Program-made: the position numbers and the translations under genes | In this document: positions 1 to 64,000 of the stretch, piece after piece | Layout of the letters: each line of letters starts with the position of its first letter | Position numbering within the stretch: position 1 is the stretch's first letter | Assembly (NCBI RefSeq): GCF_003330845.1 | Contig: NZ_CP026121.1 | Location: 620,001 to 684,000 of the forward strand | Direction: 5' to 3' | From: Streptomyces sp. Go-475 | Lineage (GTDB): Bacteria > Actinomycetota > Actinomycetes > Streptomycetales > Streptomycetaceae | Length of the DNA stretch: 64,000 nt | The notes under the pieces: model-generated | What the model was told of the DNA's origin: nothing | Databases searched by the model: none | What the model saw: only the letters and a program-made list of their open reading frames with translations

Positions 1-243
1 GCCACGGACTGGCGGATGCCGGACGCCGTACGGGCCCTGGCCGACGCCGGGTTCGGCGATCGGCTGCTGCTGGGCGCGGACACCACGACGGCCGCCGCCC
101 GCTCGGTGGACGGCGGCCCCGGGATGCCGTATCTGCTGCGCCGCGTGCGGCCCCGGCTCGCCCAGGCCGTGGGCGAGGACCTGGTCGAGCGCGTCCTCGT
201 GGACAATCCGGGCCGGGCGTTCGCGGTGGAGTGGCGGCGCTGA
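1..243 (+). CDS. Phosphotriesterase-family hydrolase, C-terminal fragment
   Basis: The reading frame is already open at base 1 and closes at a TGA at 241-243, so only the last 80 residues are present. The fragment carries a GADTTTAA stretch, then PYLLRRVRPRL, then VLVDNPGRAFAVEW. This is the ending seen in phosphotriesterase-like lactonases and amidohydrolases, where a metal-binding Asp after a (beta/alpha)8 strand precedes a xxDNPxRxF tail. The metal-ligand histidines would lie outside the window, so activity cannot be judged. The family hydrolyses lactones or phosphotriesters with a binuclear metal centre. It converges on the next gene with a 2-bp gap. The family call is moderately supported because of the short length. 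Confidence 0.5.
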   Translation, partial: ATDWRMPDAVRALADAGFGDRLLLGADTTTAAARSVDGGPGMPYLLRRVRPRLAQAVGEDLVERVLVDNPGRAFAVEWRR

Positions 244-245
244 CC

Positions 246-668
246 TCAGGTCGAGGCCTGGTCGCTGTCCTTCATCGCGCCCCAGCCGTGCCAGCGGTCG
301 ACCTCGACCCAGGCGCTCACCCGGGGGCGGGCGCGCTCCGGGTAGGGCTTGCCGAGGTAGTGCCGGGCGAGGCGGTCGATGTCGGCCAGGCCCTCGTCGT
401 CGTACATCTCGGTGACGCGGCCGATCAGGGTGACGTGGGTGTACCAGTCGTCGCCGGCCAGGACGGTGAGGGTGACGCGCGGGTCGCGGCGCAGGTGCTT
501 CAGGCGGACGCGGCCCGCGTCGAAGTTGACCAGCACCCGGCCGTCCTGCCACGCGTACCAGGTGGCGGTGGACACCGGCGCGCCGTCGGAGCGCACCGTG
601 GCCATCACGCACGGGTTGGGCCGGCTCAGCAGGGCGTCGGCCTCGGGCGGCAGCGGCGGCTTGGACAT
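246..668 (-). CDS. PPOX-class F420-dependent oxidoreductase
   Basis: A 140-residue single-domain split-barrel protein. The N-terminal PNPCVMATVRSDGAPVST segment and the later NFDAGRVRLKHLRRDPRVTL segment are typical of the pyridoxamine-5'-phosphate-oxidase-like family; in actinobacteria most members of this length bind F420 or FMN. The start at 668 follows an AGGAGG ribosome site. It lies 11 bp downstream of the NAD(P)-dependent reductase gene on the same strand, so the two probably share a transcript. Substrate is unknown; members reduce biliverdin, quinones or xenobiotics. Confidence 0.8.
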   Translation of the reverse strand: MSKPPLPPEADALLSRPNPCVMATVRSDGAPVSTATWYAWQDGRVLVNFDAGRVRLKHLRRDPRVTLTVLAGDDWYTHVTLIGRVTEMYDDEGLADIDRLARHYLGKPYPERARPRVSAWVEVDRWHGWGAMKDSDQAST

Positions 669-679
669 GGAGGGACCTC

Positions 680-1570
680 CTAGGAGTGGGGCTTGTCGTC
701 GAAGCTGGCGAAGTAGGCGGCGGCCATGTCCTCGTCGCCGTGGCCCTGGGCGGCGGCGCGCTCCAGTCGGGCGGCGGCGGCCTCGGCCACGTCCAGGCGG
801 ACGCCGTTCTCCGCACCGGCCCGGACGATCAGGCGGGCGTCCTTGGCGGCGGTGCTCACGGCGAACTGGGGCGGGGTGAGCCGGTCGCCGAGGACGAGGT
901 CGGACTTGGCGCGCAGATAGCCCATGTCGAGCGGGCCGCCCGCGATGAGGTCGAAGAAGCCGTGCGGGTCGACGTCCAGGGCCTCGGCCAGGGCGAGGGC
1001 CTCGCCGGCGGCGGCCGTGGCGGCGAGGACCCAGCTGTTGGCGACGAGCTTCAGGCGGGTGGCGGCGCCCGTGGCCCCGTCGTCGCCGGTCCACACGGTG
1101 CGGGCGCCGACGGCGTCGAAGACCGGCGTCACCCGGTCCCGGCCCTCGGCGGGGCCGGCCGCGAGCACGGTCAGCTGCCCGGCCTCGGCGGGCTGGCGGG
1201 TGCCCAGGACGGGGGCGTCGTAGAAGACCAGGCCGTGCTCGCGGGCGAAGGCGGCCAGGGTGCCGAGGGACTCGAGGCCGGCGGTGGTGGACTGCACCCA
1301 CGCGGTGCCGGGGCGCAGGGCCGGGGCGGCCTCGCGCATGGTGTCCAGGGCTGCCGGGCCGTCGTAGAGCATGGTCAGGACGACGTCGGCGTCCCGGACC
1401 GCCTGCGCGGGGGTCTCCGCGAGGTGCGCGCCCTCGGCGGCCAGGGGCTCCGCCTTGGCCCGGGTGCGGTTCCAGACGCGGACGGTGTGTCCGGCGCGGG
1501 CGAGGTTGCGGGCCATCGCGGCGCCCATGATGCCGGTGCCCAGGACGCTCACGGTGAGCTTGTCGGTCAT
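680..1570 (-). CDS. NAD(P)-dependent oxidoreductase, 3-hydroxyisobutyrate dehydrogenase family
   Basis: A 296-residue beta-hydroxyacid dehydrogenase. The N-terminal Rossmann fold shows VLGTGIMGAAMARNLARAGH and the NRT loop that usually selects NADPH. The family's substrate-binding stretch appears as DAPVLGTRQPAEAGQLTVL (the usual form is DAPVSGG), and the catalytic-lysine region as GAATRLKLVANSW. The later PLDMGYLRAKSD segment belongs to the all-alpha domain. The ATG at 1570 has GAGGAA upstream; an in-frame ATG further upstream is less likely. Probably co-transcribed with the PPOX gene. Function could be a glyoxylate/succinic-semialdehyde reductase or an imine-reductase-like enzyme; the family is clear, the substrate is not. 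Confidence 0.85.
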   Translation of the reverse strand: MTDKLTVSVLGTGIMGAAMARNLARAGHTVRVWNRTRAKAEPLAAEGAHLAETPAQAVRDADVVLTMLYDGPAALDTMREAAPALRPGTAWVQSTTAGLESLGTLAAFAREHGLVFYDAPVLGTRQPAEAGQLTVLAAGPAEGRDRVTPVFDAVGARTVWTGDDGATGAATRLKLVANSWVLAATAAAGEALALAEALDVDPHGFFDLIAGGPLDMGYLRAKSDLVLGDRLTPPQFAVSTAAKDARLIVRAGAENGVRLDVAEAAAARLERAAAQGHGDEDMAAAYFASFDDKPHS

Positions 1571-1662
1571 TGCGTCAACTTCCTCGGTGGTGCGGTGCGG
1601 ACGTGCTGTCTGCCGACCAGCCTGCCCGCTCAGCGGCTCGCCTGCCCGGAAGCGGCGCACGC

Positions 1663-1689
1663 AAGCCTGATACCCCTGGGGTCAGGCTT
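1663..1689 (-). terminator. Hairpin terminator after the KARI gene
   Basis: An inverted repeat (AAGCCTGA at 1663-1670, TCAGGCTT at 1682-1689) encloses a second short stem, CCCC-T-GGGG, giving about 12 paired bases with a two-base bulge. It abuts the stop codon of the ketol-acid reductoisomerase gene. No U-tract follows, as is usual in Streptomyces. Confidence 0.6.
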
Positions 1690-3161
1690 CAGGTCACCGA
1701 GATGTCCACGGACGGCCGCAGCTTCGCCGCCGCGGCCAGCGCCTCGTGCACCGGGTGGGTGGCGAAGGCCGCCACCAGCTCCGGGTCCGCCGGGGCCGCG
1801 GCCGCCGGGTAGGCGATCTGCTCGTACGCGGCCTGGAAGCGCGGACCCCAGCGACGGGCGCCGAGCCGGGCCGTGCGGGAGCAGTTGTCGACCATGTGGG
1901 CCACGTCCCGGGCGCGCATGTACGGCAGCAGGGAGTCGACGGCCTCGATGACGGACTCGTTGACGATCTCCGACCAGGGGTGGCCGCGCTCGGCGAACTC
2001 GTCGACCTGGGCGGTCATGGTGGCGACGAACACGCCCGCGGTGAACGGGTCGACGGGCAGGTCGCGGGTGCCGCGCCGGGCCCGCACCCGGTCGCTCACC
2101 GACCACATCGGCGAGCCGTCGATCACGCTCATCTCCCGTGCGCCGAGCCGCTGTTCGGCGAGGATCACGCTGCGCAGTTCGGTGCCGTCGGCGACCTCGT
2201 CGTAGATCTCCGCGACGATCTCACGCGCGGGGGCGTACGTCGCCGTGTACGCCCGGTCGAAGACGTCCCGCCCGGCGGTGTCGAGGTGCTCGCGGACGGC
2301 CCGCAGCCCGGCCCGCGAGATGGTGCGGGCGATCGGGCCGGTGACGTTCTCACAGGACCGTTCGTACGCCGTGACCTCGTCGTCGCCGGCCAGGCGGTAC
2401 CGGGTGTACAGGCTCTCGACGATGCCGTGGACGGCGCCGAGCAGGATGGCGCGTTCGCCGACGATGTCCGAGCGGTACTCGCTGTCGAGGGTGGTGCGGA
2501 AGGTGTACGGCGAGCCGAGCGCCACGGACCAGCCGAGGGCCAGGTCGACGGCCCGTCCGTCCGGGTCGGCGTGCACGGCGAAACTGGCGTTGATCCCGGC
2601 GCCGTTGACGTGCGCGCCCTGCTGGTAGAGCCGCCGCACGGAGTCGCCCATGCCCTTGGGACACACGGCGATCACCCCGTGCCCGGGCGGGAACTCCCCG
2701 CCGGTCTCCCGGAGATGGCCGAGCAGGAAGCCGTGCGAGAGACCGATGACGGCGCCCGGCTTCAGGGCCGCGAAGATCTCCTGGTGGTGCGCGGCGAGCG
2801 CGGCGTCGGCGATCAGCAGGATCACCAGGTCGCTGTCGGCGGCGACCGTGAGCCAGTCGCCGAGCGTGCCCGCCTCCTCGGTGAAGCCGTGGGCTCGGGC
2901 GTCGGCGCGGGAGCCGGAGCCGGGGCGCAGCCCGACCGCCACCCGGATGTCCGTGCCCGCGAGGGAGTCGCGGAGGTTGAGGGCCTGCGCCCGCCCCTGG
3001 GGTCCCCAGCCGAGGACGCCGACGCGCCGGACGCCGGCGAAGGCCCGCGGGAGGAGCGGGAAGAGGTGCCGCCCGCCGGGCAGGACGGTCTCGGTGCCGC
3101 CCGGCACGTCCATGGTGTCGAGCGGGAAGACGCGGGAGGTGTACGTGCTCGTCGAGGTCAT
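1689..3161 (-). CDS. ilvC: Ketol-acid reductoisomerase, long plant-type
   Basis: 490 residues, the length of a class II (long) KARI, which rearranges and reduces acetohydroxy acids with NADPH and Mg2+ in branched-chain amino acid synthesis. Visible are the nucleotide-binding GVLGWGPQGRAQALNLRDSL, IGLSHGFLLGHL, VIAVCPKGMG, the metal-ligand region SDIVGERAILLGAVHGIVE, NESVIEAVDSLLPYMRAR and MVDNCSRTARLG. The wording of these blocks and the LRPSVDISVT end match plant chloroplast KARI much more closely than the E. coli long form. Streptomyces normally carries a short class I IlvC for bulk synthesis, so this is probably a second, specialised copy. It is divergent from an IlvY-like LysR gene with 83 bp between, echoing the ilvY-ilvC arrangement. 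Start ATG at 3161. Confidence 0.88.
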   Translation of the reverse strand: MTSTSTYTSRVFPLDTMDVPGGTETVLPGGRHLFPLLPRAFAGVRRVGVLGWGPQGRAQALNLRDSLAGTDIRVAVGLRPGSGSRADARAHGFTEEAGTLGDWLTVAADSDLVILLIADAALAAHHQEIFAALKPGAVIGLSHGFLLGHLRETGGEFPPGHGVIAVCPKGMGDSVRRLYQQGAHVNGAGINASFAVHADPDGRAVDLALGWSVALGSPYTFRTTLDSEYRSDIVGERAILLGAVHGIVESLYTRYRLAGDDEVTAYERSCENVTGPIARTISRAGLRAVREHLDTAGRDVFDRAYTATYAPAREIVAEIYDEVADGTELRSVILAEQRLGAREMSVIDGSPMWSVSDRVRARRGTRDLPVDPFTAGVFVATMTAQVDEFAERGHPWSEIVNESVIEAVDSLLPYMRARDVAHMVDNCSRTARLGARRWGPRFQAAYEQIAYPAAAAPADPELVAAFATHPVHEALAAAAKLRPSVDISVT

Positions 3162-3187
3162 GGTCGAGTTGTAGGCTCGCCCGGAGC

Positions 3188-3204
3188 GTTGCGGCAAGCG
3201 CAAC
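3188..3204. promoter_or_regulatory. LysR-type operator between ilvC-like and regulator genes
   Basis: GTTGC-N7-GCAAC lies in the 83-bp divergent intergenic region. The T-N11-A palindrome is the LysR-family box, placed where an IlvY-like regulator would control both itself and the reductoisomerase. Inferred from sequence only. Confidence 0.55.
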
Positions 3205-3244
3205 TTGTGCAGCGCACTGTTGCGGAAAACGAAAGGGCCAGGTC

Positions 3245-4096
3245 GTGCGGGACGATCATCGGGAGCTGCGGCTGTTCCTGCATCTGGCGCAGACGCTCAA
3301 CTTCGGCCGGACGAGCCTGGATTGCCACGTCAGCCCGGCCACGCTGACCCGGACCGTGCAGCGGCTGGAGGCGGACCTCGGGCACCGGCTCTTCGACCGG
3401 GGTCCGCGCGGGGTGTCGCTCACGGCGGAGGGGCACCGCTTCCGTGAATACGCCGTGCGGGCCCTGGAGTTGTGGCGCGCCTACCGCGAGGAGCATCCCG
3501 ATCCGGCGCTGCTCACCGGCCGGCTGGCCGTGTTCGCCACGGTGACGGCGTGTCAGGCGCTGCTGCCGGACCTGCTGGCGCCGTTCCGTGCCGCGCATCC
3601 GCAGGTGCGGCTCGATCTGCGCACGGGTGACGCGGCGGCGGCGCTGGCCCGGCTGGACGAGGGCGAGGTCGACGCGGCGGTGGCGGGCATCCCGCCGCGG
3701 CTGCCGGAACCCCTGGTGAGCCGCACGGTCGCGGTCACGGAGCTGGTCCTGGTGACGGCCCGGGACCGTCCCGATCCCGGGCTCGACGGCCCGTTCGTGC
3801 TCCCCCAGCGCGGCCTGGTCCGCGACGCGGCCGACCGCTGGTTCCGCGGCCGGGGCGCGGTCCCCGACGTGGCCTGTGAACCGGACGGCCACGAAGGGCT
3901 GTTGACCCTGGTCGCGCTGGGCTGCGGCACGGGTGTGGTCCCCCGCCTGGTGCTGGAGCACAGCGCCGTCCGGGAGCGGCTCGAGGTGCTGCCGGCCGAG
4001 CCGGCGCCGGAGCCATTCCCGATCGGGCTGTGCGTCCGGCGGGCCGATCTGCGGCGGCCGGTGGTGGCGGCGCTGTGGAGTCTGACCGGGGGATGA
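3245..4096 (+). CDS. LysR-family regulator, IlvY-like
   Basis: 283 residues. The N-terminal winged helix-turn-helix ELRLFLHLAQTLNFGRTS followed by HVSPATLTRTVQRLEADLGHRLFDR is close in wording to E. coli IlvY, which activates ilvC in response to acetohydroxy acids. The remainder is a LysR effector-binding domain. The GTG start at 3245 follows AGGG. Its divergent partner is a KARI gene, so control of that gene by the KARI substrate is the natural inference. The gene ends 4 bp short of the CTAG where an insertion sequence sits, so it is intact. Confidence 0.82.
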   Translation: MRDDHRELRLFLHLAQTLNFGRTSLDCHVSPATLTRTVQRLEADLGHRLFDRGPRGVSLTAEGHRFREYAVRALELWRAYREEHPDPALLTGRLAVFATVTACQALLPDLLAPFRAAHPQVRLDLRTGDAAAALARLDEGEVDAAVAGIPPRLPEPLVSRTVAVTELVLVTARDRPDPGLDGPFVLPQRGLVRDAADRWFRGRGAVPDVACEPDGHEGLLTLVALGCGTGVVPRLVLEHSAVRERLEVLPAEPAPEPFPIGLCVRRADLRRPVVAALWSLTGG

Positions 4097-4102
4097 GGCC
4101 CC

Positions 4103-5229
4103 TAGTGACCTGAGTCAGAGATTCGTCGTTAGTCGGGTATGAGTCGTCCGGGTCCGAAGATTCCGCCGTTGTCGGTCACTGATGCCCAACGGGCGGTGCT
4201 GGAGGGCTGGTTACGTCGCCGTACGACGGCTCAGGCTCTGGCCCAGCGGTCGGGGATCGTGCTGGAGTGCGCCGAGGGCCACTCGATCATGGAGGTGTCC
4301 CGCCGGTTGCGGATCACTCCGGACACGGTCCGCACCTGGCGGCGCCGGTTTCTCGAACGCGGCCTGGACGGCTTGTGCGACGATCCGCGGCCCGGTGTCC
4401 CCCGGAAGATCACCGACGCCGACGTCGAGCGGGTCATCGTCAAGACGCTCGAGGAGACACCGAGGAACGCCACCCACTGGTCGACCAGGTCGATGGCTGC
4501 GGCCACGGGAATGTCGCAGTCGACGGTCTCGCGGATCTGGCGGGCGTTCGCCCTGGCCCCGCACCGGTCACAGACGTTCAAGCTGTCCACCGACCCGCTG
4601 TTCATCGACAAGGTCCGCGACGTCGTCGGCCTCTATCTCGATCCGCCGGAGAAGGCCCTCGTGCTCTGCGTGGACGAGAAGTCCCAGATCCAGGCCCTGG
4701 ACCGTTCCCAGCCAGTTCTGCCGATGGTGCCCGGTGTTCCCGAACGCCGCAGCCACGACTACGTCCGGGCCGGCACCACAACCCTCTTCGCCGCCCTCGA
4801 GGTGGCCAGCGGCAAGGTCATCGGCTCCCTTCACCGCCGTCACCGGGCGGCGGAGTTCAAGAAGTTCCTCACGAAGCTGGACAAGGAAGTCCCGGCCGAC
4901 CTGCAGGTTCATCTGATCCTGGACAACTACGCGACCCACAAGACGCCCGACATCAAGCGGTGGCTGCTCGCCCACCCACGCTTCCACCTGCACTTCACGC
5001 CGACGAGCGCGTCCTGGCTGAACCTGGTCGAGCGGTGGTTCGCCGAGCTGACCCAGAAGAAGCTCAAGCGCGGCGTCCACCGCTCCGTCCAAGCCCTCGA
5101 ACGCGACATCCGGGCCTGGCTCGCCGACTGGAACGAACACCCCAGACCCTTCATCTGGACGAAGACAGCCGACGAGATCCTCGACAAAGTCGCCGCCTAC
5201 TGCCGACGAATCTCTGACTCAGATCACTA
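4103..5229 (+). mobile_element. IS630-family insertion sequence
   Basis: The element is bounded by 24-bp terminal inverted repeats (4105-4128 and 5204-5227, one mismatch) and by a TA dinucleotide on each side (4103-4104 and 5228-5229). The outer bases complete CTAG at both ends, the known target of IS630 elements, which duplicate TA. One transposase gene fills nearly the whole element. Removing the element and one TA restores a CTAG directly between two convergent genes, so the insertion is clean and neither neighbour is broken. Confidence 0.9.
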
Positions 5230-5230
5230 G
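4139..5230 (+). CDS. IS630-family transposase
   Basis: 363 residues. An N-terminal helix-turn-helix region (SIMEVSRRLRITPDTVRTWRRRF) is followed by a DDE catalytic core. Catalytic residues read as D179 in LCVDEKSQ, D262 in ILDNYATHK and E298 in NLVERWF, a DD35E spacing. It cuts and joins the ends of the surrounding element. Codon 25 is TTA, so translation may depend on the rare leucyl tRNA encoded by bldA. The stop codon TAG lies at the element boundary: the TA belongs to the duplicated target and the G to the flanking CTAG. The gene looks intact. Confidence 0.92.
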   Translation: MSRPGPKIPPLSVTDAQRAVLEGWLRRRTTAQALAQRSGIVLECAEGHSIMEVSRRLRITPDTVRTWRRRFLERGLDGLCDDPRPGVPRKITDADVERVIVKTLEETPRNATHWSTRSMAAATGMSQSTVSRIWRAFALAPHRSQTFKLSTDPLFIDKVRDVVGLYLDPPEKALVLCVDEKSQIQALDRSQPVLPMVPGVPERRSHDYVRAGTTTLFAALEVASGKVIGSLHRRHRAAEFKKFLTKLDKEVPADLQVHLILDNYATHKTPDIKRWLLAHPRFHLHFTPTSASWLNLVERWFAELTQKKLKRGVHRSVQALERDIRAWLADWNEHPRPFIWTKTADEILDKVAAYCRRISDSDH

Positions 5231-6465
5231 GTGAGCGCTCCCAGCGGATCGTCCAGCACCGGCTGCCAGGCCAGTTCGGCGGCGCCGACCAGGCTGTTGT
5301 GGTCGAGTGTGCACGGCAGGATCGGCACGCCGCCGCTCTGTCCCCACAGGCTGCGGTCGGCGACGACCGCGCGGAGGCGGCCCGGGTCGGCGTCCAGCAG
5401 TGTGCGGTGCAGGCCGCCGAGGATGATCCGGTCCGGGTTGAGGATGTTGACCAGGCCGGCGAGTCCGAGGCCGAGCCGGTCGATGAGGGCCTCGGTGGCG
5501 GCGCGGACGCCCGGGTCGTCGTAGTGGTGGCGGATCAGGTCGATGGCCTGCTGGAGCAGGGACACCTCGGGGCCGGGCTCGCGTCCCGCCTCCGTCAGGA
5601 AGGCCAGCGGGTCGGTCTCCACGTCGAGGCAGCCGCGGCTGCCGCAGTGGCAGGGGCGGCCCTCGGGGTGCACGGTGAGGTGGCCGACCTCCAGGGCGAG
5701 GCCCGAACTGCCCCGGTGCAGGCGGCCGTCGAGGACGAGCGCGCCGCCGACGCCCCGGTGGCCGGTGGCCACGCACAGCAGGTCGCGGGCGCCGCGTCCG
5801 GCGCCGTGCCGGTGCTCGGCGAGCGCGGCGAGGTTCACGTCGTTGGCGGCGAACGCCGGTCCGTCGAGGCCGGCCGCGCGCACCTGCTCGGCGAAGATGT
5901 CCCGCACGGGCGCGCCCGCGGGCCACGCCAGGTGCAGCGGGTTGAGCGCCAGGCCCTCGGGTTCGGCGACCGCGGACGGCACGGCGAGTCCCGCGCCGAC
6001 GCACCGCCGCCCGGTCTCCCGCAGCAGCTCGGCGCCCGCCCTGACGACGGAGGCGAGCACCTTGGCCGGGTCGGCGTCGATGATCTCGCAGCCGGGCGTG
6101 GTGGCGACGATCCGGCCGCCGAGACCGACCAGCGCCGCCCGGAACCCGTCGGCGTGGACCTGCGCGGCGAGGGCGACGGGCCCGCCTTCGGCGACGGACA
6201 GCTTGTGCGAGGGCCGGCCCTGCGAGCCGGCCGCCGCGCCGGGCCGGGCGTCGACCCGGATCAGCCCGAGCGCCTCCAGTTCGGCGGCGACCGCGCCGGC
6301 CGTCGCCCGCGTCACGCCGAGCTCGGCGGTGAGCACGGCCCGGGTCGGGGCGCGTCCGGTGTGCACGAGCTCCAGCGCGGGTCCGAGGGCTCCGCGTCCC
6401 CGGTCCAGCCGCGTCCTCGAGGTGCTCCCATCCCCCGCCGGCCGGGGGTCCGCCTTCCCGCTCAT
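5227..6465 (-). CDS. ROK-family transcriptional regulator
   Basis: 412 residues. An N-terminal winged helix-turn-helix (about 25-90; RAVLTAELGVTRATAGAVAAELE) is joined to a ROK sugar-kinase-like domain. The zinc motif reads CHCGSRGCLD, preceded by GHLTVHPEGRP; ASNDVN-type substrate contacts appear as FAANDVNLAAL. ROK regulators of this build (XylR/NagC-like) repress sugar genes and release DNA on sugar binding. The stop codon overlaps the CTAG target of the IS630 element and was re-formed by the insertion. No sugar genes adjoin, so the regulon is unknown. Confidence 0.85.
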   Translation of the reverse strand: MSGKADPRPAGDGSTSRTRLDRGRGALGPALELVHTGRAPTRAVLTAELGVTRATAGAVAAELEALGLIRVDARPGAAAGSQGRPSHKLSVAEGGPVALAAQVHADGFRAALVGLGGRIVATTPGCEIIDADPAKVLASVVRAGAELLRETGRRCVGAGLAVPSAVAEPEGLALNPLHLAWPAGAPVRDIFAEQVRAAGLDGPAFAANDVNLAALAEHRHGAGRGARDLLCVATGHRGVGGALVLDGRLHRGSSGLALEVGHLTVHPEGRPCHCGSRGCLDVETDPLAFLTEAGREPGPEVSLLQQAIDLIRHHYDDPGVRAATEALIDRLGLGLAGLVNILNPDRIILGGLHRTLLDADPGRLRAVVADRSLWGQSGGVPILPCTLDHNSLVGAAELAWQPVLDDPLGALT

Positions 6466-6501
6466 GAGGGCGAGTCTCCCATGATCCGCCGGAGCGGCGG
6501 C

Positions 6502-7143
6502 CTACCGGCCGCTGACCCGGAGCGTGATGTTGAGCCGTCCGGTGAGGCCCAGCCCGGGCGGTACCGTGCCCGCGCGCACCCGGGGAACGCCGTGGTAGGC
6601 GAGCCGGGACGGGCCGCCGAAGACGAACAGGTCGCCGCTGCGCAGCTCGACGTCGGTCCAGGGCCGGGTGCGGGTCTCGGTGTTGCCGAAGCGGAAGACG
6701 CAGGTGTCGCCGAGGCTCAGTGACACCACGGGCGCGTCCGACTCCTCGTCGCTGTCGCGGTGCATGCCCATGCGGGCGTCGGCGTCGTAGAAGTTGATCA
6801 GTGCGATGTCGTAGGCGGGTGCCGGGCCCCCTAGGGTGTCCCGCACGGCCCGGCGGCCCAGGTCGCCCAGCCACTCCGGGAAGGGCTTGACCGGGGCGCC
6901 GTCCCCGTCGGTGACCGTGCGGGCGTAGCCGTAGGGGTACCAGTGCCAGCCGAGGCACACCTGGCGGGCGGTCATGGTGCCGCCGCCGGGGGTGCGGACC
7001 GTGCGCAGTCCGGCGGGCGGCCGGGCCCAGGCGCGGCAGGCGTCGAGCAGGGCCCGCTGCTCCTCGGCGTCCAGCCAGCCCGGCGCGTGCACCGCGCCGG
7101 GCGCGACCTGGGTACGGGCCCTGGGGAACAGCTCGCCGTCCAT
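6502..7143 (-). CDS. alkB: AlkB-like 2-oxoglutarate/Fe(II) dioxygenase
   Basis: About 213 residues. The Fe(II) ligands read as H-x-D in GMHRDSDEE and H in LAYHGVPR; the 2-oxoglutarate arginine pair lies in RLNITLRVSGR. INFYDADARMGMH is the standard AlkB block. The family repairs N-alkylated DNA or RNA bases by oxidative demethylation. The start is uncertain: 7143 (MDGELFPR) and 7152 (MGGMDG) are both possible, neither with a well-spaced ribosome site. The gene is divergent from rlmG over about 50 bp. Confidence 0.85.
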   Translation of the reverse strand: MDGELFPRARTQVAPGAVHAPGWLDAEEQRALLDACRAWARPPAGLRTVRTPGGGTMTARQVCLGWHWYPYGYARTVTDGDGAPVKPFPEWLGDLGRRAVRDTLGGPAPAYDIALINFYDADARMGMHRDSDEESDAPVVSLSLGDTCVFRFGNTETRTRPWTDVELRSGDLFVFGGPSRLAYHGVPRVRAGTVPPGLGLTGRLNITLRVSGR

Positions 7144-7199
7144 GCCTCCCATCCTGCCCGACCGGGGCTGAGCTGCGGCTCGGCTAGCCTGGACGCACG

Positions 7200-8342
7200 A
7201 TGAACGACCGTATGACGACGCCGTGGGGCGCGCTCGCGCTGACCCGTTTCCCCGAGGACCCGCGCGACCGGCTGCGTGCCTGGGACGCCTCCGACGAGTA
7301 CCTGCTGAGGCATCTGGCCGAGGAGGACGTCCCGCTGTCGGGCACGGTCGTGGTGGTCGGGGACCGCTGGGGGGCGCTCGTCACGGCGCTCGCGGCGCAC
7401 CGGCCGGTGCAGATCACCGACTCGTACCTGGCGCAGGAGGCGACGCGCGCGAACCTCGCGCGGGCCGGTGCCGAGCCCGGCGCGGTGCGGCTGCTCACCA
7501 CCCAGGACCCGCCGCCGGAGCGGGTCGACGTGCTGCTGGTGCGGGTGCCGAAGAGCCTGGCGCTGCTGGAGGACCAGTTGCTGCGGCTGGCCCCGGCCGT
7601 GCACGCGGGGACGGTCGTCGTCGGCACGGGCATGGTGAAGGAGATCCACACCTCGACGCTCCGGCTGTTCGAGCGGATCCTCGGCCCGACGCGCACCTCG
7701 CTCGCCGAGAAGAAGGCCCGGCTGATCTTCTGCACGCCGGACCCCGCGCTGGACCGGCCCGCCAGCCCGTGGCCGTACGTCTACACGCTCCCGGACGGCA
7801 TCGGCCCGGCCTCGGGACGCACCGTCGTCAACCACGCGGGGGTGTTCTGCGCCGACCGGCTCGACATCGGCACGCGTTTCTTCCTCCGGCACCTGCCGGA
7901 CGGCCGGGGCGGCCGGGTGGTGGATGTGGGGTGCGGCAACGGCGTGGTCGGTACGGCGGTGGCGCTGGCCGACCCGTCGGCCGAGGTGCTGTTCGTGGAC
8001 GAGTCGTTCCAGGCCGTGGCCTCGGCGGAGGCTACGTACAAGGCGAACGGTGTGCCGGGGCACGCGGAGTTCCGGGTCGGCGACGGGCTGGCGGGCGTGC
8101 CGGCGGGCAGTGTCGACCTGGTCCTCAACAACCCGCCGTTCCACGCCCACCAGGCGACGACGGACGCCACGGCCTGGCGGATGTTCACCGGGGCGCGGCG
8201 CGCGCTGCGGCCGGGCGGTGAGCTGTGGGTGATCGGCAACCGGCACCTGGGCTACCACGTGAAGCTGCGCAAGGTCTTCGGCAACAGCCGGCTGGTCGCG
8301 AGCGACCCGAAGTTCGTGGTGCTGAAGGCGGTCAAGCGGTAG
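7200..8342 (+). CDS. rlmG: 23S rRNA (guanine-N2) methyltransferase RlmG-like
   Basis: 380 residues, the usual RlmG/RsmC-type length with two related methyltransferase domains. The C-terminal catalytic half has the SAM-binding VVDVGCGNGVVGTAVAL, the acidic VDES, and the NPPFH motif of N2-guanine methyltransferases; the N-terminal half is degenerate. RlmG methylates one guanine of 23S rRNA near the peptidyl-transferase domain. The 3' end overlaps the convergent aldolase gene by 11 bp. Assignment to RlmG rather than the 16S enzyme RsmC rests on overall resemblance. Confidence 0.78.
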   Translation: MNDRMTTPWGALALTRFPEDPRDRLRAWDASDEYLLRHLAEEDVPLSGTVVVVGDRWGALVTALAAHRPVQITDSYLAQEATRANLARAGAEPGAVRLLTTQDPPPERVDVLLVRVPKSLALLEDQLLRLAPAVHAGTVVVGTGMVKEIHTSTLRLFERILGPTRTSLAEKKARLIFCTPDPALDRPASPWPYVYTLPDGIGPASGRTVVNHAGVFCADRLDIGTRFFLRHLPDGRGGRVVDVGCGNGVVGTAVALADPSAEVLFVDESFQAVASAEATYKANGVPGHAEFRVGDGLAGVPAGSVDLVLNNPPFHAHQATTDATAWRMFTGARRALRPGGELWVIGNRHLGYHVKLRKVFGNSRLVASDPKFVVLKAVKR

Positions 8343-9192
8343 CCGGGGCCAGGGTCCGGAGGGTCCCGGTGACCGCCCGGGTCATGGCCTCCCGCGCGAG
8401 CGTCAGGTAGTCGCGCGGGTCGACGGCATCGGGGCGGTCGGCGAGGAACCGGCGGATCGCGCCGGTCAGTGCGATGTTCAGGGCCGTGCCGATGTTGACC
8501 TTGGCGATGCCGCCGGCGATCGCCGCGGTCAGTTCGTGGTCCGGGACGCCCGAGGAGCCGTGCAGGACGAGCGGGACGTCCAGGGCGGCGGACAGGCGGG
8601 TGAGCAGGGCGTGGTCGAGAGCGGCGGTGCGCGTGGTCATGGCGTGGGCGCTGCCGACGGCGACAGCCAGGGCGTCCACGCCGGAGTCGGCGACGAAGGC
8701 CCGGGCCTCGTCGGGGTCGGTGCGGGCGCCCGGGGCGTGCGCGTCCAGCGCGGGTCTGCCGTTCTTGCCGCCGATCTGGCCCAACTCGGCCTCGATCCAG
8801 AGCCCTTGGGCGTGGGCCCAGTCGACGGCCGCCCGGGTCGCCGCGAGGTTCCGCTCGTAGGGCAGCCGGGCCGCGTCGTACATCACGGAGCTGAAGCCGG
8901 CCTCCGCCGCCTGGTGCAGCAGGGTGTCGCTCTGCACGTGGTCGAGGTGCAACGCGACCGGCACGGCGGCGTGTTCGGCGGCGGCGACGGCCGCGCGGGC
9001 GAGGGGGAGCAGCCGGCCGCCGCGGAATCTGACCGCGTTCTCGCTGACCTGGAGCACGACGGGGGCGTGCGCGGACTCGGCGCCCGCGATGACGGCCTCG
9101 ACGTGTTCCAGTGTTATGACGTTGAACGAGGCGACGGCCGAACGGGCCGCCGCCGCGCGGGTGACGAGTTCGCCGGTGGTGGTGAGGGGCAC
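8332..9192 (-). CDS. Class II ketose-bisphosphate aldolase (tagatose/fructose type)
   Basis: 286 residues, the size of GatY/KbaY tagatose-1,6-bisphosphate aldolases. The N-terminal VASFNVITLEHVEAV, the zinc and catalytic region LHLDHVQS, EAELGQIGGKNG, the AVGSAHAM zinc-ligand loop and LHGSSGVPDHEL are all present. It splits a ketose 1,6-bisphosphate into dihydroxyacetone phosphate and glyceraldehyde 3-phosphate. It follows the SIS-domain isomerase gene by 13 bp, the pairing seen in N-acetylgalactosamine and tagatose catabolism. No phosphofructokinase-like gene is next to it. Confidence 0.82.
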   Translation of the reverse strand: MPLTTTGELVTRAAAARSAVASFNVITLEHVEAVIAGAESAHAPVVLQVSENAVRFRGGRLLPLARAAVAAAEHAAVPVALHLDHVQSDTLLHQAAEAGFSSVMYDAARLPYERNLAATRAAVDWAHAQGLWIEAELGQIGGKNGRPALDAHAPGARTDPDEARAFVADSGVDALAVAVGSAHAMTTRTAALDHALLTRLSAALDVPLVLHGSSGVPDHELTAAIAGGIAKVNIGTALNIALTGAIRRFLADRPDAVDPRDYLTLAREAMTRAVTGTLRTLAPATA

Positions 9193-9205
9193 GGGGTCTC
9201 CAGGG

Positions 9206-10087
9206 TCAGGGCGCGAGGATCACCGAGCGCGTGAGGTGGCGCGGGCGGTCGGGGTCCAGCCCGCGGGACGCGGCGACGGCGACCGCGAGGCGCTGGGCGC
9301 GGACCAGTTCGGCGAGCGGGTCCAGGTCTCCGGCGATCCACGACGCCCCGGTGTCGCGCACCTGTTCGGCGAGACCGTCCGGCGCGTCCCCGAGCATCCA
9401 GGTCGCCGTGCCCGTGGTGCTGACGCTGATCGGGCCGTGCCGGTACTCCATCGCGGGGTACGCCTCCGCCCAGGCCAGGGCGGCCTCGCGCATCTTCAGC
9501 CCGGCCTCGTTCGCCAGGCCGACGGTCCAGCCGCGCCCGAGGAACGTGAACTGCCCGCAGTCCACGAGCCCTTCGGGCAGGGGTTCGGCCAGGGCGGTCC
9601 GCGCGTCGGCGACGGCGGCGTGGGGGTGGAGGCCGAGGTGGGCGCGCAGGAGGGTGAGGGCGGTGGTGGCGAACCGGGTCTGGACGACGGAGCGTTCGTC
9701 CGCGTAGGCGAGGACGGCGAGGTCGTCGGCGGCCGCCCGCACGGGGGTGTCCGGGTCGGCGGTGATCGCGGTCGTGCGGGTGCGGCCCCGCAACCGGCCG
9801 AGCAGGTCGAGGACTTCGGTCGTGGTGCCGGAGCGGGTGAGGGCGACGACCCGGTCGTACGCCCGGCCGTGCGGGAACTCCGAGGCGGCGAACGCGTCGG
9901 TCTCGCCCTGGCCCGCGCCCTCGCGCAGGGCGGCGGCCGCCTGCGCCATGAAGTACGAGGTGCCGCAGCCGACGATCGCCACGCGCTCGCCCCGTTCCGG
10001 CAGCACCCGCGCATGGCCCGCCGCCTCCGCGGCGGCCCGGGTCCAGCACTCGGGCTGACTGGTCAGCTCCTCCTCGACATGCGTCAT
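9206..10087 (-). CDS. SIS-domain sugar-phosphate isomerase/deaminase (AgaS-like)
   Basis: 293 residues with two SIS domains. The first shows VAIVGCGTSYFMAQAAAALRE and ALTRSGTTTEVLD; the second FTFLGRGWTVGLANEAGLKMREA and MEYRHGPISV, typical of GlmS-like isomerases without the glutaminase half. The likely job is isomerisation or deamination of an amino-sugar phosphate, feeding the aldolase downstream. The ATG at 10087 has GGAGGG upstream. It is divergent from a DeoR-type regulator, the expected local repressor. Confidence 0.8.
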   Translation of the reverse strand: MTHVEEELTSQPECWTRAAAEAAGHARVLPERGERVAIVGCGTSYFMAQAAAALREGAGQGETDAFAASEFPHGRAYDRVVALTRSGTTTEVLDLLGRLRGRTRTTAITADPDTPVRAAADDLAVLAYADERSVVQTRFATTALTLLRAHLGLHPHAAVADARTALAEPLPEGLVDCGQFTFLGRGWTVGLANEAGLKMREAALAWAEAYPAMEYRHGPISVSTTGTATWMLGDAPDGLAEQVRDTGASWIAGDLDPLAELVRAQRLAVAVAASRGLDPDRPRHLTRSVILAP

Positions 10088-10203
10088 GCCGCACCCTCCG
10101 CTCTGATTGTTCCTGCAAGGTATCGCCAGCTTTCGAGCATCATCAAGCACTGTGCGCGGCCTGGTGCGCTAGGGTCGCCCGGGATCGAGACGTGGAGGTG
10201 CGG

Positions 10204-10983
10204 ATGCCGCGCGACGCCCGCTGGAAGGCGCTGCTGGAACTGCTCGTCGAGCGCGGCCGGCTGGACGTCGAGGAGGCGGCCGGGGCGCTCGGGGTGTCGG
10301 CGGCGACGATCCGCCGGGACTTCGACCGGCTCGCCGAGCAGCAGATGCTGGTGCGCACCCGGGGCGGCGCGGTCGTGCACGGCGTGTCGTACGAGCTGCC
10401 GCTGCGCTACAAGACGGCCCGCAACGCCTCGGAGAAGCAGCGCGTCGCGAAGGCCGTGGCGGACCTGGTCGCGCCCGGTGAGGCGGTCGGGCTGACGGGC
10501 GGCACGACCACCACGGAGGTGGCGCGGGCCCTGGCCGTGCGCGGGGACCTGGCGTCCGGGTCGCCCGCGCTGACCGTCGTCACGAACGCGCTGAACATCG
10601 CGAACGAGCTGGCCGTGCGGCCCCAGTTCAAGATCGTGCTGACCGGCGGCGTCGCGCGGGCCCAGTCGTACGAGCTGGTGGGGCCGCTGGCGGACGCGGT
10701 GCTCTGCCAGATCACCGTGGACGTGGCGGTCCTCGGCGTGGTCGCCTTCGACGTCACGCACGGCGCGGCGGCGCACGACGAGGCGGAGGCCGCGGTCAAC
10801 CGGCTGCTGTGCGAGCGGGCGGAGCGGGTGGTCGTGGCCGCCGACTCCAGCAAGCTGGGGCAGCGGGCGTTCGCCCGGATCTGCGGCGCCGAGGCGGTGG
10901 ACACGCTGGTCACGGACGCGGCGGCCGACGCGGCGACGCTCCGGCGGTTCGAGGAGGCCGGGGTGCGGGTCGTCACGGTGTGA
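10204..10983 (+). CDS. DeoR-family sugar regulator (AgaR-like)
   Basis: 259 residues. The N-terminal DeoR helix-turn-helix (RWKALLELLVERGRLDVEEAA, then ATIRRDFDRLAEQQ) precedes a DeoRC sensor domain with TGGTTTTEVARAL, VTNALNIANEL and VVVAADSSKLGQRAFA. Such repressors sense sugar phosphates. The ATG at 10204 has GGAGG five bases upstream, preferred over the GTG at 10192. Divergence from the isomerase-aldolase pair suggests it controls them through the 116-bp intergenic region, in which I could not identify a convincing operator. Confidence 0.87.
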   Translation: MPRDARWKALLELLVERGRLDVEEAAGALGVSAATIRRDFDRLAEQQMLVRTRGGAVVHGVSYELPLRYKTARNASEKQRVAKAVADLVAPGEAVGLTGGTTTTEVARALAVRGDLASGSPALTVVTNALNIANELAVRPQFKIVLTGGVARAQSYELVGPLADAVLCQITVDVAVLGVVAFDVTHGAAAHDEAEAAVNRLLCERAERVVVAADSSKLGQRAFARICGAEAVDTLVTDAAADAATLRRFEEAGVRVVTV

Positions 10984-11058
10984 TCCCCGGCCCCGGTGTC
11001 CGCGGGACACCTCCCGCCTAAGCTGGGGCTGAGAGCCCGCCGGGTCAGGGAGGCTGCC

Positions 11059-12876
11059 ATGCAGGGAACAGCGGACGGCCGGCGGTATCTGCCGATCGCC
11101 GAGCACGGGCTCATCGGCGATCTGCGCAGTGTGGCCCTGGTGGGGACCGACGGCACGATCGACTGGTACTGCTGCGGGGCCTTCGACGCGCCGAGCGTCT
11201 TCGCCTCCATCCTGGACGCGGAGCGCGGCGGCTGCTTCGAACTGGCGGCGGCCGTGCCGGCGCGGACCAAGCAGTTCTACTTCCCCGACACCAACGTCCT
11301 GATCACCCGCTTCTTCACCGAGGACGGCGTCGGCGAGGTGCAGGACTTCATGCCGGTCGGCGGTGATGCGGTGGAGGCCGAGCGGCACCGGCTGATCCGG
11401 CGGGTGGTGTGCGTGCGCGGCTCGATCCCGTTCCGTACGCGGGTGGCCCCCCGCTTCGACTACGGCACCCGGCCGCACACCGTCCGGCCGGCCGGTGAGA
11501 CGGCCGTCTTCGAGGCCGACGGGATGGCGCTCGCGCTGACCGCGACCGTGCCGCTGGAGGCCGACGGGCCGGACGTCCGCGGGGACTTCAAGCTCGCCGA
11601 GGGCGAGTCGGCGGTGTTCGCGCTGGACAAGGTCGGCGGCGAGGTCTCGCCCCGCCGGTGCGCGCGCACGGAGGCGGAGGAGCAGTTCGCGGCGACGGTG
11701 GCGTACTGGCGGCGCTGGCTGTCGGCGTCCCGCTACAAGGGCCGCTGGCGGGAGATGGTGCACCGCTCGGCCCTGACGCTGAAGCTGCTCACCTACGCGC
11801 CGACCGGGGCGATCGTGGCCGCGCCGACGACGAGCCTGCCCGAGCAGCTCGGCGGCGAACGCAACTGGGACTACCGGTACGTGTGGGTGCGCGACGCGGC
11901 CTTCTGCGTCTACGCCCTGCTGCGGCTGGGCTTCACCGGCGAGGCCGAGGCGTTCATGGACTTCGTCACCCGGCACATCAGCCCGGGCGACGGCAAGCCC
12001 TCGGGCCCGCTGCAGATCATGTACGGCATCGACGGGCGCACCGAGCTGCCCGAGCGGACCCTCGACCATCTGGAGGGCCACGACGGCTCCGCGCCCGTCC
12101 GGGTCGGCAACGCGGCGGCCGACCAGCTCCAGCTCGACATCTACGGCGCGCTGATCGACTCCATCTACCTCTACGACAAGTGGGCCAAGCCCGTCTCCAG
12201 CGACCAGTGGGACGACGTGTGCGCCCTGGTGGACTGGGTGTGCGACCACTGGGACCAGCCCGACGAGGGCATCTGGGAGACCCGGGGCGGGCGCAAGAAC
12301 TTCCTGTACTCGCGGCTGATGTGCTGGGTGGCGATCGAGCGGGCCATCCGGATGGCGAACCGGCGCGGACTGCCCGCCGACCTGCCCCGCTGGCGGGAGT
12401 GCCGCGACACGATCTACCGGCGGATCATGAGCCGGGGCTGGTGCGCGGAGCGCCGGGCCTTCGTCCAGCACGAGGACGGCGACGTGCTGGACGCGGCCGT
12501 GCTGATGATGCCGCTGACGAAGTTCATCGCCCCGACCGACCCGAAGTGGCTGTCGACGCTGGACGCCCTGACCGAGGAGCTGGTGTCCGACTCGCTGGTG
12601 TACCGCTACGACCCGCAGGCCAGCCCGGACGGACTGCGCGGCGACGAGGGCACGTTCTCCATCTGCTCGTTCTGGTACGTCGAGGCGATGGTGCACGCGG
12701 GCCGGATCGACGAGGCGCGCCTCGCCTTCGAGAAGATGCTGACGTACGCCAACCATCTCGGCCTGTACGCCGAGGAGATCAGCCACACCGGGGAGCAGCA
12801 GGGCAACTTCCCGCAGGCGTTCACGCACCTCGCGCTGATCAGCGCGGCCTTCAACCTGGACCGGGCCCTCGGCTGA
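11059..12876 (+). CDS. Glycoside hydrolase family 15 protein (glucoamylase/trehalase-like)
   Basis: 605 residues. An N-terminal beta-domain (YLPIAEHGLIGDLRSVALVGTDGTIDWYC) is followed by an (alpha/alpha)6 barrel with NWDYRYVWVRDAAF, GRKNFLYSRLMCWVAIERAI and, near the C-terminus, DEGTFSICSFWYVEAM holding a candidate catalytic Glu. Actinobacterial enzymes of this architecture hydrolyse trehalose or alpha-glucans in the cytoplasm; no signal peptide is seen. The ATG at 11059 follows AGGGAGG. It stands alone, ending 3 bp from the convergent copper-module gene. Confidence 0.85.
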   Translation: MQGTADGRRYLPIAEHGLIGDLRSVALVGTDGTIDWYCCGAFDAPSVFASILDAERGGCFELAAAVPARTKQFYFPDTNVLITRFFTEDGVGEVQDFMPVGGDAVEAERHRLIRRVVCVRGSIPFRTRVAPRFDYGTRPHTVRPAGETAVFEADGMALALTATVPLEADGPDVRGDFKLAEGESAVFALDKVGGEVSPRRCARTEAEEQFAATVAYWRRWLSASRYKGRWREMVHRSALTLKLLTYAPTGAIVAAPTTSLPEQLGGERNWDYRYVWVRDAAFCVYALLRLGFTGEAEAFMDFVTRHISPGDGKPSGPLQIMYGIDGRTELPERTLDHLEGHDGSAPVRVGNAAADQLQLDIYGALIDSIYLYDKWAKPVSSDQWDDVCALVDWVCDHWDQPDEGIWETRGGRKNFLYSRLMCWVAIERAIRMANRRGLPADLPRWRECRDTIYRRIMSRGWCAERRAFVQHEDGDVLDAAVLMMPLTKFIAPTDPKWLSTLDALTEELVSDSLVYRYDPQASPDGLRGDEGTFSICSFWYVEAMVHAGRIDEARLAFEKMLTYANHLGLYAEEISHTGEQQGNFPQAFTHLALISAAFNLDRALG

Positions 12877-12879
12877 CGC

Positions 12880-13839
12880 TCAGTGCCCGTGGCCGTCGTC
12901 CGCGTGCCCCTCGGGGGTACCGGAACCGGCTGCGGCTCCCCCGGCGCGGACGGTGAAGGCCGCCGTGTGGACCGTGCCGTCGTGCTGGAAGTCCAGGAAC
13001 AGGCGGTAGGAGCCGGCGCTGGGTGCCGTGGCCGTGAACGAGATGTCCGGGCCGGGCCTGGTGGTGCCGTCGCCGGGTTCGCCGTTCGGGTGGACGTGCA
13101 GGTAGGCGAGGTCGCCGGAGCGCAGGGCGACCAGGTGGCCGTACGCGCCGAGGTAGGGCTGGAGGTCGGTGACGGGCCTGCCGTCGCGGGAGACCTTCAG
13201 CTTCAGTTCGCTCGCCTTGCCGGGGCGCGGGGCGCCGGTCAGTTCGACCTGGTAGCCGTCGGTCTCGGCCGTGGTGCTCGGTGCGGGCAGTTCCTTCGGC
13301 CGGTACGGGCCGGAGGCGGCGAGGTCCGCGCCGAGGGTGAGGTTCCGCGCGTCCTTCCGGGCCGGGGTGAAGTCGGCGAAGACGCGGTAGCCGCCCGCGC
13401 TGGGCAGGTCGACGGGGGTGCTCCAGGTGCCGTCGGCGGCGCGGGTGGGGTGCAGGTGGCGGTAGGTGGCCAGGTCGCGTGAGGCCACGATGAGGTGGAG
13501 TTCCTTGTCGTGCTCGCGCTGGTAGGCGGTGACCGCGCGACCGCTGCCGTCCCGGACGGTGAAGCGCAGCTCGGCGCGCTGCCCGGCGGTGACGGTCGGG
13601 GTCTTCAGGTCGAGGGTGTAGCCGTCCTCGGAGATCTGGAGCCCGCCCGCCGGGGGCGTGTCGTGCCCCGCGTGCCCGTCGTCCCGCGCCGGCGGGGATG
13701 CGGGCCGGGCGTGCCCGTCCTCGTGCTTCGGCGGGTCGTCGGCGGCGACGGGGCCGACGCCCTGACCGACCCCGTAGGCCGTGCCGAACGTGGCGGCCAG
13801 GGCGGCGGCGAAGGTGGTGATCTTCAGTCCGGTTTTCAT
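12880..13839 (-). CDS. His-rich secreted protein with duplicated beta-domain, copper-module associated
   Basis: 319 residues. An N-terminal export signal (MKTGLKITTFAAALAATFGTAYG) is followed by a His/Asp-rich linker (HEDGHARP, DDGHAGHD), two related beta-rich domains and a His-rich end (GHADDGHGH). Domain 1 has KELHLIVASRDLATYRHLHP and GGYRVFADF; domain 2 has YGHLVALRSGDLAYLHVHPNG and GSYRLFLDF, so an internal duplication is clear. HLHP and HVHP look like metal sites; there are no cysteines. Divergence from copZ-copA across CsoR-like palindromes points to extracytoplasmic copper binding or buffering. No characterised family was recognised with certainty; FixH/CopC-like folds are alternatives. 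Confidence 0.7.
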   Translation of the reverse strand: MKTGLKITTFAAALAATFGTAYGVGQGVGPVAADDPPKHEDGHARPASPPARDDGHAGHDTPPAGGLQISEDGYTLDLKTPTVTAGQRAELRFTVRDGSGRAVTAYQREHDKELHLIVASRDLATYRHLHPTRAADGTWSTPVDLPSAGGYRVFADFTPARKDARNLTLGADLAASGPYRPKELPAPSTTAETDGYQVELTGAPRPGKASELKLKVSRDGRPVTDLQPYLGAYGHLVALRSGDLAYLHVHPNGEPGDGTTRPGPDISFTATAPSAGSYRLFLDFQHDGTVHTAAFTVRAGGAAAGSGTPEGHADDGHGH

Positions 13840-13903
13840 GGCCTTCGGCTCCTTCGATGCTGCGGGCCTGCCGCGCGGATGCGGGGCCTCCATGCAGCTC
13901 ACC

Positions 13904-13920
13904 ATACCCCTAGGGGGTAT
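13904..13920. promoter_or_regulatory. CsoR-like copper operator 1
   Basis: ATACCCCTAGGGGGTAT, a near-perfect palindrome of the ATACCC/GGGTAT type bound by CsoR copper repressors in Streptomyces. It lies closest to the His-rich secreted-protein gene. Confidence 0.75.
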
Positions 13921-13949
13921 AGAGTCAAGTGGTTTCCGCGCTTGCATCC

Positions 13950-13968
13950 TATACCCCTCGGGGGTATA
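13950..13968. promoter_or_regulatory. CsoR-like copper operator 2
   Basis: TATACCCCTCGGGGGTATA, a second near-perfect palindrome of the same type, 30 bp from the first and about 60 bp before copZ. Copper binding to CsoR would release it and open both divergent promoters. Confidence 0.75.
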
Positions 13969-13985
13969 TATGAACTCGGCGAGGG

Positions 13986-14004
13986 GATACCCCCGCCCCG
14001 TATC
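13986..14004. promoter_or_regulatory. Possible third, degenerate CsoR-like site
   Basis: GATAC-N9-GTATC, just upstream of copZ. The outer arms match the two better sites but the centre is an uninterrupted CCCCGCCCC, so it may be a weak site or a relic. Confidence 0.35.
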
Positions 14005-14027
14005 CGTGAATCACCAGGGAGGCTCCG

Positions 14028-14240
14028 ATGCCCGCCACCACCTACGCCGTCTCCGGGATGTCCTGCGGCCACTGCAAGGCCACGCTCACCAAGGTGATCG
14101 GCGCGCTGGACGGCGTCAGCGGCGTCGAGGTCGATCTCGACACCGGCCGCGTGACCGTCACCGGCGCCGCCGAGCCCGACGACGCCGCGATCGCGGAGGT
14201 CGTCGACGAGGCCGGCTACGAGCTCACCGGGAGGGTCTGA
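14028..14240 (+). CDS. copZ: CopZ-type copper chaperone
   Basis: 70 residues forming one heavy-metal-associated domain. The copper site is GMSCGHCKATL; the betaalphabetabetaalphabeta pattern ends with EAGYELTGRV. It would carry Cu(I) to the CopA ATPase encoded three bases downstream. Expression is probably induced by copper through the CsoR-like palindromes upstream. Confidence 0.92.
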   Translation: MPATTYAVSGMSCGHCKATLTKVIGALDGVSGVEVDLDTGRVTVTGAAEPDDAAIAEVVDEAGYELTGRV

Positions 14241-14243
14241 GCC

Positions 14244-16493
14244 ATGAGTACGGGCACGACGACCGGCGCCGACGCCGAGGTGGAGCTCGCCATCGGTGGC
14301 ATGACCTGCGCGTCCTGCGCGGCGCGCATCGAGAAGAAGCTCAACCGCATGGAGGGGGTCACCGCCACCGTCAACTACGCCACCGAGAAGGCGAAGGTCA
14401 GCTATGCGGGCGAGGTCTCCGTCCGGGAGCTGATCGCCGCGGTGGAGGCGGCCGGGTACACCGCGCGGGAGCCCGCACCGCCCGAGGAGCCCGGCGAGCC
14501 GGCCGTCGAGGCCGACGAACTGCGGCCGCTGCGCGAGCGGTTGGTCACGGCCGTGGTGCTGGCGGTGCCCGTCGTGGCCCTCGCCATGATCCCGGCCCTG
14601 CAGTTCGAGTACTGGCAGTGGCTGTCGCTCACCCTGGCCGCGCCCGTCGTGACGTACGCGGCGTGGCCCTTCCACAAGGCGGCCCTCGTCAACGCCCGGC
14701 ACGGCGCGGCCACCATGGACACGCTGATCTCGGTCGGTACCTCGGCCGCGTTCCTTTGGTCGCTGTGGGCGCTGTTCTTCGGCACCGCGGGCACGCCGGG
14801 CATGACGCACCCCTTCGAGCTGACCATCGAGCGCACGGACGGTGCCGGGAACATCTACCTGGAGGCAGCGGCGGGCGTCACCGCCTTCATCCTGGCCGGA
14901 CGGTACTTCGAGGCCCGCGCCAAGCGCAGGGCCGGAGCGGCGCTGCGGGCGCTGCTGGAGCTGGGCGCCAAGGACGTCACCGTGCTGCGGGACGACGGCC
15001 GCGAACAGACCGTGCCGGTGGGCGAGTTGCGGGTCGGGGACCGGTTCCTGGTCCGGCCCGGGGAGAAGATCGCCACCGACGGGACGGTCGTCGAGGGTTC
15101 CTCCGCGGTGGACGCCTCGATGCTCACCGGTGAGTCGGTGCCGGTGGAGGTCGGCGCGGGGGACGCGGTCACCGGCGCCACGATCAATGCCGGCGGGCGG
15201 CTCGTCGTGCGCGCCACGCGGGTCGGCGCCGACACGCAGCTGGCGCGGATGGCGAAGCTGGTGGAGGACGCGCAGCACGGCAAGGCCGCCGCGCAGCGCC
15301 TCGCGGACCGCGTCTCGGCCGTGTTCGTGCCGGTCGTGATCGCCCTGGCGCTGGGCACGCTGGGCTTCTGGCTCGGCAACGGCGCCGGGCTCACGGCCGC
15401 CTTCACCGCCGCGGTCGCCGTGCTCGTCATCGCCTGCCCGTGCGCCCTGGGCCTGGCCACACCGACCGCGCTCATGGTCGGCACCGGGCGGGGCGCCCAG
15501 CTCGGCATCCTGATCAAGGGCCCGGAGGTCCTGGAGTCCACCCGCCGCGTCGACACCGTCGTCCTGGACAAGACCGGCACCGTCACCACCGGCCGGATGA
15601 CGCTGCTGGCCGTGCACACCGCCGACGGCATCGACGAGGCCGACGTGCTGCGGCTGGCCGGGGCGCTGGAGCACTCCTCCGAGCACCCGATCGCCCGTGC
15701 CGTCGCCGACGGGGCGCTGGCGAAGCTGGGCACGCTGCCCACGCCCGAGGACTTCGCCAACGTGCCCGGGCTGGGGGTCCAGGGCATCGTCGAGGGCCAC
15801 GCGGTGCTCGTCGGGCGGGAGCGGCTGCTGGCCGACTGGGCCATGGAACTGCCCGAGGGGCTGGCGCGGGCCCGAGCGGCGGCCGAGGACGCCGGGCGCA
15901 CCGCCATCGCCGTCGCCTGGGACGGCGCGGCCCGGGCGGTGCTGGAGGTCGCCGACGCCGTGAAGGAGACGAGCGCGGAGGCGGTCGGGCGGCTGCGTGC
16001 GCTGGGACTCACGCCGATCCTGCTGACCGGCGACAACAAGGCCGTCGCCGCGTCCGTCGCCCGCGAGGTGGGCATCGAGGAGGTCGTCGCCGAGGTGCTC
16101 CCGCAGGACAAGGTCGAGGTCGTCAAGCGGCTGCAGGCCGAAGGCCGGTCGGTGGCGATGGTCGGCGACGGGGTCAACGACGCGGCGGCCCTCGCCCAGG
16201 CGGATCTCGGTCTGGCCATGGGCACCGGCACGGACGCCGCGATCGAGGCCGGCGACCTGACGCTCGTCCGGGGCGATCTGCGGGCCGCGGCGGACGCCGT
16301 CCGGCTCGCGCGCCGCACCCTCGGCACCATCCGCTCGAACCTGTTCTGGGCCTTCGCCTACAACGTGGCGGCCCTGCCCCTGGCCGCGGCCGGCCTGCTC
16401 ACCCCGATGATCGCCGGGGCGGCCATGGCCTTCTCCTCGGTCTTCGTCGTCGGCAACTCGCTACGGCTGCGCACCTTCCGGGCCGCGGGCTGA
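14244..16493 (+). CDS. copA: Copper-exporting P1B-type ATPase CopA
   Basis: 749 residues. One N-terminal metal-binding domain ([15 protein letters not shown], CxxC at 22-25) precedes eight predicted membrane helices. TGES actuator, CPC ion channel motif ([12 protein letters not shown]), DKTGT phosphorylation site, EHPIARA in the nucleotide-binding domain and [12 protein letters not shown] are all present. It pumps Cu(I) out of the cell. It is in one unit with copZ; the 3' end converges on a methyltransferase gene with a 12-bp gap and no clear terminator. Confidence 0.95.
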
Positions 16494-16505
16494 CGCGGCG
16501 GCCGG

Positions 16506-17162
16506 TCAACGGCGGTGCCACACCAGCGTGTAGCGCCAGAACAGACGCCGGCGCAGGCGCGCACCGGGCAGGACGCCGCGCGCCTCGCGGGCGATCTCGG
16601 AGAACGTCATGTCCGCGGCCCGGGCGCGGGCGGTCATCGCGACCGGAAGCGCCGCCCTGCGGCCCCGGTTCTTCAGCAGCGCCATGACGATGTTGAGCGG
16701 GACGGACGCGAAGGAGAGCAGGTGGTCGACGGGATCCTCCGCGCGGTGGAGACCGACGACCACCAGGGTCCCGCCGGGGGCCACACGGTCGCGGAAGGCC
16801 GTGAGGGCCTCGGTGAACGGCAGATGGTGGATGACGGCGACGCAGGTGAGGGCGTCGTACGCGGCATCGGGCAGCCCGCCCGGCGCGTCGGCCACCGTGT
16901 ACGTCACCGGGGCCGACGCGGGGGTCAGTGCGCGCGCCCGGGCCGTGATCGCCGGGTCCGCGTCGATCCCGTGCACGCGCCCGGCCCGGCCGGCCAGCAG
17001 CCGGGCGAGGTCGCCGCTGCCGCACCCCACGTCCAGGGCGCTCCCCAGTCGCGCGGGGAGCTGCCGCAGGAGCCAGGGGTGGAAGTGGGCGTTGTGGTCC
17101 CAGGGGCGGGCGGTGTGGAAGCGGTCGAGTGCGCGCGGGATCCGGCCGGGCGGGGATGTCAT
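16506..17162 (-). CDS. Class I SAM-dependent methyltransferase
   Basis: 218 residues. Motif I reads SALDVGCGSGDLARLLAGRA, followed by the acidic GIDADP, motif II in YDALTCVAVIHHLP and motif III in VAPGGTLVVVGL. It is a small-molecule-type methyltransferase of the ubiE/methyltransferase-11 group. It ends 22 bp before the ornithine monooxygenase gene's stop and runs the same way, so it might be transcribed with it; whether it modifies the siderophore is unknown, and the family occurs widely outside such clusters. Confidence 0.8.
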   Translation of the reverse strand: MTSPPGRIPRALDRFHTARPWDHNAHFHPWLLRQLPARLGSALDVGCGSGDLARLLAGRAGRVHGIDADPAITARARALTPASAPVTYTVADAPGGLPDAAYDALTCVAVIHHLPFTEALTAFRDRVAPGGTLVVVGLHRAEDPVDHLLSFASVPLNIVMALLKNRGRRAALPVAMTARARAADMTFSEIAREARGVLPGARLRRRLFWRYTLVWHRR

Positions 17163-17184
17163 GCCCTCAGTTCAGCAGACGGGG

Positions 17185-18504
17185 TCAGACGCCCGCCGCT
17201 CTCCGGTCAAGGAGGGAGCGGTGGATCTCGCCCGCGCGGATCGCCGTCGTCGACAGCAGTGTCGAGGTGAGGCCGTGCGTGTGCTCCGTGCCGCCCTGGA
17301 GGTAGATGCCGGCCGTCACGTCCGGGGCGGTCTCCGCGCGGTGGTCGCGGCGCACGCGGATCGCGTCCTCGTCGTCGCGCAGGCAGACCTTGGCCGCCTC
17401 CCCGAGCAGGGTGGTGAGGTCCCGGGGCCGGTAGCCGGTGGCGTGGACGAGCAGGTCGGCCTCCAGGACCTGTTGCCCGCCGGTGGGGAGGAACTCCACG
17501 ACGACGTCGAGCAGGCCGTCGGCCCGTGACCGGACGTCCCGTATCCGGGAGACGTTGAGGAAGCGCAGCCGCTCCCGGCCGGTGACCTTCTCCTGGTAGG
17601 AGGTCGCGTACAGGGACTCCAGGAGGTCCATGTCGACGACGGAGTAGTTGGTGGAGCGGTGGTAGTCGAAGAGCGACTGCTTGATCTCGGAGGGCGCGGT
17701 GAAGTACACGTCCACCGCCTCCGGGTCGAAGATGCGGTTGGCGAACGGGCTGTCGTCGGCCGGGGTGTAGCCGTACTTGGCGAAAACCGAGCAGACCTCG
17801 GCGTCGGGGAAGGAGCGGTGCAGGTAGTCGACCGTCTCGGCGGCGCTCTGGCCCGCGCCGAGGACGACGGCCCGGCGCACCGGCGTGCGCCGGTCGAGCA
17901 GTTCGGTGACGCGGGGCAGTAACTGGCTGTTGTGCCAGACGCGTTCGGACAGTTCGACGCCGGGCGGCACATGCGGTTCCAGGCCGACGGCGACGCTCAG
18001 GTCGCGGGCCCGGTACGTCTCGCCGGAGGCGTCGCAGACCACGTCGAATCCCGTGACGGTGCCCGACTCGTCGCGCACGGGGTCGACGGCGGTCACCTCC
18101 CGGTCGTAGGCCACGAGGTGCCGTACCCGTGCGGCGGCCCACTCGAAGTACTCGTGGAACTCCACCCGCAGGGGGAAGAGCGTCTTCTGGTTCAGGAAGT
18201 CGACGAGCCGGCCGCGCTCGCGCAGGAAGCACAGGAAGCTGTAGTCGCTGGCCGGATCGCGCAGGGTGACGAGGTCCTTGAGGAAGGACACCTGCATCGT
18301 GGCGTCGTCGATGAGCATGCCCCGGTGCCAGCCGAAGCGCGGCTGGCGTTCCAGGAAGAGGGCGTTGAGCCGGTCCTCCGGCGCGGCACTCGCGTTGTGT
18401 TCCTCGATCGCTATGGCGAGGGCGAGATTTGACGGCCCGAAGCCGATTCCGAGGACGTCGTAGGTGGTGTCCGTGGTGTCCGATCCCGTGAGCGGTGAGT
18501 TCAC
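17185..18504 (-). CDS. L-ornithine N5-monooxygenase
   Basis: 439 residues of the SidA/PvdA/CchB flavoprotein family, which hydroxylates the side-chain amine of ornithine with FAD, NADPH and O2. The FAD site is VLGIGFGPSNLALAIA, the NADPH site VVLGAGQSAAE, and a C-terminal LLVHATGYRP block closes the fold. The GTG at 18504 has GGGAGG upstream; the ATG at 18535 lies in the iron box and lacks a ribosome site. It provides hydroxyornithine for the hydroxamate. An iron box precedes it, and codon 195 (17920-17922) is TTA, so bldA control is likely. A lysine substrate cannot be excluded, but the fhOrn adenylation code favours ornithine. Confidence 0.92.
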   Translation of the reverse strand: MNSPLTGSDTTDTTYDVLGIGFGPSNLALAIAIEEHNASAAPEDRLNALFLERQPRFGWHRGMLIDDATMQVSFLKDLVTLRDPASDYSFLCFLRERGRLVDFLNQKTLFPLRVEFHEYFEWAAARVRHLVAYDREVTAVDPVRDESGTVTGFDVVCDASGETYRARDLSVAVGLEPHVPPGVELSERVWHNSQLLPRVTELLDRRTPVRRAVVLGAGQSAAETVDYLHRSFPDAEVCSVFAKYGYTPADDSPFANRIFDPEAVDVYFTAPSEIKQSLFDYHRSTNYSVVDMDLLESLYATSYQEKVTGRERLRFLNVSRIRDVRSRADGLLDVVVEFLPTGGQQVLEADLLVHATGYRPRDLTTLLGEAAKVCLRDDEDAIRVRRDHRAETAPDVTAGIYLQGGTEHTHGLTSTLLSTTAIRAGEIHRSLLDRRAAGV

Positions 18505-18540
18505 CGTGGCATCGCCTCCCTCAGGCAGCCACATGTTAGA

Positions 18541-18559
18541 TAAGGTTAGCCTTACCTTG
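18541..18559. promoter_or_regulatory. Iron box, divergent monooxygenase/formyltransferase promoter
   Basis: TAAGGTTAGCCTTACCTTG matches the DmdR/IdeR consensus TTAGGTTAGGCTAACCTAA at 14 of 19 positions and sits between the two divergent starts, so both genes should be repressed when iron is plentiful. Confidence 0.82.
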
Positions 18560-18588
18560 CAATGGAGCCGCCGGAGAGGGAGAACCGC

Positions 18589-19542
18589 ATGCGCGTCGCC
18601 ATGTTCGGCTATCAGACCTGGGGTCACCGCACGCTCCAGGCCCTGCTGGACTCCGACCACGAGGTCGCCCTCGTCGTCACCCACCCCAAGAGCGACCACG
18701 CCTACGAGAAGATCTGGGACGACTCCGTCGCCGAACTCGCCGAGAAGCACGACGTCCCCGTCCTCCTGCGCAACCGCCCCGACGACCCCGAACTCCTCGA
18801 CGCGCTGCGGGCGGCGCGGCCGGACCTCATCGTGGCCAACAACTGGCGCACCTGGCTGCCCCCCGAGGTGTTCGACCTCCCGCCGCACGGCACCCTCAAC
18901 ATCCACGACTCGCTGCTGCCGTCCTACGCCGGCTTCTCCCCGATCATCTGGGCGCTCCTCAACGGCGAGGAACGCGTCGGCGTCACGGCGCACCGCATGA
19001 ACGGCGAACTCGACGCCGGCGACATCCTGGTGCAGCGGGCGGTGCCGGTCGGGCCGGCCGACACCGCGACCGACCTGTTCCACCGGACCGTCGACCTCAT
19101 CGCCCCGATCGTGCGCGAGTCCCTCGACCTCATCGCCACGGGCCGGGACGCCGGGCGGTGGCAGCCGCAGGACCGCTCCAGGGCGAGCTTCTTCCACAAG
19201 CGCTCCCCGGAGGACAGCCGCATCGACTGGACCTGGCCGGCCGAGCGCCTGGAACGGCTCGTGCGCGCCCAGTCGGACCCGTATCCGAACGCGTACACCT
19301 TCCACCGCGGGAAGCGGCTGCGGATCACCTCGGCCGCCGTGTCCGAGGGCCGTTACGGCGGCACGCCCGGGCGGATCTTCATCCGCGAGGGCGACGGCGT
19401 GGTCATCGTGGCAGGCCCCGAGGCGCACACCGGCCGCTGCCCGGGGCTCGTCATCCGCCGGCTGCGCACGGAGGACGGCGCGGAGTACGCCGCGACCGAC
19501 TACTTCCGCACGATGGGGGGCTACCTGACGGCGCGTCCGTAA
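18589..19542 (+). CDS. Hydroxyornithine N-formyltransferase
   Basis: 317 residues of the methionyl-tRNA/GART formyltransferase fold, like CchA of coelichelin synthesis. The folate-binding catalytic region reads LNIHDSLLPSYAGFSPIIWAL with HRMNGELDAGDIL; the Asn-His-Asp triad residues are visible (N in TLNIHDS, H there, D in ELDAGDI). It transfers formyl from 10-formyl-tetrahydrofolate to N5-hydroxyornithine, giving the residue that the second module of the NRPS at 24249-32174 appears to activate. The ATG at 18589 has GGAGAGGGAG upstream and is preferred to the in-frame ATG at 18562. It shares a divergent iron-boxed promoter with the monooxygenase. Confidence 0.9.
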   Translation: MRVAMFGYQTWGHRTLQALLDSDHEVALVVTHPKSDHAYEKIWDDSVAELAEKHDVPVLLRNRPDDPELLDALRAARPDLIVANNWRTWLPPEVFDLPPHGTLNIHDSLLPSYAGFSPIIWALLNGEERVGVTAHRMNGELDAGDILVQRAVPVGPADTATDLFHRTVDLIAPIVRESLDLIATGRDAGRWQPQDRSRASFFHKRSPEDSRIDWTWPAERLERLVRAQSDPYPNAYTFHRGKRLRITSAAVSEGRYGGTPGRIFIREGDGVVIVAGPEAHTGRCPGLVIRRLRTEDGAEYAATDYFRTMGGYLTARP

Positions 19543-19596
19543 CTGACGCTCCGTCAAGTCATCACGAGCGGGCGGAGATTGTCCGAAGACCGTTGC

Positions 19597-19615
19597 TGAG
19601 GTAAGCCTTACCTTG
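19597..19615. promoter_or_regulatory. Iron box before the siderophore-binding lipoprotein gene
   Basis: TGAGGTAAGCCTTACCTTG contains the perfect inverted repeat AGGTAAG-C-CTTACCT and matches the DmdR/IdeR consensus at 13 of 19 positions, 54 bp upstream of the gene start. Confidence 0.8.
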
Positions 19616-19668
19616 CTTTACTGGCGGCCGTACGACTCCTGCCAGTACCCCGGCGACAAGGGACGCGC

Positions 19669-20691
19669 ATGCCGAGAAAGCTCCTCACCACCCTTCTCAC
19701 CGTCACCCTGGCCGCCGGGTTGGCAGCCTGCGGCTCCGTCAAGGACGACTCCGGCACCTCCTCCGCCCCCTCCTCCGGCGACGCGAAGGCGGGCTCCTCG
19801 TCCGCCTTCCCCGTCACCATCAAGCACAAGTTCGGCAGCACGAAGATCACCGAGGAACCGCAGCGGATCGTGGTGATCGGCGACGGCGGCACCGACGACG
19901 TCGACGCGCTGTACGCCCTCGGGGTCACGCCGGTCGCCGTCTCCAAGGACGCCTTCGCGGCCGACGGCGTCCACCCCTGGCTGAAGGACCGGGTCGACAC
20001 CAAGAAGACCAAGCTCCTCGACACCATGAACGGGGTCGACTTCGAGGAGGTCGCCGCCCTGCAGCCCGACCTGATCCTGGCCACCTCCGACTTCACCCTG
20101 GAGAAGAACTACCAGAAGCTCTCCGCGGTGGCGCCGACCATCGGCTACGAGACGGCGTGGGGCAAGCAGACCTGGCAGGAGCACGTCCAGGTCGTGGCGA
20201 AGGCCGTCGGCCGGGAGAAGCAGGCGGAGAAGGCCATCAAGGACACCGAGGACAGCATCGCCGAGGTGAGGTCCCAGCACCCCGGCCTGAAGGGCAAGAC
20301 CTACAGCCTGTCCATCGGCAACACCCCGGCCAAGATCTTCACCATCGCCTCGGAGGAGGACTTCGCGGCGAAGCTGATGAGCGAGGTCGGGCTGGGCCTG
20401 ACCCCGTCGGTGAAGAACATCAAGACGGTCAGCGGCAGCCCCACCGGCGAGCTGTCCTTCGAGCAGCTCGACAAGCTCGACGCGGACCTGGTCGTGATCG
20501 CGTTCACCACGCCGCAGCTGAAGAAGGCCTTCGAGTCCAGCGCGCTGGTGAAGAACATGTCCGCGGTGAAGGAGGACCGCTACGTCGTGACCGACGTGGC
20601 GACCATCAGCCAGCTCCGCAGCCCGTCCGTGCTGGGCATCCCGTGGGCGCTGGACAACCTGGAGACCGGGTTCGCCAAGCTGGACAAGTAG
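19669..20691 (+). CDS. Ferric-siderophore-binding lipoprotein (FepB/CchF-like)
   Basis: 340 residues. A lipoprotein signal with lipobox LAACG places it on the outer face of the membrane. The body is a class III periplasmic-binding fold: EEPQRIVVIGDGGTDDVDALYALGVTPVAV, LDTMNGVDFEEVAALQPDLILA and a C-terminal FEQLDKLDADLVVIAF. It would capture the loaded siderophore and pass it to FecCD-type permeases; the two permeases near 46374-48508 are the obvious partners although far away in the cluster. Iron control is implied by the box upstream. It ends at a strong shared terminator. Confidence 0.92.
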   Translation: MPRKLLTTLLTVTLAAGLAACGSVKDDSGTSSAPSSGDAKAGSSSAFPVTIKHKFGSTKITEEPQRIVVIGDGGTDDVDALYALGVTPVAVSKDAFAADGVHPWLKDRVDTKKTKLLDTMNGVDFEEVAALQPDLILATSDFTLEKNYQKLSAVAPTIGYETAWGKQTWQEHVQVVAKAVGREKQAEKAIKDTEDSIAEVRSQHPGLKGKTYSLSIGNTPAKIFTIASEEDFAAKLMSEVGLGLTPSVKNIKTVSGSPTGELSFEQLDKLDADLVVIAFTTPQLKKAFESSALVKNMSAVKEDRYVVTDVATISQLRSPSVLGIPWALDNLETGFAKLDK

Positions 20692-20719
20692 GGCCAGCAG
20701 GCCGGGCGTCCCGAGGGGA

Positions 20720-20760
20720 ACCGGAGCGGCGGGGCGCGTGACGCGCCCCGCCGCTCCGGT
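20720..20760. terminator. Strong bidirectional hairpin between convergent genes
   Basis: A 19-bp perfect GC-rich stem (20720-20738 with 20742-20760) around a TGA loop lies between the binding-protein gene and the end of the NRPS operon. It should stop transcription from both sides. Confidence 0.85.
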
Positions 20761-20765
20761 GTCGC

Positions 20766-23700
20766 TCAGCCGTCGCGCAGGGCCGAGTCGACCTCCTCCG
20801 CCGACATGCCCTCGATCTCCAGGTGGAGGGCGGCGACCTGCTCCAGCCGTCCCGGGGTGTGCTCCTCGGCGGCCAGCCGCTCGGCCATGCCGCCGGCCGT
20901 GAGGGTGGCGAACAGGGCCCGCACCGACACCTCGGAGGTGTCGAGGGCCTCCCGCAGCCGGCTCACGATCACGGTGGCGAGCACCGAGTCGCCGCCGAGC
21001 GCGAAGAACCCGTCGTCCAGGCCGACCCGTTCGACGCCGAGGACGTCGGCCCACACACGGCAGACGACCGTCTCCAGGGCGCTGCCGGGCGCCTGCCGCT
21101 CCCCCTCCCCCGGCTCCGGCGTCTCCCACAGCGCCCGGACGGCGCGGCGGTCGAGTTTGCCGTTGGCGGTGAGCGGCAGCTCCTCGACGACGGCGACCCG
21201 GGCCGGGACCATGTGGGGCGGCAGCACCGAGCGCGCCCACTGCCGCAGTTCCTCCTCCGCCGTCCCGGGCTCGGCGGCCACCGCGGCCGCCAGCTGCACC
21301 CCGGCTCCGCCGGTCAGCCCGGCGACGGCGCGCCGCACCGCCGGATGCCCGGCGAGCCCCGCCTCCACCTCGCCGAGTTCGATGCGGAAGCCGCGCAGCT
21401 TCACCTGGTGGTCGCGCCGGCCGAGGAACTCCAGCGTGCCGTCCGGCCAGTAGCGAGCGAGGTCGCCGGTGCGGTACCAGCGCACGCCGCCGGCCTCGGT
21501 GAACTTCTCGGCCGTGCGCGCCGGGTCGCCCCGGTAGCCGAGCGCCACGCCGTCCCCGCCGATCCACAGCTCCCCCGGCACCCAGTCCGGGCAGTCCCGG
21601 CCGCGCGGGTCGACGACCCGGCAGCGGACGTTGCGCAGCGGCGTGCCGTACGGCACGGCCCGCCAGTGCGCGGGCACGCGGGCGTCCGGCACCTCGCACA
21701 CGGTGGAGTGGATCGCGGTCTCGGTGGTGCCGCCGAGTCCGGCGAACCGGCAGCCCGGTGCGCGTTCGGCGAGCCGTCCGGGCAGGTCGGCGCCCACCCA
21801 GTCCCCGCCGAGCAGCACCGCGCGAAGACCGGCCAGTTCGCCGGGTCCGGTGGCGAGCAGCAGCATGTCCAGCAGTGGCGGGACGCAGTTGACGAGCGTC
21901 ACCCGGTGCGTGCGCACCAGCTCCGCCCAGGGCCGGGCCTCGCGCCGGTCCGCCTCGTCGACCAGGACCACCGCGCCGCCCGCGCTCAGCAGTCCGAACA
22001 CGTCGTAGACGGAGAGGTCGAAGTCCAGCGCGGACAGGGCGAGGCAGCGGTCCGACGGGCCCACCTCGAAGCGCGAGTCGAGGTCGTCGATGGTGTTCAT
22101 GGCGGCGCGGTGCGGCACCTCGACGCCCTTGGGCTCCCCGGTGGAGCCGGAGGTGAACAGGACGTAGGCGACCCGTTCCTCGTCCACCGGCACGGGCGCG
22201 GACAGCGGGGCGTGCCGCATCGCCTCCTGGACCGGCAGGCCGTCCTCGGTCGTACGGCCGTCGGTGAGGGTGAGGCGGAATCCGGCGGTGGCGCGGATGC
22301 GGTCGCGGCGGGCGGGCGGTTGCTCGACGCCGACCGGGACGTACGCGGCGCCCGCGGCCAGCACGCCGAGGACGGCGGTGATCTGGTCGGGCCCCTTGGG
22401 GAGGCTCACCGCGACGGTGTCGCCCGGCCGCACGCCCCGGTCCGCCAGCGCCCCGGCGCACCGCAGCGCCCGGTCGGCCAGCTCGCCGTAGGAGAGGGCG
22501 CCGTCGGTGCCCCACAGCAGTGCGGGGGCCTCGGGCCGTTCGGCGGCGTGGGCGAAGAAGCCGTCGTGGAGGAGCCGGTGGCTGCGCGGCGCGGCCGTGG
22601 CGTTGACCGCCGTGCGGACCGCCGACTGCTCCGCGGGCAGCAGGGCGGGCACCGGCCGGTCCCAGACCTCGTCCTCGGTGCCGAGCCGGGTGACCAGTCC
22701 GTGGAACGCGGCGAACATCGCGTCGACCAGTCCGGCGGGGAAGGCGTCCTCCCGGACGTCCCAGTTGACGAGCAGCCCCCCGTCGACCTCGGTGACCTGG
22801 GCGTCGAGCAGCACCTGCGGGCCCTGCGAGATGATCCACGCGGGCTGTCCGAAGGAGTCGCGCACCTCCTGGTCGAACAGCTCGCCGAGGTTGAGGGCGC
22901 TGGTGAACACCACGGGCGCGAGGACCTGTTCGCCGCGCAGCCGGGTCAGGTCGCGCAGCACCTCCACGCCGGAGTAGTCGGCGTGGGCGGCGTCGGTGTG
23001 CATGCGGTCCTGGAGCCGCCGGGCGTGCTCGGTGAACGTCGCCGGCTCGGCCAGGTCGACGTCGAGCAGCACCGAGCTGGTGAAGTCGCCGACGAGCAGG
23101 TCGGTGTCGGGGTGGGAGCCGCGGCGGTCGAACATGGGGACGTTCAGCAGGAAGCGGGGCTGACCGCTGTGGGCGGCCAGCACCTCGGCGAAGGCGGTCG
23201 CGACGGCCATCGCGGGGGTCAGCCCGTGCTGGTGGGCGCGGGCGGCCAGACGCCGTTTCCCGGCCGGCGGCAGCCAGTGGTGCCGCCGCGTCACGCGGGT
23301 CGGGTCGGCGCGCTCCGCCTCGGGCACCAGCGGCAGGTCGGGCGCGCTGGGCAGCTCGGGGATCCGGCGCTGCCACCAGGCCTGGGCCTGCTCCCGGCTC
23401 AGCCGCCGCACCTCCGTGCGTTCCGCCAGGCAGGCCGGGTAGCTGGTGCGGATCGGCGGCAGCGCGGCGTCGGGGTCGCGGTAGAGCCGGGCGAGGTCGG
23501 AGAGCAGGACGCGGTAGCTGAGGGCGTCCGCGGCGAGCATGTCGACGTCCACGTGCAGCCGGCTGCGGCCTTCGGGCAGCAGGGAGAGCTGCACGGAGAA
23601 CACCTCGCCGGCGCCCACGTCGAGCCGGGCGTGCGAGGAGGAGTGCCGGACGTCCTCCAGTTTGGCCGCCGCCGTCTCGGGGTCGAGGGCGCGCAGGTCG

Positions 23701-24230
23701 TTGACGGCGGTGGCCGGGCGGGTGAGGCCGGGCAGGATCTGCTGGCGGCCGTCGTCGCCGAAGCGGGCCCGGAGCATGCCGTGCCGCCGGACCAGGGCCC
23801 GTACGGCCGTGTCGAGCCGGTCCGGGTCCACGCCGGAGCCGTCGAACTCGACGTACAGGTGCGCGGCGACGGAGCCGAGGGTGGTGTCGTCGCCGCGGCC
23901 GATCCAGTAGGCGTGCTGCATCACGGCGAGCGGGAAGGGCTCACCGGGTTCCGGGGCCGGGGCCTCGGCGGTGGTCCCGGCTCCCGGCTCGGGAGTCCGG
24001 ATCCGGGACGCGAGCAGGGCGCTCCACGCGCGCAGGGTGGGTTCCTTGGCCAGTTCGGCGAAGCCGACCTTGACGCCCTGTTTGCGCCAGGAGCCGGCGA
24101 TCCTCATCAACGTGATCGAGTCCAGGCCCCAGGCGATGAGGCTGTCGTCCTCGCCCGGCGGGGTGTCCGAGCCGAATGTGTCGGTGACCGTACGGAGCAG
24201 CTCGTCCGCGGTCGGGGGGTGCTGCGTCAC
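20766..24230 (-). CDS. NRPS loading/cyclisation module: ArCP-Cy-A(Ser/Thr)-T
   Basis: 1154 residues. Domains: aryl carrier (1-75; WGLDSITLM, Ser38), heterocyclisation (about 93-520; DxxxxDxxS as DMLAADALS near 230), adenylation (about 540-1010; TSGSTGEPKG near 690) and carrier (LGGDS, Ser1082). Reading the pocket gives DLYNLGLIHK: the DLYN start is the Cys/Ser/Thr heterocyclisation type, and IHK rather than IWK favours a hydroxyl amino acid, so an oxazoline (Ser) or methyl-oxazoline (Thr) is expected from salicylate. There is no thioesterase. The C-terminal helix EGMSAEEVDSALRDG resembles a docking tail and may meet the basic N-terminus of the next NRPS. It is the last gene of the operon although it acts first. 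GTG start at 24230, 18 bp after the preceding stop. Confidence 0.9.
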   Translation of the reverse strand: MTQHPPTADELLRTVTDTFGSDTPPGEDDSLIAWGLDSITLMRIAGSWRKQGVKVGFAELAKEPTLRAWSALLASRIRTPEPGAGTTAEAPAPEPGEPFPLAVMQHAYWIGRGDDTTLGSVAAHLYVEFDGSGVDPDRLDTAVRALVRRHGMLRARFGDDGRQQILPGLTRPATAVNDLRALDPETAAAKLEDVRHSSSHARLDVGAGEVFSVQLSLLPEGRSRLHVDVDMLAADALSYRVLLSDLARLYRDPDAALPPIRTSYPACLAERTEVRRLSREQAQAWWQRRIPELPSAPDLPLVPEAERADPTRVTRRHHWLPPAGKRRLAARAHQHGLTPAMAVATAFAEVLAAHSGQPRFLLNVPMFDRRGSHPDTDLLVGDFTSSVLLDVDLAEPATFTEHARRLQDRMHTDAAHADYSGVEVLRDLTRLRGEQVLAPVVFTSALNLGELFDQEVRDSFGQPAWIISQGPQVLLDAQVTEVDGGLLVNWDVREDAFPAGLVDAMFAAFHGLVTRLGTEDEVWDRPVPALLPAEQSAVRTAVNATAAPRSHRLLHDGFFAHAAERPEAPALLWGTDGALSYGELADRALRCAGALADRGVRPGDTVAVSLPKGPDQITAVLGVLAAGAAYVPVGVEQPPARRDRIRATAGFRLTLTDGRTTEDGLPVQEAMRHAPLSAPVPVDEERVAYVLFTSGSTGEPKGVEVPHRAAMNTIDDLDSRFEVGPSDRCLALSALDFDLSVYDVFGLLSAGGAVVLVDEADRREARPWAELVRTHRVTLVNCVPPLLDMLLLATGPGELAGLRAVLLGGDWVGADLPGRLAERAPGCRFAGLGGTTETAIHSTVCEVPDARVPAHWRAVPYGTPLRNVRCRVVDPRGRDCPDWVPGELWIGGDGVALGYRGDPARTAEKFTEAGGVRWYRTGDLARYWPDGTLEFLGRRDHQVKLRGFRIELGEVEAGLAGHPAVRRAVAGLTGGAGVQLAAAVAAEPGTAEEELRQWARSVLPPHMVPARVAVVEELPLTANGKLDRRAVRALWETPEPGEGERQAPGSALETVVCRVWADVLGVERVGLDDGFFALGGDSVLATVIVSRLREALDTSEVSVRALFATLTAGGMAERLAAEEHTPGRLEQVAALHLEIEGMSAEEVDSALRDG

Positions 24231-24248
24231 CGGTTCCTCCGCTGTCGC

Positions 24249-27200
24249 TCAGAAGCCATCGTTGTCGTCGAGGTCGTCGCTGTGGTTCTCGAAGTCGTCG
24301 CTGTCGTACTCGAAGGCGTTCTCGAAGTCCTCGATGTCCTCCTGGGTCAGGGCCACCAAGGGCAGGTCCGAGGGGGTGAGTCCGCCCGCACGGGCGTCCT
24401 CGGTGTGCCGCGCCAGGCCCCGCAGGGCCCGCTCCCACAGCGCGAGCAGGGCCCGGGTCCCGGACGGTGCGAGGAAGGCCCGCGGGGCGGACGCGGAGAT
24501 GTGCAGCCGGACGCCGCCGTCCTCCTCGACGGCGACGGTGTTGATCTCCAGCGCGGAGGCGGCGGTCCGCCCACCGTCCCGTGGCACGTGGAGCATCGGC
24601 GCCTCGGGGGCGAGTTGCCAGGGCTCGTCGCCGGAGGCGGAGGCGGTGAAACGGCCGAGGTAGTTGAAGACGATCTGCGGCTGCGGGCGCTTGTCCAGTT
24701 CGACGGCGGTGTCCGGGTTGAGGTGCCGCAGCAGGCCGTAGCCGAGGCCGTGGTCCGGTGCGGCGCGCAGCTGCTCCTTGACGCGTTTCAGGGCCGTGCC
24801 CGCGGCCGGGCCGCCGGACAGGGCCTCGTCGAGGTCGACCGGGCCGGGGTCGAGGGCGACGGGGTGGAACGTGGTGAACCAGCCGACCGTGGCGGACAGA
24901 TCGACGTTCTCGGCGAGGTCCTCCTCGCGTCCGTGGCCCTCCAGTCCGACGAGGAGCGAACGGTCCGCGAGGTCCCCGCGCCGCTCCCGCCAGACGGCGG
25001 CCGCCAGCGCGAAGCCGGTCAGCAGCACGTCGGGGACGGCGGCCCGGTAGGCGGCGGGCACGGTCGTCAGAAGGGGGCTGGTGATCTCGTCGGGGAGGAC
25101 GAGGCTCTGCTCCCGGACGGGCCCCGGCAGCTCGGGAGCGTGCTCCAGCAGGGGGCTCGCGCCGTCCAGAACAGCTTCCCAGTACGGGAGTTCCCGCATC
25201 CGCTCCGGTGTGCGGGCGTCTTCGGCGAGGAGTCCGCTCCAGGTGCGGAACGACGTGCCGGCGCGGCCCGGGCGCGGGACCGCCCCGGCCCGTACCGCCT
25301 GCCAGGCCTCGGCCAGGTCGTCGGTGATGATCCGCCAGGACACCCCGTCGACCACCAGGTGGTGCGCGACCAGGAGGAGCCGGCCGGTGTCGAACCGGAC
25401 GGCCTGGAGCATGCGTCCGGCCCGGGGGTCGAGGCGCTCCACCGCCGCGGACAGCTCCTCCTCGACCGTCCCGTGCGCCCGGGTCAGCAACTCCCCGGCG
25501 TCCACGGCCCCTTGGGCGGGCACCAGGAGCCGGGTGCCGTCGCCGGCCAGCCGGGCGCGGAGCATGGCGTGGCGGTCCAGGAGGGCCTGGAGCACGGCGG
25601 TGGCGGTGTCGTCGGTCAGGCCGGGCGGCGTCACCAGCAGGACCGCCTGGGCGAGACCGCCGAAGGAGCCGTCGGGGCCGGCCGTCCACCGCATGACGGG
25701 GGTGAGGGGCACCTCGCCCACCGGATCGTCGGCGGCCGTGGCGGTGGGCTTGCGGGCGGCTTCGGCGGCCGCGGCCAGTCCGGCGGGTGTGGGTGACTGG
25801 AAGACCTGCCGGGGGCTGAGGGCGATCCCCGCCTTGCGGGCCAGGGTGACCAGGCGGATGGAGACGATGCTGTCGCCGCCCAGCTCGAAGAAGTGGGCGT
25901 CGACGCCGACCTGTTCGAGGCCGAGGACCGTGGCGAACAGCTCGCACAGCTGCCGCTCGCGTGCGTTCGCGGGCTCCCGTACCGGGGCGGTGACGGCGCT
26001 CTGGGGCGCGGGCAGCCCGGCCCGGTTCACCTTGCCGGAGGGCAGCAGCGGGAAGGCGTCCAGGGCGGTGAGGGTGCGCGGCACCATGTGGTCCGGCAGC
26101 CGGTCCCGCAACCAGCCGTGCAGGTCGCCGAGGTCGTGGGCGGCCAGGTAGTACCCGGCGAGCTGCTTGACGCCCGGCGCGTCCTCGCGGATCACCACCA
26201 CGCCGCGCCGGACGCCCGGGTGCTGTTCGAGGATCGCCTCGATCTCCTCCAGCTCGACGCGCATGCCGCGGATCTTCACCTGGTTGTCGGCGCGGCCGAG
26301 GAACTCCAGGGTGCCGTCGCGCTGCCAGCGGACCAGGTCGCCGGTGCGGTAGAGGCGTTCACCGGGCGGGCCGAACGGGTCGGCGACGAAATGGCCGGCG
26401 GTGCGGCGCGGGTCGCCCACGTACCCGCGCCCGAGGTAGACACCGCCCGCGTACAGCTCGCCCGGGACACCGACCGGGACGGGCTGGAGCCGGTCGTCCA
26501 GGACGTACAGCCGGGTGTTGGAGTTGGGGCGGCCGATGGAGACGGCGCTGCGGATCGCGCCGGTGCGGTAGACGACGTGGCTGACGCCGATGGTGGCCTC
26601 GGCCGGTCCGTAGCCGTGGTACATCACCGCCTCGCTCGCGGCGCGGAAGCGGGCGAAGAGTTCCGGGGTGAGCACCTCGCCGCCGCACCACACGTGGCGC
26701 AGCGAGGCGGCGCGGCGGGCGAAGCCGTCCAGTTCGAGGAGCAGGTCGAGCATCGAGGAGACCAGGTAGGTGAAGGTCACCCGGTGCCGTTCGACGGTGT
26801 CGAGGAGGTAGTCGACGTCCCGTTCGCCGCCGGGTTCGGCGATCACCACCCGGCCGCCGTTGACCAGCGGCAGGAAGATCTCGTTGATGGAGATGTCGAA
26901 GCCGAGCGGCGCCTTGAACAGGGCCGCGTCGTCGGTGCCGAAGCCGAGCAGGCCGCGCTGCCACAGCAGCCGGTGGGCGATGGCCCGGTGCCGGATCATC
27001 GCGCCCTTGGGGACACCGGTCGAGCCGGAGGTGTAGATGACGTAGGCGAGGCCCTCCGGGTCGACGCGCACCCGGGGGTTCTCCGCGGTGGGTCCGTCCA
27101 GGGCGACCTCGACGACGGGCGGCGCCTCCTCCCCCAGGAGGCCGTCGTCACCGGGCCGGCCGAGTACGGCGGTCAGGGCCGCGCCGCGGCACACCTCGGC

Positions 27201-30200
27201 GATGCGCCGGGCCGGCCAGGACGGCTCCAGCGGGACGAAGGCCCCGCCCGCCTTCAGCACCGCGAGCAGCCCGACGACCATCTCCACGGACCTCTCCAGG
27301 TGGATGCCGACGCGGCGCTCCGGGCCCACCCCGAGGGACCTGAGCTGCCGTGCGAGGCCGTTGGCGCGGGCGTCGAGCTCGCCGTAGGTGAGGGCCGTGC
27401 CGCCGGGAATGCCGTACTCGACGGCCACCAGGTGCGGGGTCCTGGCGGCCTGTTCCTCCACCAGGGCGGTCAGTGTGGTGGCCGGCATGGGGTGCGCGGT
27501 GTCGTTCCACTCCCCGAGCAGCAGGTCCCGTTCGCGCGGGGTGAGGACGTCGGCGGCGGCCACCGGGCGGTCCGGGTGGCGGGCCAGCTCACCGGCCAGG
27601 CGGACGAACCGCTCGGTCATCTCCCGCGCGCTGTCCGGGTCGTACAGGTCGTGGCTGTACACCAGGGAGCCGTCGATGCCGTCGGCGTCGGGCCGCTCGA
27701 AGACGTGGAAGGCCAGGTCGGTCTTGGCGGTGTAGAAGGGGACGCGTCGGTCGGTGAGGGTGAGTCCGGCGAAGTCCCGGCGGCCGGCGGGGGCCTGCTG
27801 GTGGGCGAGCATCACCTGGAACAGCGGGTGGCGGCCCATCGAGCGCGTGGGCCCGAGCGCGTCCACCAGCCGCTCGAAGGGCAGGTCCTGGTGGGCGTAG
27901 GCGTCCACGTCGGCCTCGCGCACCCGCGCGAGCAGCGCACGGAACGTCGGGGCGCCCGAGACGTCGGTGCGCAGCACGAGCGTGTTGACGAACAGGCCCA
28001 CGAGGTCGTCCAGGACGCGGTCGCCGCGCCCTGCCACCGGCGTACCGAGGGGGATGTCGTCGCCGGCGCCGAGCCGGCCGAGCAGCACGGCGAGGGTGGC
28101 CTGGAGTGCCATGAAGACGGTGCCGCCCGCCTCGGCCGACAGGTCCCGCAGCGCCCGGTGGGTCGCCGCGTCGAGGGTGAAGTCGACGGCGCCGGCCCGG
28201 TATCCGGGCACGGGCGGGCGGGGCCGGTCGGCGGGCAGCTGGAGTTCCTCGGGCAGCCCGTCCAGGCGCCGCGCCCAGTAGCGCACCTCCTCGGCGGTGT
28301 ACTCCTCGTCGAGGAGGTCCCGTTGCCACAGGGTGTGGTCGGCGTACTGCACGGCGAGCGGCGGCCACGCGGGGGGTGTGCCGCGCAGCCGGGCGGTGTA
28401 GGCGGTCTCCAGGTCACGCAGGAGAGGTTCGGCCGACCAGCCGTCGGTGGCGATGTGGTGGACGAGCAGGAGCAGGACGTGGTCGCCGGGGCCGAGGGCG
28501 TACAGGGTCGCGCGGACGGGGATCTCGCGGTCCAGGGCGAAGGAGTGGGCGGCGGCCTCGCTCAGCAGCGCGTCGAGTTCGTCGGCGGACGCGGTGACGG
28601 TCTCGAAGGGGACGGCGGTGTCCGTGCGGATCTCCTGCCGGGGGACGCCGTCGTGGTCGGGGAAGACGGTGCGCAGTGCCTCGTGCCGGTCCACGACGTC
28701 CTGGAGCGCCGCGCGCAGGGCCTCGGGGTCGAGCGGTCCGGTGAGGTGGACGGCGGTGGGGATGTTGTAGGTGGGGGTGGGCCCCTCCAGCCGGTACAGG
28801 AACCACAGCCGGGCCTGCGCGAAGGACAGCGGCACGGGGTCGGGGCGCCGGGCGGGGAGCAGTGGGGGCCGCCGCTGGGCGGGTGTCTCCAGGAGGGGTG
28901 CGAGGGCGGCCGCGGTGGGTGTGTCGAAGACGGCCCGCAGCGGCAGGGCGACGCCCAGCTCGGCGCGGACGCGGGCGACGAGCCGGGTGGCGAGGAGGGA
29001 GTGCCCGCCGAGGGCGAAGAACTCGTCGTGGACGCCCACGGAGGGCAGCCCGAGCAGGTCGGCGAAGAGGCGGCACAGGGTCGCCTCGGCCTCGGTGCGG
29101 GGCGCGTCGGCGGTGGTGAGCGCGGACAGGTCGGGGTCGGGCAGGGCCGCGCGGTCGAGTTTGCCGTTGGGGGTCAGCGGCAGGGCGTCCAGGACGACGA
29201 CGGCGGAGGGCACCTGGTGGCCGGGCAGGGTGTCGGCCAGGTCCCGCCGGATCCGCTGCGGTTCGGGGCGGGCGCCGGGGTGCGGGACGACGTAGGCCAC
29301 CAGGTGCGGGTCGCCGTGGGTGTCCTGGCGTACGGTCACCGCGGCCTGGGACACGGCGGGCAGCGCGGTCGCCGCGGCCTCCGTCTCGCCCGGCTCGACC
29401 CGGAAACCGCGGATCTTCACCTGGTCGTCGGCCCGGCCGAGGAACTCCAGCGCCCCGTGGACGGTCCAGCGCACGATGTCGCCGGTGCGGTAGAGGCGGG
29501 CGCCGGGCGGGCCGTAGGGGTCGGCGACGAAGCGTCCGGCGGTCAGGGCGGGCCGGCCCAGGTAGCCCCGGGCGAGCTGGGACCCGCCGAGGTACAGCTC
29601 GCCCGGGACGCCGGGCGGCACCGGGCGCAGGGACGCGTCGAGCACGAGGGTGCGGGTGTTCCACACCGGGTGTCCGATCGGCACGGAGCCCGACGCGGAG
29701 CTGGTGCCGTCGGCGCACGGCCACGCGGTGACGTCCACGGCCGCCTCGGTGGGGCCGTAGAGGTTGTGCAGTTCGGTGCCGTCCAGCAGGCGGGTGCAGC
29801 GTTCGGCGAGGTCCGCCGGCAGGGCCTCGCCGCTGCACACGATCCGGCGCAGCACGCCCCGGGCCCGCTCGGCGGCCGGGTCGTCGAGGAAGACCCGCAG
29901 CATCGACGGGACGAAGTGGGCGGTGGTGACGCGCTGTTGGCGGATCAGCTCGGCGAGGTGGGCGGGGTCGCGGTGGCCGCCGGGGCGGGCGAGCACCAGC
30001 GCCGCTCCGGTGACCAGCGGCAGGAAGAACTCCCAGACGGACACGTCGAAGCTCGCCGGTGTCTTCTGCAGCACCCGGTCACCGGGCCCGACGCGGTAGG
30101 TGTCCGCCATCCACAGCAGCCGGTTGACGATCGCGGCGTGCGGGACGACGACGCCCTTGGGTCGGCCCGTGGAGCCGGAGGTGAAGATGACGTACGCGGG

Positions 30201-32174
30201 GTGCTCGGGGCGCAGCGGCGCGAGCCGCTCCCCGTCCGACAGGGCGGCGGGGTCCAGATCCGCCAGGCGTTCGCGCAGGGCGGGGTCGTCGAGCAGGAGC
30301 GTCGGTGCCGCCGGGGCGGGGACCTTGTGCGCGGCGGCGGTGGAGGTCAGGACGAGCGCCGGGGCGGCGTCCTCGATCATCACGGCGAGGCGTTCGGCGG
30401 GGTAGCCGGTGTCCAGCGGGACGTAGGCGGCGCCCGCCTGGAGTGTCGCGAGCAGCGCCACGACCAGGTCCGGTCCCCGGCCGAGGGCCACGGCCACGCG
30501 TCGCTCCGGGCCGGCGCCGTGGGCGACCAGCAGGCGGGCCAGGCGGGCCGCGCGGGCGTGGAGTGCGGCGTAGCCGAGGGTGAGGTCGTCGAAGGTGAGC
30601 GCGGGTGCGTCGGGGGTGCGGGCGGCCTGTTCGGCGAGCAGGGCGGCCAGGGTGGTGACGGGGACCGGCCGGGCGGTGGTGTTCCACTCCGTCAGGACCT
30701 GCTGTTCCTCGGCCCCGGACATCAACGGCAGGCGTGACACGGGCTGTCCGGGGTCGGCCAGCCCGGCGGCGAGCAGCGTCTCCAGCCGGGCCAGCAGCCG
30801 GTCGACGGTCTCCGGGGTGAACAGGCCGCTGCGGTAGGTGGCCTCGATGCGCAGCCGCCCGCCGGTGAGGAAGGCCTCCAGGGACAGGTCGAACTGGGTG
30901 GTGTCGTTGTGGACGGTCTCCCACTCGGCGCTCACCCCGGGCAGTTCGGGCCCCTGGAGCCCCTGGGTGAGGAAGAGCAGCATGACGTCGAACCAGACGG
31001 CCCGGCCCGGGTGCCGCTCCGGCCGCAGCCGCTCCACCAGCAGGTCGAACGGCATGTCCTGGTGCGCGTACGCGTCGGTGCACAACGTGCGTACCCGCTC
31101 GACCAGTTCGGCGGTTCCGGGGTCGCCGTCGAGGTCGGCGCGCAGGGCGAGGGTGTTGCCGAAGTTGCCGATGAGCCGGTCGAGTCCGGGCAGGTCGCGG
31201 TTCATCACGGCCGAGCCGATGGGGATGTCGGTGGCTCCGGTGAGGCGGTGGAGCAGTGCGGCCAGGCCCGCGAGCAGCACCATGAACGGGGTCGCGCCCG
31301 TGGTGCGGGCGAAGGCGGTGAGCCGGTCGGTGACCTCGGGCGCGAAGGTGCGGAAGCGGCGGTCGCCGTGCGCGGTGGGCCGGGGCGTGCGGGGCGCGTC
31401 GGTGGGCAGGTCCAGGGGGCGGGGCGGCGGGACCAGGTGGGTGCGCCAGTGGTCGAGGTGGCCGGCCAGCCGTTCGTCGGTGAACGTGGTGCGCTGCCAG
31501 AGGGCGAAGTCGGCGTACTGCGCGGGCAGGGGTTCCAGCCCGGCGTCCGTTCCGGTGACGGCGGCCCGGTAGAGGGCGCTCAGGTCCCTGGAGAGGGCGT
31601 TGAAGGTGCCGCCGTCCCAGGCGATGTGGTGCACCGTCAGTACGAGGGTGTGGTCCTGGTCGGCGCGCCGGACGAGCAGGGCCCGCAGGGGGTGGTCGGC
31701 GGTGAGGTCGAAGGGGGTCGCGGAGGCGGCACGGGCCAGGGCGTCGGCGCGCCGGTCCCGCTCGTCCGCGGGGAGCCCGTGCAGGTCGGCCTCCTCGAAG
31801 ACCAACTCCGCGACGCAATCTATGACTTGGTGCGGATTTCCGTCGTCGGCCGTGGGGTACCGGGTGCGCAGCACCTCGTGCCGGGCGAGCAGCCCGGCCA
31901 GGGCGGCGCGCAGCGCGTCCGTGTCGAGGGGGCCGCGCAGCCGGATGGCCAGGCACACGTTGTAGGCCGGGCTGGCCGGGTCGAGCTGCTGGAGCAGCCA
32001 CATGCGGGACTGGGCGTACGACAGCGGCAGTCGGGCCGTGTCCGCGGGCCGGGGCGGGATCCGTTCGGCCCGGGCGGGGGTGTGGGCGAGGCCCGCGCTC
32101 TCCAGCCTGCGGCGCAGCAGTTCCCGCTTGCGTGCCGCGAGGTCGCCGGGCCGGTCCGCGTGGGTCTCGGTCAC
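24249..32174 (-). CDS. Dimodular NRPS: C-A(Ser)-T-C-A(fhOrn)-T-E
   Basis: 2641 residues. Module 1: LCL-type C (PLSYAQSRMWLLQQL; HHIAWDGG), A with pocket DVWHVSLVDK, a standard serine code, and carrier LGGHSLLAT near 1055. Module 2: LCL-type C (HHIATDGWS), A with pocket DINYWGGIGK, which I recall as the code of the coelichelin formyl-hydroxyornithine domain, and carrier LGGDSIVS near 2100. An epimerisation domain (HHLVVDGVSW near 2270; NYLGRF) follows, so fhOrn should be D. The last 30 residues are highly acidic (DSDDFENHSDDLDDNDGF) and may be a docking tail. The GTG start overlaps the previous stop as GTGA. The basic N-terminal helix RKRELLRRRLESAGL fits docking with the Cy-containing NRPS. 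Confidence 0.92.
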   Translation of the reverse strand: MTETHADRPGDLAARKRELLRRRLESAGLAHTPARAERIPPRPADTARLPLSYAQSRMWLLQQLDPASPAYNVCLAIRLRGPLDTDALRAALAGLLARHEVLRTRYPTADDGNPHQVIDCVAELVFEEADLHGLPADERDRRADALARAASATPFDLTADHPLRALLVRRADQDHTLVLTVHHIAWDGGTFNALSRDLSALYRAAVTGTDAGLEPLPAQYADFALWQRTTFTDERLAGHLDHWRTHLVPPPRPLDLPTDAPRTPRPTAHGDRRFRTFAPEVTDRLTAFARTTGATPFMVLLAGLAALLHRLTGATDIPIGSAVMNRDLPGLDRLIGNFGNTLALRADLDGDPGTAELVERVRTLCTDAYAHQDMPFDLLVERLRPERHPGRAVWFDVMLLFLTQGLQGPELPGVSAEWETVHNDTTQFDLSLEAFLTGGRLRIEATYRSGLFTPETVDRLLARLETLLAAGLADPGQPVSRLPLMSGAEEQQVLTEWNTTARPVPVTTLAALLAEQAARTPDAPALTFDDLTLGYAALHARAARLARLLVAHGAGPERRVAVALGRGPDLVVALLATLQAGAAYVPLDTGYPAERLAVMIEDAAPALVLTSTAAAHKVPAPAAPTLLLDDPALRERLADLDPAALSDGERLAPLRPEHPAYVIFTSGSTGRPKGVVVPHAAIVNRLLWMADTYRVGPGDRVLQKTPASFDVSVWEFFLPLVTGAALVLARPGGHRDPAHLAELIRQQRVTTAHFVPSMLRVFLDDPAAERARGVLRRIVCSGEALPADLAERCTRLLDGTELHNLYGPTEAAVDVTAWPCADGTSSASGSVPIGHPVWNTRTLVLDASLRPVPPGVPGELYLGGSQLARGYLGRPALTAGRFVADPYGPPGARLYRTGDIVRWTVHGALEFLGRADDQVKIRGFRVEPGETEAAATALPAVSQAAVTVRQDTHGDPHLVAYVVPHPGARPEPQRIRRDLADTLPGHQVPSAVVVLDALPLTPNGKLDRAALPDPDLSALTTADAPRTEAEATLCRLFADLLGLPSVGVHDEFFALGGHSLLATRLVARVRAELGVALPLRAVFDTPTAAALAPLLETPAQRRPPLLPARRPDPVPLSFAQARLWFLYRLEGPTPTYNIPTAVHLTGPLDPEALRAALQDVVDRHEALRTVFPDHDGVPRQEIRTDTAVPFETVTASADELDALLSEAAAHSFALDREIPVRATLYALGPGDHVLLLLVHHIATDGWSAEPLLRDLETAYTARLRGTPPAWPPLAVQYADHTLWQRDLLDEEYTAEEVRYWARRLDGLPEELQLPADRPRPPVPGYRAGAVDFTLDAATHRALRDLSAEAGGTVFMALQATLAVLLGRLGAGDDIPLGTPVAGRGDRVLDDLVGLFVNTLVLRTDVSGAPTFRALLARVREADVDAYAHQDLPFERLVDALGPTRSMGRHPLFQVMLAHQQAPAGRRDFAGLTLTDRRVPFYTAKTDLAFHVFERPDADGIDGSLVYSHDLYDPDSAREMTERFVRLAGELARHPDRPVAAADVLTPRERDLLLGEWNDTAHPMPATTLTALVEEQAARTPHLVAVEYGIPGGTALTYGELDARANGLARQLRSLGVGPERRVGIHLERSVEMVVGLLAVLKAGGAFVPLEPSWPARRIAEVCRGAALTAVLGRPGDDGLLGEEAPPVVEVALDGPTAENPRVRVDPEGLAYVIYTSGSTGVPKGAMIRHRAIAHRLLWQRGLLGFGTDDAALFKAPLGFDISINEIFLPLVNGGRVVIAEPGGERDVDYLLDTVERHRVTFTYLVSSMLDLLLELDGFARRAASLRHVWCGGEVLTPELFARFRAASEAVMYHGYGPAEATIGVSHVVYRTGAIRSAVSIGRPNSNTRLYVLDDRLQPVPVGVPGELYAGGVYLGRGYVGDPRRTAGHFVADPFGPPGERLYRTGDLVRWQRDGTLEFLGRADNQVKIRGMRVELEEIEAILEQHPGVRRGVVVIREDAPGVKQLAGYYLAAHDLGDLHGWLRDRLPDHMVPRTLTALDAFPLLPSGKVNRAGLPAPQSAVTAPVREPANARERQLCELFATVLGLEQVGVDAHFFELGGDSIVSIRLVTLARKAGIALSPRQVFQSPTPAGLAAAAEAARKPTATAADDPVGEVPLTPVMRWTAGPDGSFGGLAQAVLLVTPPGLTDDTATAVLQALLDRHAMLRARLAGDGTRLLVPAQGAVDAGELLTRAHGTVEEELSAAVERLDPRAGRMLQAVRFDTGRLLLVAHHLVVDGVSWRIITDDLAEAWQAVRAGAVPRPGRAGTSFRTWSGLLAEDARTPERMRELPYWEAVLDGASPLLEHAPELPGPVREQSLVLPDEITSPLLTTVPAAYRAAVPDVLLTGFALAAAVWRERRGDLADRSLLVGLEGHGREEDLAENVDLSATVGWFTTFHPVALDPGPVDLDEALSGGPAAGTALKRVKEQLRAAPDHGLGYGLLRHLNPDTAVELDKRPQPQIVFNYLGRFTASASGDEPWQLAPEAPMLHVPRDGGRTAASALEINTVAVEEDGGVRLHISASAPRAFLAPSGTRALLALWERALRGLARHTEDARAGGLTPSDLPLVALTQEDIEDFENAFEYDSDDFENHSDDLDDNDGF

Positions 32175-35100
32175 TGGTGTCCGCCTTTCAGCAGCCGTTC
32201 GAGGGAAGCGGTCCACAGCTCGCCCAGCCGCTCGATCTGCGCCTGGGTGAAGAGCCGTTCCGGCCAGTGCCAGCACACCGTGAGGACCGGGCCGCCTGGC
32301 TCCTTCGCCTCGTCGATCAACGCGTCGACGACGAGGGGGTAGGGGGCCGGCGCCCCGGGGTCGGCCCACGCGCCCAGGGCGCCGGTCTCGGGGGCGCTGG
32401 TGAACGCGGCGTCCTCCGCCTGCTCCCCGAGGCTCATGCGGCCCAGGTAGTTGACCGCGATCTGCGGCTCCGGGAGCGGGGCGAGGACGGGGGCGGTGTC
32501 CGGATTGAGGTGGCGCAGCAGGCCGTGGCCGATGCCCTTGTCGGGCAGGGCGGCGAGCTGGTCCCGGACGCGCCGCAGCTGCTGCGCGGGGGCCGCGTCG
32601 CCGGGATCGAGGCGGACCGGGAAGACGGTGGTGAACAGGCCGAGGGTGCCGGACAGGTCGGCGCCCGGCAGGAGTTGCTCCTCGCGGCCGTGTCCCTCCA
32701 GGGCGATCAGCAGGGAGTCGTCCGCGGTGGCCCGGCCGAGTTCGCGTCGCCATTCCGGCACGGCCAGGGACAGCGCGGTCAGCAGGACGTCCGGCACGGG
32801 GTGCGCGGTGAGGAGTGCGGTGAGGTCCGGGGCGAGCGTCGTCCAGTGGTGGCGCACGGTGGCGTGGGTGTCCCGGGCGGGGTCCAGCGGTCCGGCGCCG
32901 AGGGCCGGTTCCGGCCGGTCCGACACCGCTGTCCAATGGGCGAGTTCGGCCGTACGGCGTTCCGACACCGCCTCGGAGCGCAGTGCCCGGGCCCACTCCC
33001 GGAAGGTGGTGCCCGGCGGCGGGAGCGGTGTGCCGTGCCAGGCCGCGGCGAGATCGGCGGTGAGGACGCCCCAGGAGGCGGCGTCGGTGACCAGGTGGTG
33101 CAGGACGACCAGCAGCCGCCCCTCGCGGTCCGGCCCGGTGTCGAACCACAGGAACCGGGCCACCGCCCCGGCGGCGGGGTCGAGTTCGGCGGCCAGGTTC
33201 GCGAAGGCGCCGGGTACCAGGGTGCCGATCGTGGCGTGGTCCAGCCGTGCGGCGTCGGTGCGGCGTACGCGGTCGGCGGCGCGGGTCGTGCCCTGTGGTG
33301 CGGTCCGCAGGTGCCGGGTTCCGTCCTCGTCCCTGGCGAGTGTGGAGCGCAGCAGGTCGTGCCGGTCCAGCACCGCCTGGACCGCGCGGTGCAGCCCGTC
33401 GAGGTCCATGCCGGGCGGGGTGCGCAGGAAGCGGGCCTGGCTGAGCGCGCGGACGTGGCGGTCCTGGGCGACGAGCCGGGTGAGCATCGGGGTGAGGGGG
33501 ATGTCGCCGACGCCCGCGTCCGGGTCCGCCTCCCGGCGCCGGGCGGTACCGGCGGCCTCCGCGAGCGCGGCGACGGTGGGCCGCTCGAACACGTCGCGCG
33601 GCGAGAGGGCCAGCCCGGCCGCGCGGGCCCGGCCGACCAGCCGCATGGAGACGATGCTGTCGCCGCCGAGCGCGAAGAAACTGTCGTGCACGCCGACCGA
33701 GTCCACTCCGAGGACCTGTGCGAACAGCGCGGCGAGCCGTTCCTCGGCCGGGTTGCGCGGCGGCTGGGCGGCTGGCCCGGCGGTGCGGGAGGGGGCCGGG
33801 AGGGCGGCGGTGTCCAGCTTGCCGTTGAGGGTGAGGGGGAACGCGTCGACCGGGACGAACGCCGACGGCACCATGTAGTCGGGCAGGACGGCCGCCGCCG
33901 CCCGGCGCAGCAGCTCCGCCGTCTCCCCGGCGGGCGGAGCGGCCGGGGCCGTCACGACGTAGGCGACCAGGCGGCGGACGCCCGGGGTGTCCTCGCGGAC
34001 GACGACCGCGGCGCGTTCGACGAGTGCGTGGTCGAGCAGGACCGCCTCGATCTCGCCGGGTTCGATGCGGTAGCCCCGGATCTTGACCTGGTCGTCGATC
34101 CGTCCGAGGCATTCCACCAGGCCGTCCCGGGTCCAGCGGGCGATGTCGCCGGTGCGGTACATGCGTGTCCCGGGGCGGGTGGCGAACGGATCGGCGACGA
34201 AGCGGCTCGCGGTGGTCGCCGGCCGGCCCAGGTAGCCGCGGGCCAGTCCCTCGCCGGCGATGTACAGCTCGCCGTCGACGCCGGTCGGTACGGGGTTGAG
34301 GTGCCCGTCGAGGATGTACAGGGTGGCGCCCGCCACGGGGCGGCCGATCGCGGGCCGGTCGCTGAGGGCGAGGTCGCAGTCCGCGGAGTCGACGGTGCAC
34401 TCGGTGGGCCCGTACAGGTTGTGCGCGGCGAGTCCGTCCGTCTCGCGCAGGGTGCGCCACAGGTCGGGCGGTACGGCCTCGCCGCCGACACCGAGGACCT
34501 TCAGCCCGGCCCGCCAGTCGCCGCCGCGCGCGACGACCTCGGCGAGCAGGGACGGGGACAGCTCGATGAACTCGATGCGGTGCTCGGCGAGGAAGCCGCG
34601 CAGGGCGTCCGGGTCGCGGCGGACCTCCTCGGGCACCAGGTGCAGTTCGTGCCCGGCGAACATCCACAGCATGGGCTGCCAGGACGCGTCGAAGGCCGTC
34701 GGCCAGGCATGGCCCACGCGCAGGGGCCGGCCGCCGGCCGCCGCCGTGGCCGGGGTGTGCAGGGCGGCGTGGTGCGCGGCGAACAGGTTGACGATGGCCC
34801 GCTGCGGCACGACGACGGCCTTGGGGCGGCCGGTGGAGCCGGAGGTGTAGATGACGTACGCGGGGTGCTCGGGGAGCAGCGGCCCGCCGCGGTCGGTGTC
34901 CGTGAGGTCGGTGCCGTCCGCGTCCGCGAGGCGCTGCCGGGTGCCGGGGTCGTCGAGCAGCAGGACGGGGATGTCGCCGAGGGTGTCCGGCGCGGGCGCG
35001 GTGCCGGTGGTGGCGATCAGGGCGACGGGCCGGGCGTCAGCGAGCATCCCGGCGATCCGCTCCTCGGGCCAGGCGGGGTCGAGGGGCAGATAGGCCGCGC

Positions 35101-36718
35101 CCGCCTTCTGCACGGCGAGGAGCGCGGTGATCGTGTCGGGCGTGGGCGGCAGGGCGAGCGCGACGACCCGCTCCGGCCCGGCACCGGACGCGACGAGCAA
35201 CCGGGCCAGCCGGTTGGCCTCGGTGTTCAACTCGGCGAAGGTGAGGCGCTGTTCGCCGCCGACGACGGCCACCGCGTCCGGTGTCCGGGCGGCCTGCGCC
35301 TGGAGCACCTCGGGCAGCGTGGCGTACGGGGCGGGCAGCCGCTGCGCCGCGCCGCGCGCCAGCAGTTCGGCCCGCTCCTCGGGGGCGAGGGCGTCCAGCG
35401 CCGCCAGAGGTGTGCCGGGGGCCGCCACCATCGCGCGGACGAGCCGCTCGAACCGCCCGGCGAGCCGCTCCACCGTCGTCCGGTCGTAGCAGTCGGGCCG
35501 GAACTCGAAGACGACGCCGAGCCGCCGCTCGGCGAGCACGGCGAGGGTCAGCGGGTAGTGGGTGGCGCCGGAGCCCTTGACGTCGAGGATCCGCAGCCCG
35601 GCTGCCACCTCCGCCCGGGCCACCGCGTCCTGGTCGACCGGGTAGTTCTCGAAGACCAGCAGGGTGTCGAAGAGGTCGCCGGATCCGGCGAGGCGCTGGA
35701 TCTCGGTGAGGCCGAGGTACTGGTGGTCCATCAGCCGGGACTGCTCGTCCTGCACGCGGCGCAGGAAGACGGCGGCCGGCTCCCCGGGGGGTACGGACAC
35801 CCGCACGGGCACGGTGTTGATGAACAGGCCGATCATCGACTCCACGCCGGCGAGTCCGGCGGGGCGCCCGGCCACGGTCGCGCCGAACACCACGTCGTCC
35901 CTGCCGGTCAGCCGCGCCAGCAGCAGCGCCCACAGGCCCTGCACGACGGTGTTGACGGTGACGCCCAGGCCGCGGGCCGTGCGCTGCACGTCCGCGGTGA
36001 GTTCCTCGGACAGCCGCAGCGTGTGCAGTTCGGGCGGTACGGGGACCAGGCCGGCGGCCGAGGGGGCCAGCAGGGTCGGTGCCGCCCCGGACAGCGCCTG
36101 GCGCCAGGCCCGGCCGGAGACCTCCCGGTCGCGGCTCGCCAGCCAGGCGAGGAAGTCCCGGTACGGCCGTACGGCGGGCAGCGGGGCCGAGCGGCCGGGG
36201 GCGAGCTGGGCGGCGTAGAGCTGGAGCAGTTCCCGCACCAGCAGGGGCACGGACCAGCCGTCCAGCAGCAGGTGGTGGTTGGTGAGGACCAGCAGCCGGC
36301 GGTCGCCGCCCCGGTCGATCAGGGTCAGGCGCAGCAGCGGGGGGTCGGTGAGGTCGAAGCGGGCGGTGGCGTCGGCGGCGACGAGCCGCTCGGCCTCCGC
36401 CTCGTCGGCGGCGACGGCCTCCCGCCAGTCGACGGGGACCTGCTTGAGGACGACCTGCACGGGCTCGTCCATGTCGTCCTCGTGCAGGAAGGCGCTGCGC
36501 AGGTTGGCGTGCCGGGCGAACAGCTCCTCGGCGGCGGTGCGCAGCAGTTCGGGGCGGAGCGGGCCCTCGATCTCCACCAGGGACTGCATGGTGTAGACGT
36601 CCTGGGCGCCCTCGTCGAACAGGGCGTGGAACAGCAGGCCCTGTTGCAGCGGGGACAGCGGCAGGACGTCCTCGACCAGGGACCCGTCGTCCGCCGCGCC
36701 GGCGGGCTCTGTGCTCAT
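32171..36718 (-). CDS. NRPS: C-A(unresolved, Orn-like)-T-E
   Basis: 1515 residues. The N-terminal C domain begins EDVLPLSPLQQGLLFHALFD, a DCL signature, with HHLLLDGWS near 146, so its donor should end in a D residue. The A domain (TSGSTGRPKA near 623) has pocket DAQEGGLVDK read from FDASWQPML, IELSPSL, GVGGEAV and LYGPTECTVDS. I do not recognise this code; Glu at the 278 position suggests a basic side chain such as (hydroxy)ornithine or diaminobutyrate. A carrier (LGGDSIVS near 1016) and an epimerisation domain follow. The E domain's core motif is HHLVTDAASW, with Ala where Gly is usual, but the catalytic His and Asp remain. The ATG overlaps the previous stop (ATGA). Confidence 0.9.
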   Translation of the reverse strand: MSTEPAGAADDGSLVEDVLPLSPLQQGLLFHALFDEGAQDVYTMQSLVEIEGPLRPELLRTAAEELFARHANLRSAFLHEDDMDEPVQVVLKQVPVDWREAVAADEAEAERLVAADATARFDLTDPPLLRLTLIDRGGDRRLLVLTNHHLLLDGWSVPLLVRELLQLYAAQLAPGRSAPLPAVRPYRDFLAWLASRDREVSGRAWRQALSGAAPTLLAPSAAGLVPVPPELHTLRLSEELTADVQRTARGLGVTVNTVVQGLWALLLARLTGRDDVVFGATVAGRPAGLAGVESMIGLFINTVPVRVSVPPGEPAAVFLRRVQDEQSRLMDHQYLGLTEIQRLAGSGDLFDTLLVFENYPVDQDAVARAEVAAGLRILDVKGSGATHYPLTLAVLAERRLGVVFEFRPDCYDRTTVERLAGRFERLVRAMVAAPGTPLAALDALAPEERAELLARGAAQRLPAPYATLPEVLQAQAARTPDAVAVVGGEQRLTFAELNTEANRLARLLVASGAGPERVVALALPPTPDTITALLAVQKAGAAYLPLDPAWPEERIAGMLADARPVALIATTGTAPAPDTLGDIPVLLLDDPGTRQRLADADGTDLTDTDRGGPLLPEHPAYVIYTSGSTGRPKAVVVPQRAIVNLFAAHHAALHTPATAAAGGRPLRVGHAWPTAFDASWQPMLWMFAGHELHLVPEEVRRDPDALRGFLAEHRIEFIELSPSLLAEVVARGGDWRAGLKVLGVGGEAVPPDLWRTLRETDGLAAHNLYGPTECTVDSADCDLALSDRPAIGRPVAGATLYILDGHLNPVPTGVDGELYIAGEGLARGYLGRPATTASRFVADPFATRPGTRMYRTGDIARWTRDGLVECLGRIDDQVKIRGYRIEPGEIEAVLLDHALVERAAVVVREDTPGVRRLVAYVVTAPAAPPAGETAELLRRAAAAVLPDYMVPSAFVPVDAFPLTLNGKLDTAALPAPSRTAGPAAQPPRNPAEERLAALFAQVLGVDSVGVHDSFFALGGDSIVSMRLVGRARAAGLALSPRDVFERPTVAALAEAAGTARRREADPDAGVGDIPLTPMLTRLVAQDRHVRALSQARFLRTPPGMDLDGLHRAVQAVLDRHDLLRSTLARDEDGTRHLRTAPQGTTRAADRVRRTDAARLDHATIGTLVPGAFANLAAELDPAAGAVARFLWFDTGPDREGRLLVVLHHLVTDAASWGVLTADLAAAWHGTPLPPPGTTFREWARALRSEAVSERRTAELAHWTAVSDRPEPALGAGPLDPARDTHATVRHHWTTLAPDLTALLTAHPVPDVLLTALSLAVPEWRRELGRATADDSLLIALEGHGREEQLLPGADLSGTLGLFTTVFPVRLDPGDAAPAQQLRRVRDQLAALPDKGIGHGLLRHLNPDTAPVLAPLPEPQIAVNYLGRMSLGEQAEDAAFTSAPETGALGAWADPGAPAPYPLVVDALIDEAKEPGGPVLTVCWHWPERLFTQAQIERLGELWTASLERLLKGGHQ

Positions 36719-39700
36719 CGGCTCCTCCACCTCGCCTTGACGTTGTCGAGCTGCGACCGGCTGAGCGTCACCAGTGGCTCGGCGGTCGCCGAGAACTCCT
36801 CCTCCGGGGCGGTGCCGTCCGGCAGGGAGCGGGCGAGACCGGCCGGGGTGCGGTGGGTGAACACGTCCCGGGGCGAGAGTCCGAGTCCCGCCCTGCGGGC
36901 CCGGTCGGCCAGCCGGACCGAGACGATGCTGTCGCCGCCGAGGGCGAAGAAGTCGTCGTGGAGGCCGACGCGTTCGACTTCGAGGACCTCGGCGAACAGG
37001 GCGCACAGTGCCTTCTCCGGTTCGGTGCGCGGCGGGTCGAAGGTGCTCGCCCGCGTGAAGTCGGGGGCGGGCAGTGCGCGGCGGTCGAGCTTGCCGCTGG
37101 GGGTCAGCGGCAGCGCCTCCAGGACCACCACGGCGGCCGGCACGAGGTGGGCGGGCAGCCGCTCGGCGAGGGCGTGGCGCAGGCCGGCCGGTTCCGGGCG
37201 GCGGCCGGCACCGGTGTCCGGTTCGACGTACGCCACGAGCCGCCGGGGCGCCGTTCCGTCCTCCCGGGCCACGACCGCGGCCGCGCGCACACCGGGCAGG
37301 GCACGGGCCGCCGCCTCGATCTCGCCGGGTTCGACCCGGAAGCCGCGGATCTTGACCTGCTGGTCGGCCCTGCCCAGGAACTCGACCGTGCCGTCGGGGC
37401 GCAGCCGGGCCAGGTCGCCGGTGCGGTAGAGGCGGCTGCCCGGCGGCCCGAAGGGGTCGGCGACGAACCGTTCGGCGGTGCGGCCGGGTTGGTTCAGGTA
37501 GCCGCGGGCCAGCCCGTCCCCCGCGAGATACAGCTCCCCGACCGCTCCGGTGGGGGCCGGGCTCAGGAAGGGGTCGAGAACATGGACCCGGGTACCGGCG
37601 ATCGGCCGCCCGAGCGGGACGGTTCCCGCGGTTCGCCGCCGGGGCTCCGCGGGGTCCGCGTCCCGTCGGCCCGCCCGGCTTTCGTCGTCGGCGTGCACAT
37701 GGGCGAGGCTGTCGCCCGCCGCCTCCGAGCAGCCGTACAGGTTGACCAGGCGGGCCTTCGGCCAGCGGGCGGTGAGCTGGTGGGCCAGGTCGGTGGTGAG
37801 GGGTTCGCCGCTGGAGATCCAGGTGCGGACCGAGTCGAAGCTGCCGGGCGGGGCGGACTCGACGAGGGTGGTGTAGAGGCTGGGGACGGCGGTGAGCAGG
37901 GTGGCGCGGTGCCGGGAGGCCAGCGCGGCGAGGGCGGTGGGGTCGCCGGTCGTCCCGTCGTCGGCGAGGGCCACGGCCTCCCCCGCGACCAGCGCGCCGA
38001 GCAGTTCGGTCAGGCCGTCGATGAAGCTGATCGGGCTCTTGGCGACGCGCACGCCGGCCGGACCGTCCGTCAGGGTCCTGCCCCAGGCGAGCCGGTTGGC
38101 CAGGGCCCGCTGCGTGCCGAGCACGCCCTTGGGGCGGCCGGTGGAGCCGGAGGTGAAGACGACGTACGCGGGATGGTCGGGGGACAGCGGCGGGCGCGGT
38201 ACGGCGGTGGACGTCTCGCCGGGGTCGCAGACCGACTTCGGGTCGAGGGCGAGTCGCCGGGCGGTCTCCTGGTCGCTCACCACGAGCCGTGGTCGCGCGT
38301 CCGTCAGCATGAGGGCGATGCGTTCGGGCGGGTAGGACGGGTCGACCGGCATGCAGGCGGCCCCTGCCTTGAGGGTGGCCAGCAGCGCGGTGACGAGGTC
38401 CGGGCCGCGGGGCAGGGCGACGGCCACGACGGACTCGGGCCCGGCGCCGCGCGCGAGCAGGGCGGCGGCCAACCCGTCGGCGGCGGCGTCCAATTGGGCG
38501 AAGGTGAGGGTCGTGTCGCCATGGTGGACGGCGGTGGCCAGCGGCGTGCGCGCGGCCTGTTCTTCGAAGAGGTCGCGGACGGCGGTGTGCCGCTGGCCCG
38601 GAGTGGCGGCGCGGCGCTCGTCGTACGAGGCGGTGTGCCACTGGTCCGGAGCGGCGGCGCGGCGCTCGTCGTACGAGGCGGTGTGCCACTGGTCCGGAGC
38701 AGCGGCGCGGCGCTCGTCGTACGAGGCGGTGTGCCGCTGGCCCGGAGTGGCGGCGCGGCGCTCGTCGTACGAGGCGGTGTGCCACTGGCCCGGAGCGGCG
38801 GCGCGGCGCTCGTCGTACGAGGCGGTGTGCCACTGGCCCGGAGCAGCGGCGCGGCGCTCGTCGTACGAGGCGGTGTGCCACTGGTCCGGAGCAGCGGCGC
38901 GGCGCTCGTCGTACGAGGCGGTGTGCCGCTGGTCCGGAGCGGCGGCGCGGCGCTCGTCGTACGAGGCGGTGTGCCGCTGGCCCGGAGCGGCGGCGCGGCG
39001 CTCGTCGTACGAGGCGGTGTGCCACTGGTCCGGAGCGGCGGCGCGGCGCTCGTCGTACGAGGCGGTGTGCCGCTGGCCCGGAGCGGCGGCGCGGCGCTCG
39101 TCGTGCGGGGCCGTGTCCAGCCGTCCCACCAGTCGGTCGGGTTCCTCCGTGAACGCCCGTATCAGCCGGTGCAACGCGGCCGCGATGCCGGTCACCGTCG
39201 CGTGGTCGAGGGCCGTCGGCTGGTGGCTGAAGGTCAGGGTGAGCCGGTCGCCGGGCAGGGCGGTGAGGGTGAGCGGGTAGTGGGTGGCGTCGCGGACCGA
39301 CACCTCGGTCATGCGGGGGCCGTCGGGCCCGAGGGCGCGGACGATGCCCTCGTCGTCGATGGGGTAGCTCTCGAAGACCAGCAGGGTGTCGAAGAGGAGG
39401 CCCTGCCCGGTGGCCCGCTGGACGCCGGCGAGCCCGAGGTGCTGGTGGCCCAGCAGGGCCGCCTGCTCGGACTGGACGCGCCTCAGGAGGTCGGCGAGCG
39501 GCTCGGCGGGGCGTAACCGCACCCGGACCGGCAGGGTGTTGATGAACAGTCCGACCATCGACTCGATGCCGGGGACGTCGGCGTCGCGGCCGGAGACGGT
39601 GGCGCCGAGGACGACGTCCAGCCGGCCGGTGTGCCGGGCGAGGAGCACCGCCCACAGTCCCTGGAGCACCGTGCTGACGGTCACCCCGTTGGCGCGGGCG

Positions 39701-40425
39701 GTGGCGGTGAGGGCCGTCGTCTCCCGCTCGGAGAGTTCCACGACGTGCCGCCCGGGCTGCCCGGCGGGGAGGTCCCGTGCCTCGGGGGCGATGAGGGAGG
39801 GTTCGTCGAGGCCGTCCAGGGCGGCCCGCCAGGCCTGTTCGGCGGCGGCGCGGTCCTGGCGGGACAGCCAGGCGAGGTAGTCGCGGTAGGGCCGGACCGG
39901 GGGCAGGGCGGCCGGGTCGCCGCCCGAGGTGTAGAGCCGGAAGAGCTCGCGGACCAGCACGGGCGCGGACCAGCCGTCCCACAGGAGGTGGTGCGAGGAG
40001 ATCAGCAGCCGGTGGTCCCGGTCCCCGAACGCCACCAGCCGGACGCGCAGCAGCGGGGGGCGGGCGAGGTCGAAGCGGGTTTCGCGGTCCCGGGCGAGCA
40101 GGTCCTCGAACGCGGTCTGCCGCTCGGCCGGCGGCAGGCCGGTCAGGTCGGTGGCGCGCCAGGGCGTGCGGATGCCGCCGGCGATGACCTGCACCCGCCG
40201 GCCCGACCGCTGGGTGCGGAACGCGGCCCGCAGGTTGGCGTGCCGGGCCAGGAGGGCGTCGGCGGCGGTGCGCAACCGACCCTGGTCCAGCGACCCTTCG
40301 AGTCGGATGACCAGCTGTCCGGTGTAGACGTCCCGGGCGTGCTCGTCGTACAGGGCGTGGAAGACCATCCCCTCCTGCGTCGGCGACAGGGGGAGGACGT
40401 CCTCCACGGCCGGCCGGGGCGCCAT
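36715..40425 (-). CDS. NRPS: C-A(beta-Ala)-T with repeat-expanded linker
   Basis: 1236 residues. A DCL-type C domain (EDVLPLSPTQEGMVFHALYD; HHLLWDGWS near 145) is followed by eleven 16-residue repeats (about 441-616), then an A domain (TSGSTGRPKG near 757) and carrier (LGGDSIVS near 1162). There is no thioesterase or E domain. The pocket reads IDTTISLGDK: the usual Asp235 is missing and Asp sits at 236, as in beta-alanine domains (VDxVISLADK), which fits the aspartate decarboxylase two genes upstream. Domain logic makes this the last module. Codon 304 (39514-39516) is TTA. Its ATG overlaps the MbtH stop by one base (TGATG). Confidence 0.92.
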   Translation of the reverse strand: MAPRPAVEDVLPLSPTQEGMVFHALYDEHARDVYTGQLVIRLEGSLDQGRLRTAADALLARHANLRAAFRTQRSGRRVQVIAGGIRTPWRATDLTGLPPAERQTAFEDLLARDRETRFDLARPPLLRVRLVAFGDRDHRLLISSHHLLWDGWSAPVLVRELFRLYTSGGDPAALPPVRPYRDYLAWLSRQDRAAAEQAWRAALDGLDEPSLIAPEARDLPAGQPGRHVVELSERETTALTATARANGVTVSTVLQGLWAVLLARHTGRLDVVLGATVSGRDADVPGIESMVGLFINTLPVRVRLRPAEPLADLLRRVQSEQAALLGHQHLGLAGVQRATGQGLLFDTLLVFESYPIDDEGIVRALGPDGPRMTEVSVRDATHYPLTLTALPGDRLTLTFSHQPTALDHATVTGIAAALHRLIRAFTEEPDRLVGRLDTAPHDERRAAAPGQRHTASYDERRAAAPDQWHTASYDERRAAAPGQRHTASYDERRAAAPDQRHTASYDERRAAAPDQWHTASYDERRAAAPGQWHTASYDERRAAAPGQWHTASYDERRAATPGQRHTASYDERRAAAPDQWHTASYDERRAAAPDQWHTASYDERRAATPGQRHTAVRDLFEEQAARTPLATAVHHGDTTLTFAQLDAAADGLAAALLARGAGPESVVAVALPRGPDLVTALLATLKAGAACMPVDPSYPPERIALMLTDARPRLVVSDQETARRLALDPKSVCDPGETSTAVPRPPLSPDHPAYVVFTSGSTGRPKGVLGTQRALANRLAWGRTLTDGPAGVRVAKSPISFIDGLTELLGALVAGEAVALADDGTTGDPTALAALASRHRATLLTAVPSLYTTLVESAPPGSFDSVRTWISSGEPLTTDLAHQLTARWPKARLVNLYGCSEAAGDSLAHVHADDESRAGRRDADPAEPRRRTAGTVPLGRPIAGTRVHVLDPFLSPAPTGAVGELYLAGDGLARGYLNQPGRTAERFVADPFGPPGSRLYRTGDLARLRPDGTVEFLGRADQQVKIRGFRVEPGEIEAAARALPGVRAAAVVAREDGTAPRRLVAYVEPDTGAGRRPEPAGLRHALAERLPAHLVPAAVVVLEALPLTPSGKLDRRALPAPDFTRASTFDPPRTEPEKALCALFAEVLEVERVGLHDDFFALGGDSIVSVRLADRARRAGLGLSPRDVFTHRTPAGLARSLPDGTAPEEEFSATAEPLVTLSRSQLDNVKARWRSR
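38578..39105 (-). repeat. Eleven 48-bp in-frame tandem repeats in the NRPS C-A linker
   Basis: Eleven head-to-tail copies of a 48-bp unit encode YDERRAAAPDQWHTAS with small variations (D/G before Q, W/R after it, AAA/AAT). The unit corresponds to the normal C-A linker stretch, whose family form is roughly DERxxLLxxWNxTA, and the last copy runs straight into RDLFEEQAARTP, the canonical A-domain start. The array therefore lengthens a flexible linker by some 160 residues without breaking the frame. Confidence 0.97.
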
Positions 40426-40643
40426 CAGTCGCCGGCTCCGCGCATGGCCTCGGCCAGGCTGCGCGGGCGCATGTCCGTCCAGTTCCGCTCGATGTGCTCC
40501 AGGCAGGCGGCCCTGGTGTCCGGGCCGTGCACGCTCTCCCAGCCGGCCGGTACGGGCGCGAAGTCGGGCCACAGGGAGTACTGGCCCTCGTCGTTCACCA
40601 GGACGCGGAAGACGCCGCTGTCGTCGTCGAACGGGTTGGCCAT
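40425..40643 (-). CDS. MbtH-like NRPS accessory protein
   Basis: 72 residues with the family signature [19 protein letters not shown], then [14 protein letters not shown]. MbtH proteins bind adenylation domains and are needed for their folding or activity. The gene lies between the decarboxylase (3 bp upstream) and the first NRPS (one-base overlap), so it is made together with the enzymes it serves. Confidence 0.96.
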
Positions 40644-40646
40644 GGC

Positions 40647-41078
40647 TCAGTTCCTCTCCTGCTGGGTGAAGGTTCCCGGGTACTGGTCCGGCGCCCCGGG
40701 CACCGGCTCGGCCGGGTCCGCGCCGAGGGCGAGGATCCGGTTGGCCTTGTCGACGTGGACGACCCGGGGCCGGTGGGTGGCGCGTTCCGATTCGTCGAGG
40801 ACGGCGAACGACATGACGATCACGAGGTGGCCGGGGTGGACGAGGTGGGCGGCGGCCCCGTTGACGCCGATGACGCCGGTGCCGCGCGCGCCGGTGATGG
40901 CGTAGGTGGTGAGCCGGGCGCCGTTGTCGATGTCGACCACGTGGACCTGCTCGCCCTCGGTGATGTCGGCGGCGTCCATGAGGTCCTGATCGATCGTCAG
41001 GGACCCTACGTAGTGCAGATCGGCCTGGGTGACGGTGGCTCGGTGGATCTTGCCGTTGAGCAAGGTGCGCTGCACCAT
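40647..41078 (-). CDS. panD: Aspartate 1-decarboxylase, cluster copy (PanD-like)
   Basis: 143 residues of the pyruvoyl-dependent PanD family. The self-cleavage site is Gly25-Ser26 in [36 protein letters not shown] and HPGHLVIVM complete the barrel. It converts L-aspartate to beta-alanine. Its place as first gene of the NRPS operon, with a near-perfect iron box upstream, indicates a dedicated beta-alanine supply for the NRPS with the beta-Ala-type pocket rather than a role in pantothenate synthesis. It has a slightly long C-terminal tail ([19 protein letters not shown]). Confidence 0.93.
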
Positions 41079-41098
41079 GACCCCCTGAGGAGTAGCAC

Positions 41099-41117
41099 TT
41101 AGGTGAGGCTAACCTAA
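41099..41117. promoter_or_regulatory. Near-perfect iron box before the panD-NRPS operon
   Basis: TTAGGTGAGGCTAACCTAA matches the DmdR/IdeR consensus at 18 of 19 positions and lies 20 bp upstream of the panD start. It gives the NRPS genes their own iron-repressed promoter inside the longer leftward gene run. Confidence 0.92.
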
Positions 41118-41145
41118 ATCAACATCGCCGTGTCGGGAAGAACGG

Positions 41146-41958
41146 CTACGCGGAACAGTTGCGGAAGAACTCCAGGAGCACGCGGTTCACTTCGTCCGGG
41201 CGCTCCAGATAGCCGTAGTGGCCGCAGCCCTTGATCTCCTGGTAGAGGGCGCCGGGGACGGCCTCGGCGACCTCACGGCTCAGACGGGGCGGCAGGACGA
41301 GGTCGTCCGCGAAGCCGATCACCAGGCAGGGCACGTCGATCGCCCGGTAGGCGTCGAGCCGCCCCTCGGAGACCTCCAGGTCGAGCTGGGCCCTGACACC
41401 CGGCCCGGCGGGCTCCGGCGACAGCTCGAAGAGCTCCAGCCAGTCCCGGACCCGCTGTTCGTCGTCAAGGGTGGCGGGCGAGAGGTTCCGCACGGCCCGC
41501 ACCCAGGCCGCGTAGGCAGGGGGCAGCTCCACCCCGCTGTCGTACAGGGCGCGTTCGGCCGCGGCGGTGGCGGCGCGCAGGGCGTCGGTCCTCCCTCGGG
41601 TGGCCATCAGCACGCCCTGCCGCACGAGCCGGGGGCGGCGCAGCATCAGCTCCTGGACGACGTACGCCCCCATGGAGACGCCGACGACGCGGCAGGGGGC
41701 GAGGCCGAGGTGCTCGATGAGACCCGCGGTGTCGGCCACGAGGTCGTCGACGGTGAAGCCCCCGGGGCACTCGTCGCTCGGCGGGACGCCCCGGTTGTCG
41801 AAGGTGACCACGCGGTGTCCGGCCTCGACCAGGGCGGGCACCTGGTGGAGGTGCCAGGCGCGCCCCCGGGCGCCCTGGCCCATGACCAGGAGCACGGGCT
41901 CGCCGTGACCGGTGTCGTCGTAGTGGATCCGGACTCCGTCGATGGTCGTGCTCGGCAT
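41146..41958 (-). CDS. Stand-alone alpha/beta hydrolase, candidate release thioesterase
   Basis: 270 residues with an alpha/beta-hydrolase fold: oxyanion region LLVMGQGARG, nucleophile elbow GVSMGAYV, acid in IGFADDLVLPP and histidine in GCGHYGYLERPDE. No NRPS in the cluster has a thioesterase domain, so this enzyme is the best candidate for releasing the finished peptide from the last carrier; hydrolysis of the ferric siderophore after uptake is the alternative. It sits 22 bp downstream of the exporter gene in the same operon as salicylate synthase. The ATG at 41958 has GAGGAGGG upstream. Confidence 0.82.
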   Translation of the reverse strand: MPSTTIDGVRIHYDDTGHGEPVLLVMGQGARGRAWHLHQVPALVEAGHRVVTFDNRGVPPSDECPGGFTVDDLVADTAGLIEHLGLAPCRVVGVSMGAYVVQELMLRRPRLVRQGVLMATRGRTDALRAATAAAERALYDSGVELPPAYAAWVRAVRNLSPATLDDEQRVRDWLELFELSPEPAGPGVRAQLDLEVSEGRLDAYRAIDVPCLVIGFADDLVLPPRLSREVAEAVPGALYQEIKGCGHYGYLERPDEVNRVLLEFFRNCSA

Positions 41959-41980
41959 GGCCCTCCTCGCGGGCGCGGGG

Positions 41981-43270
41981 TCAGTCGGCGGCGGGTGACG
42001 TCTCGGCGGGCGCCGCGCGTCCGTCACCGGCGGGCGGCCCCTGGAGGGTGGCCTTGCGCAGCCCCGGCAGGACGAGGGCGACCGCCGCCACTCCGGCCAG
42101 GCACACCACTCCGCCGACGACGGCGGCGCCGGCCGAGGAGCCGAGCGCCCGGGCCACCAGGCCGGCCTCCACATTGCCGACGGAGGGGCCGGCGGTGGCC
42201 TGGGCGAGCCAGAGGCTGCCGACCCGGCCCTGGAGACGGTCCGGCGTGTAGTGCTGGAGCAGGGCCCGGCGCAGAATCTCGGAGACGGTGTCGCCGAGGC
42301 CCGCCAGGGCCAGGAAGACCAGCGCGCTCCACAGGCTCGGGCTCAGGCCGAAGCAAGTGATCGCCAGGCCCCACAGCGCGACCGCGCCGATCAGGGCGCG
42401 TCCGGTGTGGTGGATCCGGCCTGTCCAGCCGCTGGCCAGGGCCCCGCAGAACGAGCCGACGGCGGGGGCGGTGTAGAGGAGGCCGACGGTGGAGGGGCCG
42501 CCGCCGAAGTGCTCGGTGCCGAGTTCCGGGAACAGCGCGTACGGCATGGCGAAGACCACGGCGCACACGTCGATCAGCAGCAGCCCGGCGACGACCTGGT
42601 TGCCCCGCAGGAAGCGCAGCCCCTCCCCCATGGCCTTCAGCGGGTGCTGTGGCTCCCCGGCCCCCTCGGGCGCGAGGCGGGGCAGCGGGGCGAGCAGGGC
42701 GAGACCCACGACGTAGATGACGGCGTCGGCCGCGAAGCACAGCGCGACGCCCGGCCCGGCCGCGATGACGCCCGCGAGGGAGGGCCCGGCCATGGCGCCG
42801 AGCTGGGCGGTGAGGGTCATCAGCGCCCCGGCTGCGGCGAGTTGGCCCGGCGCGACCAGGGCCGGGGCGGCGGCCATCAGGGCGGGTCCGCCGAGACCAC
42901 TGGCGCCGCCCGCGAGGACGGCGGCAACGAACACGAACCACAACTGCGGGTCGGGCAGGGCCGCGTTCACCGCCAGGCCGGTGATCACCACGGCGGTCGC
43001 GGCCCGGGTGACGAGCACGATCCGGCGCCGGTCGACCCGGTCGGCGAGCACCCCGCCCGCGACCAGCCCGACCAGCAGCGACAGGCCCAACGACAGGCTC
43101 ATCAGACCGACTTGGACCGACGAGCCGGTCAGTTCGTAGACCTGGATGCTGGCCGCGACCGAGGTGAGGTGCGTGCCCAGCATGGAGATCGCCTGGGTGG
43201 CGAACAGCAGCCGGAAGTGCCTGCTCGCTCTCAGGGGGGTGACATCGACGACGACTTCTCCCAGTCGCAC
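41981..43270 (-). CDS. MFS siderophore exporter (EntS-like)
   Basis: 429 residues with about twelve membrane helices. The N-terminal FRLLFATQAISMLGTHLTSVAASIQVYELTGSS and the GVLADRVDRRRIVL loop between helices 2 and 3 are the EntS/MFS-3 pattern of enterobactin and related exporters. It should pump the finished siderophore out of the cell. The GTG at 43270 lies 8 bp after the salicylate synthase stop and uses GAGGAG as ribosome site, so the two are co-transcribed under iron control. Confidence 0.88.
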   Translation of the reverse strand: MRLGEVVVDVTPLRASRHFRLLFATQAISMLGTHLTSVAASIQVYELTGSSVQVGLMSLSLGLSLLVGLVAGGVLADRVDRRRIVLVTRAATAVVITGLAVNAALPDPQLWFVFVAAVLAGGASGLGGPALMAAAPALVAPGQLAAAGALMTLTAQLGAMAGPSLAGVIAAGPGVALCFAADAVIYVVGLALLAPLPRLAPEGAGEPQHPLKAMGEGLRFLRGNQVVAGLLLIDVCAVVFAMPYALFPELGTEHFGGGPSTVGLLYTAPAVGSFCGALASGWTGRIHHTGRALIGAVALWGLAITCFGLSPSLWSALVFLALAGLGDTVSEILRRALLQHYTPDRLQGRVGSLWLAQATAGPSVGNVEAGLVARALGSSAGAAVVGGVVCLAGVAAVALVLPGLRKATLQGPPAGDGRAAPAETSPAAD

Positions 43271-43278
43271 CTTCGCAC

Positions 43279-44622
43279 CTAACTCCTCAGGGACGGCGCG
43301 GCGAGCGGCGCCGGTTGCGCGGGGACGACGTAGGGGGCGACGCTGCGGAGTTTCTCGCAGGTCTCCTCCAGCTCCCGGGCGGGCGTCGACCCGGCGAGGA
43401 TACCGGCGCCGGCCCGCAGCCAGGTGCGGCCGTCCTCCTCGAAGAGGCTGCGCAGGACCAGGGCGGCGTCGAGCGAGCCGTCGCTGCCCGCCATGAGGGC
43501 CGCGCCGCTGTAGATGCCGCGCGGCTCCTCCTCCAGCCGGGCGATGCAGTCGTACGCCGGTGCCTTGGGGATGCCGGAGGCGGTGACGGCCGGGAAGACG
43601 GCGCGCAGCACGTCCCAGGCGGTGGTGTTCTCGGCGAGCAGTCCGTGCACGCTGGAGCCGAGGTGCTGGACGCTGCCGCGCCGGCGCACGCTCAGCAGGT
43701 CGCGCACGGAGACGGTGCCCGGGCGGCACACGGTGGCCATCTCCTCCTCCGCCAGTTTCACGGAGAGCACGTGCTCGGAGATCTCCTTGGGGTCGGCGAG
43801 GAGTTCGGCGCGCAGCCGTTCGTCCTCCTGCTCGCCGAGGCCCCGGGCGCGGGTGCCGGCGAGCGGCTGGGTGAGGGCCCGGCCGTCCGCGCCGACCTCG
43901 GCGACGGTCTCGGGGCTGAAGCCGACGACCCGGCGTCCGCCGAGGTTCATCAGGTAGGAGCGGGCGGGGGTGTTGTGGGACCTGCCGTGCACGTAGGTGG
44001 CGGTGAAGTCGACCGGGTACGGCACCGGGACGGTCCGGGAGAGGATGACTTTCTGGAGTTCACCGGCCCGTATCTCCTCGATCGCGCGGGCGACGAGGCC
44101 GGGGTAGGTGCCGGCGGTGTCCGCCACGTCGATCGGCCGGGCCTCGACGGTGGTCCGGGGAACGGGTTCGGCCAGCAGCCGGAGTAACGCCTCCAGCGTC
44201 TCCGGGTCGGTGCTGCGCACCTCGGCCTCGCCCTGACGGAGCCTCACCTCGCTGTGCGGGACGACGAGATGGAGCAACCGCGCGTCCCCGGCCCGGTCGG
44301 GGCGGCCGGCGTTCAGGTGCGCGAACTCGTAGGCCATCCAGCCGAAGGCGTGCCAGCCCTCGACGGCCATCCGGTCGAGCTGTTCCTGGACTTGGCGCAG
44401 GGGGTGCGGTCCGAGCGGGACCGCGGCGTCCTCGGAGAGCCAGCGGCGACGGACCTCGGAGCGGTCGACCACGACCTCACCGAGCGCGTCTCCGGCGAAC
44501 CACCACTCGCCTTCCCTCTCGTAGACCACGTACTGGTCGAACAGTTCCGACTCGGCCAGCCTGGCGGCCAGCAGGACGGGGTCTCCCGGCAGTTCCGTCC
44601 GCGCGCTCCGGTACCGCAGCAA
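43279..44622 (-). CDS. Salicylate synthase (MbtI/Irp9/YbtS type)
   Basis: 447 residues of the chorismate-utilising enzyme family. Visible are AGELQKVILSRTV, SYLMNLGGRRVVGFSPETVAEV, TQPLAGTRARG, DPKEISEHVLSVKLAEEE, VQHLGSSVHGLL, FPAVTASGIPKAPA and GIYSGAALMAG. MbtI-type enzymes turn chorismate into salicylate in one protein, so no separate pyruvate lyase is needed; none is present. It supplies the aryl cap of the siderophore. An iron box lies 17 bp upstream. Codon 146 (44185-44187) is TTA, so translation is probably bldA-dependent. Confidence 0.93.
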   Translation of the reverse strand: MLRYRSARTELPGDPVLLAARLAESELFDQYVVYEREGEWWFAGDALGEVVVDRSEVRRRWLSEDAAVPLGPHPLRQVQEQLDRMAVEGWHAFGWMAYEFAHLNAGRPDRAGDARLLHLVVPHSEVRLRQGEAEVRSTDPETLEALLRLLAEPVPRTTVEARPIDVADTAGTYPGLVARAIEEIRAGELQKVILSRTVPVPYPVDFTATYVHGRSHNTPARSYLMNLGGRRVVGFSPETVAEVGADGRALTQPLAGTRARGLGEQEDERLRAELLADPKEISEHVLSVKLAEEEMATVCRPGTVSVRDLLSVRRRGSVQHLGSSVHGLLAENTTAWDVLRAVFPAVTASGIPKAPAYDCIARLEEEPRGIYSGAALMAGSDGSLDAALVLRSLFEEDGRTWLRAGAGILAGSTPARELEETCEKLRSVAPYVVPAQPAPLAAPSLRS

Positions 44623-44638
44623 CGCCTACCTCCCGAGC

Positions 44639-44657
44639 TTAGGTTAACCTAACCTAA
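44639..44657. promoter_or_regulatory. Iron box before salicylate synthase
   Basis: TTAGGTTAACCTAACCTAA matches the DmdR/IdeR consensus at 17 of 19 positions and faces the leftward synthase-exporter-hydrolase operon. Confidence 0.9.
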
Positions 44658-44713
44658 GGCACGACCCTAGCCTCCGCGTCGGAGTCTCGTCCAGGCTTGA
44701 CCCCGATCTTCCA

Positions 44714-44732
44714 TTAGGGAAGCCTTTCCTAA
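44714..44732. promoter_or_regulatory. Iron box before salicyl-AMP ligase
   Basis: TTAGGGAAGCCTTTCCTAA, a palindrome with one mismatch and 14 of 19 matches to the iron-box consensus, faces the rightward ligase-permease operon. It lies 57 bp from the synthase box, giving each divergent operon its own site. Confidence 0.85.
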
Positions 44733-44752
44733 ACAGCAGGCGGGAGTTGAGG

Positions 44753-46384
44753 ATGCTCGACGGTTGGGTGCCCTGGCCGGAAGAGGTCGCGCGGAGGTAT
44801 CGGGCCGAGGGGTTCTGGGAGGGCCGGCCGCTCGACCGGCTGCTGCGGGACCGCGCCGAACGCGACCCGGAGCGGATCGCGCTGGTGGACGCTGAGGGCG
44901 AGCGGTGGTCGTACGCCGCACTCGACGCCCGCGCCGACCGCCAGGCCGCGGGACTGCGGCGGCTCGGCATCGGCGCCGGGGACCGCGTGGTGGTCCAACT
45001 CCCCAACACGGACGCCTTCGTGGTGCTGTTCTTCGCGCTGCTGCGGGCGGGTGCGATACCGGTGCTCACGCTGCCCGCGCACCGCGAGAGCGAGATCGTC
45101 CACGTCGCCGAGACCTCCGGCGCCAAGGCGTACGCGATCCCCGACACGCACGACCACTTCGACCACCGGGCCCTCGCCCGGGCCGTCCGCAAGGCCGTGC
45201 CCCGCGTGGAGCACGTCCTGGTGGCCGGTGATCCCGCGGAGTTCACCGCGCTGGACGAGGTCGACGCCGACCCGGTCCCCCTGCCCGTGCCCGACCCCTC
45301 CGACGTGGCCGTGCTGCTGCTGTCCGGCGGCACCACGGGCAAGCCCAAACTCATCCCCCGCACCCACGACGACTACGCCTACAACGTCCGCGCCAGCGCC
45401 GAGGTCTGCGGCTTCGACAGCTCCACCGTCTACCTGGTGGTGCTGCCGACCGCGCACAACTTCGCGCTCGCCTGCCCCGGACTGCTCGGCACGCTGTACG
45501 CCGGCGGCACCGTCGTCCTCTCCCCCACGCCGAGCCCCGAGGACGCCTTCGCGCTGATCGAGCGGGAGGGGGTCACCGCCACCGCCGTGGTCCCGCCGAT
45601 CGCCCTGCTGTGGCTGGACGCCGTGGAGTGGGAGGAGGCCGACCTGTCGTCGCTGCGGCTGCTCCAGGTCGGCGGCTCCAAGCTGGGCGCCGAACCCGCG
45701 GCCCGGGTCGGCCCCGCCCTCGGCTGCGCCCTCCAGCAGGTCTTCGGCATGGCCGAGGGCCTGCTCAACTACACGCGCCTGGACGACCCGCCGGAGCTGG
45801 TCGCCGGGACCCAGGGCCGCCCGCTGTCCCCGGCCGACGAGATCCGCGTCGTCGACGAGGACGGGCACGACGTGCCGCCCGGCGCCACCGGTGAGCTGCT
45901 CACCCGCGGCCCCTACACCCTGCGCGGCTACTACCGGGCGCCCGCGCACAACGCCCGCTCCTTCACCGCCGACGGCTACTACCGCACCGGCGACCTGGTG
46001 CGCGTCCTGCCCTCCGGGCACCTGGTCGTCGAGGGCCGGGCCAAGGACCAGATCAACCGGGGCGGCGACAAGATCTCCGCCGAGGAACTGGAGAACCACC
46101 TCCTCGCCCACCCCGCCGTGCACGACGCGGCCGTGGTCGGCATGCCCGACGCGACCATGGGCGAACGCACCTGCGCCTACCTCGTGCCCCGCGGTGGCAC
46201 GGTCCCCACCCAGCGGGAGCTGGCCGCGTTCCTCACCGAGCGGGGCGTCGCCGCCTACAAGCTGCCCGACCGGGTGGAGGTGGCCGACGCCTTCCCCAGG
46301 ACCTCTGTCGGCAAGACCGACAAGAAGGAACTGGGCCGCAGGATCGCCGCCCTGCTGCGCGCGGAGGGCAGCGGTGCCGGCTGA
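44753..46384 (+). CDS. Salicyl-AMP ligase (MbtA/YbtE/DhbE family)
   Basis: 543 residues of the stand-alone aryl-acid adenylation family. Core motifs: [53 protein letters not shown] and the catalytic lysine in [10 protein letters not shown]. The pocket segment is HNFALACPG. The residue matching Ser240 of DhbE is Cys241 here, the change that distinguishes salicylate from 2,3-dihydroxybenzoate enzymes, and it agrees with the adjacent salicylate synthase. It activates salicylate and loads the aryl carrier of the NRPS at 20766-24230. The ATG at 44753 has GGGAG upstream. The 3' end overlaps the first permease gene by 11 bp. Confidence 0.94.
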
Positions 46385-47438
46385 GACCACCGCTCCGGCC
46401 CGCCCGGAGAAGCCCTCCCCGGCGCCGCCCGCCCGCCGCCGGACCGCCACCACCCGCACCCTCGCCGTCCTGGGCGCCCTGCTGCTGCTCCTCGCGGCCG
46501 TCCTGCTCAGCCTGGCCATCGGGTCGCGGTCGCTGCCGGTCTCCGTCGTGGTGGACGCGCTGCGGCACGACGACGGCTCGACCGCCGCCTCCGTCATCTG
46601 GGACGTGCGGGTGCCGCGCACCCTGGCCGGGATCGCCGCGGGCGCCGCCCTCGGTGTCGCGGGCGCGCTCATCCAGGCGCTCACCCGCAACCCGCTGGCC
46701 GATCCCGGCCTGCTCGGCGTCAACGCCGGGGCCGCCACCGGCGTCGTCCTGTCCCTCACCGTGCTGGGCCTGACCAGCCTGTGGGCCTCGGTGTGGTTCG
46801 CCCTGGCGGGCGCGGTGGTGGCGGGACTGCTCGTGTACACGCTGGCCTCGGGCGGACGCGGCGGCGCCACGCCCGAACGGCTCGCGCTCGGCGGCGCGGT
46901 GATCGCCGCGGTGTTCACCGGGATCAGCCAGACCCTGATGCTGCTCGACGCGCAGGCCCTGGACCAGCTGCGGTTCTGGAGCGTGGGCTCGCTCGCCCGG
47001 GCCGACAGCGCCACGCTGACGACCATCACGCCGTTCGTCGTCGTGGGCCTGCTGCTGGCGCTCGGCCTGGTCCGGCCGCTCAACGCGATGGCCCTCGGCG
47101 ACGACGCCGCCCGCTCGCTCGGCGCCCATCTGCACCGCACCCGCTTCCTCGGGCTGCTCGCCGTCACACTGCTGTGCGGCGCGGCGACCTCGGCCGTCGG
47201 CCCCCTGGTGTTCGTGGGTCTCGCCGTCCCGCACATCGCCCGCATGATCGCCGGCGCCGACCAGCGCTGGACGCTCCCGCTGTCGCTGCTCCTGGCCCCG
47301 GCGCTGCTGCTGTTCGCGGACGTCCTCGGCCGGGTCGCCGTCCGTCCCGACGAACTCGACGCGGGCGTGGTCACGGCGGTCGTCGGGGCGCCGGTGTTCA
47401 TCGCGCTGGTACGGCACCGCAGGGTGGTGGCCGCATGA
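46374..47438 (+). CDS. FecCD-family siderophore permease subunit 1
   Basis: 354 residues with about ten membrane helices. Motifs of the family are [44 protein letters not shown] and the ATPase-coupling loop [19 protein letters not shown]. With the next gene it forms the channel of an iron-siderophore ABC importer. The GTG at 46374 is preferred because GGAGGG lies just upstream; it overlaps the ligase gene. Confidence 0.93.
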
Positions 47439-48508
47439 CGACACGCACAGCCGCGCCCGCCGGGCTCCCCGCCCGGACCCACGTCGTACGGAGCCGCTCC
47501 CACCGCCTTTCCCTGCGGCTGGACGTGCGCGCCCTCACGGTCTGCCTGCTCGTGCTGGCCGCCACGGCCGGGGTGGGCGTCCTCGCCCTGGGCACCGGCG
47601 AGTACGCGATCTCCCCGGCGGACGTGGTCCGCACCCTGCTGGGCAACGGCAGCCGCCGGACCGACTTCGTCGTGGGCGAACTGCGGCTGCCGCGGCTGCT
47701 CACCGGCATCCTCGTCGGAGCCGCCCTCGGGGTGAGCGGCGCGCTCTTCCAGAGCCTGTCCCGCAACCCCCTCGGCAGCCCCGACATCGTCGGCTTCACC
47801 TACGGCTCGGCCACCGGCGGTCTGCTCGTCGTCCTGGTCGCGGGCGGCACCGGCGGCCAGGTCGCGCTCGGGGCGGTGGGCGGGGGCCTGGCGACCGCCG
47901 TCCTGGTCTACGTCCTCGCGTGGCGGCACGGCATCCACGGCTTCCGGCTCGTCCTCGTCGGCATCGGCGTCAGCGCCCTGCTCCAGGGCGTCAACGCCTA
48001 TCTGCTGGCCAAGGCGCGGTTCACCGAGGCCGCGCAGGCCATGGTGTGGCTCAACGGCAGCCTCAACGGCCGGGGTTGGCAGGACGTGCGGCCCGCCGCG
48101 CTCGGGCTGCTGGTGGTCCTGCCGCTCATCGTGTGCGTGGCGGGCCGGCTGAAGATCCTGGAGATGGGCGACGACGTCGCGGGCGGGCTCGGGGTGTCCG
48201 TGCAGCGCACCCGGCTGGTGATGCTCGTCCTGGCCACGGCGTCCTGCGCGGTCGCCACCGCGGCGGCCGGCCCGATCCCGTTCGTCGCCCTCATCGCACC
48301 CCAGCTCGCCCGGCGCCTCACCCGGCAGCCCGGCCCGAACCTCCTCGCCGCCACCTGCACCGGCGCCCTGCTCGTGGTCACCGCGGACTTCGCCTCCCAG
48401 CACCTCCACGAGTCGGCCCAGCTCCCGGTCGGCGTCGTGACCGCGGTGGTCGGCGGCGTGTACCTGGGCCTCCTGCTGCGCCGCCAGCGACGGGCCGGCC
48501 GCATCTGA
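47435..48508 (+). CDS. FecCD-family siderophore permease subunit 2
   Basis: 357 residues, again about ten helices, with GELRLPRLLTGILVGAALGVSGALFQSLSRNPLGSPDIVGFTYG and the coupling loop GPIPFVALIAPQLARRL. It starts inside the stop of the first subunit (ATGA). No ATP-binding subunit gene follows and none occurs elsewhere in the window, so the importer must borrow an ATPase encoded elsewhere. Its likely binding protein is the lipoprotein at 19669-20691. Confidence 0.93.
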   Translation: MTTRTAAPAGLPARTHVVRSRSHRLSLRLDVRALTVCLLVLAATAGVGVLALGTGEYAISPADVVRTLLGNGSRRTDFVVGELRLPRLLTGILVGAALGVSGALFQSLSRNPLGSPDIVGFTYGSATGGLLVVLVAGGTGGQVALGAVGGGLATAVLVYVLAWRHGIHGFRLVLVGIGVSALLQGVNAYLLAKARFTEAAQAMVWLNGSLNGRGWQDVRPAALGLLVVLPLIVCVAGRLKILEMGDDVAGGLGVSVQRTRLVMLVLATASCAVATAAAGPIPFVALIAPQLARRLTRQPGPNLLAATCTGALLVVTADFASQHLHESAQLPVGVVTAVVGGVYLGLLLRRQRRAGRI

Positions 48509-48643
48509 GCACCGCGGGGCCGCATCGGGGCAGATGGCCCGGCGTCGCCTGGGCACTCGGCAGGTACCGGCTCGCGGGGGTGCCGAGCGTGCGCCCGGCG
48601 TGAGCCGGTACCTTGCTGGGAAGGCCACTGCGGGGAGAAGCAC

Positions 48644-49345
48644 ATGACCGATCCGACGACCACAGACGCGGACGCCCTCCGTCCGCTCCCGAAGGCCGGG
48701 AAGCCCTCGGGTGGGCCCGGCCGGCTCCTGGGCGCCGTCATGGGCGACCTCAGGGCCGTGGACGGCGCCCTGTACGCGGCGGTGGCCGCCACCCCCACGC
48801 CCACCCTCGACCGGACGCTGCGCCACCTGTCCCACGCGGCGGACCACTCGAAGATCTCGTTCACCATCGCCGCCGCCCTGGCACTGGCCGGCAAGCGGCC
48901 GCGCCGGGCCGCCGTCGCCGGCGTCGGCGCGATCGCCGTGGCCTCGGCCTCCGCCAACCTGCTCGGCAAGCGCCTGGTGCGCCGGGCCCGTCCGGACCGG
49001 GAGGCCGCCCGGGTGACGGTGGACCGGCACGTCAAGATGCCGACGTCGGCCTCGTTCCCCTCCGGGCACACGGCGTCGGCGGTCGCGTTCGCCACCGCCG
49101 TCGGCGTGGTCCTGCCTCCGGCGGCGGTGCCGCTCGGGGCGCTGGCGGGCGCCGTCGGCTACTCCCGCATCCACACCGGCGTGCACTATCCGGGCGACGT
49201 GGCCGCGGGCGCGGTCCTCGGCATAGCGAGCGCCGCGGCGGCGCTGGCGGCGGCAGCCGCCACCCCCTCGGCGAAGACGCAGGCGCTCCTCGCGGCCGCC
49301 CGCTCCTGGCCGCGCATCGGCATCGCGGACTCCCTGCGCCGGTGA
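48644..49345 (+). CDS. PAP2-family membrane phosphatase
   Basis: 233 residues. The three phosphatase motifs are KRLVRRARP, SFPSGHTA and SRIHTGVHYPGDV, each with its catalytic Arg or His in place; the surrounding helices place the site at the membrane. Such enzymes dephosphorylate lipid phosphates or polyprenyl diphosphates. It lies 135 bp after the permease gene with no obvious functional tie to the siderophore cluster and marks its right border. Confidence 0.87.
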   Translation: MTDPTTTDADALRPLPKAGKPSGGPGRLLGAVMGDLRAVDGALYAAVAATPTPTLDRTLRHLSHAADHSKISFTIAAALALAGKRPRRAAVAGVGAIAVASASANLLGKRLVRRARPDREAARVTVDRHVKMPTSASFPSGHTASAVAFATAVGVVLPPAAVPLGALAGAVGYSRIHTGVHYPGDVAAGAVLGIASAAAALAAAAATPSAKTQALLAAARSWPRIGIADSLRR

Positions 49346-49437
49346 GCGGCGGCCCGCCCCTCGCGCCGCGGGAGGTCAGGGCAGGAGGATGACCGCCTCC
49401 TCGGGGCGCTCACACCCGAGCCGCCCCGAGGACCTCT

Positions 49438-49540
49438 CGACGCCCGGCTGAGCGCCCCCCGATGCCCGGCTGAGCGCCCGCCGATCGCCCGGCTGACCGC
49501 CCCACGACGCCCGGCTGACCGCCCCTCGACGCCCGGCTAG
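49438..49540. repeat. Five imperfect 22-23-bp tandem repeats
   Basis: The core GCCCGGCTG(A) recurs with starts at 49442, 49464, 49487, 49509 and 49531, in units close to CGACGCCCGGCTGAGCGCCC. The last unit contains the stop codon of the membrane-protein gene on the minus strand, so the array lies in that gene's 3' trailer. It is not a recognised terminator. Confidence 0.8.
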
Positions 49541-50130
49541 GGAACGGGAACGGCGGCGGGCCGCCGGATGTCGACGGCCGTGAGCGCCAGGGCCAGCGGC
49601 CCGGGGACCAGGAAGGCCAGCGGCAGCAGCATCCAGGCGCACAGCGCGGCCGTCGCCACGGCGAGCAGCACCAGGCCGCTGCCGCCCACGTCCGCCACTG
49701 CGTCCCGCACGGCCCCGCGCAGCGCCGCCCGCCAGTCGGTGACCGACTCGGGGCGTCCGCAGGCGCGCAGGCCGACGACCGCGGCGCACGTGCCGATGCC
49801 GGCGGCGGCCACCGCGAACAGCGGCGCCCCGGGCAGCCCCGCCCCGGCCAGCGCCAGGTCCGCGGCGAGCAGCAGCAGGCCCGCCAGCGCGACGGCTCCC
49901 GCCAGCAGGTCACCGGCCCGCAGGCGCTCGCGCAGCAGGGCGACGTACCGTCCGGCCGTGACCGGCCGGTCCTGCCCGGCCCCGCGCAGCACGGCGCACG
50001 CCGTCGACAGCGCGGCCGGGGCCGTCACCAGCGGCAGGCACGCCACCGAGGTGACGAGTCCGACGCTCAGCACGTCCGCGAACAGGGTCATGCGCGGCCC
50101 GAACACCTCGCCTGCCTCACGTGTCGGCAT
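49537..50130 (-). CDS. Integral membrane protein, DUF624/YesL-like
   Basis: 197 residues with about five hydrophobic segments (for example LSVGLVTSVACLPLVTAPAALSTACAV and LLAGAVALAGLLLLAADLALA). Proteins of this size and pattern directly downstream of sugar ABC permeases are often DUF624 members of unknown function. It begins 5 bp after the permease stop and is the last gene of the carbohydrate operon. Family assignment is tentative; it may instead be an unrelated small membrane protein. Confidence 0.6.
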   Translation of the reverse strand: MPTREAGEVFGPRMTLFADVLSVGLVTSVACLPLVTAPAALSTACAVLRGAGQDRPVTAGRYVALLRERLRAGDLLAGAVALAGLLLLAADLALAGAGLPGAPLFAVAAAGIGTCAAVVGLRACGRPESVTDWRAALRGAVRDAVADVGGSGLVLLAVATAALCAWMLLPLAFLVPGPLALALTAVDIRRPAAVPVP

Positions 50131-50135
50131 CCCGC

Positions 50136-51002
50136 TCACCCCTTCAGTCCGGAGCTGGCCATGCCCTCCACCAGGAACCGCTGGAAGGCGAGGAAGAACA
50201 GCACGATCGGCAGCAGCGCGATCACCGACAGGGCGAACATCGGGCCGAAGGCGGAGGTGCTGGAGGCGTCCACGAAGGACCGCAGCGCGAGCGTCAGCGT
50301 GAACTTGTCCGGGTCGAAGAGGTAGATGAGCTGGGTGAAGAAGTCGTTCCAGGTCCAGATGAACGTGAAGATGGCGGTGGTGATCAGGGCCGGCCGGGTG
50401 AGCGGCAGCACGACCTGGAAGAAGCTGCGGAACGGGCCGCAGCCGTCGATCCGGGCCGCCTCCTCCAGCTCGCGCGGCAGCCCGCGCATGAACTGCACGA
50501 TGAGGAAGACGAAGAACGCCTCGGTGGCGAGGAACTTCGGCAGGATCAGCGGCCAGTAGGTGTTCACCAGGCCGAGCTGGTTGAAGATGATGTACTGCGG
50601 GATCAGCACCGCGTGGTGCGGCAGCATGATCGTCGCGATCATGAAGGCGAACAGCGGCCCGCGCAGCCGGAACCGCAGCCGGGCGAAGGCGTAGGCGGCC
50701 AGTGAGCAGCTGATGACGTTGCCGAGGACCGCGCCGCCCGCGATGAGCAGGGAGTTGCCGAGCAGCCGCCAGATGGAGACGTCGTTCACGCCCTCCAGGG
50801 CGGTGGTGTAGTTCGACCACTCCAGGTGGCTCGGGAGCAGGTTCAGGCTGGCGATGACCTCGTCGGCGGGCTTGAGCGAGGTGGCCAGCAGCCAGGCCAG
50901 CGGGTAGAGCATCACCAGCAGGGCGGCCAGGCAGCCGAGGTGCAGGGCGAGGCGGCCCCAGCGGACGGGCTTGCGGGGCGCGGTGGTCGGGACGGCGGTC
51001 AT
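50136..51002 (-). CDS. Carbohydrate ABC permease 2 (MalG type)
   Basis: 288 residues with six predicted helices. The EAA loop reads LEEAARIDGCGPFRSFFQVVLPLTRPALI. It has the usual MalG features: YPLAWLLATSLKP near the N-terminus and TWNDFFTQLIYLF. With the upstream permease it forms the channel. Its ATG overlaps that gene's stop (ATGA). As in most Streptomyces sugar importers of this class, no ATPase gene is present; a shared MsiK-like ATPase is the usual partner. Confidence 0.93.
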   Translation of the reverse strand: MTAVPTTAPRKPVRWGRLALHLGCLAALLVMLYPLAWLLATSLKPADEVIASLNLLPSHLEWSNYTTALEGVNDVSIWRLLGNSLLIAGGAVLGNVISCSLAAYAFARLRFRLRGPLFAFMIATIMLPHHAVLIPQYIIFNQLGLVNTYWPLILPKFLATEAFFVFLIVQFMRGLPRELEEAARIDGCGPFRSFFQVVLPLTRPALITTAIFTFIWTWNDFFTQLIYLFDPDKFTLTLALRSFVDASSTSAFGPMFALSVIALLPIVLFFLAFQRFLVEGMASSGLKG

Positions 51003-51937
51003 CGGTCCCCCTCGGAGGCGTAGAAGACCCAGGAGCGCGAGGTGCGGAACAGCACCGCCGTGACGGCGCCGATCACGACGAGCAGCACCCAGGCCATGGC
51101 GGAGGCGTATCCCATGTGGGAGGCGACGAAGCCGCGGTCGTAGAGGTACATGGTGTAGACGAGGGTCGAGTCGGCGGGTCCGCCCTTGCCGGCGCTGACC
51201 GCGAAGGCGGGTGTGAACACCTGGAAGGCCTGGATGGTCTGCAGGACCAGGTTGAAGAAGATCACCGGGGAGAGCATCGGCACGGTGACCGACAGGAACT
51301 GACGCCACTTCGAGGCCCCGTCGCACGCCGCCGCCTCGTACAGCTCGGCGGGGATCTGCTGGAGCCCGGCGAGGAAGATGACCATCGGCGCGCCGAACTG
51401 CCACACCGTCAGCAGGGCGACGGCGAGCAGTGCCCAGCCGGGCTTGTTGACCCAGCCGCCGGTGCCGAACAGGTGGTCCACGGTGCCGCCGTCGTTGAAG
51501 ATCGCCCGCCAGACCAGGGCGATCGACATCGACGCGCCGAGCAGGGAGGGCGCGTAGAACGCGGAGCGGTAGAAGGCCTTGCCGCGTTTCATGCCCTTCA
51601 GGGCGAGCGCCACGACGAGGGCGAGGGCCAGTTGCAGGGGCACGGCGATGACGACGTACGTCAGGGTCGTCACGACGGAGCGCCAGTAGCGGGGGTCCTC
51701 GGTGAACATCTGCACGTAGTTGCGCAGGCCCACCCACTTCGGCGGGGTGAACAGGTCGTAGTCGGTGAACGACAGGTACAGCGACACGGCCATCGGCAGC
51801 AGCGTCAGGACGACCGCGCCGAGGACCCACGGGGAGAGGAACACCCAGGCGGCGCCCTCGCGTTCGCGCTTGGGGCGGCGTTCCGGGGCGGGTGCGGGGG
51901 CGCGCTTCGCCTCCGCGGGGATCGCGGTGGTGGTCAT
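50999..51937 (-). CDS. Carbohydrate ABC permease 1 (MalF type)
   Basis: 312 residues with six helices, an N-terminal positively charged stretch and the EAA loop ELYEAAACDGASKWRQFLSVTVPMLSPVI. LSPWVLGAVVLTLLPMAVSLYLSFTDYDL is the standard first-helix wording. It overlaps the binding-protein gene by ATGA. Confidence 0.93.
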   Translation of the reverse strand: MTTTAIPAEAKRAPAPAPERRPKREREGAAWVFLSPWVLGAVVLTLLPMAVSLYLSFTDYDLFTPPKWVGLRNYVQMFTEDPRYWRSVVTTLTYVVIAVPLQLALALVVALALKGMKRGKAFYRSAFYAPSLLGASMSIALVWRAIFNDGGTVDHLFGTGGWVNKPGWALLAVALLTVWQFGAPMVIFLAGLQQIPAELYEAAACDGASKWRQFLSVTVPMLSPVIFFNLVLQTIQAFQVFTPAFAVSAGKGGPADSTLVYTMYLYDRGFVASHMGYASAMAWVLLVVIGAVTAVLFRTSRSWVFYASEGDR

Positions 51938-53217
51938 GACCTCAGCTCCGCCTTCGCCTCGGTGATGTAGTTCTCGGCCGCCTCGCGGGGCGACATGCGC
52001 GCGTAGGACACCTGGTCGTAGTCGCGCTGGAAGGTGCTCTGGAGGGCGTTGTCACCCGCGGGCGGGGCCTGGGGCGGGTCCTTGAGCTTGCCCTCCAGGG
52101 ATGCCTGGTAGTCGGCGATGGTCTTGTCGAAGTCCTTCAGCCGCGGGCCGATCTCGTCGCGGATCGTCTCGTTGACGGGGATGCCTCGGCTCGCGCCGAG
52201 GATCTTCGCCGCCTCCCGGTTGTTGATCATGAAGTCGAGGAGCTGGGCCGCCTCCTCGGGGTGGGCGGTGTGGGCGGAGACGCCGAGGAACATGGACGGC
52301 TTGAAGTACTGGCCGGGTGTGCCGTCCTCGCCGGTCGGCATGGGGGCGAGGGCGACGCCGGTCGGGACGAGGGCGAGGAATCCGCTCGCGGGGGCGTCCC
52401 AGTTGGCGTCGGTGACGGACTTGCCGCGTCCCAGCGGGGTGTTCTCGACGGAGCCGTCGAGCTGGGTGGTCTGCTCGGCGGGCGAGACGGCGCCCTCGCG
52501 GCGCAGTTGGTCGGTGAAGGTCCACCAGCGGGTGAGGTCGGCGGCGGTGAAGCCGAGCCCGCCGTCTTCGGTGTAGAGGGCCTTGCCCTGGCCGCGCAGC
52601 CAGACCTCGAAGGCGTCCTCGCTCTGGCCCGGGTCGGTCGCCCCCGGTTTGCCGGTCTTCTTCGCGAGGGCGCGCATGGTGTCGGCCCACTGGCTCCAGG
52701 TCCAGCTCTTGCCGGGCAGGGGCACGCCCGACTTCTTCCAGGTCTGGACGTCGTAGGCGACGGTCTCGGTGCCGCGGCCCTGTGGGATGGCGTACTGGAC
52801 GTCGTCGACGCGGCCGGTGGCGAGCAGTCCCGGGTCGATCTCGGAGGTGCGCAGGACGGACTTCTGCTTGCCGAGGTCGAGCAGGACGCCGCCGGAGGCG
52901 TACTGGTCGATCTGGCGGTAGTCCAGCTGCATCACGTCCGGGGCGTCGCCGCCGGCGGCCTGGGTGGCGAGCTTCTGCTTGTAGGCGTCGTAGCCGGAGA
53001 ACGACGTCGTCACGTCGACGTTCGGATGCTGTTTCTCGAACAGCGCGACGGCCTGCTCGGTGCGTTCCGCGCGGTCGGGGTTGCCCCACCACGTGTAGCG
53101 CAGCACGACCTTGCCGCCGTCGGCGGACTCGCCGGGTCCTCCGCAGCCCGCCAGCACGGCGCACAGTGCCAGTGCGGCGGCCGACGCGCAGAACCCCTTT
53201 GTCCTGTGTCCGGGCAT
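51934..53217 (-). CDS. Extracellular sugar-binding lipoprotein
   Basis: 427 residues. The signal peptide ends at lipobox LAGC. The mature part is a family 1 solute-binding fold: LRYTWWGNPDRAERTEQAVALFEKQHPNVDV near the N-terminus, DVMQLDYRQIDQYA, and AAQLLDFMINN near the C-terminus. It would present a carbohydrate to the two permeases. Neighbouring dehydrogenase, cupin and DUF6807 genes suggest an unusual sugar or sugar acid. A 67-bp gap separates it from the cupin gene. Confidence 0.92.
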   Translation of the reverse strand: MPGHRTKGFCASAAALALCAVLAGCGGPGESADGGKVVLRYTWWGNPDRAERTEQAVALFEKQHPNVDVTTSFSGYDAYKQKLATQAAGGDAPDVMQLDYRQIDQYASGGVLLDLGKQKSVLRTSEIDPGLLATGRVDDVQYAIPQGRGTETVAYDVQTWKKSGVPLPGKSWTWSQWADTMRALAKKTGKPGATDPGQSEDAFEVWLRGQGKALYTEDGGLGFTAADLTRWWTFTDQLRREGAVSPAEQTTQLDGSVENTPLGRGKSVTDANWDAPASGFLALVPTGVALAPMPTGEDGTPGQYFKPSMFLGVSAHTAHPEEAAQLLDFMINNREAAKILGASRGIPVNETIRDEIGPRLKDFDKTIADYQASLEGKLKDPPQAPPAGDNALQSTFQRDYDQVSYARMSPREAAENYITEAKAELRS

Positions 53218-53284
53218 GCCGAGGTCACTCCTCTCCTCGGAGATGGGTCGAGACCCCCCAGGTCCCCCCTCGCTCGGTGTGCGG

Positions 53285-54043
53285 CTACTCCGCCTGGTAC
53301 GGCAGCGTGGTGCCCGGCAGCGCGTACTCGTCGCGGCGGCCGCACATGCCGAAGCCGCCGAGCCGGGTGGGCGCCGCCTCGTGGGCGGTGGCCTCGCCGA
53401 GGTAGGCGGGCTCGCCGGCGGCCAGCGCGTCGAGCTGGGCGCCGGTGCGTTCGGCGGTGGCGAGGGCGCCCGCCCGCCACAGGGCGCGCCAGGTGGGCAC
53501 CTTGTCGCGCACGAGGCGGGCGGCGGCCCGCTGGAACTCCCGGTAGGGGCCGTTGTCCCCGGCGACGAGCGCCTCGCGCAGGGCGAGGTAGCCCTCGACG
53601 GCGAGGTCCCTGCGGCGCCGGGCGGCCGCCGCGGTCTCCGGTCCGGTGCCGGGCGGCAGGGCCGCCGCGGCGGCGTACCTCTCCGGGTCGGCGAGCACCT
53701 CGGGCGGGAAGGTGAACACGGCGTCCCCGGCCTCGGGCAGGCCGCTGTTCTGCATCAGCACGGTGATGCGCAGATCGCCGCCCTGCACCATGCGGTGCAC
53801 GGTGCCCGGCGTGAACCAGGCGACGGAGCCGGCCGCGAGGGGGATGTCCCGGTAGCCGTCGGGGCTCAGCGTCTGGACCGCGCCCCGGCCGCCGGTGACG
53901 ACGTACGCCTCGGTGCACACCAGGTGCAGGTGGGGGCTGCCGCCGCAGACGCCGTCGGCGGCCTCCCAGTCGTAGGCGCTCAGGTGGGACAGTCCGACCG
54001 CTCCGGGCAGGGGGTGCGGAAGAGCCGGTTTCGGTTCGCTCAC
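53285..54043 (-). CDS. Cupin-domain protein
   Basis: 252 residues. The cupin motifs read PHLHLVCTEAYVVTGG and WFTPGTVHRMV, giving three likely metal-ligand histidines. The rest (EGYLALREALVAGDNGPYREFQRAAARLV) is helical and not recognised. It may be a sugar isomerase, epimerase or sensor. The GTG start overlaps the upstream stop as GTGA. Confidence 0.8.
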   Translation of the reverse strand: MSEPKPALPHPLPGAVGLSHLSAYDWEAADGVCGGSPHLHLVCTEAYVVTGGRGAVQTLSPDGYRDIPLAAGSVAWFTPGTVHRMVQGGDLRITVLMQNSGLPEAGDAVFTFPPEVLADPERYAAAAALPPGTGPETAAAARRRRDLAVEGYLALREALVAGDNGPYREFQRAAARLVRDKVPTWRALWRAGALATAERTGAQLDALAAGEPAYLGEATAHEAAPTRLGGFGMCGRRDEYALPGTTLPYQAE

Positions 54044-54966
54044 CACGGCAGGCTCCCGAGGTGGGTGCCGACCCGGTCGCGGTCCCAGGCGCCGTCGGCG
54101 ACGAGGATGCGGTAGCGGTACGCGAAGGACTCGCCCGGCGGCAGCTCGAACTCCTCGAAGAACGCCCAGGAGAAGGCGACCGTCGGGAACGGCTCGGAGC
54201 GGACGAACCAGTGGGACTCGTGGATGGCGGACGTCTCGTCGAGGTTCTCGGGGGCGTGCGCGAAGACCAGGGTGGAGTGGCCGTCGACGTCGTCGTGCTC
54301 GGTGGTGAAGGCGAGCCAGGGGCCCTGGCTGCCCATGAGCTTGCCGGCGTCGGCGTCGGTGTCCGGGGCGAAGACCGTGCCGCCGGTGAAGTCGCGCGGG
54401 CCGCGCCACTGGAGTCCGGTGTAGCCGGCCATCTCGCGGCCCGCGGTGGTCGGGGAGCCGAAGGCCAGGGGTTCGGAGCGGGTGTTGGTGAGCCGGATCG
54501 ACCAGTCGAGGGCCCAGGAGCCGGTCTCCTCGTCCACCGAGTGCACGGTCAGCGACCGCGCCTCGTGCGCCCACTCCTGGCCGCCGTTCTCGAGCCAGGT
54601 GAGGTCCTCGGTGAAGGAGAGGCGGTCCTCGTCGACGGTGAAGGCGGAGAAGCCGTCGTGCCGCATCGAGCCGACCCGTTCCGGCAGGCGGAGGTAGCCC
54701 TGGCCGTGGACGTAGCAGTTGCCGCCCCAGAAGTTCTGGCCGGACAGATGACTCGCCGTCATCTGCAGGCCCTTGTGCCAGCGGTGGTCGTTCGGGCGGT
54801 AGCCGGTGACCGTGCGGCCGGACAGGGTGCGCACGGGATGGGCGTAGGGCTTGCGGGACTCGAAGGGGTCCGGGTCGGGGCGGTAGACGTAGCGGAGGAT
54901 CTCCGTGCCGTTCGCCGCCGTGACGGCGATGTCCTCGCCGTGGGTGTGGGTGACGCGGATGCTCAT
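54040..54966 (-). CDS. DUF6807 (PmoA-like) family protein
   Basis: 308 residues. Recognisable stretches are PYAHPVRTLSGRTVTGYRPNDHRWHKGLQM, NFWGGNCYV, NGGQEWAHEARSLTV, WRGPRDFTGGTVF and FSWAFFEEFELPPGESF. The family has no well-established activity that I know; it co-occurs with Gfo/Idh dehydrogenases in carbohydrate loci and has a galactose-mutarotase-like beta-sandwich look. It overlaps both neighbours by four bases, so it acts in the same pathway. Confidence 0.78.
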   Translation of the reverse strand: MSIRVTHTHGEDIAVTAANGTEILRYVYRPDPDPFESRKPYAHPVRTLSGRTVTGYRPNDHRWHKGLQMTASHLSGQNFWGGNCYVHGQGYLRLPERVGSMRHDGFSAFTVDEDRLSFTEDLTWLENGGQEWAHEARSLTVHSVDEETGSWALDWSIRLTNTRSEPLAFGSPTTAGREMAGYTGLQWRGPRDFTGGTVFAPDTDADAGKLMGSQGPWLAFTTEHDDVDGHSTLVFAHAPENLDETSAIHESHWFVRSEPFPTVAFSWAFFEEFELPPGESFAYRYRILVADGAWDRDRVGTHLGSLPW

Positions 54967-56087
54967 GCGCGCTCCTTGGGGGCCCAGTCGGGGTACTCGC
55001 CGTGCATGGCCTCGTAGAAGGGGTCGCCGGGGCCGATCTCCCCCGCGTGCACGGATCGGCCGGTGAACGCCGCCTTGTACAGGGCGGCGGCGAACTCGAG
55101 GGTGGCGCGGGCCTCCTGACCGCTGCCCGGCGGCCGGGTGCCGCTGTCGTAGGCGTCGAGGAGCGCGCCGAGCTGGGCCGTGTGCGAGCTCGGCACGTCG
55201 TGCGCGGGGGTGCGCCAGGCGATGGCGCGGTCGGAGGCGACGTGCGGGGCCGGGGTGTAGACCCAGCTGTCGTTGCTGTGGCCGTACAGGTGGGTGAGTT
55301 CGACGGTGGCGTCGGCGCAGTCGATGCGGATGCGGCTGACCTCGTCCGGGGAGAGCACGCTGTTGACGACGGTGGCGAGGGCGCCGCTCCTGAAGCGCAC
55401 CAGGGCGGTGGAGACGTCCTCGCTCTCGGTGTCGTGGACGAGCCGGGCGGCCATGGCGCGGATCTCCTCCCACTCGCCGAGCAGGTGCAGCATCAGGTCG
55501 TACTGGTGGATGCCGTGGCCCATGGTGGGGCCGCCGCCCTCACTGGCCCACTTCCCGCGCCACGGCACCGCGTAGTAGGCGGCGTCCCGGTGCCAGGTGG
55601 TCTGGCAGTGCGCGACGAGCGGGGCGCCCAGTTCGCCGCTGGTGATCAGCTCGCGGGCGTGTACGGCGCCGGAGCCGTAGCGGTGCTGGAAGACGACCGC
55701 CGCGTAGGCGCCCGAGGCCTCCTCGGCGGCGGCGATCTCGTCGTACTCGGCGAGCGACAGGGTGAGCGGCTTCTCGCACAGCACCCAGGCACCGGCCTTG
55801 AGCGCGGCCACCGTCTGGTCCCGGTGCAGGGAGGGCGGCGTGCCGATGAGGACCAGGTCGGGGCGTGCGGCGTCCAGCATCGCGTCCACCGAGGTGTACC
55901 CGGCGACCTGCTCGCCGGCCAGCTCGCGGAAGGCGTCGAGCCGCTCCTGGTCCACGTCGACGGCGGCGACCAGTTCCACCCGGTCGGAGTGGGCCCGCAG
56001 CGCGGGCAGGTGGCTGCCGCTGACGATGGCTCCGGTGCCGACGACGGCCACGCGGCGGCGGGTGGGAGACCCTGGGGACACGGACAT
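54963..56087 (-). CDS. Gfo/Idh/MocA-family oxidoreductase
   Basis: 374 residues. The N-terminal Rossmann site is VAVVGTGAIVSGSHLPAL, followed by LIGTPPSLHRDQTVAALKAGAWVLCEKPLTLSL, the family's EKP block with catalytic Lys. The C-terminal half has GGGPTMGHGIHQYDLMLHLLG. It probably oxidises a sugar with NAD(P)+. It is the first gene of a seven-gene operon and sits behind a LacI-type operator. Confidence 0.92.
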   Translation of the reverse strand: MSVSPGSPTRRRVAVVGTGAIVSGSHLPALRAHSDRVELVAAVDVDQERLDAFRELAGEQVAGYTSVDAMLDAARPDLVLIGTPPSLHRDQTVAALKAGAWVLCEKPLTLSLAEYDEIAAAEEASGAYAAVVFQHRYGSGAVHARELITSGELGAPLVAHCQTTWHRDAAYYAVPWRGKWASEGGGPTMGHGIHQYDLMLHLLGEWEEIRAMAARLVHDTESEDVSTALVRFRSGALATVVNSVLSPDEVSRIRIDCADATVELTHLYGHSNDSWVYTPAPHVASDRAIAWRTPAHDVPSSHTAQLGALLDAYDSGTRPPGSGQEARATLEFAAALYKAAFTGRSVHAGEIGPGDPFYEAMHGEYPDWAPKERA

Positions 56088-56426
56088 GCGGCGCTCCTCG
56101 GACGGCCGGCGGACACACGCTTGGAAAGCGCTTGCACTCGGAAGGTGACCCTAGGCGCGAGAGAATGTCTGGACAACCCCCCTGCACGGACCTGCACAAG
56201 GTCTGCGCGCGCGTTCTCCCAGCTCGGGGCGGAGATGCCGAGGTGCGCCGCGGCCGGGAAACGGCGTTCCCCCGCCCCCTTACGGGGGCATACCCCACCG
56301 CGAACCGGCCGCCAGCCGGAGTGATCGCGCGGCGCCCCCTCCCTACCGTTCTGTCACACACCCCCCTCCCTGGCATGACCCTGCCACGCCAGGGAGGGGG
56401 ATATCCGCGACAGAAGGGACACCCAC
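56088..56426. other. Divergent intergenic region
   Basis: This 339-bp stretch separates the carbohydrate operon from the peptidase gene. It holds the LacI-type operator and a 12-bp-stem inverted repeat (56363-56374 with 56388-56399, CCCCTCCCTGGC and its complement) in the peptidase leader. No small gene with a convincing ribosome site was seen. Confidence 0.6.
56121..56137. promoter_or_regulatory. LacI-family operator before the carbohydrate operon
   Basis: TTGGAAAGCGCTTGCAC contains the palindromic core AAGCGCTT typical of LacI/GalR-family repressors. It lies about 40 bp upstream of the dehydrogenase start. No LacI gene is in the window. Confidence 0.75.
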
Positions 56427-57980
56427 GTGTTATCCCGCCTCCCGGGCACCGCGAGGAGAGCCGCCCTCGCCCTGACCGCCGGGGCTCTCGCCTGCACGGC
56501 GCTGCCCGCCACGGCCGCCGAGCGCGCCCCCGGCTCCGACCCCCTCGCCCGCTACCACCAGCAGCGCCTGACCTGGAAGAGCTGCGTGCTCGGCCCGGAC
56601 GACACGACCGGCAAGGAACTGGAACAGGCCGGCGCCCGCTGCGCCGACGTGACCGTGCCGCTGGACTACGCGGACCCCGGCGGCCGTACGATCACCGTCG
56701 CGATCTCCCGGGTCCCCGCCGCCGACACCGGCCGCCGCGTCGGCCCGCTGCTGCTCAACGGCGGCGGACCGGGCGGGCAGACGCTCGGGGACCCGCCGTG
56801 GGTGCGCAAGGCGATGAAGGACGTCGGCGCGCGCTACGACGTGGTGGGGGTGGACCCCCGTTTCGTGGGCCGCAGCACACCGCTGGACTGCCGCTGGCCG
56901 ACCGGCTCGGCGTTCCGCGGGGCTGGTGCGGACCGGGCCGGCTTCGACCGCGTGGCCGCCTTCTCGAAGGACCTCGCCGAGCGCTGCCGCAAGAACGCCG
57001 GTGGAGTGCTGTCCCACATCAACACCCGCAACACCGCGCGCGACATGGACGTGATCCGGGCCGCGCTCGGCGAGCGGCGGATCTCCTACCTGGGCTACTC
57101 CTACGGCAGCTATCTGGGCGAGGTGTACGCCACGATGTTCCCCGGCCGCACCGACCGGGTCGTCCTGGACGGGGTGATCGACCCGGAGCGCTACGGCCCC
57201 CGGCTGCTGCTGGGCATCGAGCGGGCCAACCGCCGGGCGCTGCAGGGCTGGGCCTCCTGGGCCGCCGCCCGTGACACGACGTACGGCCTGGGCGGGACGC
57301 GCGGTGAGGTGCTGGCGGCCGTGGAGCGGGTGCGCCGAGCCGCCGGCCGGTCCCCGCTGCGGCTCGGCGACCACCGGGTGGACGGGCACGTGATGCCCAT
57401 CGTCGTCTTCAACGGCCTGTCGCAGCACAACGACACCGCCTACGGGGAGTTCGCGCAGGGGATGCGGGACATGCTGCGGGCCTCCCGGGGGCAGCGGGTC
57501 ACACCGTCCCCCTGGCTCGCCGGGGTGCTCGACTTCGTGCTCACCGGTGCCGACTCGCACTACGGCAGCGTGCAGACGGCGATCCTGTGCGGCGACGGCA
57601 CGGCCCCGCGCGACCCGGAGGTCTACTGGCGTGACGTCCAGCGCACCCGGGCGCAGGATCCGCTGTTCGCGCCCGTGACCCACAACATCAACCCGTGCGC
57701 CTTCTGGGACGCGCCGCGGGAACGCCCGACCACGGTCCGCGACGACCTGCCCGCGCTGCTCGTCAACGCCACCGGAGACCCGCGCACCGGCTACGTCGGC
57801 GCCCAGGCGGTGCGGGCGATGTGGCCCTCCTCGCGGCTGGTCACCCTGCGCGGCGCCGACCAGCACGCGGTGTACGGCGTCTACGGGTCGCCGTGCGTGG
57901 ACGACGCGGTGAACGCGTACCTGGCCACCGGGCGGCTGCCGGTGCGTGACCTCGACTGCGGGGCGCCCACGCGCGGCTGA
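56427..57980 (+). CDS. Secreted alpha/beta hydrolase, tripeptidyl aminopeptidase family
   Basis: 517 residues. A Sec-type signal (RRAALALTAGALACTALPATAAE) is followed by an alpha/beta-hydrolase fold of the SlpD/Tap type: LLNGGGPGGQTL oxyanion loop, nucleophile elbow GYSYGSYLGEVYA, LLVNATGDPRTGY with the acid and RGADQHAVYG with the histidine. These enzymes remove tripeptides from proteins outside the cell. The GTG start is followed directly by TTA, so translation should depend on bldA and be tied to development. A hairpin terminator follows. Confidence 0.88.
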   Translation: MLSRLPGTARRAALALTAGALACTALPATAAERAPGSDPLARYHQQRLTWKSCVLGPDDTTGKELEQAGARCADVTVPLDYADPGGRTITVAISRVPAADTGRRVGPLLLNGGGPGGQTLGDPPWVRKAMKDVGARYDVVGVDPRFVGRSTPLDCRWPTGSAFRGAGADRAGFDRVAAFSKDLAERCRKNAGGVLSHINTRNTARDMDVIRAALGERRISYLGYSYGSYLGEVYATMFPGRTDRVVLDGVIDPERYGPRLLLGIERANRRALQGWASWAAARDTTYGLGGTRGEVLAAVERVRRAAGRSPLRLGDHRVDGHVMPIVVFNGLSQHNDTAYGEFAQGMRDMLRASRGQRVTPSPWLAGVLDFVLTGADSHYGSVQTAILCGDGTAPRDPEVYWRDVQRTRAQDPLFAPVTHNINPCAFWDAPRERPTTVRDDLPALLVNATGDPRTGYVGAQAVRAMWPSSRLVTLRGADQHAVYGVYGSPCVDDAVNAYLATGRLPVRDLDCGAPTRG

Positions 57981-57986
57981 CGCACG

Positions 57987-58020
57987 CGGGAGCCCGGACC
58001 GTCGCCGGTCCGGGCTCCCG
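57987..58020. terminator. Bidirectional hairpin terminator
   Basis: A perfect 14-bp stem (CGGGAGCCCGGACC and its complement) with a six-base loop lies between the peptidase gene and the convergent hemerythrin-like gene. Confidence 0.85.
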
Positions 58021-58041
58021 GAGTGGGCGGGATCGAGCCCC

Positions 58042-58533
58042 TCAGGACTCGACGATCTTGCGCACGTTGTCCACGGATCCACAGCCGGCCTTCAGCTGAC
58101 GCTCGCGTTCCTGCGAGAACGCCAGGCCCAGCTCCTCCCGCCGCTCCATCGCCACGTTCTCCCGCGCACCGTTGAGGATGGTGCGCTCCTCCTCGTCGGC
58201 GTGGTGGGTGACGGCCTCCACCAGCTCCTCGAGCTTTTCGTCCCACTCCTCGGAGCCGACCTCCTCCACCTCGAGGAGTTCCAGGAGTGCCTTGTTGCCC
58301 TCGTCGTGCTCGTGCTCGCCGTGCTCGACTTCTTCGTCATCGATGTTCTTGTACCGCTTGAGCGCCGGGTAGACCTTGGCCTCCTCGGCCAGTGCGTGGG
58401 CGATCAGCAGGTCCGCGAATTCCCGCAACGCGCCCTCACGATCGGCCTCGACACTGCGCATTCGGCGGAAGAGGTCCTCCATGCGCCGGTGGTCCCGGAG
58501 AATGAGTTCGACGACGTCTTGCGTATCGGTCAT
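58042..58533 (-). CDS. Hemerythrin HHE-domain protein
   Basis: 163 residues, helical and charged. Candidate iron ligands fall in ILRDHRRMEDLF, LLIAHALAEEAKVYPAL, HGEHEHDEGNKALLELL and VTHHADEEERTIL, a hemerythrin-like pattern of spaced His and Glu. Such proteins bind a di-iron centre and respond to oxygen, NO or redox stress. The start at 58533 begins MTDTQDVVEL. The next gene upstream on this strand encodes a small hydrophobic protein. Confidence 0.83.
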   Translation of the reverse strand: MTDTQDVVELILRDHRRMEDLFRRMRSVEADREGALREFADLLIAHALAEEAKVYPALKRYKNIDDEEVEHGEHEHDEGNKALLELLEVEEVGSEEWDEKLEELVEAVTHHADEEERTILNGARENVAMERREELGLAFSQERERQLKAGCGSVDNVRKIVES

Positions 58534-58583
58534 GGAACAGGACGCCTTTCCTTCGAGAAATTCGGGCCACTTTCCTGTACCCG

Positions 58584-58760
58584 TTACCAGCGATACCAGC
58601 GGCCCTTGCGACCTCCGCTGTCCGCGGTGCGCACCACGAAGCCGAGCAGCCACAGCACCAGCACGAACACCGCGATCCACCACAGGACCTTCACCGCGAA
58701 GCCCGCGCCGAACAGGATCAGGGCCAGCAGCAGGACGAGAAGCAGGGGAACCATAGTCAT
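58584..58760 (-). CDS. Small hydrophobic membrane protein (58 aa)
   Basis: The short frame reads MTMVPLLLVLLLALILFGAG then continues through a second hydrophobic stretch (VLWWIAVFVLVLWLLGFVV) to a basic tail ending GRKGRWYRW and TAA. The ATG at 58760 has GGAGG six bases upstream; the second ATG at 58754 is less well placed. Two membrane helices are likely. Proteins of this kind are common in Streptomyces but have no known function. It lies 50 bp upstream of the hemerythrin-like gene on the same strand. Confidence 0.8.
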   Translation of the reverse strand: MTMVPLLLVLLLALILFGAGFAVKVLWWIAVFVLVLWLLGFVVRTADSGGRKGRWYRW

Positions 58761-58896
58761 CAACCTCCGCTCCTCCTGGTGCCCGGCGAACAGGCGAACA
58801 CACAGTCGAATTTCAGTGTTTCTTCACCGGGATCGCGGGCACCTGCCCTCCTTTCGGCGCCGTCGGCGGATACCCGCAAGAGCAACAGGCCCTGTT

Positions 58897-60795
58897 TCAG
58901 TCCTTGCCGACGACGACCACCTCGTCCTCGGCCCTCCATCGGCGTCGCTCGGCTTTGGGCGGATTGATCCGCACGCCGTAGCCCGGACTCGTCGACGCGT
59001 CATCGTGGATTCGGTAGCCGATGGCGCATTCGCCGCGCCGGCGCGCCGCGGCCACGACGGTGGCGAAGGTCGTCTCGCACCCCGGCAGTACGTAGTCGCC
59101 CGCCGGGCGCAGGCGAATACCCGTACCGTCGGCGGAGAACAGCTCCTCGAAAACCGCCGCCAGGTGCCGGTTCTGGGAGATCTGTGCCATGAGCAGGCCG
59201 ATGAGCTTGCCACTGATGATCACGTCGGCTCCGGGGCCGATCGGGGCGAGTGCCCGGTTGCGGTCGTCGATCAGCTCGGTGACGACCGGCAGTTCGCGCC
59301 CGGTGGTTTCCTCCAGTTGGCGCAGCAGCAGGAGGGTGACGAGCGTGCGGTTGTCGGGGTCGTGCGGCGGGTGGCTGGGAGCGGGGTCCTGACCCAGCAC
59401 GATCACGCTGTCGTAGGAGTGCACGTCGAGACGCCGCAGTGTCTCGGGACGAGTCACGTCCCCCTGGTGGAGGGTCAGGGTCAGATCGGTGCCGTGGCGC
59501 GCATCGGCCTCGCTCACCTCCCGGACCGTCGCCTCACCACCGTCCGCCACCACGTCGACGACTGATCCGGGCCGGGCGCGGCGGCGCAACTGATCGAGCA
59601 TGAGCGGCGCCCGGCGGTTCCAGCCCAGCAGGAGGACCCGCTCGGGCCGCGCGGGCGTCACCGGGCCGGAGACCATCGCCGCCTTCTCGACCCACTCATC
59701 GCAATCGGCCGCCCAGGCCGTGTCGTCGTCCCGGGTGATGACGATGAGCAGGTCGTCCGCGGCGACGGGTGTCTGCGGAGACGGATTGAGCAGGGGTGTG
59801 TCCGCGCGCACCATCCCCACGACGCTCGACGTCGGGTAGGACAGCAGCGCGTCGCCGAACGGGCGTCCCGCCAGGGACGGTTCGCTCACCAGGTAGAACT
59901 CGTCGCCGGCGAAGTCGAGGAGCTCCTGGTGGACGAGGGAGAGCCCCGGGCGGCGGGCGGCCTGGACGATCAACCGGGCGGTGACGGTGTCGCTCTCCAG
60001 GACCACGCCGCCCGGCCCGGCGGCGAGATCGGCGGCCAGACGGTAGCGGTCGTCCCGTACGGCGGCGACGACCGGCGGGCGGGTCTCCTCCCCCGCCAGG
60101 GCCGCCCTGAGCGCCAGCAGCGTCTTGACCACCTCGGCGTCGGCGTCGGGCTCGTCACGGGGCAGGACCAGCACGACACCGGCCGTGGCCGGACTGGTCA
60201 GTCTGAGCACGGCCGGGTCGGTGGTGGGGCCGCTGCGGCAGATCAGGCGCGTCCGGCCGACGGCGCCCACCTTCGTGCTCAGGGCCTCCTCCATGGCGGT
60301 CTTGTCCTGGTCGGCCAGCACCGCCACCGCGGCGCGCCGCTGGTTGGCGTTGGCGGCCACCAACTCGCTCACCACCGTGAAGACCTGCTCCGACCACCCC
60401 AGGACCACGACGTGCCCTTGTTCCAGCACGGTGGACCGGCCCCGCCGCAGCGCGGTGAGCCGTTCCGTGAGCGCCGTCGTGATCAGGCCGACCAGCGTCG
60501 AGACGTACAACAGCGCGACCAACGCGAGCAGCACCGACATCGTCACGCGCAGCGGCGTGCCGGTGGCGCCGCCCAGACGCAGGGTCTCTCCGGTGAGGTG
60601 CCACACCTCCGCCAGCCGGTCCGGCAAGGACGCCGGCGCGTCGGGGTCGGTCCACACCACCACAGCACTGGCCGGGACGACGACGGTCAGGCACAACAGC
60701 GCCATCCAGCCGACCAGGGCGGAGGCGCCGCGGGCCAGCGTGCTGTCGAACCAGTAACGGGCCCGGTCACCGAGCGGAGTGCGCCGCCGCGCCAC
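58897..60795 (-). CDS. CASTOR/POLLUX-like ion channel protein with RCK-type domains
   Basis: 632 residues. Two or three N-terminal membrane segments ([46 protein letters not shown]) are followed by [23 protein letters not shown], the first TrkA-N-like nucleotide-binding fold, and a second copy beginning [18 protein letters not shown]. This matches the bacterial relatives of plant CASTOR/POLLUX/SYM8 channels. No classical TVGYG filter is seen. The role is probably cation transport gated by ligands. The GTG at 60795 has GAGGGGGG upstream. Confidence 0.82.
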
Positions 60796-61083
60796 TCTTC
60801 CCCCCTCCGTCGCCCCGGCCTCTCGTGCGGTCCGCCGGCGCCGCCTGAGCGGTGCGCCGCGCTGAACGCCGGAGAGCACGGATGTGAATACGCCTGTCGC
60901 AGTGTGGAGGCCCGAACGCGGCGGAAGGCGCGGTTCGCCGCGCATTCATTCCTTCGGGTTCCCCTGGCCGTCCACGCCGGCCGACCCGCTGTCACGTCAG
61001 GGTTTGTCGCGACTTTCCCTCCTTCGGGTCAACGCCCTGGCGATGGACGGCGCCCGGACACGACCGCCAGTACAAAGGCCGCC

Positions 61084-63078
61084 ATGACTGAAGATCACGC
61101 GGTGGTGCACCCGGACGGCGGTTTCTCACGGAGGAGCTTCGCTGCGGCGGCCGGTACGGCCACGGTGGCCACGGCCCTGGCCGGCGGTCCCGCCACGGCA
61201 CTGCCCGCCCCGACCGCCCGGGGCGACAGCCGTGGCGCCGACTTCGACCGGTGCCTCGCCGTCGCCCGCGCCCTCCTCGTCCTCGACTCCGACGACCGCC
61301 CCCTCGTCCCGGTCTACCAGCGCGTCCTCAACAAGGGACTGCCGGCTCAGCGGCGGACACGCCCCAAGGACGTCCTCGTCATCGGCGCCGGCCCGGCCGG
61401 ACTGGTGGCTGCCTGGCTGCTGAAGAAGGCAGGTCACCGGGTGACGATCCTGGAGGCAAACGGCAACCGCGCGGGCGGCCGCGTCAAGACCTTCCGCAAC
61501 GGCGGCCACGAGAACGCCGCGCAGCCCTTCGCCGATCCCCGCCAGTACGCCGAAGCGGGCGCGATGCGCATTCCCGGGAGCCATCCCCTGGTGATGGAGC
61601 TGATCGACCAGTTCGGACTGAAGAAGCGGCGCTTCCACTACGTCGACGTCGACGCCGAGGGACGTGCCGCGGGCCGCACCTGGATCCACGTCAACGGCAT
61701 CCGCGTACGGCGCGCCGACTACGCCCGCGCGCCCCGGCGCGTGAACCGGTCCTTCGGCGTCCCCCGGACCCATTGGGACACCCCCGCCGCCGCCATCCTG
61801 CGCGCGGCGCTGGACCCGGTGCGCGACGAGTTCAGCTACGTCAACGGTGAAGGCAAGCGGGTCGACAAGCCGCTCCCGGAGCGGCTGCGGGGCTGGGCCC
61901 GCGTGGTGCGCCGGTTCGGCGACTGGTCGATGTTCCGCTTCCTCACCGAGCACGCCGGGCTCGACGAGCGGACCATCGACCTGATCGGCACCCTGGAGAA
62001 CCTCACCTCGCGCCTCCCGCTGTCCTTCATCCACAGCTTCATCGGCTCCTCCCTCATCAGCCCCGACACGCCGTTCTACGAGCTGGAGGGCGGCACGGCC
62101 GTACTGCCGGACGCCCTGCTGGAACGCGTCCGCGAGGACGTGCGGTTCGACCGCCGTGTCACACGCATCGAGTACCACCACCCGGACCGCCCTTCGGCGG
62201 ACACCGAGCACGTGCGGAACAAGGGCCCGCACGTGTGGGTGGACACCGTGTCCGAGGGCCGCGACGGTCCCGTCGTCCGCGAGCAGTTCACCGCGGACGT
62301 CGCCGTCGTCACGGTGCCGTTCTCCGGACTGCGCCACGTGCAGATCGACCCGCCCATGTCGTACGGCAAGCGCCGCGCGGTCTGCGAACTGCACTACGAC
62401 AGCGCGACCAAGGTGCTGCTGGAGTTCAGCCGCCGCTGGTGGGAGTTCGACGAGGCCGACTGGAAGCGCGAGCTCGACGCCGTCGACCCGGGCCTGTACG
62501 AGGCTTACCGCACCGGCCGCGCCGCCACGGACGGGAGCCTGCTCGGCGCTCACCCCTCCGTGCCCGGCGGGCACATCACAGCGGGTCAGCGCACCCACTA
62601 CGCCGCCAACCGCGCGATCAGCCGGGATCAGCCGGAGGCGGTCGACGTCCTGGGCGGCGGCTCGGTGTCGGACAACGCCAACCGCTTCATGTTCCACCCC
62701 TCCCATCCGGTCCCGGGCAGCGCGGGGGGTGTGGTTCTGGCCTCCTACAGCTGGGCCGACGACGCGCTGCGCTGGGACTCCCTGGACGACGAAGCACGCT
62801 ACCCGCACGCCCTGTGCGGCCTCCAGCAGGTCTACGGGCAGCGCATCGAGGTCTTCTACACCGGCGCGGGCCGCACGCAGAGCTGGCTGCGCGACCCCTA
62901 CGCCTACGGGGAGGCGTCCGTGCTCCTGCCCGGACAGCACACGGAACTGCTGCCGGCCATCCCCGTGCGCGAGGGACCGTTGCACTTCGCCGGTGACCAC
63001 ACGTCCGTCAAGCCGGCGTGGATCGAGGGGGCCGTGGAATCCGCCGTGCGGGCCGCTCTGGAGATCCACACGGCGTAG
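61084..63078 (+). CDS. Tat-exported flavin amine/L-amino-acid oxidase
   Basis: 664 residues. A twin-arginine signal ([21 protein letters not shown]) is followed by an FAD site [22 protein letters not shown] with [14 protein letters not shown], a GAMRIP block, and the C-terminal [20 protein letters not shown]. This is the layout of Streptomyces L-glutamate/L-amino-acid oxidases, which deaminate amino acids and release H2O2 and ammonia. The C-terminal half carries [11 protein letters not shown], part of the substrate domain. The enzyme would be exported folded with its cofactor. Substrate is not resolved; tryptophan or lysine oxidases share the fold. Confidence 0.85.
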
Positions 63079-63101
63079 CAGTCGCTGAACCGCCGCGCAT
63101 G

Positions 63102-63132
63102 CCAGGGCCCCGGCGCACCGCCTGGGCCCTGG
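63102..63132. terminator. Hairpin after the amine oxidase gene
   Basis: CCAGGGCCC and GGGCCCTGG form a 9-bp perfect stem around 13 bases, starting 24 bp after the stop codon. The rest of 63133-63355 shows no gene I can support. Confidence 0.6.
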
Positions 63133-63355
63133 AGGGCGCCGTAAGGACCCGTCGTCCGCCCGGAGGGCGGGCCCCGCGGACCGCCCGCGCAAGAGGCCCC
63201 GGCTGGGATACCTCGGCGACCGCAATGACCAAAACCTCCGTTGGTTCCGCAAGCGAGACAGCCCGTCGGCGTCCGGTGCAGCATGTGGCCCACGTCACCC
63301 TCCCCCACAGGGCCTTTACCTACCCGCATCGACGTACCGACAGGTGGTGGCACTC

Positions 63356-64000
63356 GTGCGCCTGCGCACTCCCCTCGCCCTGCTCGGGGCCGCCGTGCTC
63401 GTGCTCGTCGGTCCGCCGCTGGTGACCACCGGCAGCGGCACCGAGACCGGCACACAGATCCCGGGCCTGCGTTTCATGGTCCCCAACACGCCCGGCGGAG
63501 GCTACGACATCACGGCCCGGACGGCCGCGAAGAACGCCGAGGACGCCGGACTGACCCACAACATCGAGGTGTTCAACCTGCCCGGCGCCGGCGGCACGGT
63601 GGGCCTGAGCCGGCTGGTGAGCGAGCACGGCAACGGCAAGCTCGCCATGTCCATGGGCCTCGGGGTCGTGGGCGCCGTCCGCTCCAACGACGCGCCGAAG
63701 ACGCTCGGCGACACCACGCCGATCGCCCGGCTCACCGAGGAGCAGGACGTGGTGGTGGTCGCGAAGGACTCCCCGTACAAGACGATCGACGACCTGATCG
63801 GCGCCTGGAAGGAGAACCCGGGCAAGCTGCCGGTGGGCGGCGGCTCCTCCCCCGGTGGGCCCGACCACCTCGCGCCGATGCTGATGGCCCGGGCGGCCGG
63901 GATCCCCCCGAAGCAGGTCAACTACATCCCCTTCGACGGCGGCGGCGAGCTGCTCGCCTCCATCCTCGGCAACAAGGTCGCCTTCGGCGTCTCCGGCGTC
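63356..64000 (+). CDS. Tripartite tricarboxylate transporter binding protein TctC, 5' part
   Basis: The frame runs open off the window end after 215 codons. An N-terminal hydrophobic signal (LALLGAAVLVLVGPPLV) is followed by LRFMVPNTPGGGYDITART, the hallmark beta-strand and glycine loop of TctC/Bug receptors, then VFNLPGAGGTVGLSRL, AKDSPYKTIDDL and GGGSSPGGPDH. Such receptors bind citrate or other carboxylates for a TctAB membrane pair, expected just beyond the window. The GTG at 63356 is chosen because AGGTGG lies eight bases upstream; in-frame GTGs at 63344 and 63347 are alternatives. Confidence 0.88.
   Translation, partial: MRLRTPLALLGAAVLVLVGPPLVTTGSGTETGTQIPGLRFMVPNTPGGGYDITARTAAKNAEDAGLTHNIEVFNLPGAGGTVGLSRLVSEHGNGKLAMSMGLGVVGAVRSNDAPKTLGDTTPIARLTEEQDVVVVAKDSPYKTIDDLIGAWKENPGKLPVGGGSSPGGPDHLAPMLMARAAGIPPKQVNYIPFDGGGELLASILGNKVAFGVSGV

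Follow-up and report, generated by a model that had tools for sequence, protein, structure and literature searches.

An eleven-unit in-frame repeat array in the condensation–adenylation linker of a CahD-like nonribosomal peptide synthetase from Streptomyces

The linker between the condensation (C) and adenylation (A) domains of a CahD-like nonribosomal peptide synthetase (NRPS) is lengthened, in the window (the whole 64,000-nucleotide stretch analysed here), by eleven near-identical 48-bp units. The array is real and rare. The explanation that we favour, with a probability of about 0.7, is that it is a recent coding minisatellite which is tolerated and close to neutral, with the C-A platform retained and the rest of the array looped out. 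By this explanation, a single linker unit would have been doubled in an ancestor shared by this species and Streptomyces olindensis, and the pair would have grown to eleven in this lineage, presumably by slippage or unequal exchange; because growth occurs in steps of 48 bp, the reading frame is kept. The product would be a charge-balanced, unstructured loop, in which the C-A linker begins with the first unit, as a short predicted helix, and the last unit leads into the A domain, while the units between them loop out from a C-A platform that is otherwise normal. The module would then be expected to keep working, so that the expansion would be tolerated and close to neutral.

The array, its host module and the surrounding cluster

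The dominant array of the window, as detected by Tandem Repeats Finder, has a 48-bp unit in 11.2 copies (38581-39116, 95% matches, 0% indels, score 946), and the highest score obtained in 100 codon shuffles of the CahD-like gene is 87. Read in frame, the eleven units occupy 38578..39105 on the minus strand, corresponding to residues 441-616 of the 1236-residue protein, and each encodes 16 residues with the consensus YDERRAAAPGQWHTAS; the ten added copies account for 160 residues. The sequence-only reading had placed eleven in-frame 48-bp units at exactly these coordinates, in the C-A linker of an NRPS and with about 160 added residues, and the unit table, the Pfam domain limits and the residue count bear this out. 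The units lie head to tail and differ from their consensus at 0-5 of 48 bases. Internal variation is confined to four sites (unit positions 21, 22, 29 and 34; one synonymous, three nonsynonymous), and the only other differences lie at the outer edges of units 1 and 11. For positions 29 and 34, each of the four possible combinations of variants is represented, a pattern that suggests recurrent mutation or exchange among units. The encoded segment is hydrophilic and balanced in charge (27 K+R against 27 D+E, GRAVY -1.53). An RNA structure was also considered; one part of the array, read on the coding strand, gives a better fold than its shuffles (z -3.97), and this value is given no weight because shuffling destroys the periodicity of any repeat. 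Elsewhere in the window, a 22-bp direct repeat in 4.5 copies (49438-49538) lies between two convergent predicted genes.

The host gene (36715..40425, minus strand) encodes a C-A-PCP module, which translation, Pfam matches and comparison with the cluster described in PMC4757757 point to as a terminal β-alanine module, the specificity being a putative one. The four Pfam domains are present in order and above their cut-offs, all on the minus strand: Condensation (residues 8-445, 39091..40404, with the active-site motif SHHLLWDG), AMP-binding, the adenylation core (residues 620-977, 37495..38568), AMP-binding_C, the adenylation C-terminal subdomain (residues 1035-1112, 37090..37323), and PP-binding, the peptidyl carrier domain (residues 1139-1199, 36829..37011, with an LGGDSI motif). 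Since the Condensation match ends at residue 445 and the AMP-binding match starts at residue 620, the array sits in the C-A linker. Residues H145, H146, D150 and G151 of the C domain and T758, S759, G760 and K1112 of the A domain are invariant across 21 aligned rows. The A-domain code, read by eye with a putative GrsA numbering, is I D T T I S L G D K, and would resemble codes for β-alanine. This reading of the code agrees with the adjacent panD gene. No thioesterase domain is found by Pfam in this module.

Judged from domain content and order, the genes around this module are arranged as PMC4757757 describes for the cahuitamycin cluster; the literature on cluster identity comprises section 10 of that paper and part of PMC12305651. 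The CahA- to CahD-like NRPSs agree in Pfam content and order with the published description: a CahA-like carrier-cyclisation-A-PCP protein (20766..24230), a CahB-like C-A-PCP-C-A-PCP-E protein (24249..32174) and a CahC-like C-A-PCP-E protein (32171..36730), all on the minus strand, the cyclisation and epimerisation (E) domains being assigned from the position and score of Condensation matches. On the same strand follow genes for a CahE-like MbtH-like protein (40425..40643, PF03621), a CahF-like aspartate 1-decarboxylase, PanD, for β-alanine supply (40647..41078, TIGR00223 above its cut-off), a CahG-like α/β hydrolase (41146..41958), whose NCBIfam matches are below their cut-offs and whose proposed role in chain release is taken from PMC4757757, a CahH-like EntS-like exporter (41981..43270, NF007792 above its cut-off) and a CahI-like salicylate synthase (43279..44622, TIGR03494 above its cut-off). 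A CahJ-like aryl-AMP ligase lies on the plus strand (44753..46384; TIGR02275 with 718.7 bits against a cut-off of 723.55), and a lysine/ornithine N-monooxygenase domain (CahMO-like, 17428..18465, minus strand, PF13434) is the candidate ornithine N-hydroxylase. Siderophore-type ABC permeases, with matches below the NCBIfam cut-offs, are also present in the neighbourhood. In PMC4757757, CahD is the terminal β-alanine module without a thioesterase, and the hydrolase is proposed to act in release in trans. The module of the window would be expected to remain functional as the terminal β-alanine module of a cahuitamycin-type siderophore pathway.

The length of the linker is exceptional. At 179 residues it is the longest of 319 distinct C-A linkers (median 26, 99th percentile about 35), a background which is not a random sample, because most of its loci were found by similarity to the CahD-like protein; the four other C-A linkers within the window have 26 residues each. 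When the five CahD genes of the clade of the window are removed, only 1 of the 314 remaining linkers exceeds 34 residues, namely the 64-residue linker of Saccharothrix obliqua (L098).

Orthologues, history and related inserts

A pattern-based scan of GTDB-representative genomes, in which one of the six patterns (DQWHTASY) derives from the array itself, provides 21 CahD loci (L035-L055) from the best 80 of 200 relatives. Fifteen further CahD loci, at 76-81% identity, come from a DNA search of 392 Streptomyces genomes that include the source genome; 11 of the 15 have linkers identical to those already found and 4 are new, such that 25 distinct relatives are available. None of these 25 (21 from the best 80 of 200 relatives, 4 from the 392 Streptomyces genomes) has the array, and a function of the array that is conserved in orthologues is rejected on this count. 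Of the orthologues listed, that of S. olindensis (L035) is nearest to the window, at 94% identity over 1053 columns, and the tree groups the two with support of 100/99. The S. olindensis linker has two units, which are identical to each other at 36 of 48 bases. Both species have TCG as the codon at the junction, and in both unit 1 starts with CAC and the last unit ends with GTC, which suggests one duplication in their common ancestor, and two copies probably became eleven in the lineage of the window. It is also conceivable from these sequences that the two-unit state of S. olindensis, whose genome is a draft, could be due to contraction or to assembly collapse. Copy number therefore differs between lineages, with 11 units in the window, 2 in S. 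olindensis and, by eye, a repeated unit in 0 of the 24 other distinct orthologues, 21 of all the loci compared being from the best 80 of 200 relatives.

The mean dS between units is 0.042, as compared with 0.104 (C) and 0.140 (A-PCP) between the window species and S. olindensis, and the array has thus grown or been homogenised after the split of the two species; by this measure it is young or homogenised. The unit also resembles an ordinary linker motif: in the L055 orthologue, SEGERRALDGLAAATA is the stretch with which DERRAAAPGQRHTA can be aligned by eye. These results uphold the sequence-only reading, which had taken the unit for a duplicated linker motif and the array for a recent one, and the comparison with orthologues that it had proposed shows the array to be lineage-specific among the 25 distinct relatives. 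Inside the array, dN/dS is about 1.1 over four variable sites, and with only four such sites this value is compatible with weak constraint. The flanking regions have dN/dS values of 0.18 (C) and 0.29 (A-PCP) against S. olindensis. Judged by these rates, the enzyme is under constraint and none is detectable on the unit sequence.

The possibility that the array belongs to a mobile or shared repeat family was also examined by a DNA search for the array, in which one or two candidates were scored per genome, and it is rejected: among 392 Streptomyces genomes, the source genome included, the array is found only in its own. Some match to it at E <= 0.001 occurs in 211 of the 392 genomes, the best one outside its own genome having an E value of 2e-12 and 69% identity. 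Among 22 further matching loci, inspected with about 1.5 kb of flank each, a C domain occurs in none and an A domain in one (L032), where the frame is that of a PKS and itself carries arrays.

CahD orthologues carry inserts repeatedly, and at more than one place. An alignment of 24 rows (the window, L035-L055 from the best 80 of 200 relatives, and two duplicate copies of those) has C-A linker inserts of 158 residues in the window, 14 in S. olindensis and 15 in a metagenome-assembled genome (MAG RH52_bin.036, L043). In the A-domain loop before VPLGRPI, the inserts are of 188 residues in S. lomondensis (L047), 98 in L043, 22 in L053 and 18 each in the window (residues 914-931, 37633..37686, minus strand), S. 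olindensis and XY006. Other CahD loops have inserts of 30 residues in L055 and of up to 26 in L037. The insert of S. lomondensis coincides with a 60-bp array of about 8 copies (L047:12302-12848), whose 20-residue unit resembles the flanking TAGTVPLGRPIAGT by eye; that of L043 is rich in repeats (L043:5686-5787 and around) and stands beside the 15-residue linker insert of the same gene. The 30-residue insert in an A-domain loop of L055 (L055:10001-13303) is rich in SG, and the 22-residue insert of L053 (L053:10001-13261) is of a GGGKRDD type. Considering the likeness of the S. lomondensis unit to its flank and of the window unit to an ordinary linker, each array seems to have been copied from its own edge.

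CahC, the neighbouring gene, has no insert of more than 24 residues in 20 aligned rows and none of more than 9 in the five-species clade (L039 and L046 being left out as partial). CahC of MAG Bin2.31 (L039:16355-16469) has, in its PCP-E linker, an 18-bp unit in 6.4 copies that encodes AELAER repeats of six residues, and the idea that CahD is the only gene affected is rejected on this ground. An array filter applied to 145 NRPS ORFs retains six arrays, two in CahD orthologues, one in the CahC of L039 and none in a C-A linker. The S. lomondensis array scores best with a period of 180 bp and is for this reason missed by the filter on copy number; when it is restored, CahD accounts for 3 of 7 arrays over the 145 ORFs; CahD may thus be affected more often than its share, the counts being small. 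In the genome of the window itself, a 3091-residue PKS frame (L134:365-9637; C1:8122364-8131636, minus strand) has arrays at residues 652-736, 1311-1414 and 2743-2779, which lie between A and KS, between KS and AT and between ACP and TE, and a 2586-residue NRPS frame has a PEPKPEPKPE array between an aminotransferase and a luciferase-like domain (L135:8588-8703). Seven arrays in 152 kb of megasynthase regions (among them one in L140 whose unit is not a multiple of 3 and one in L138 whose frame may not be a gene) compare with five in 220 kb of other regions of this genome, counts too few to claim a higher density in megasynthases. Taken together, the inserts and arrays in CahD, in the CahC of L039 and in PKS and NRPS genes of the genome of the window support in-frame minisatellite growth in exposed, tolerant chain segments. 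Recurrent growth of this kind, roughly neutral, is the best reading of the wider pattern; against slippage that is neutral alone stands the observation that inserts look commoner in CahD than in CahC, though the CahC of L039 has an array.

Predicted structure and alternative explanations

The AlphaFold2 model calculated with 111 diverse C-A rows has a mean pLDDT of 84.4 and a pTM of 0.83, with 814 of 1116 residues at pLDDT >= 90. It replaces a poor first model from 21 orthologue rows (mean pLDDT 51, array about 26). The sole stretch below pLDDT 50 comprises model residues 450-605 (protein residues 454-609), and values in the interior of the array are 26-38, such low values being expected wherever the alignment offers no homologues for a segment. 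A short helix is predicted in the first unit (residues 441-447), and the remainder of the array is almost without secondary structure. Over C and A, the model superposes on EntF (5JA1, 899 residues, 3.4 Å), PchE (7EMY, 913 residues, 3.0 Å) and SrfA-C (2VSQ, 849 residues, 5.0 Å); the rmsd values for the whole C-A chain are 3.0-5.0 Å by VIA-align and 5-11 Å by Foldseek. The model thus predicts that the C-A platform is normal and that the array forms a disordered loop; AlphaFold2 may, however, have restored the platform from learnt structures. A folded tandem repeat domain, such as a solenoid or a coiled coil, finds no support in AlphaFold2, the low-confidence stretch being still compatible with a fold.

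The tolerance of the C-A joint has been explored with type S NRPSs, in which coiled coils of 41 and 42 residues are placed in the C-A linker. According to part of PMC10443035, one such split enzyme yields about 30% of the wild-type product once ten native residues are taken out, and 106% when these ten residues are kept together with a short GS stretch; its authors state that structural flexibility had been underestimated. The review PMC8150014, in the part used here, describes the conformation of the C-A didomain as stable and flexibility within a module as limited. By analogy, both accounts would fit a loop that leaves the interface alone. The sequence-only reading had started from a linker that is normally short and structurally fixed and had suggested that the array could decouple the C and A domains. 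The 106% figure speaks against the former premise, and given the predicted platform and the tolerated engineered insert, decoupling is not the first expectation.

It is nevertheless to be considered that a 160-residue loop at the C-A joint damages the enzyme by uncoupling its domains, the gene then being on its way to loss. The linker is far beyond the usual range (179 residues against a median of 26), and the limited flexibility described in the consulted part of PMC8150014 also points in this direction; against this, the frame is open, the conserved C and A positions are kept, flanking dN/dS is 0.18-0.29, the neighbouring biosynthetic genes are present, the platform is predicted to be normal, and the portion of PMC10443035 cited above reports a tolerated insert, such that damage is improbable. 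An assembly error, with a true array shorter or longer than eleven units, is very unlikely: 536 bp of repeats with 95% identity are difficult for short reads, but the copy number is that of a genome assembled as one 8.57-Mb contig, two units are present in the sister species S. olindensis, and several variant combinations follow each other across the units in an order without a simple period, which is not what a looped assembly would make.

The array could also be an adaptive tether, whose length tunes the meeting of C, A and the carrier protein or recruits the trans-acting release hydrolase, such that copy number adjusts siderophore output. The recurrence of inserts at the C-A linker and the A-domain loop of CahD orthologues, together with the shortness of those in the 20 CahC rows, agrees with this proposal, as does a terminal module without a thioesterase domain. 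It is opposed by the distribution of the array, which is in 0 of the 25 other orthologues (21 from the best 80 of 200 relatives) and is thus dispensable for the pathway, by the unit sequence, on which no constraint is detectable, and by the various CahD inserts, which share neither sequence nor place. The array in the CahC of L039 indicates in addition that CahD is not special in kind, and slightly lowers the odds. An adaptive tether is therefore unlikely, and a tuning function of the array is possible but unsupported. The more general proposal, that CahD-type terminal modules bear disordered tethers of variable copy number, grown independently at two loops, which tune the coupling of condensation, adenylation and release in trans, with mutation of repeat length adjusting siderophore output, is highly improbable.

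For NRPS engineering it is important how much rigidity the C-A joint requires, and what seems to be a natural series in closely related modules, with no array, two units or eleven units, would make this question directly testable. The data also suggest that minisatellites can grow in the interdomain segments of megasynthases, and they carry the warning that short-read assemblies may collapse such repeats.

Comparison with known systems

The literature searched, which was covered mostly at the level of titles and the beginnings of abstracts and includes parts of PMC10212144, PMC10443035, PMC8362031, PMC8150014 and PMC4487206, contains no repeat array in an NRPS C-A linker. To this extent the claim of the sequence-only reading that no such NRPS linker had been described holds; it does not extend to long low-complexity linkers as such, of which there are two natural examples. 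That of Saccharothrix obliqua (L098, 64 residues) is lengthened by low-complexity sequence, like the linker of the window, and that of a Streptomyces locus (L177), which is outside the 319-linker count, spans a slice of 111 residues as compared with 51-60 in the CahD orthologues compared alongside. Both are shorter than the linker of the window and, by eye, without near-identical tandem copies. The A-domain loop inserts of S. lomondensis and of MAG RH52_bin.036 share with the array the CahD gene and in-frame repeat growth, and differ from it in the loop and in the unit.

The host module shares with CahD of Streptomyces gandocaensis (KU363800) the C, A and T domains and the lack of a thioesterase, and the cluster shares with the cahuitamycin cluster the clustering of genes for the MbtH-like protein, aspartate decarboxylase, hydrolase, EntS-like protein and salicylate formation (PMC4757757). 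The likeness to CahD of KU363800 is by published description, and the array is absent in the 25 distinct orthologues compared, 21 of which are from the best 80 of 200 relatives. Megasynthase genes with internal repetition are known from PMC4487206, the part used here reporting stretches of 650-1000 bp that are repeated within PKS and NRPS genes; these examples are pairs of long, distant, near-identical stretches, whereas the window has an array of short units in a linker. The closest counterpart at the C-A joint itself is provided by the type S NRPSs with synthetic zippers (PMC8362031 and PMC10443035, each in part), where a long foreign segment is present at this joint and the enzyme works. 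Those are engineered systems of two chains with structured coiled coils of 41-42 residues, and the array of the window is a natural, single-chain, 160-residue repeat that is predicted to be disordered.
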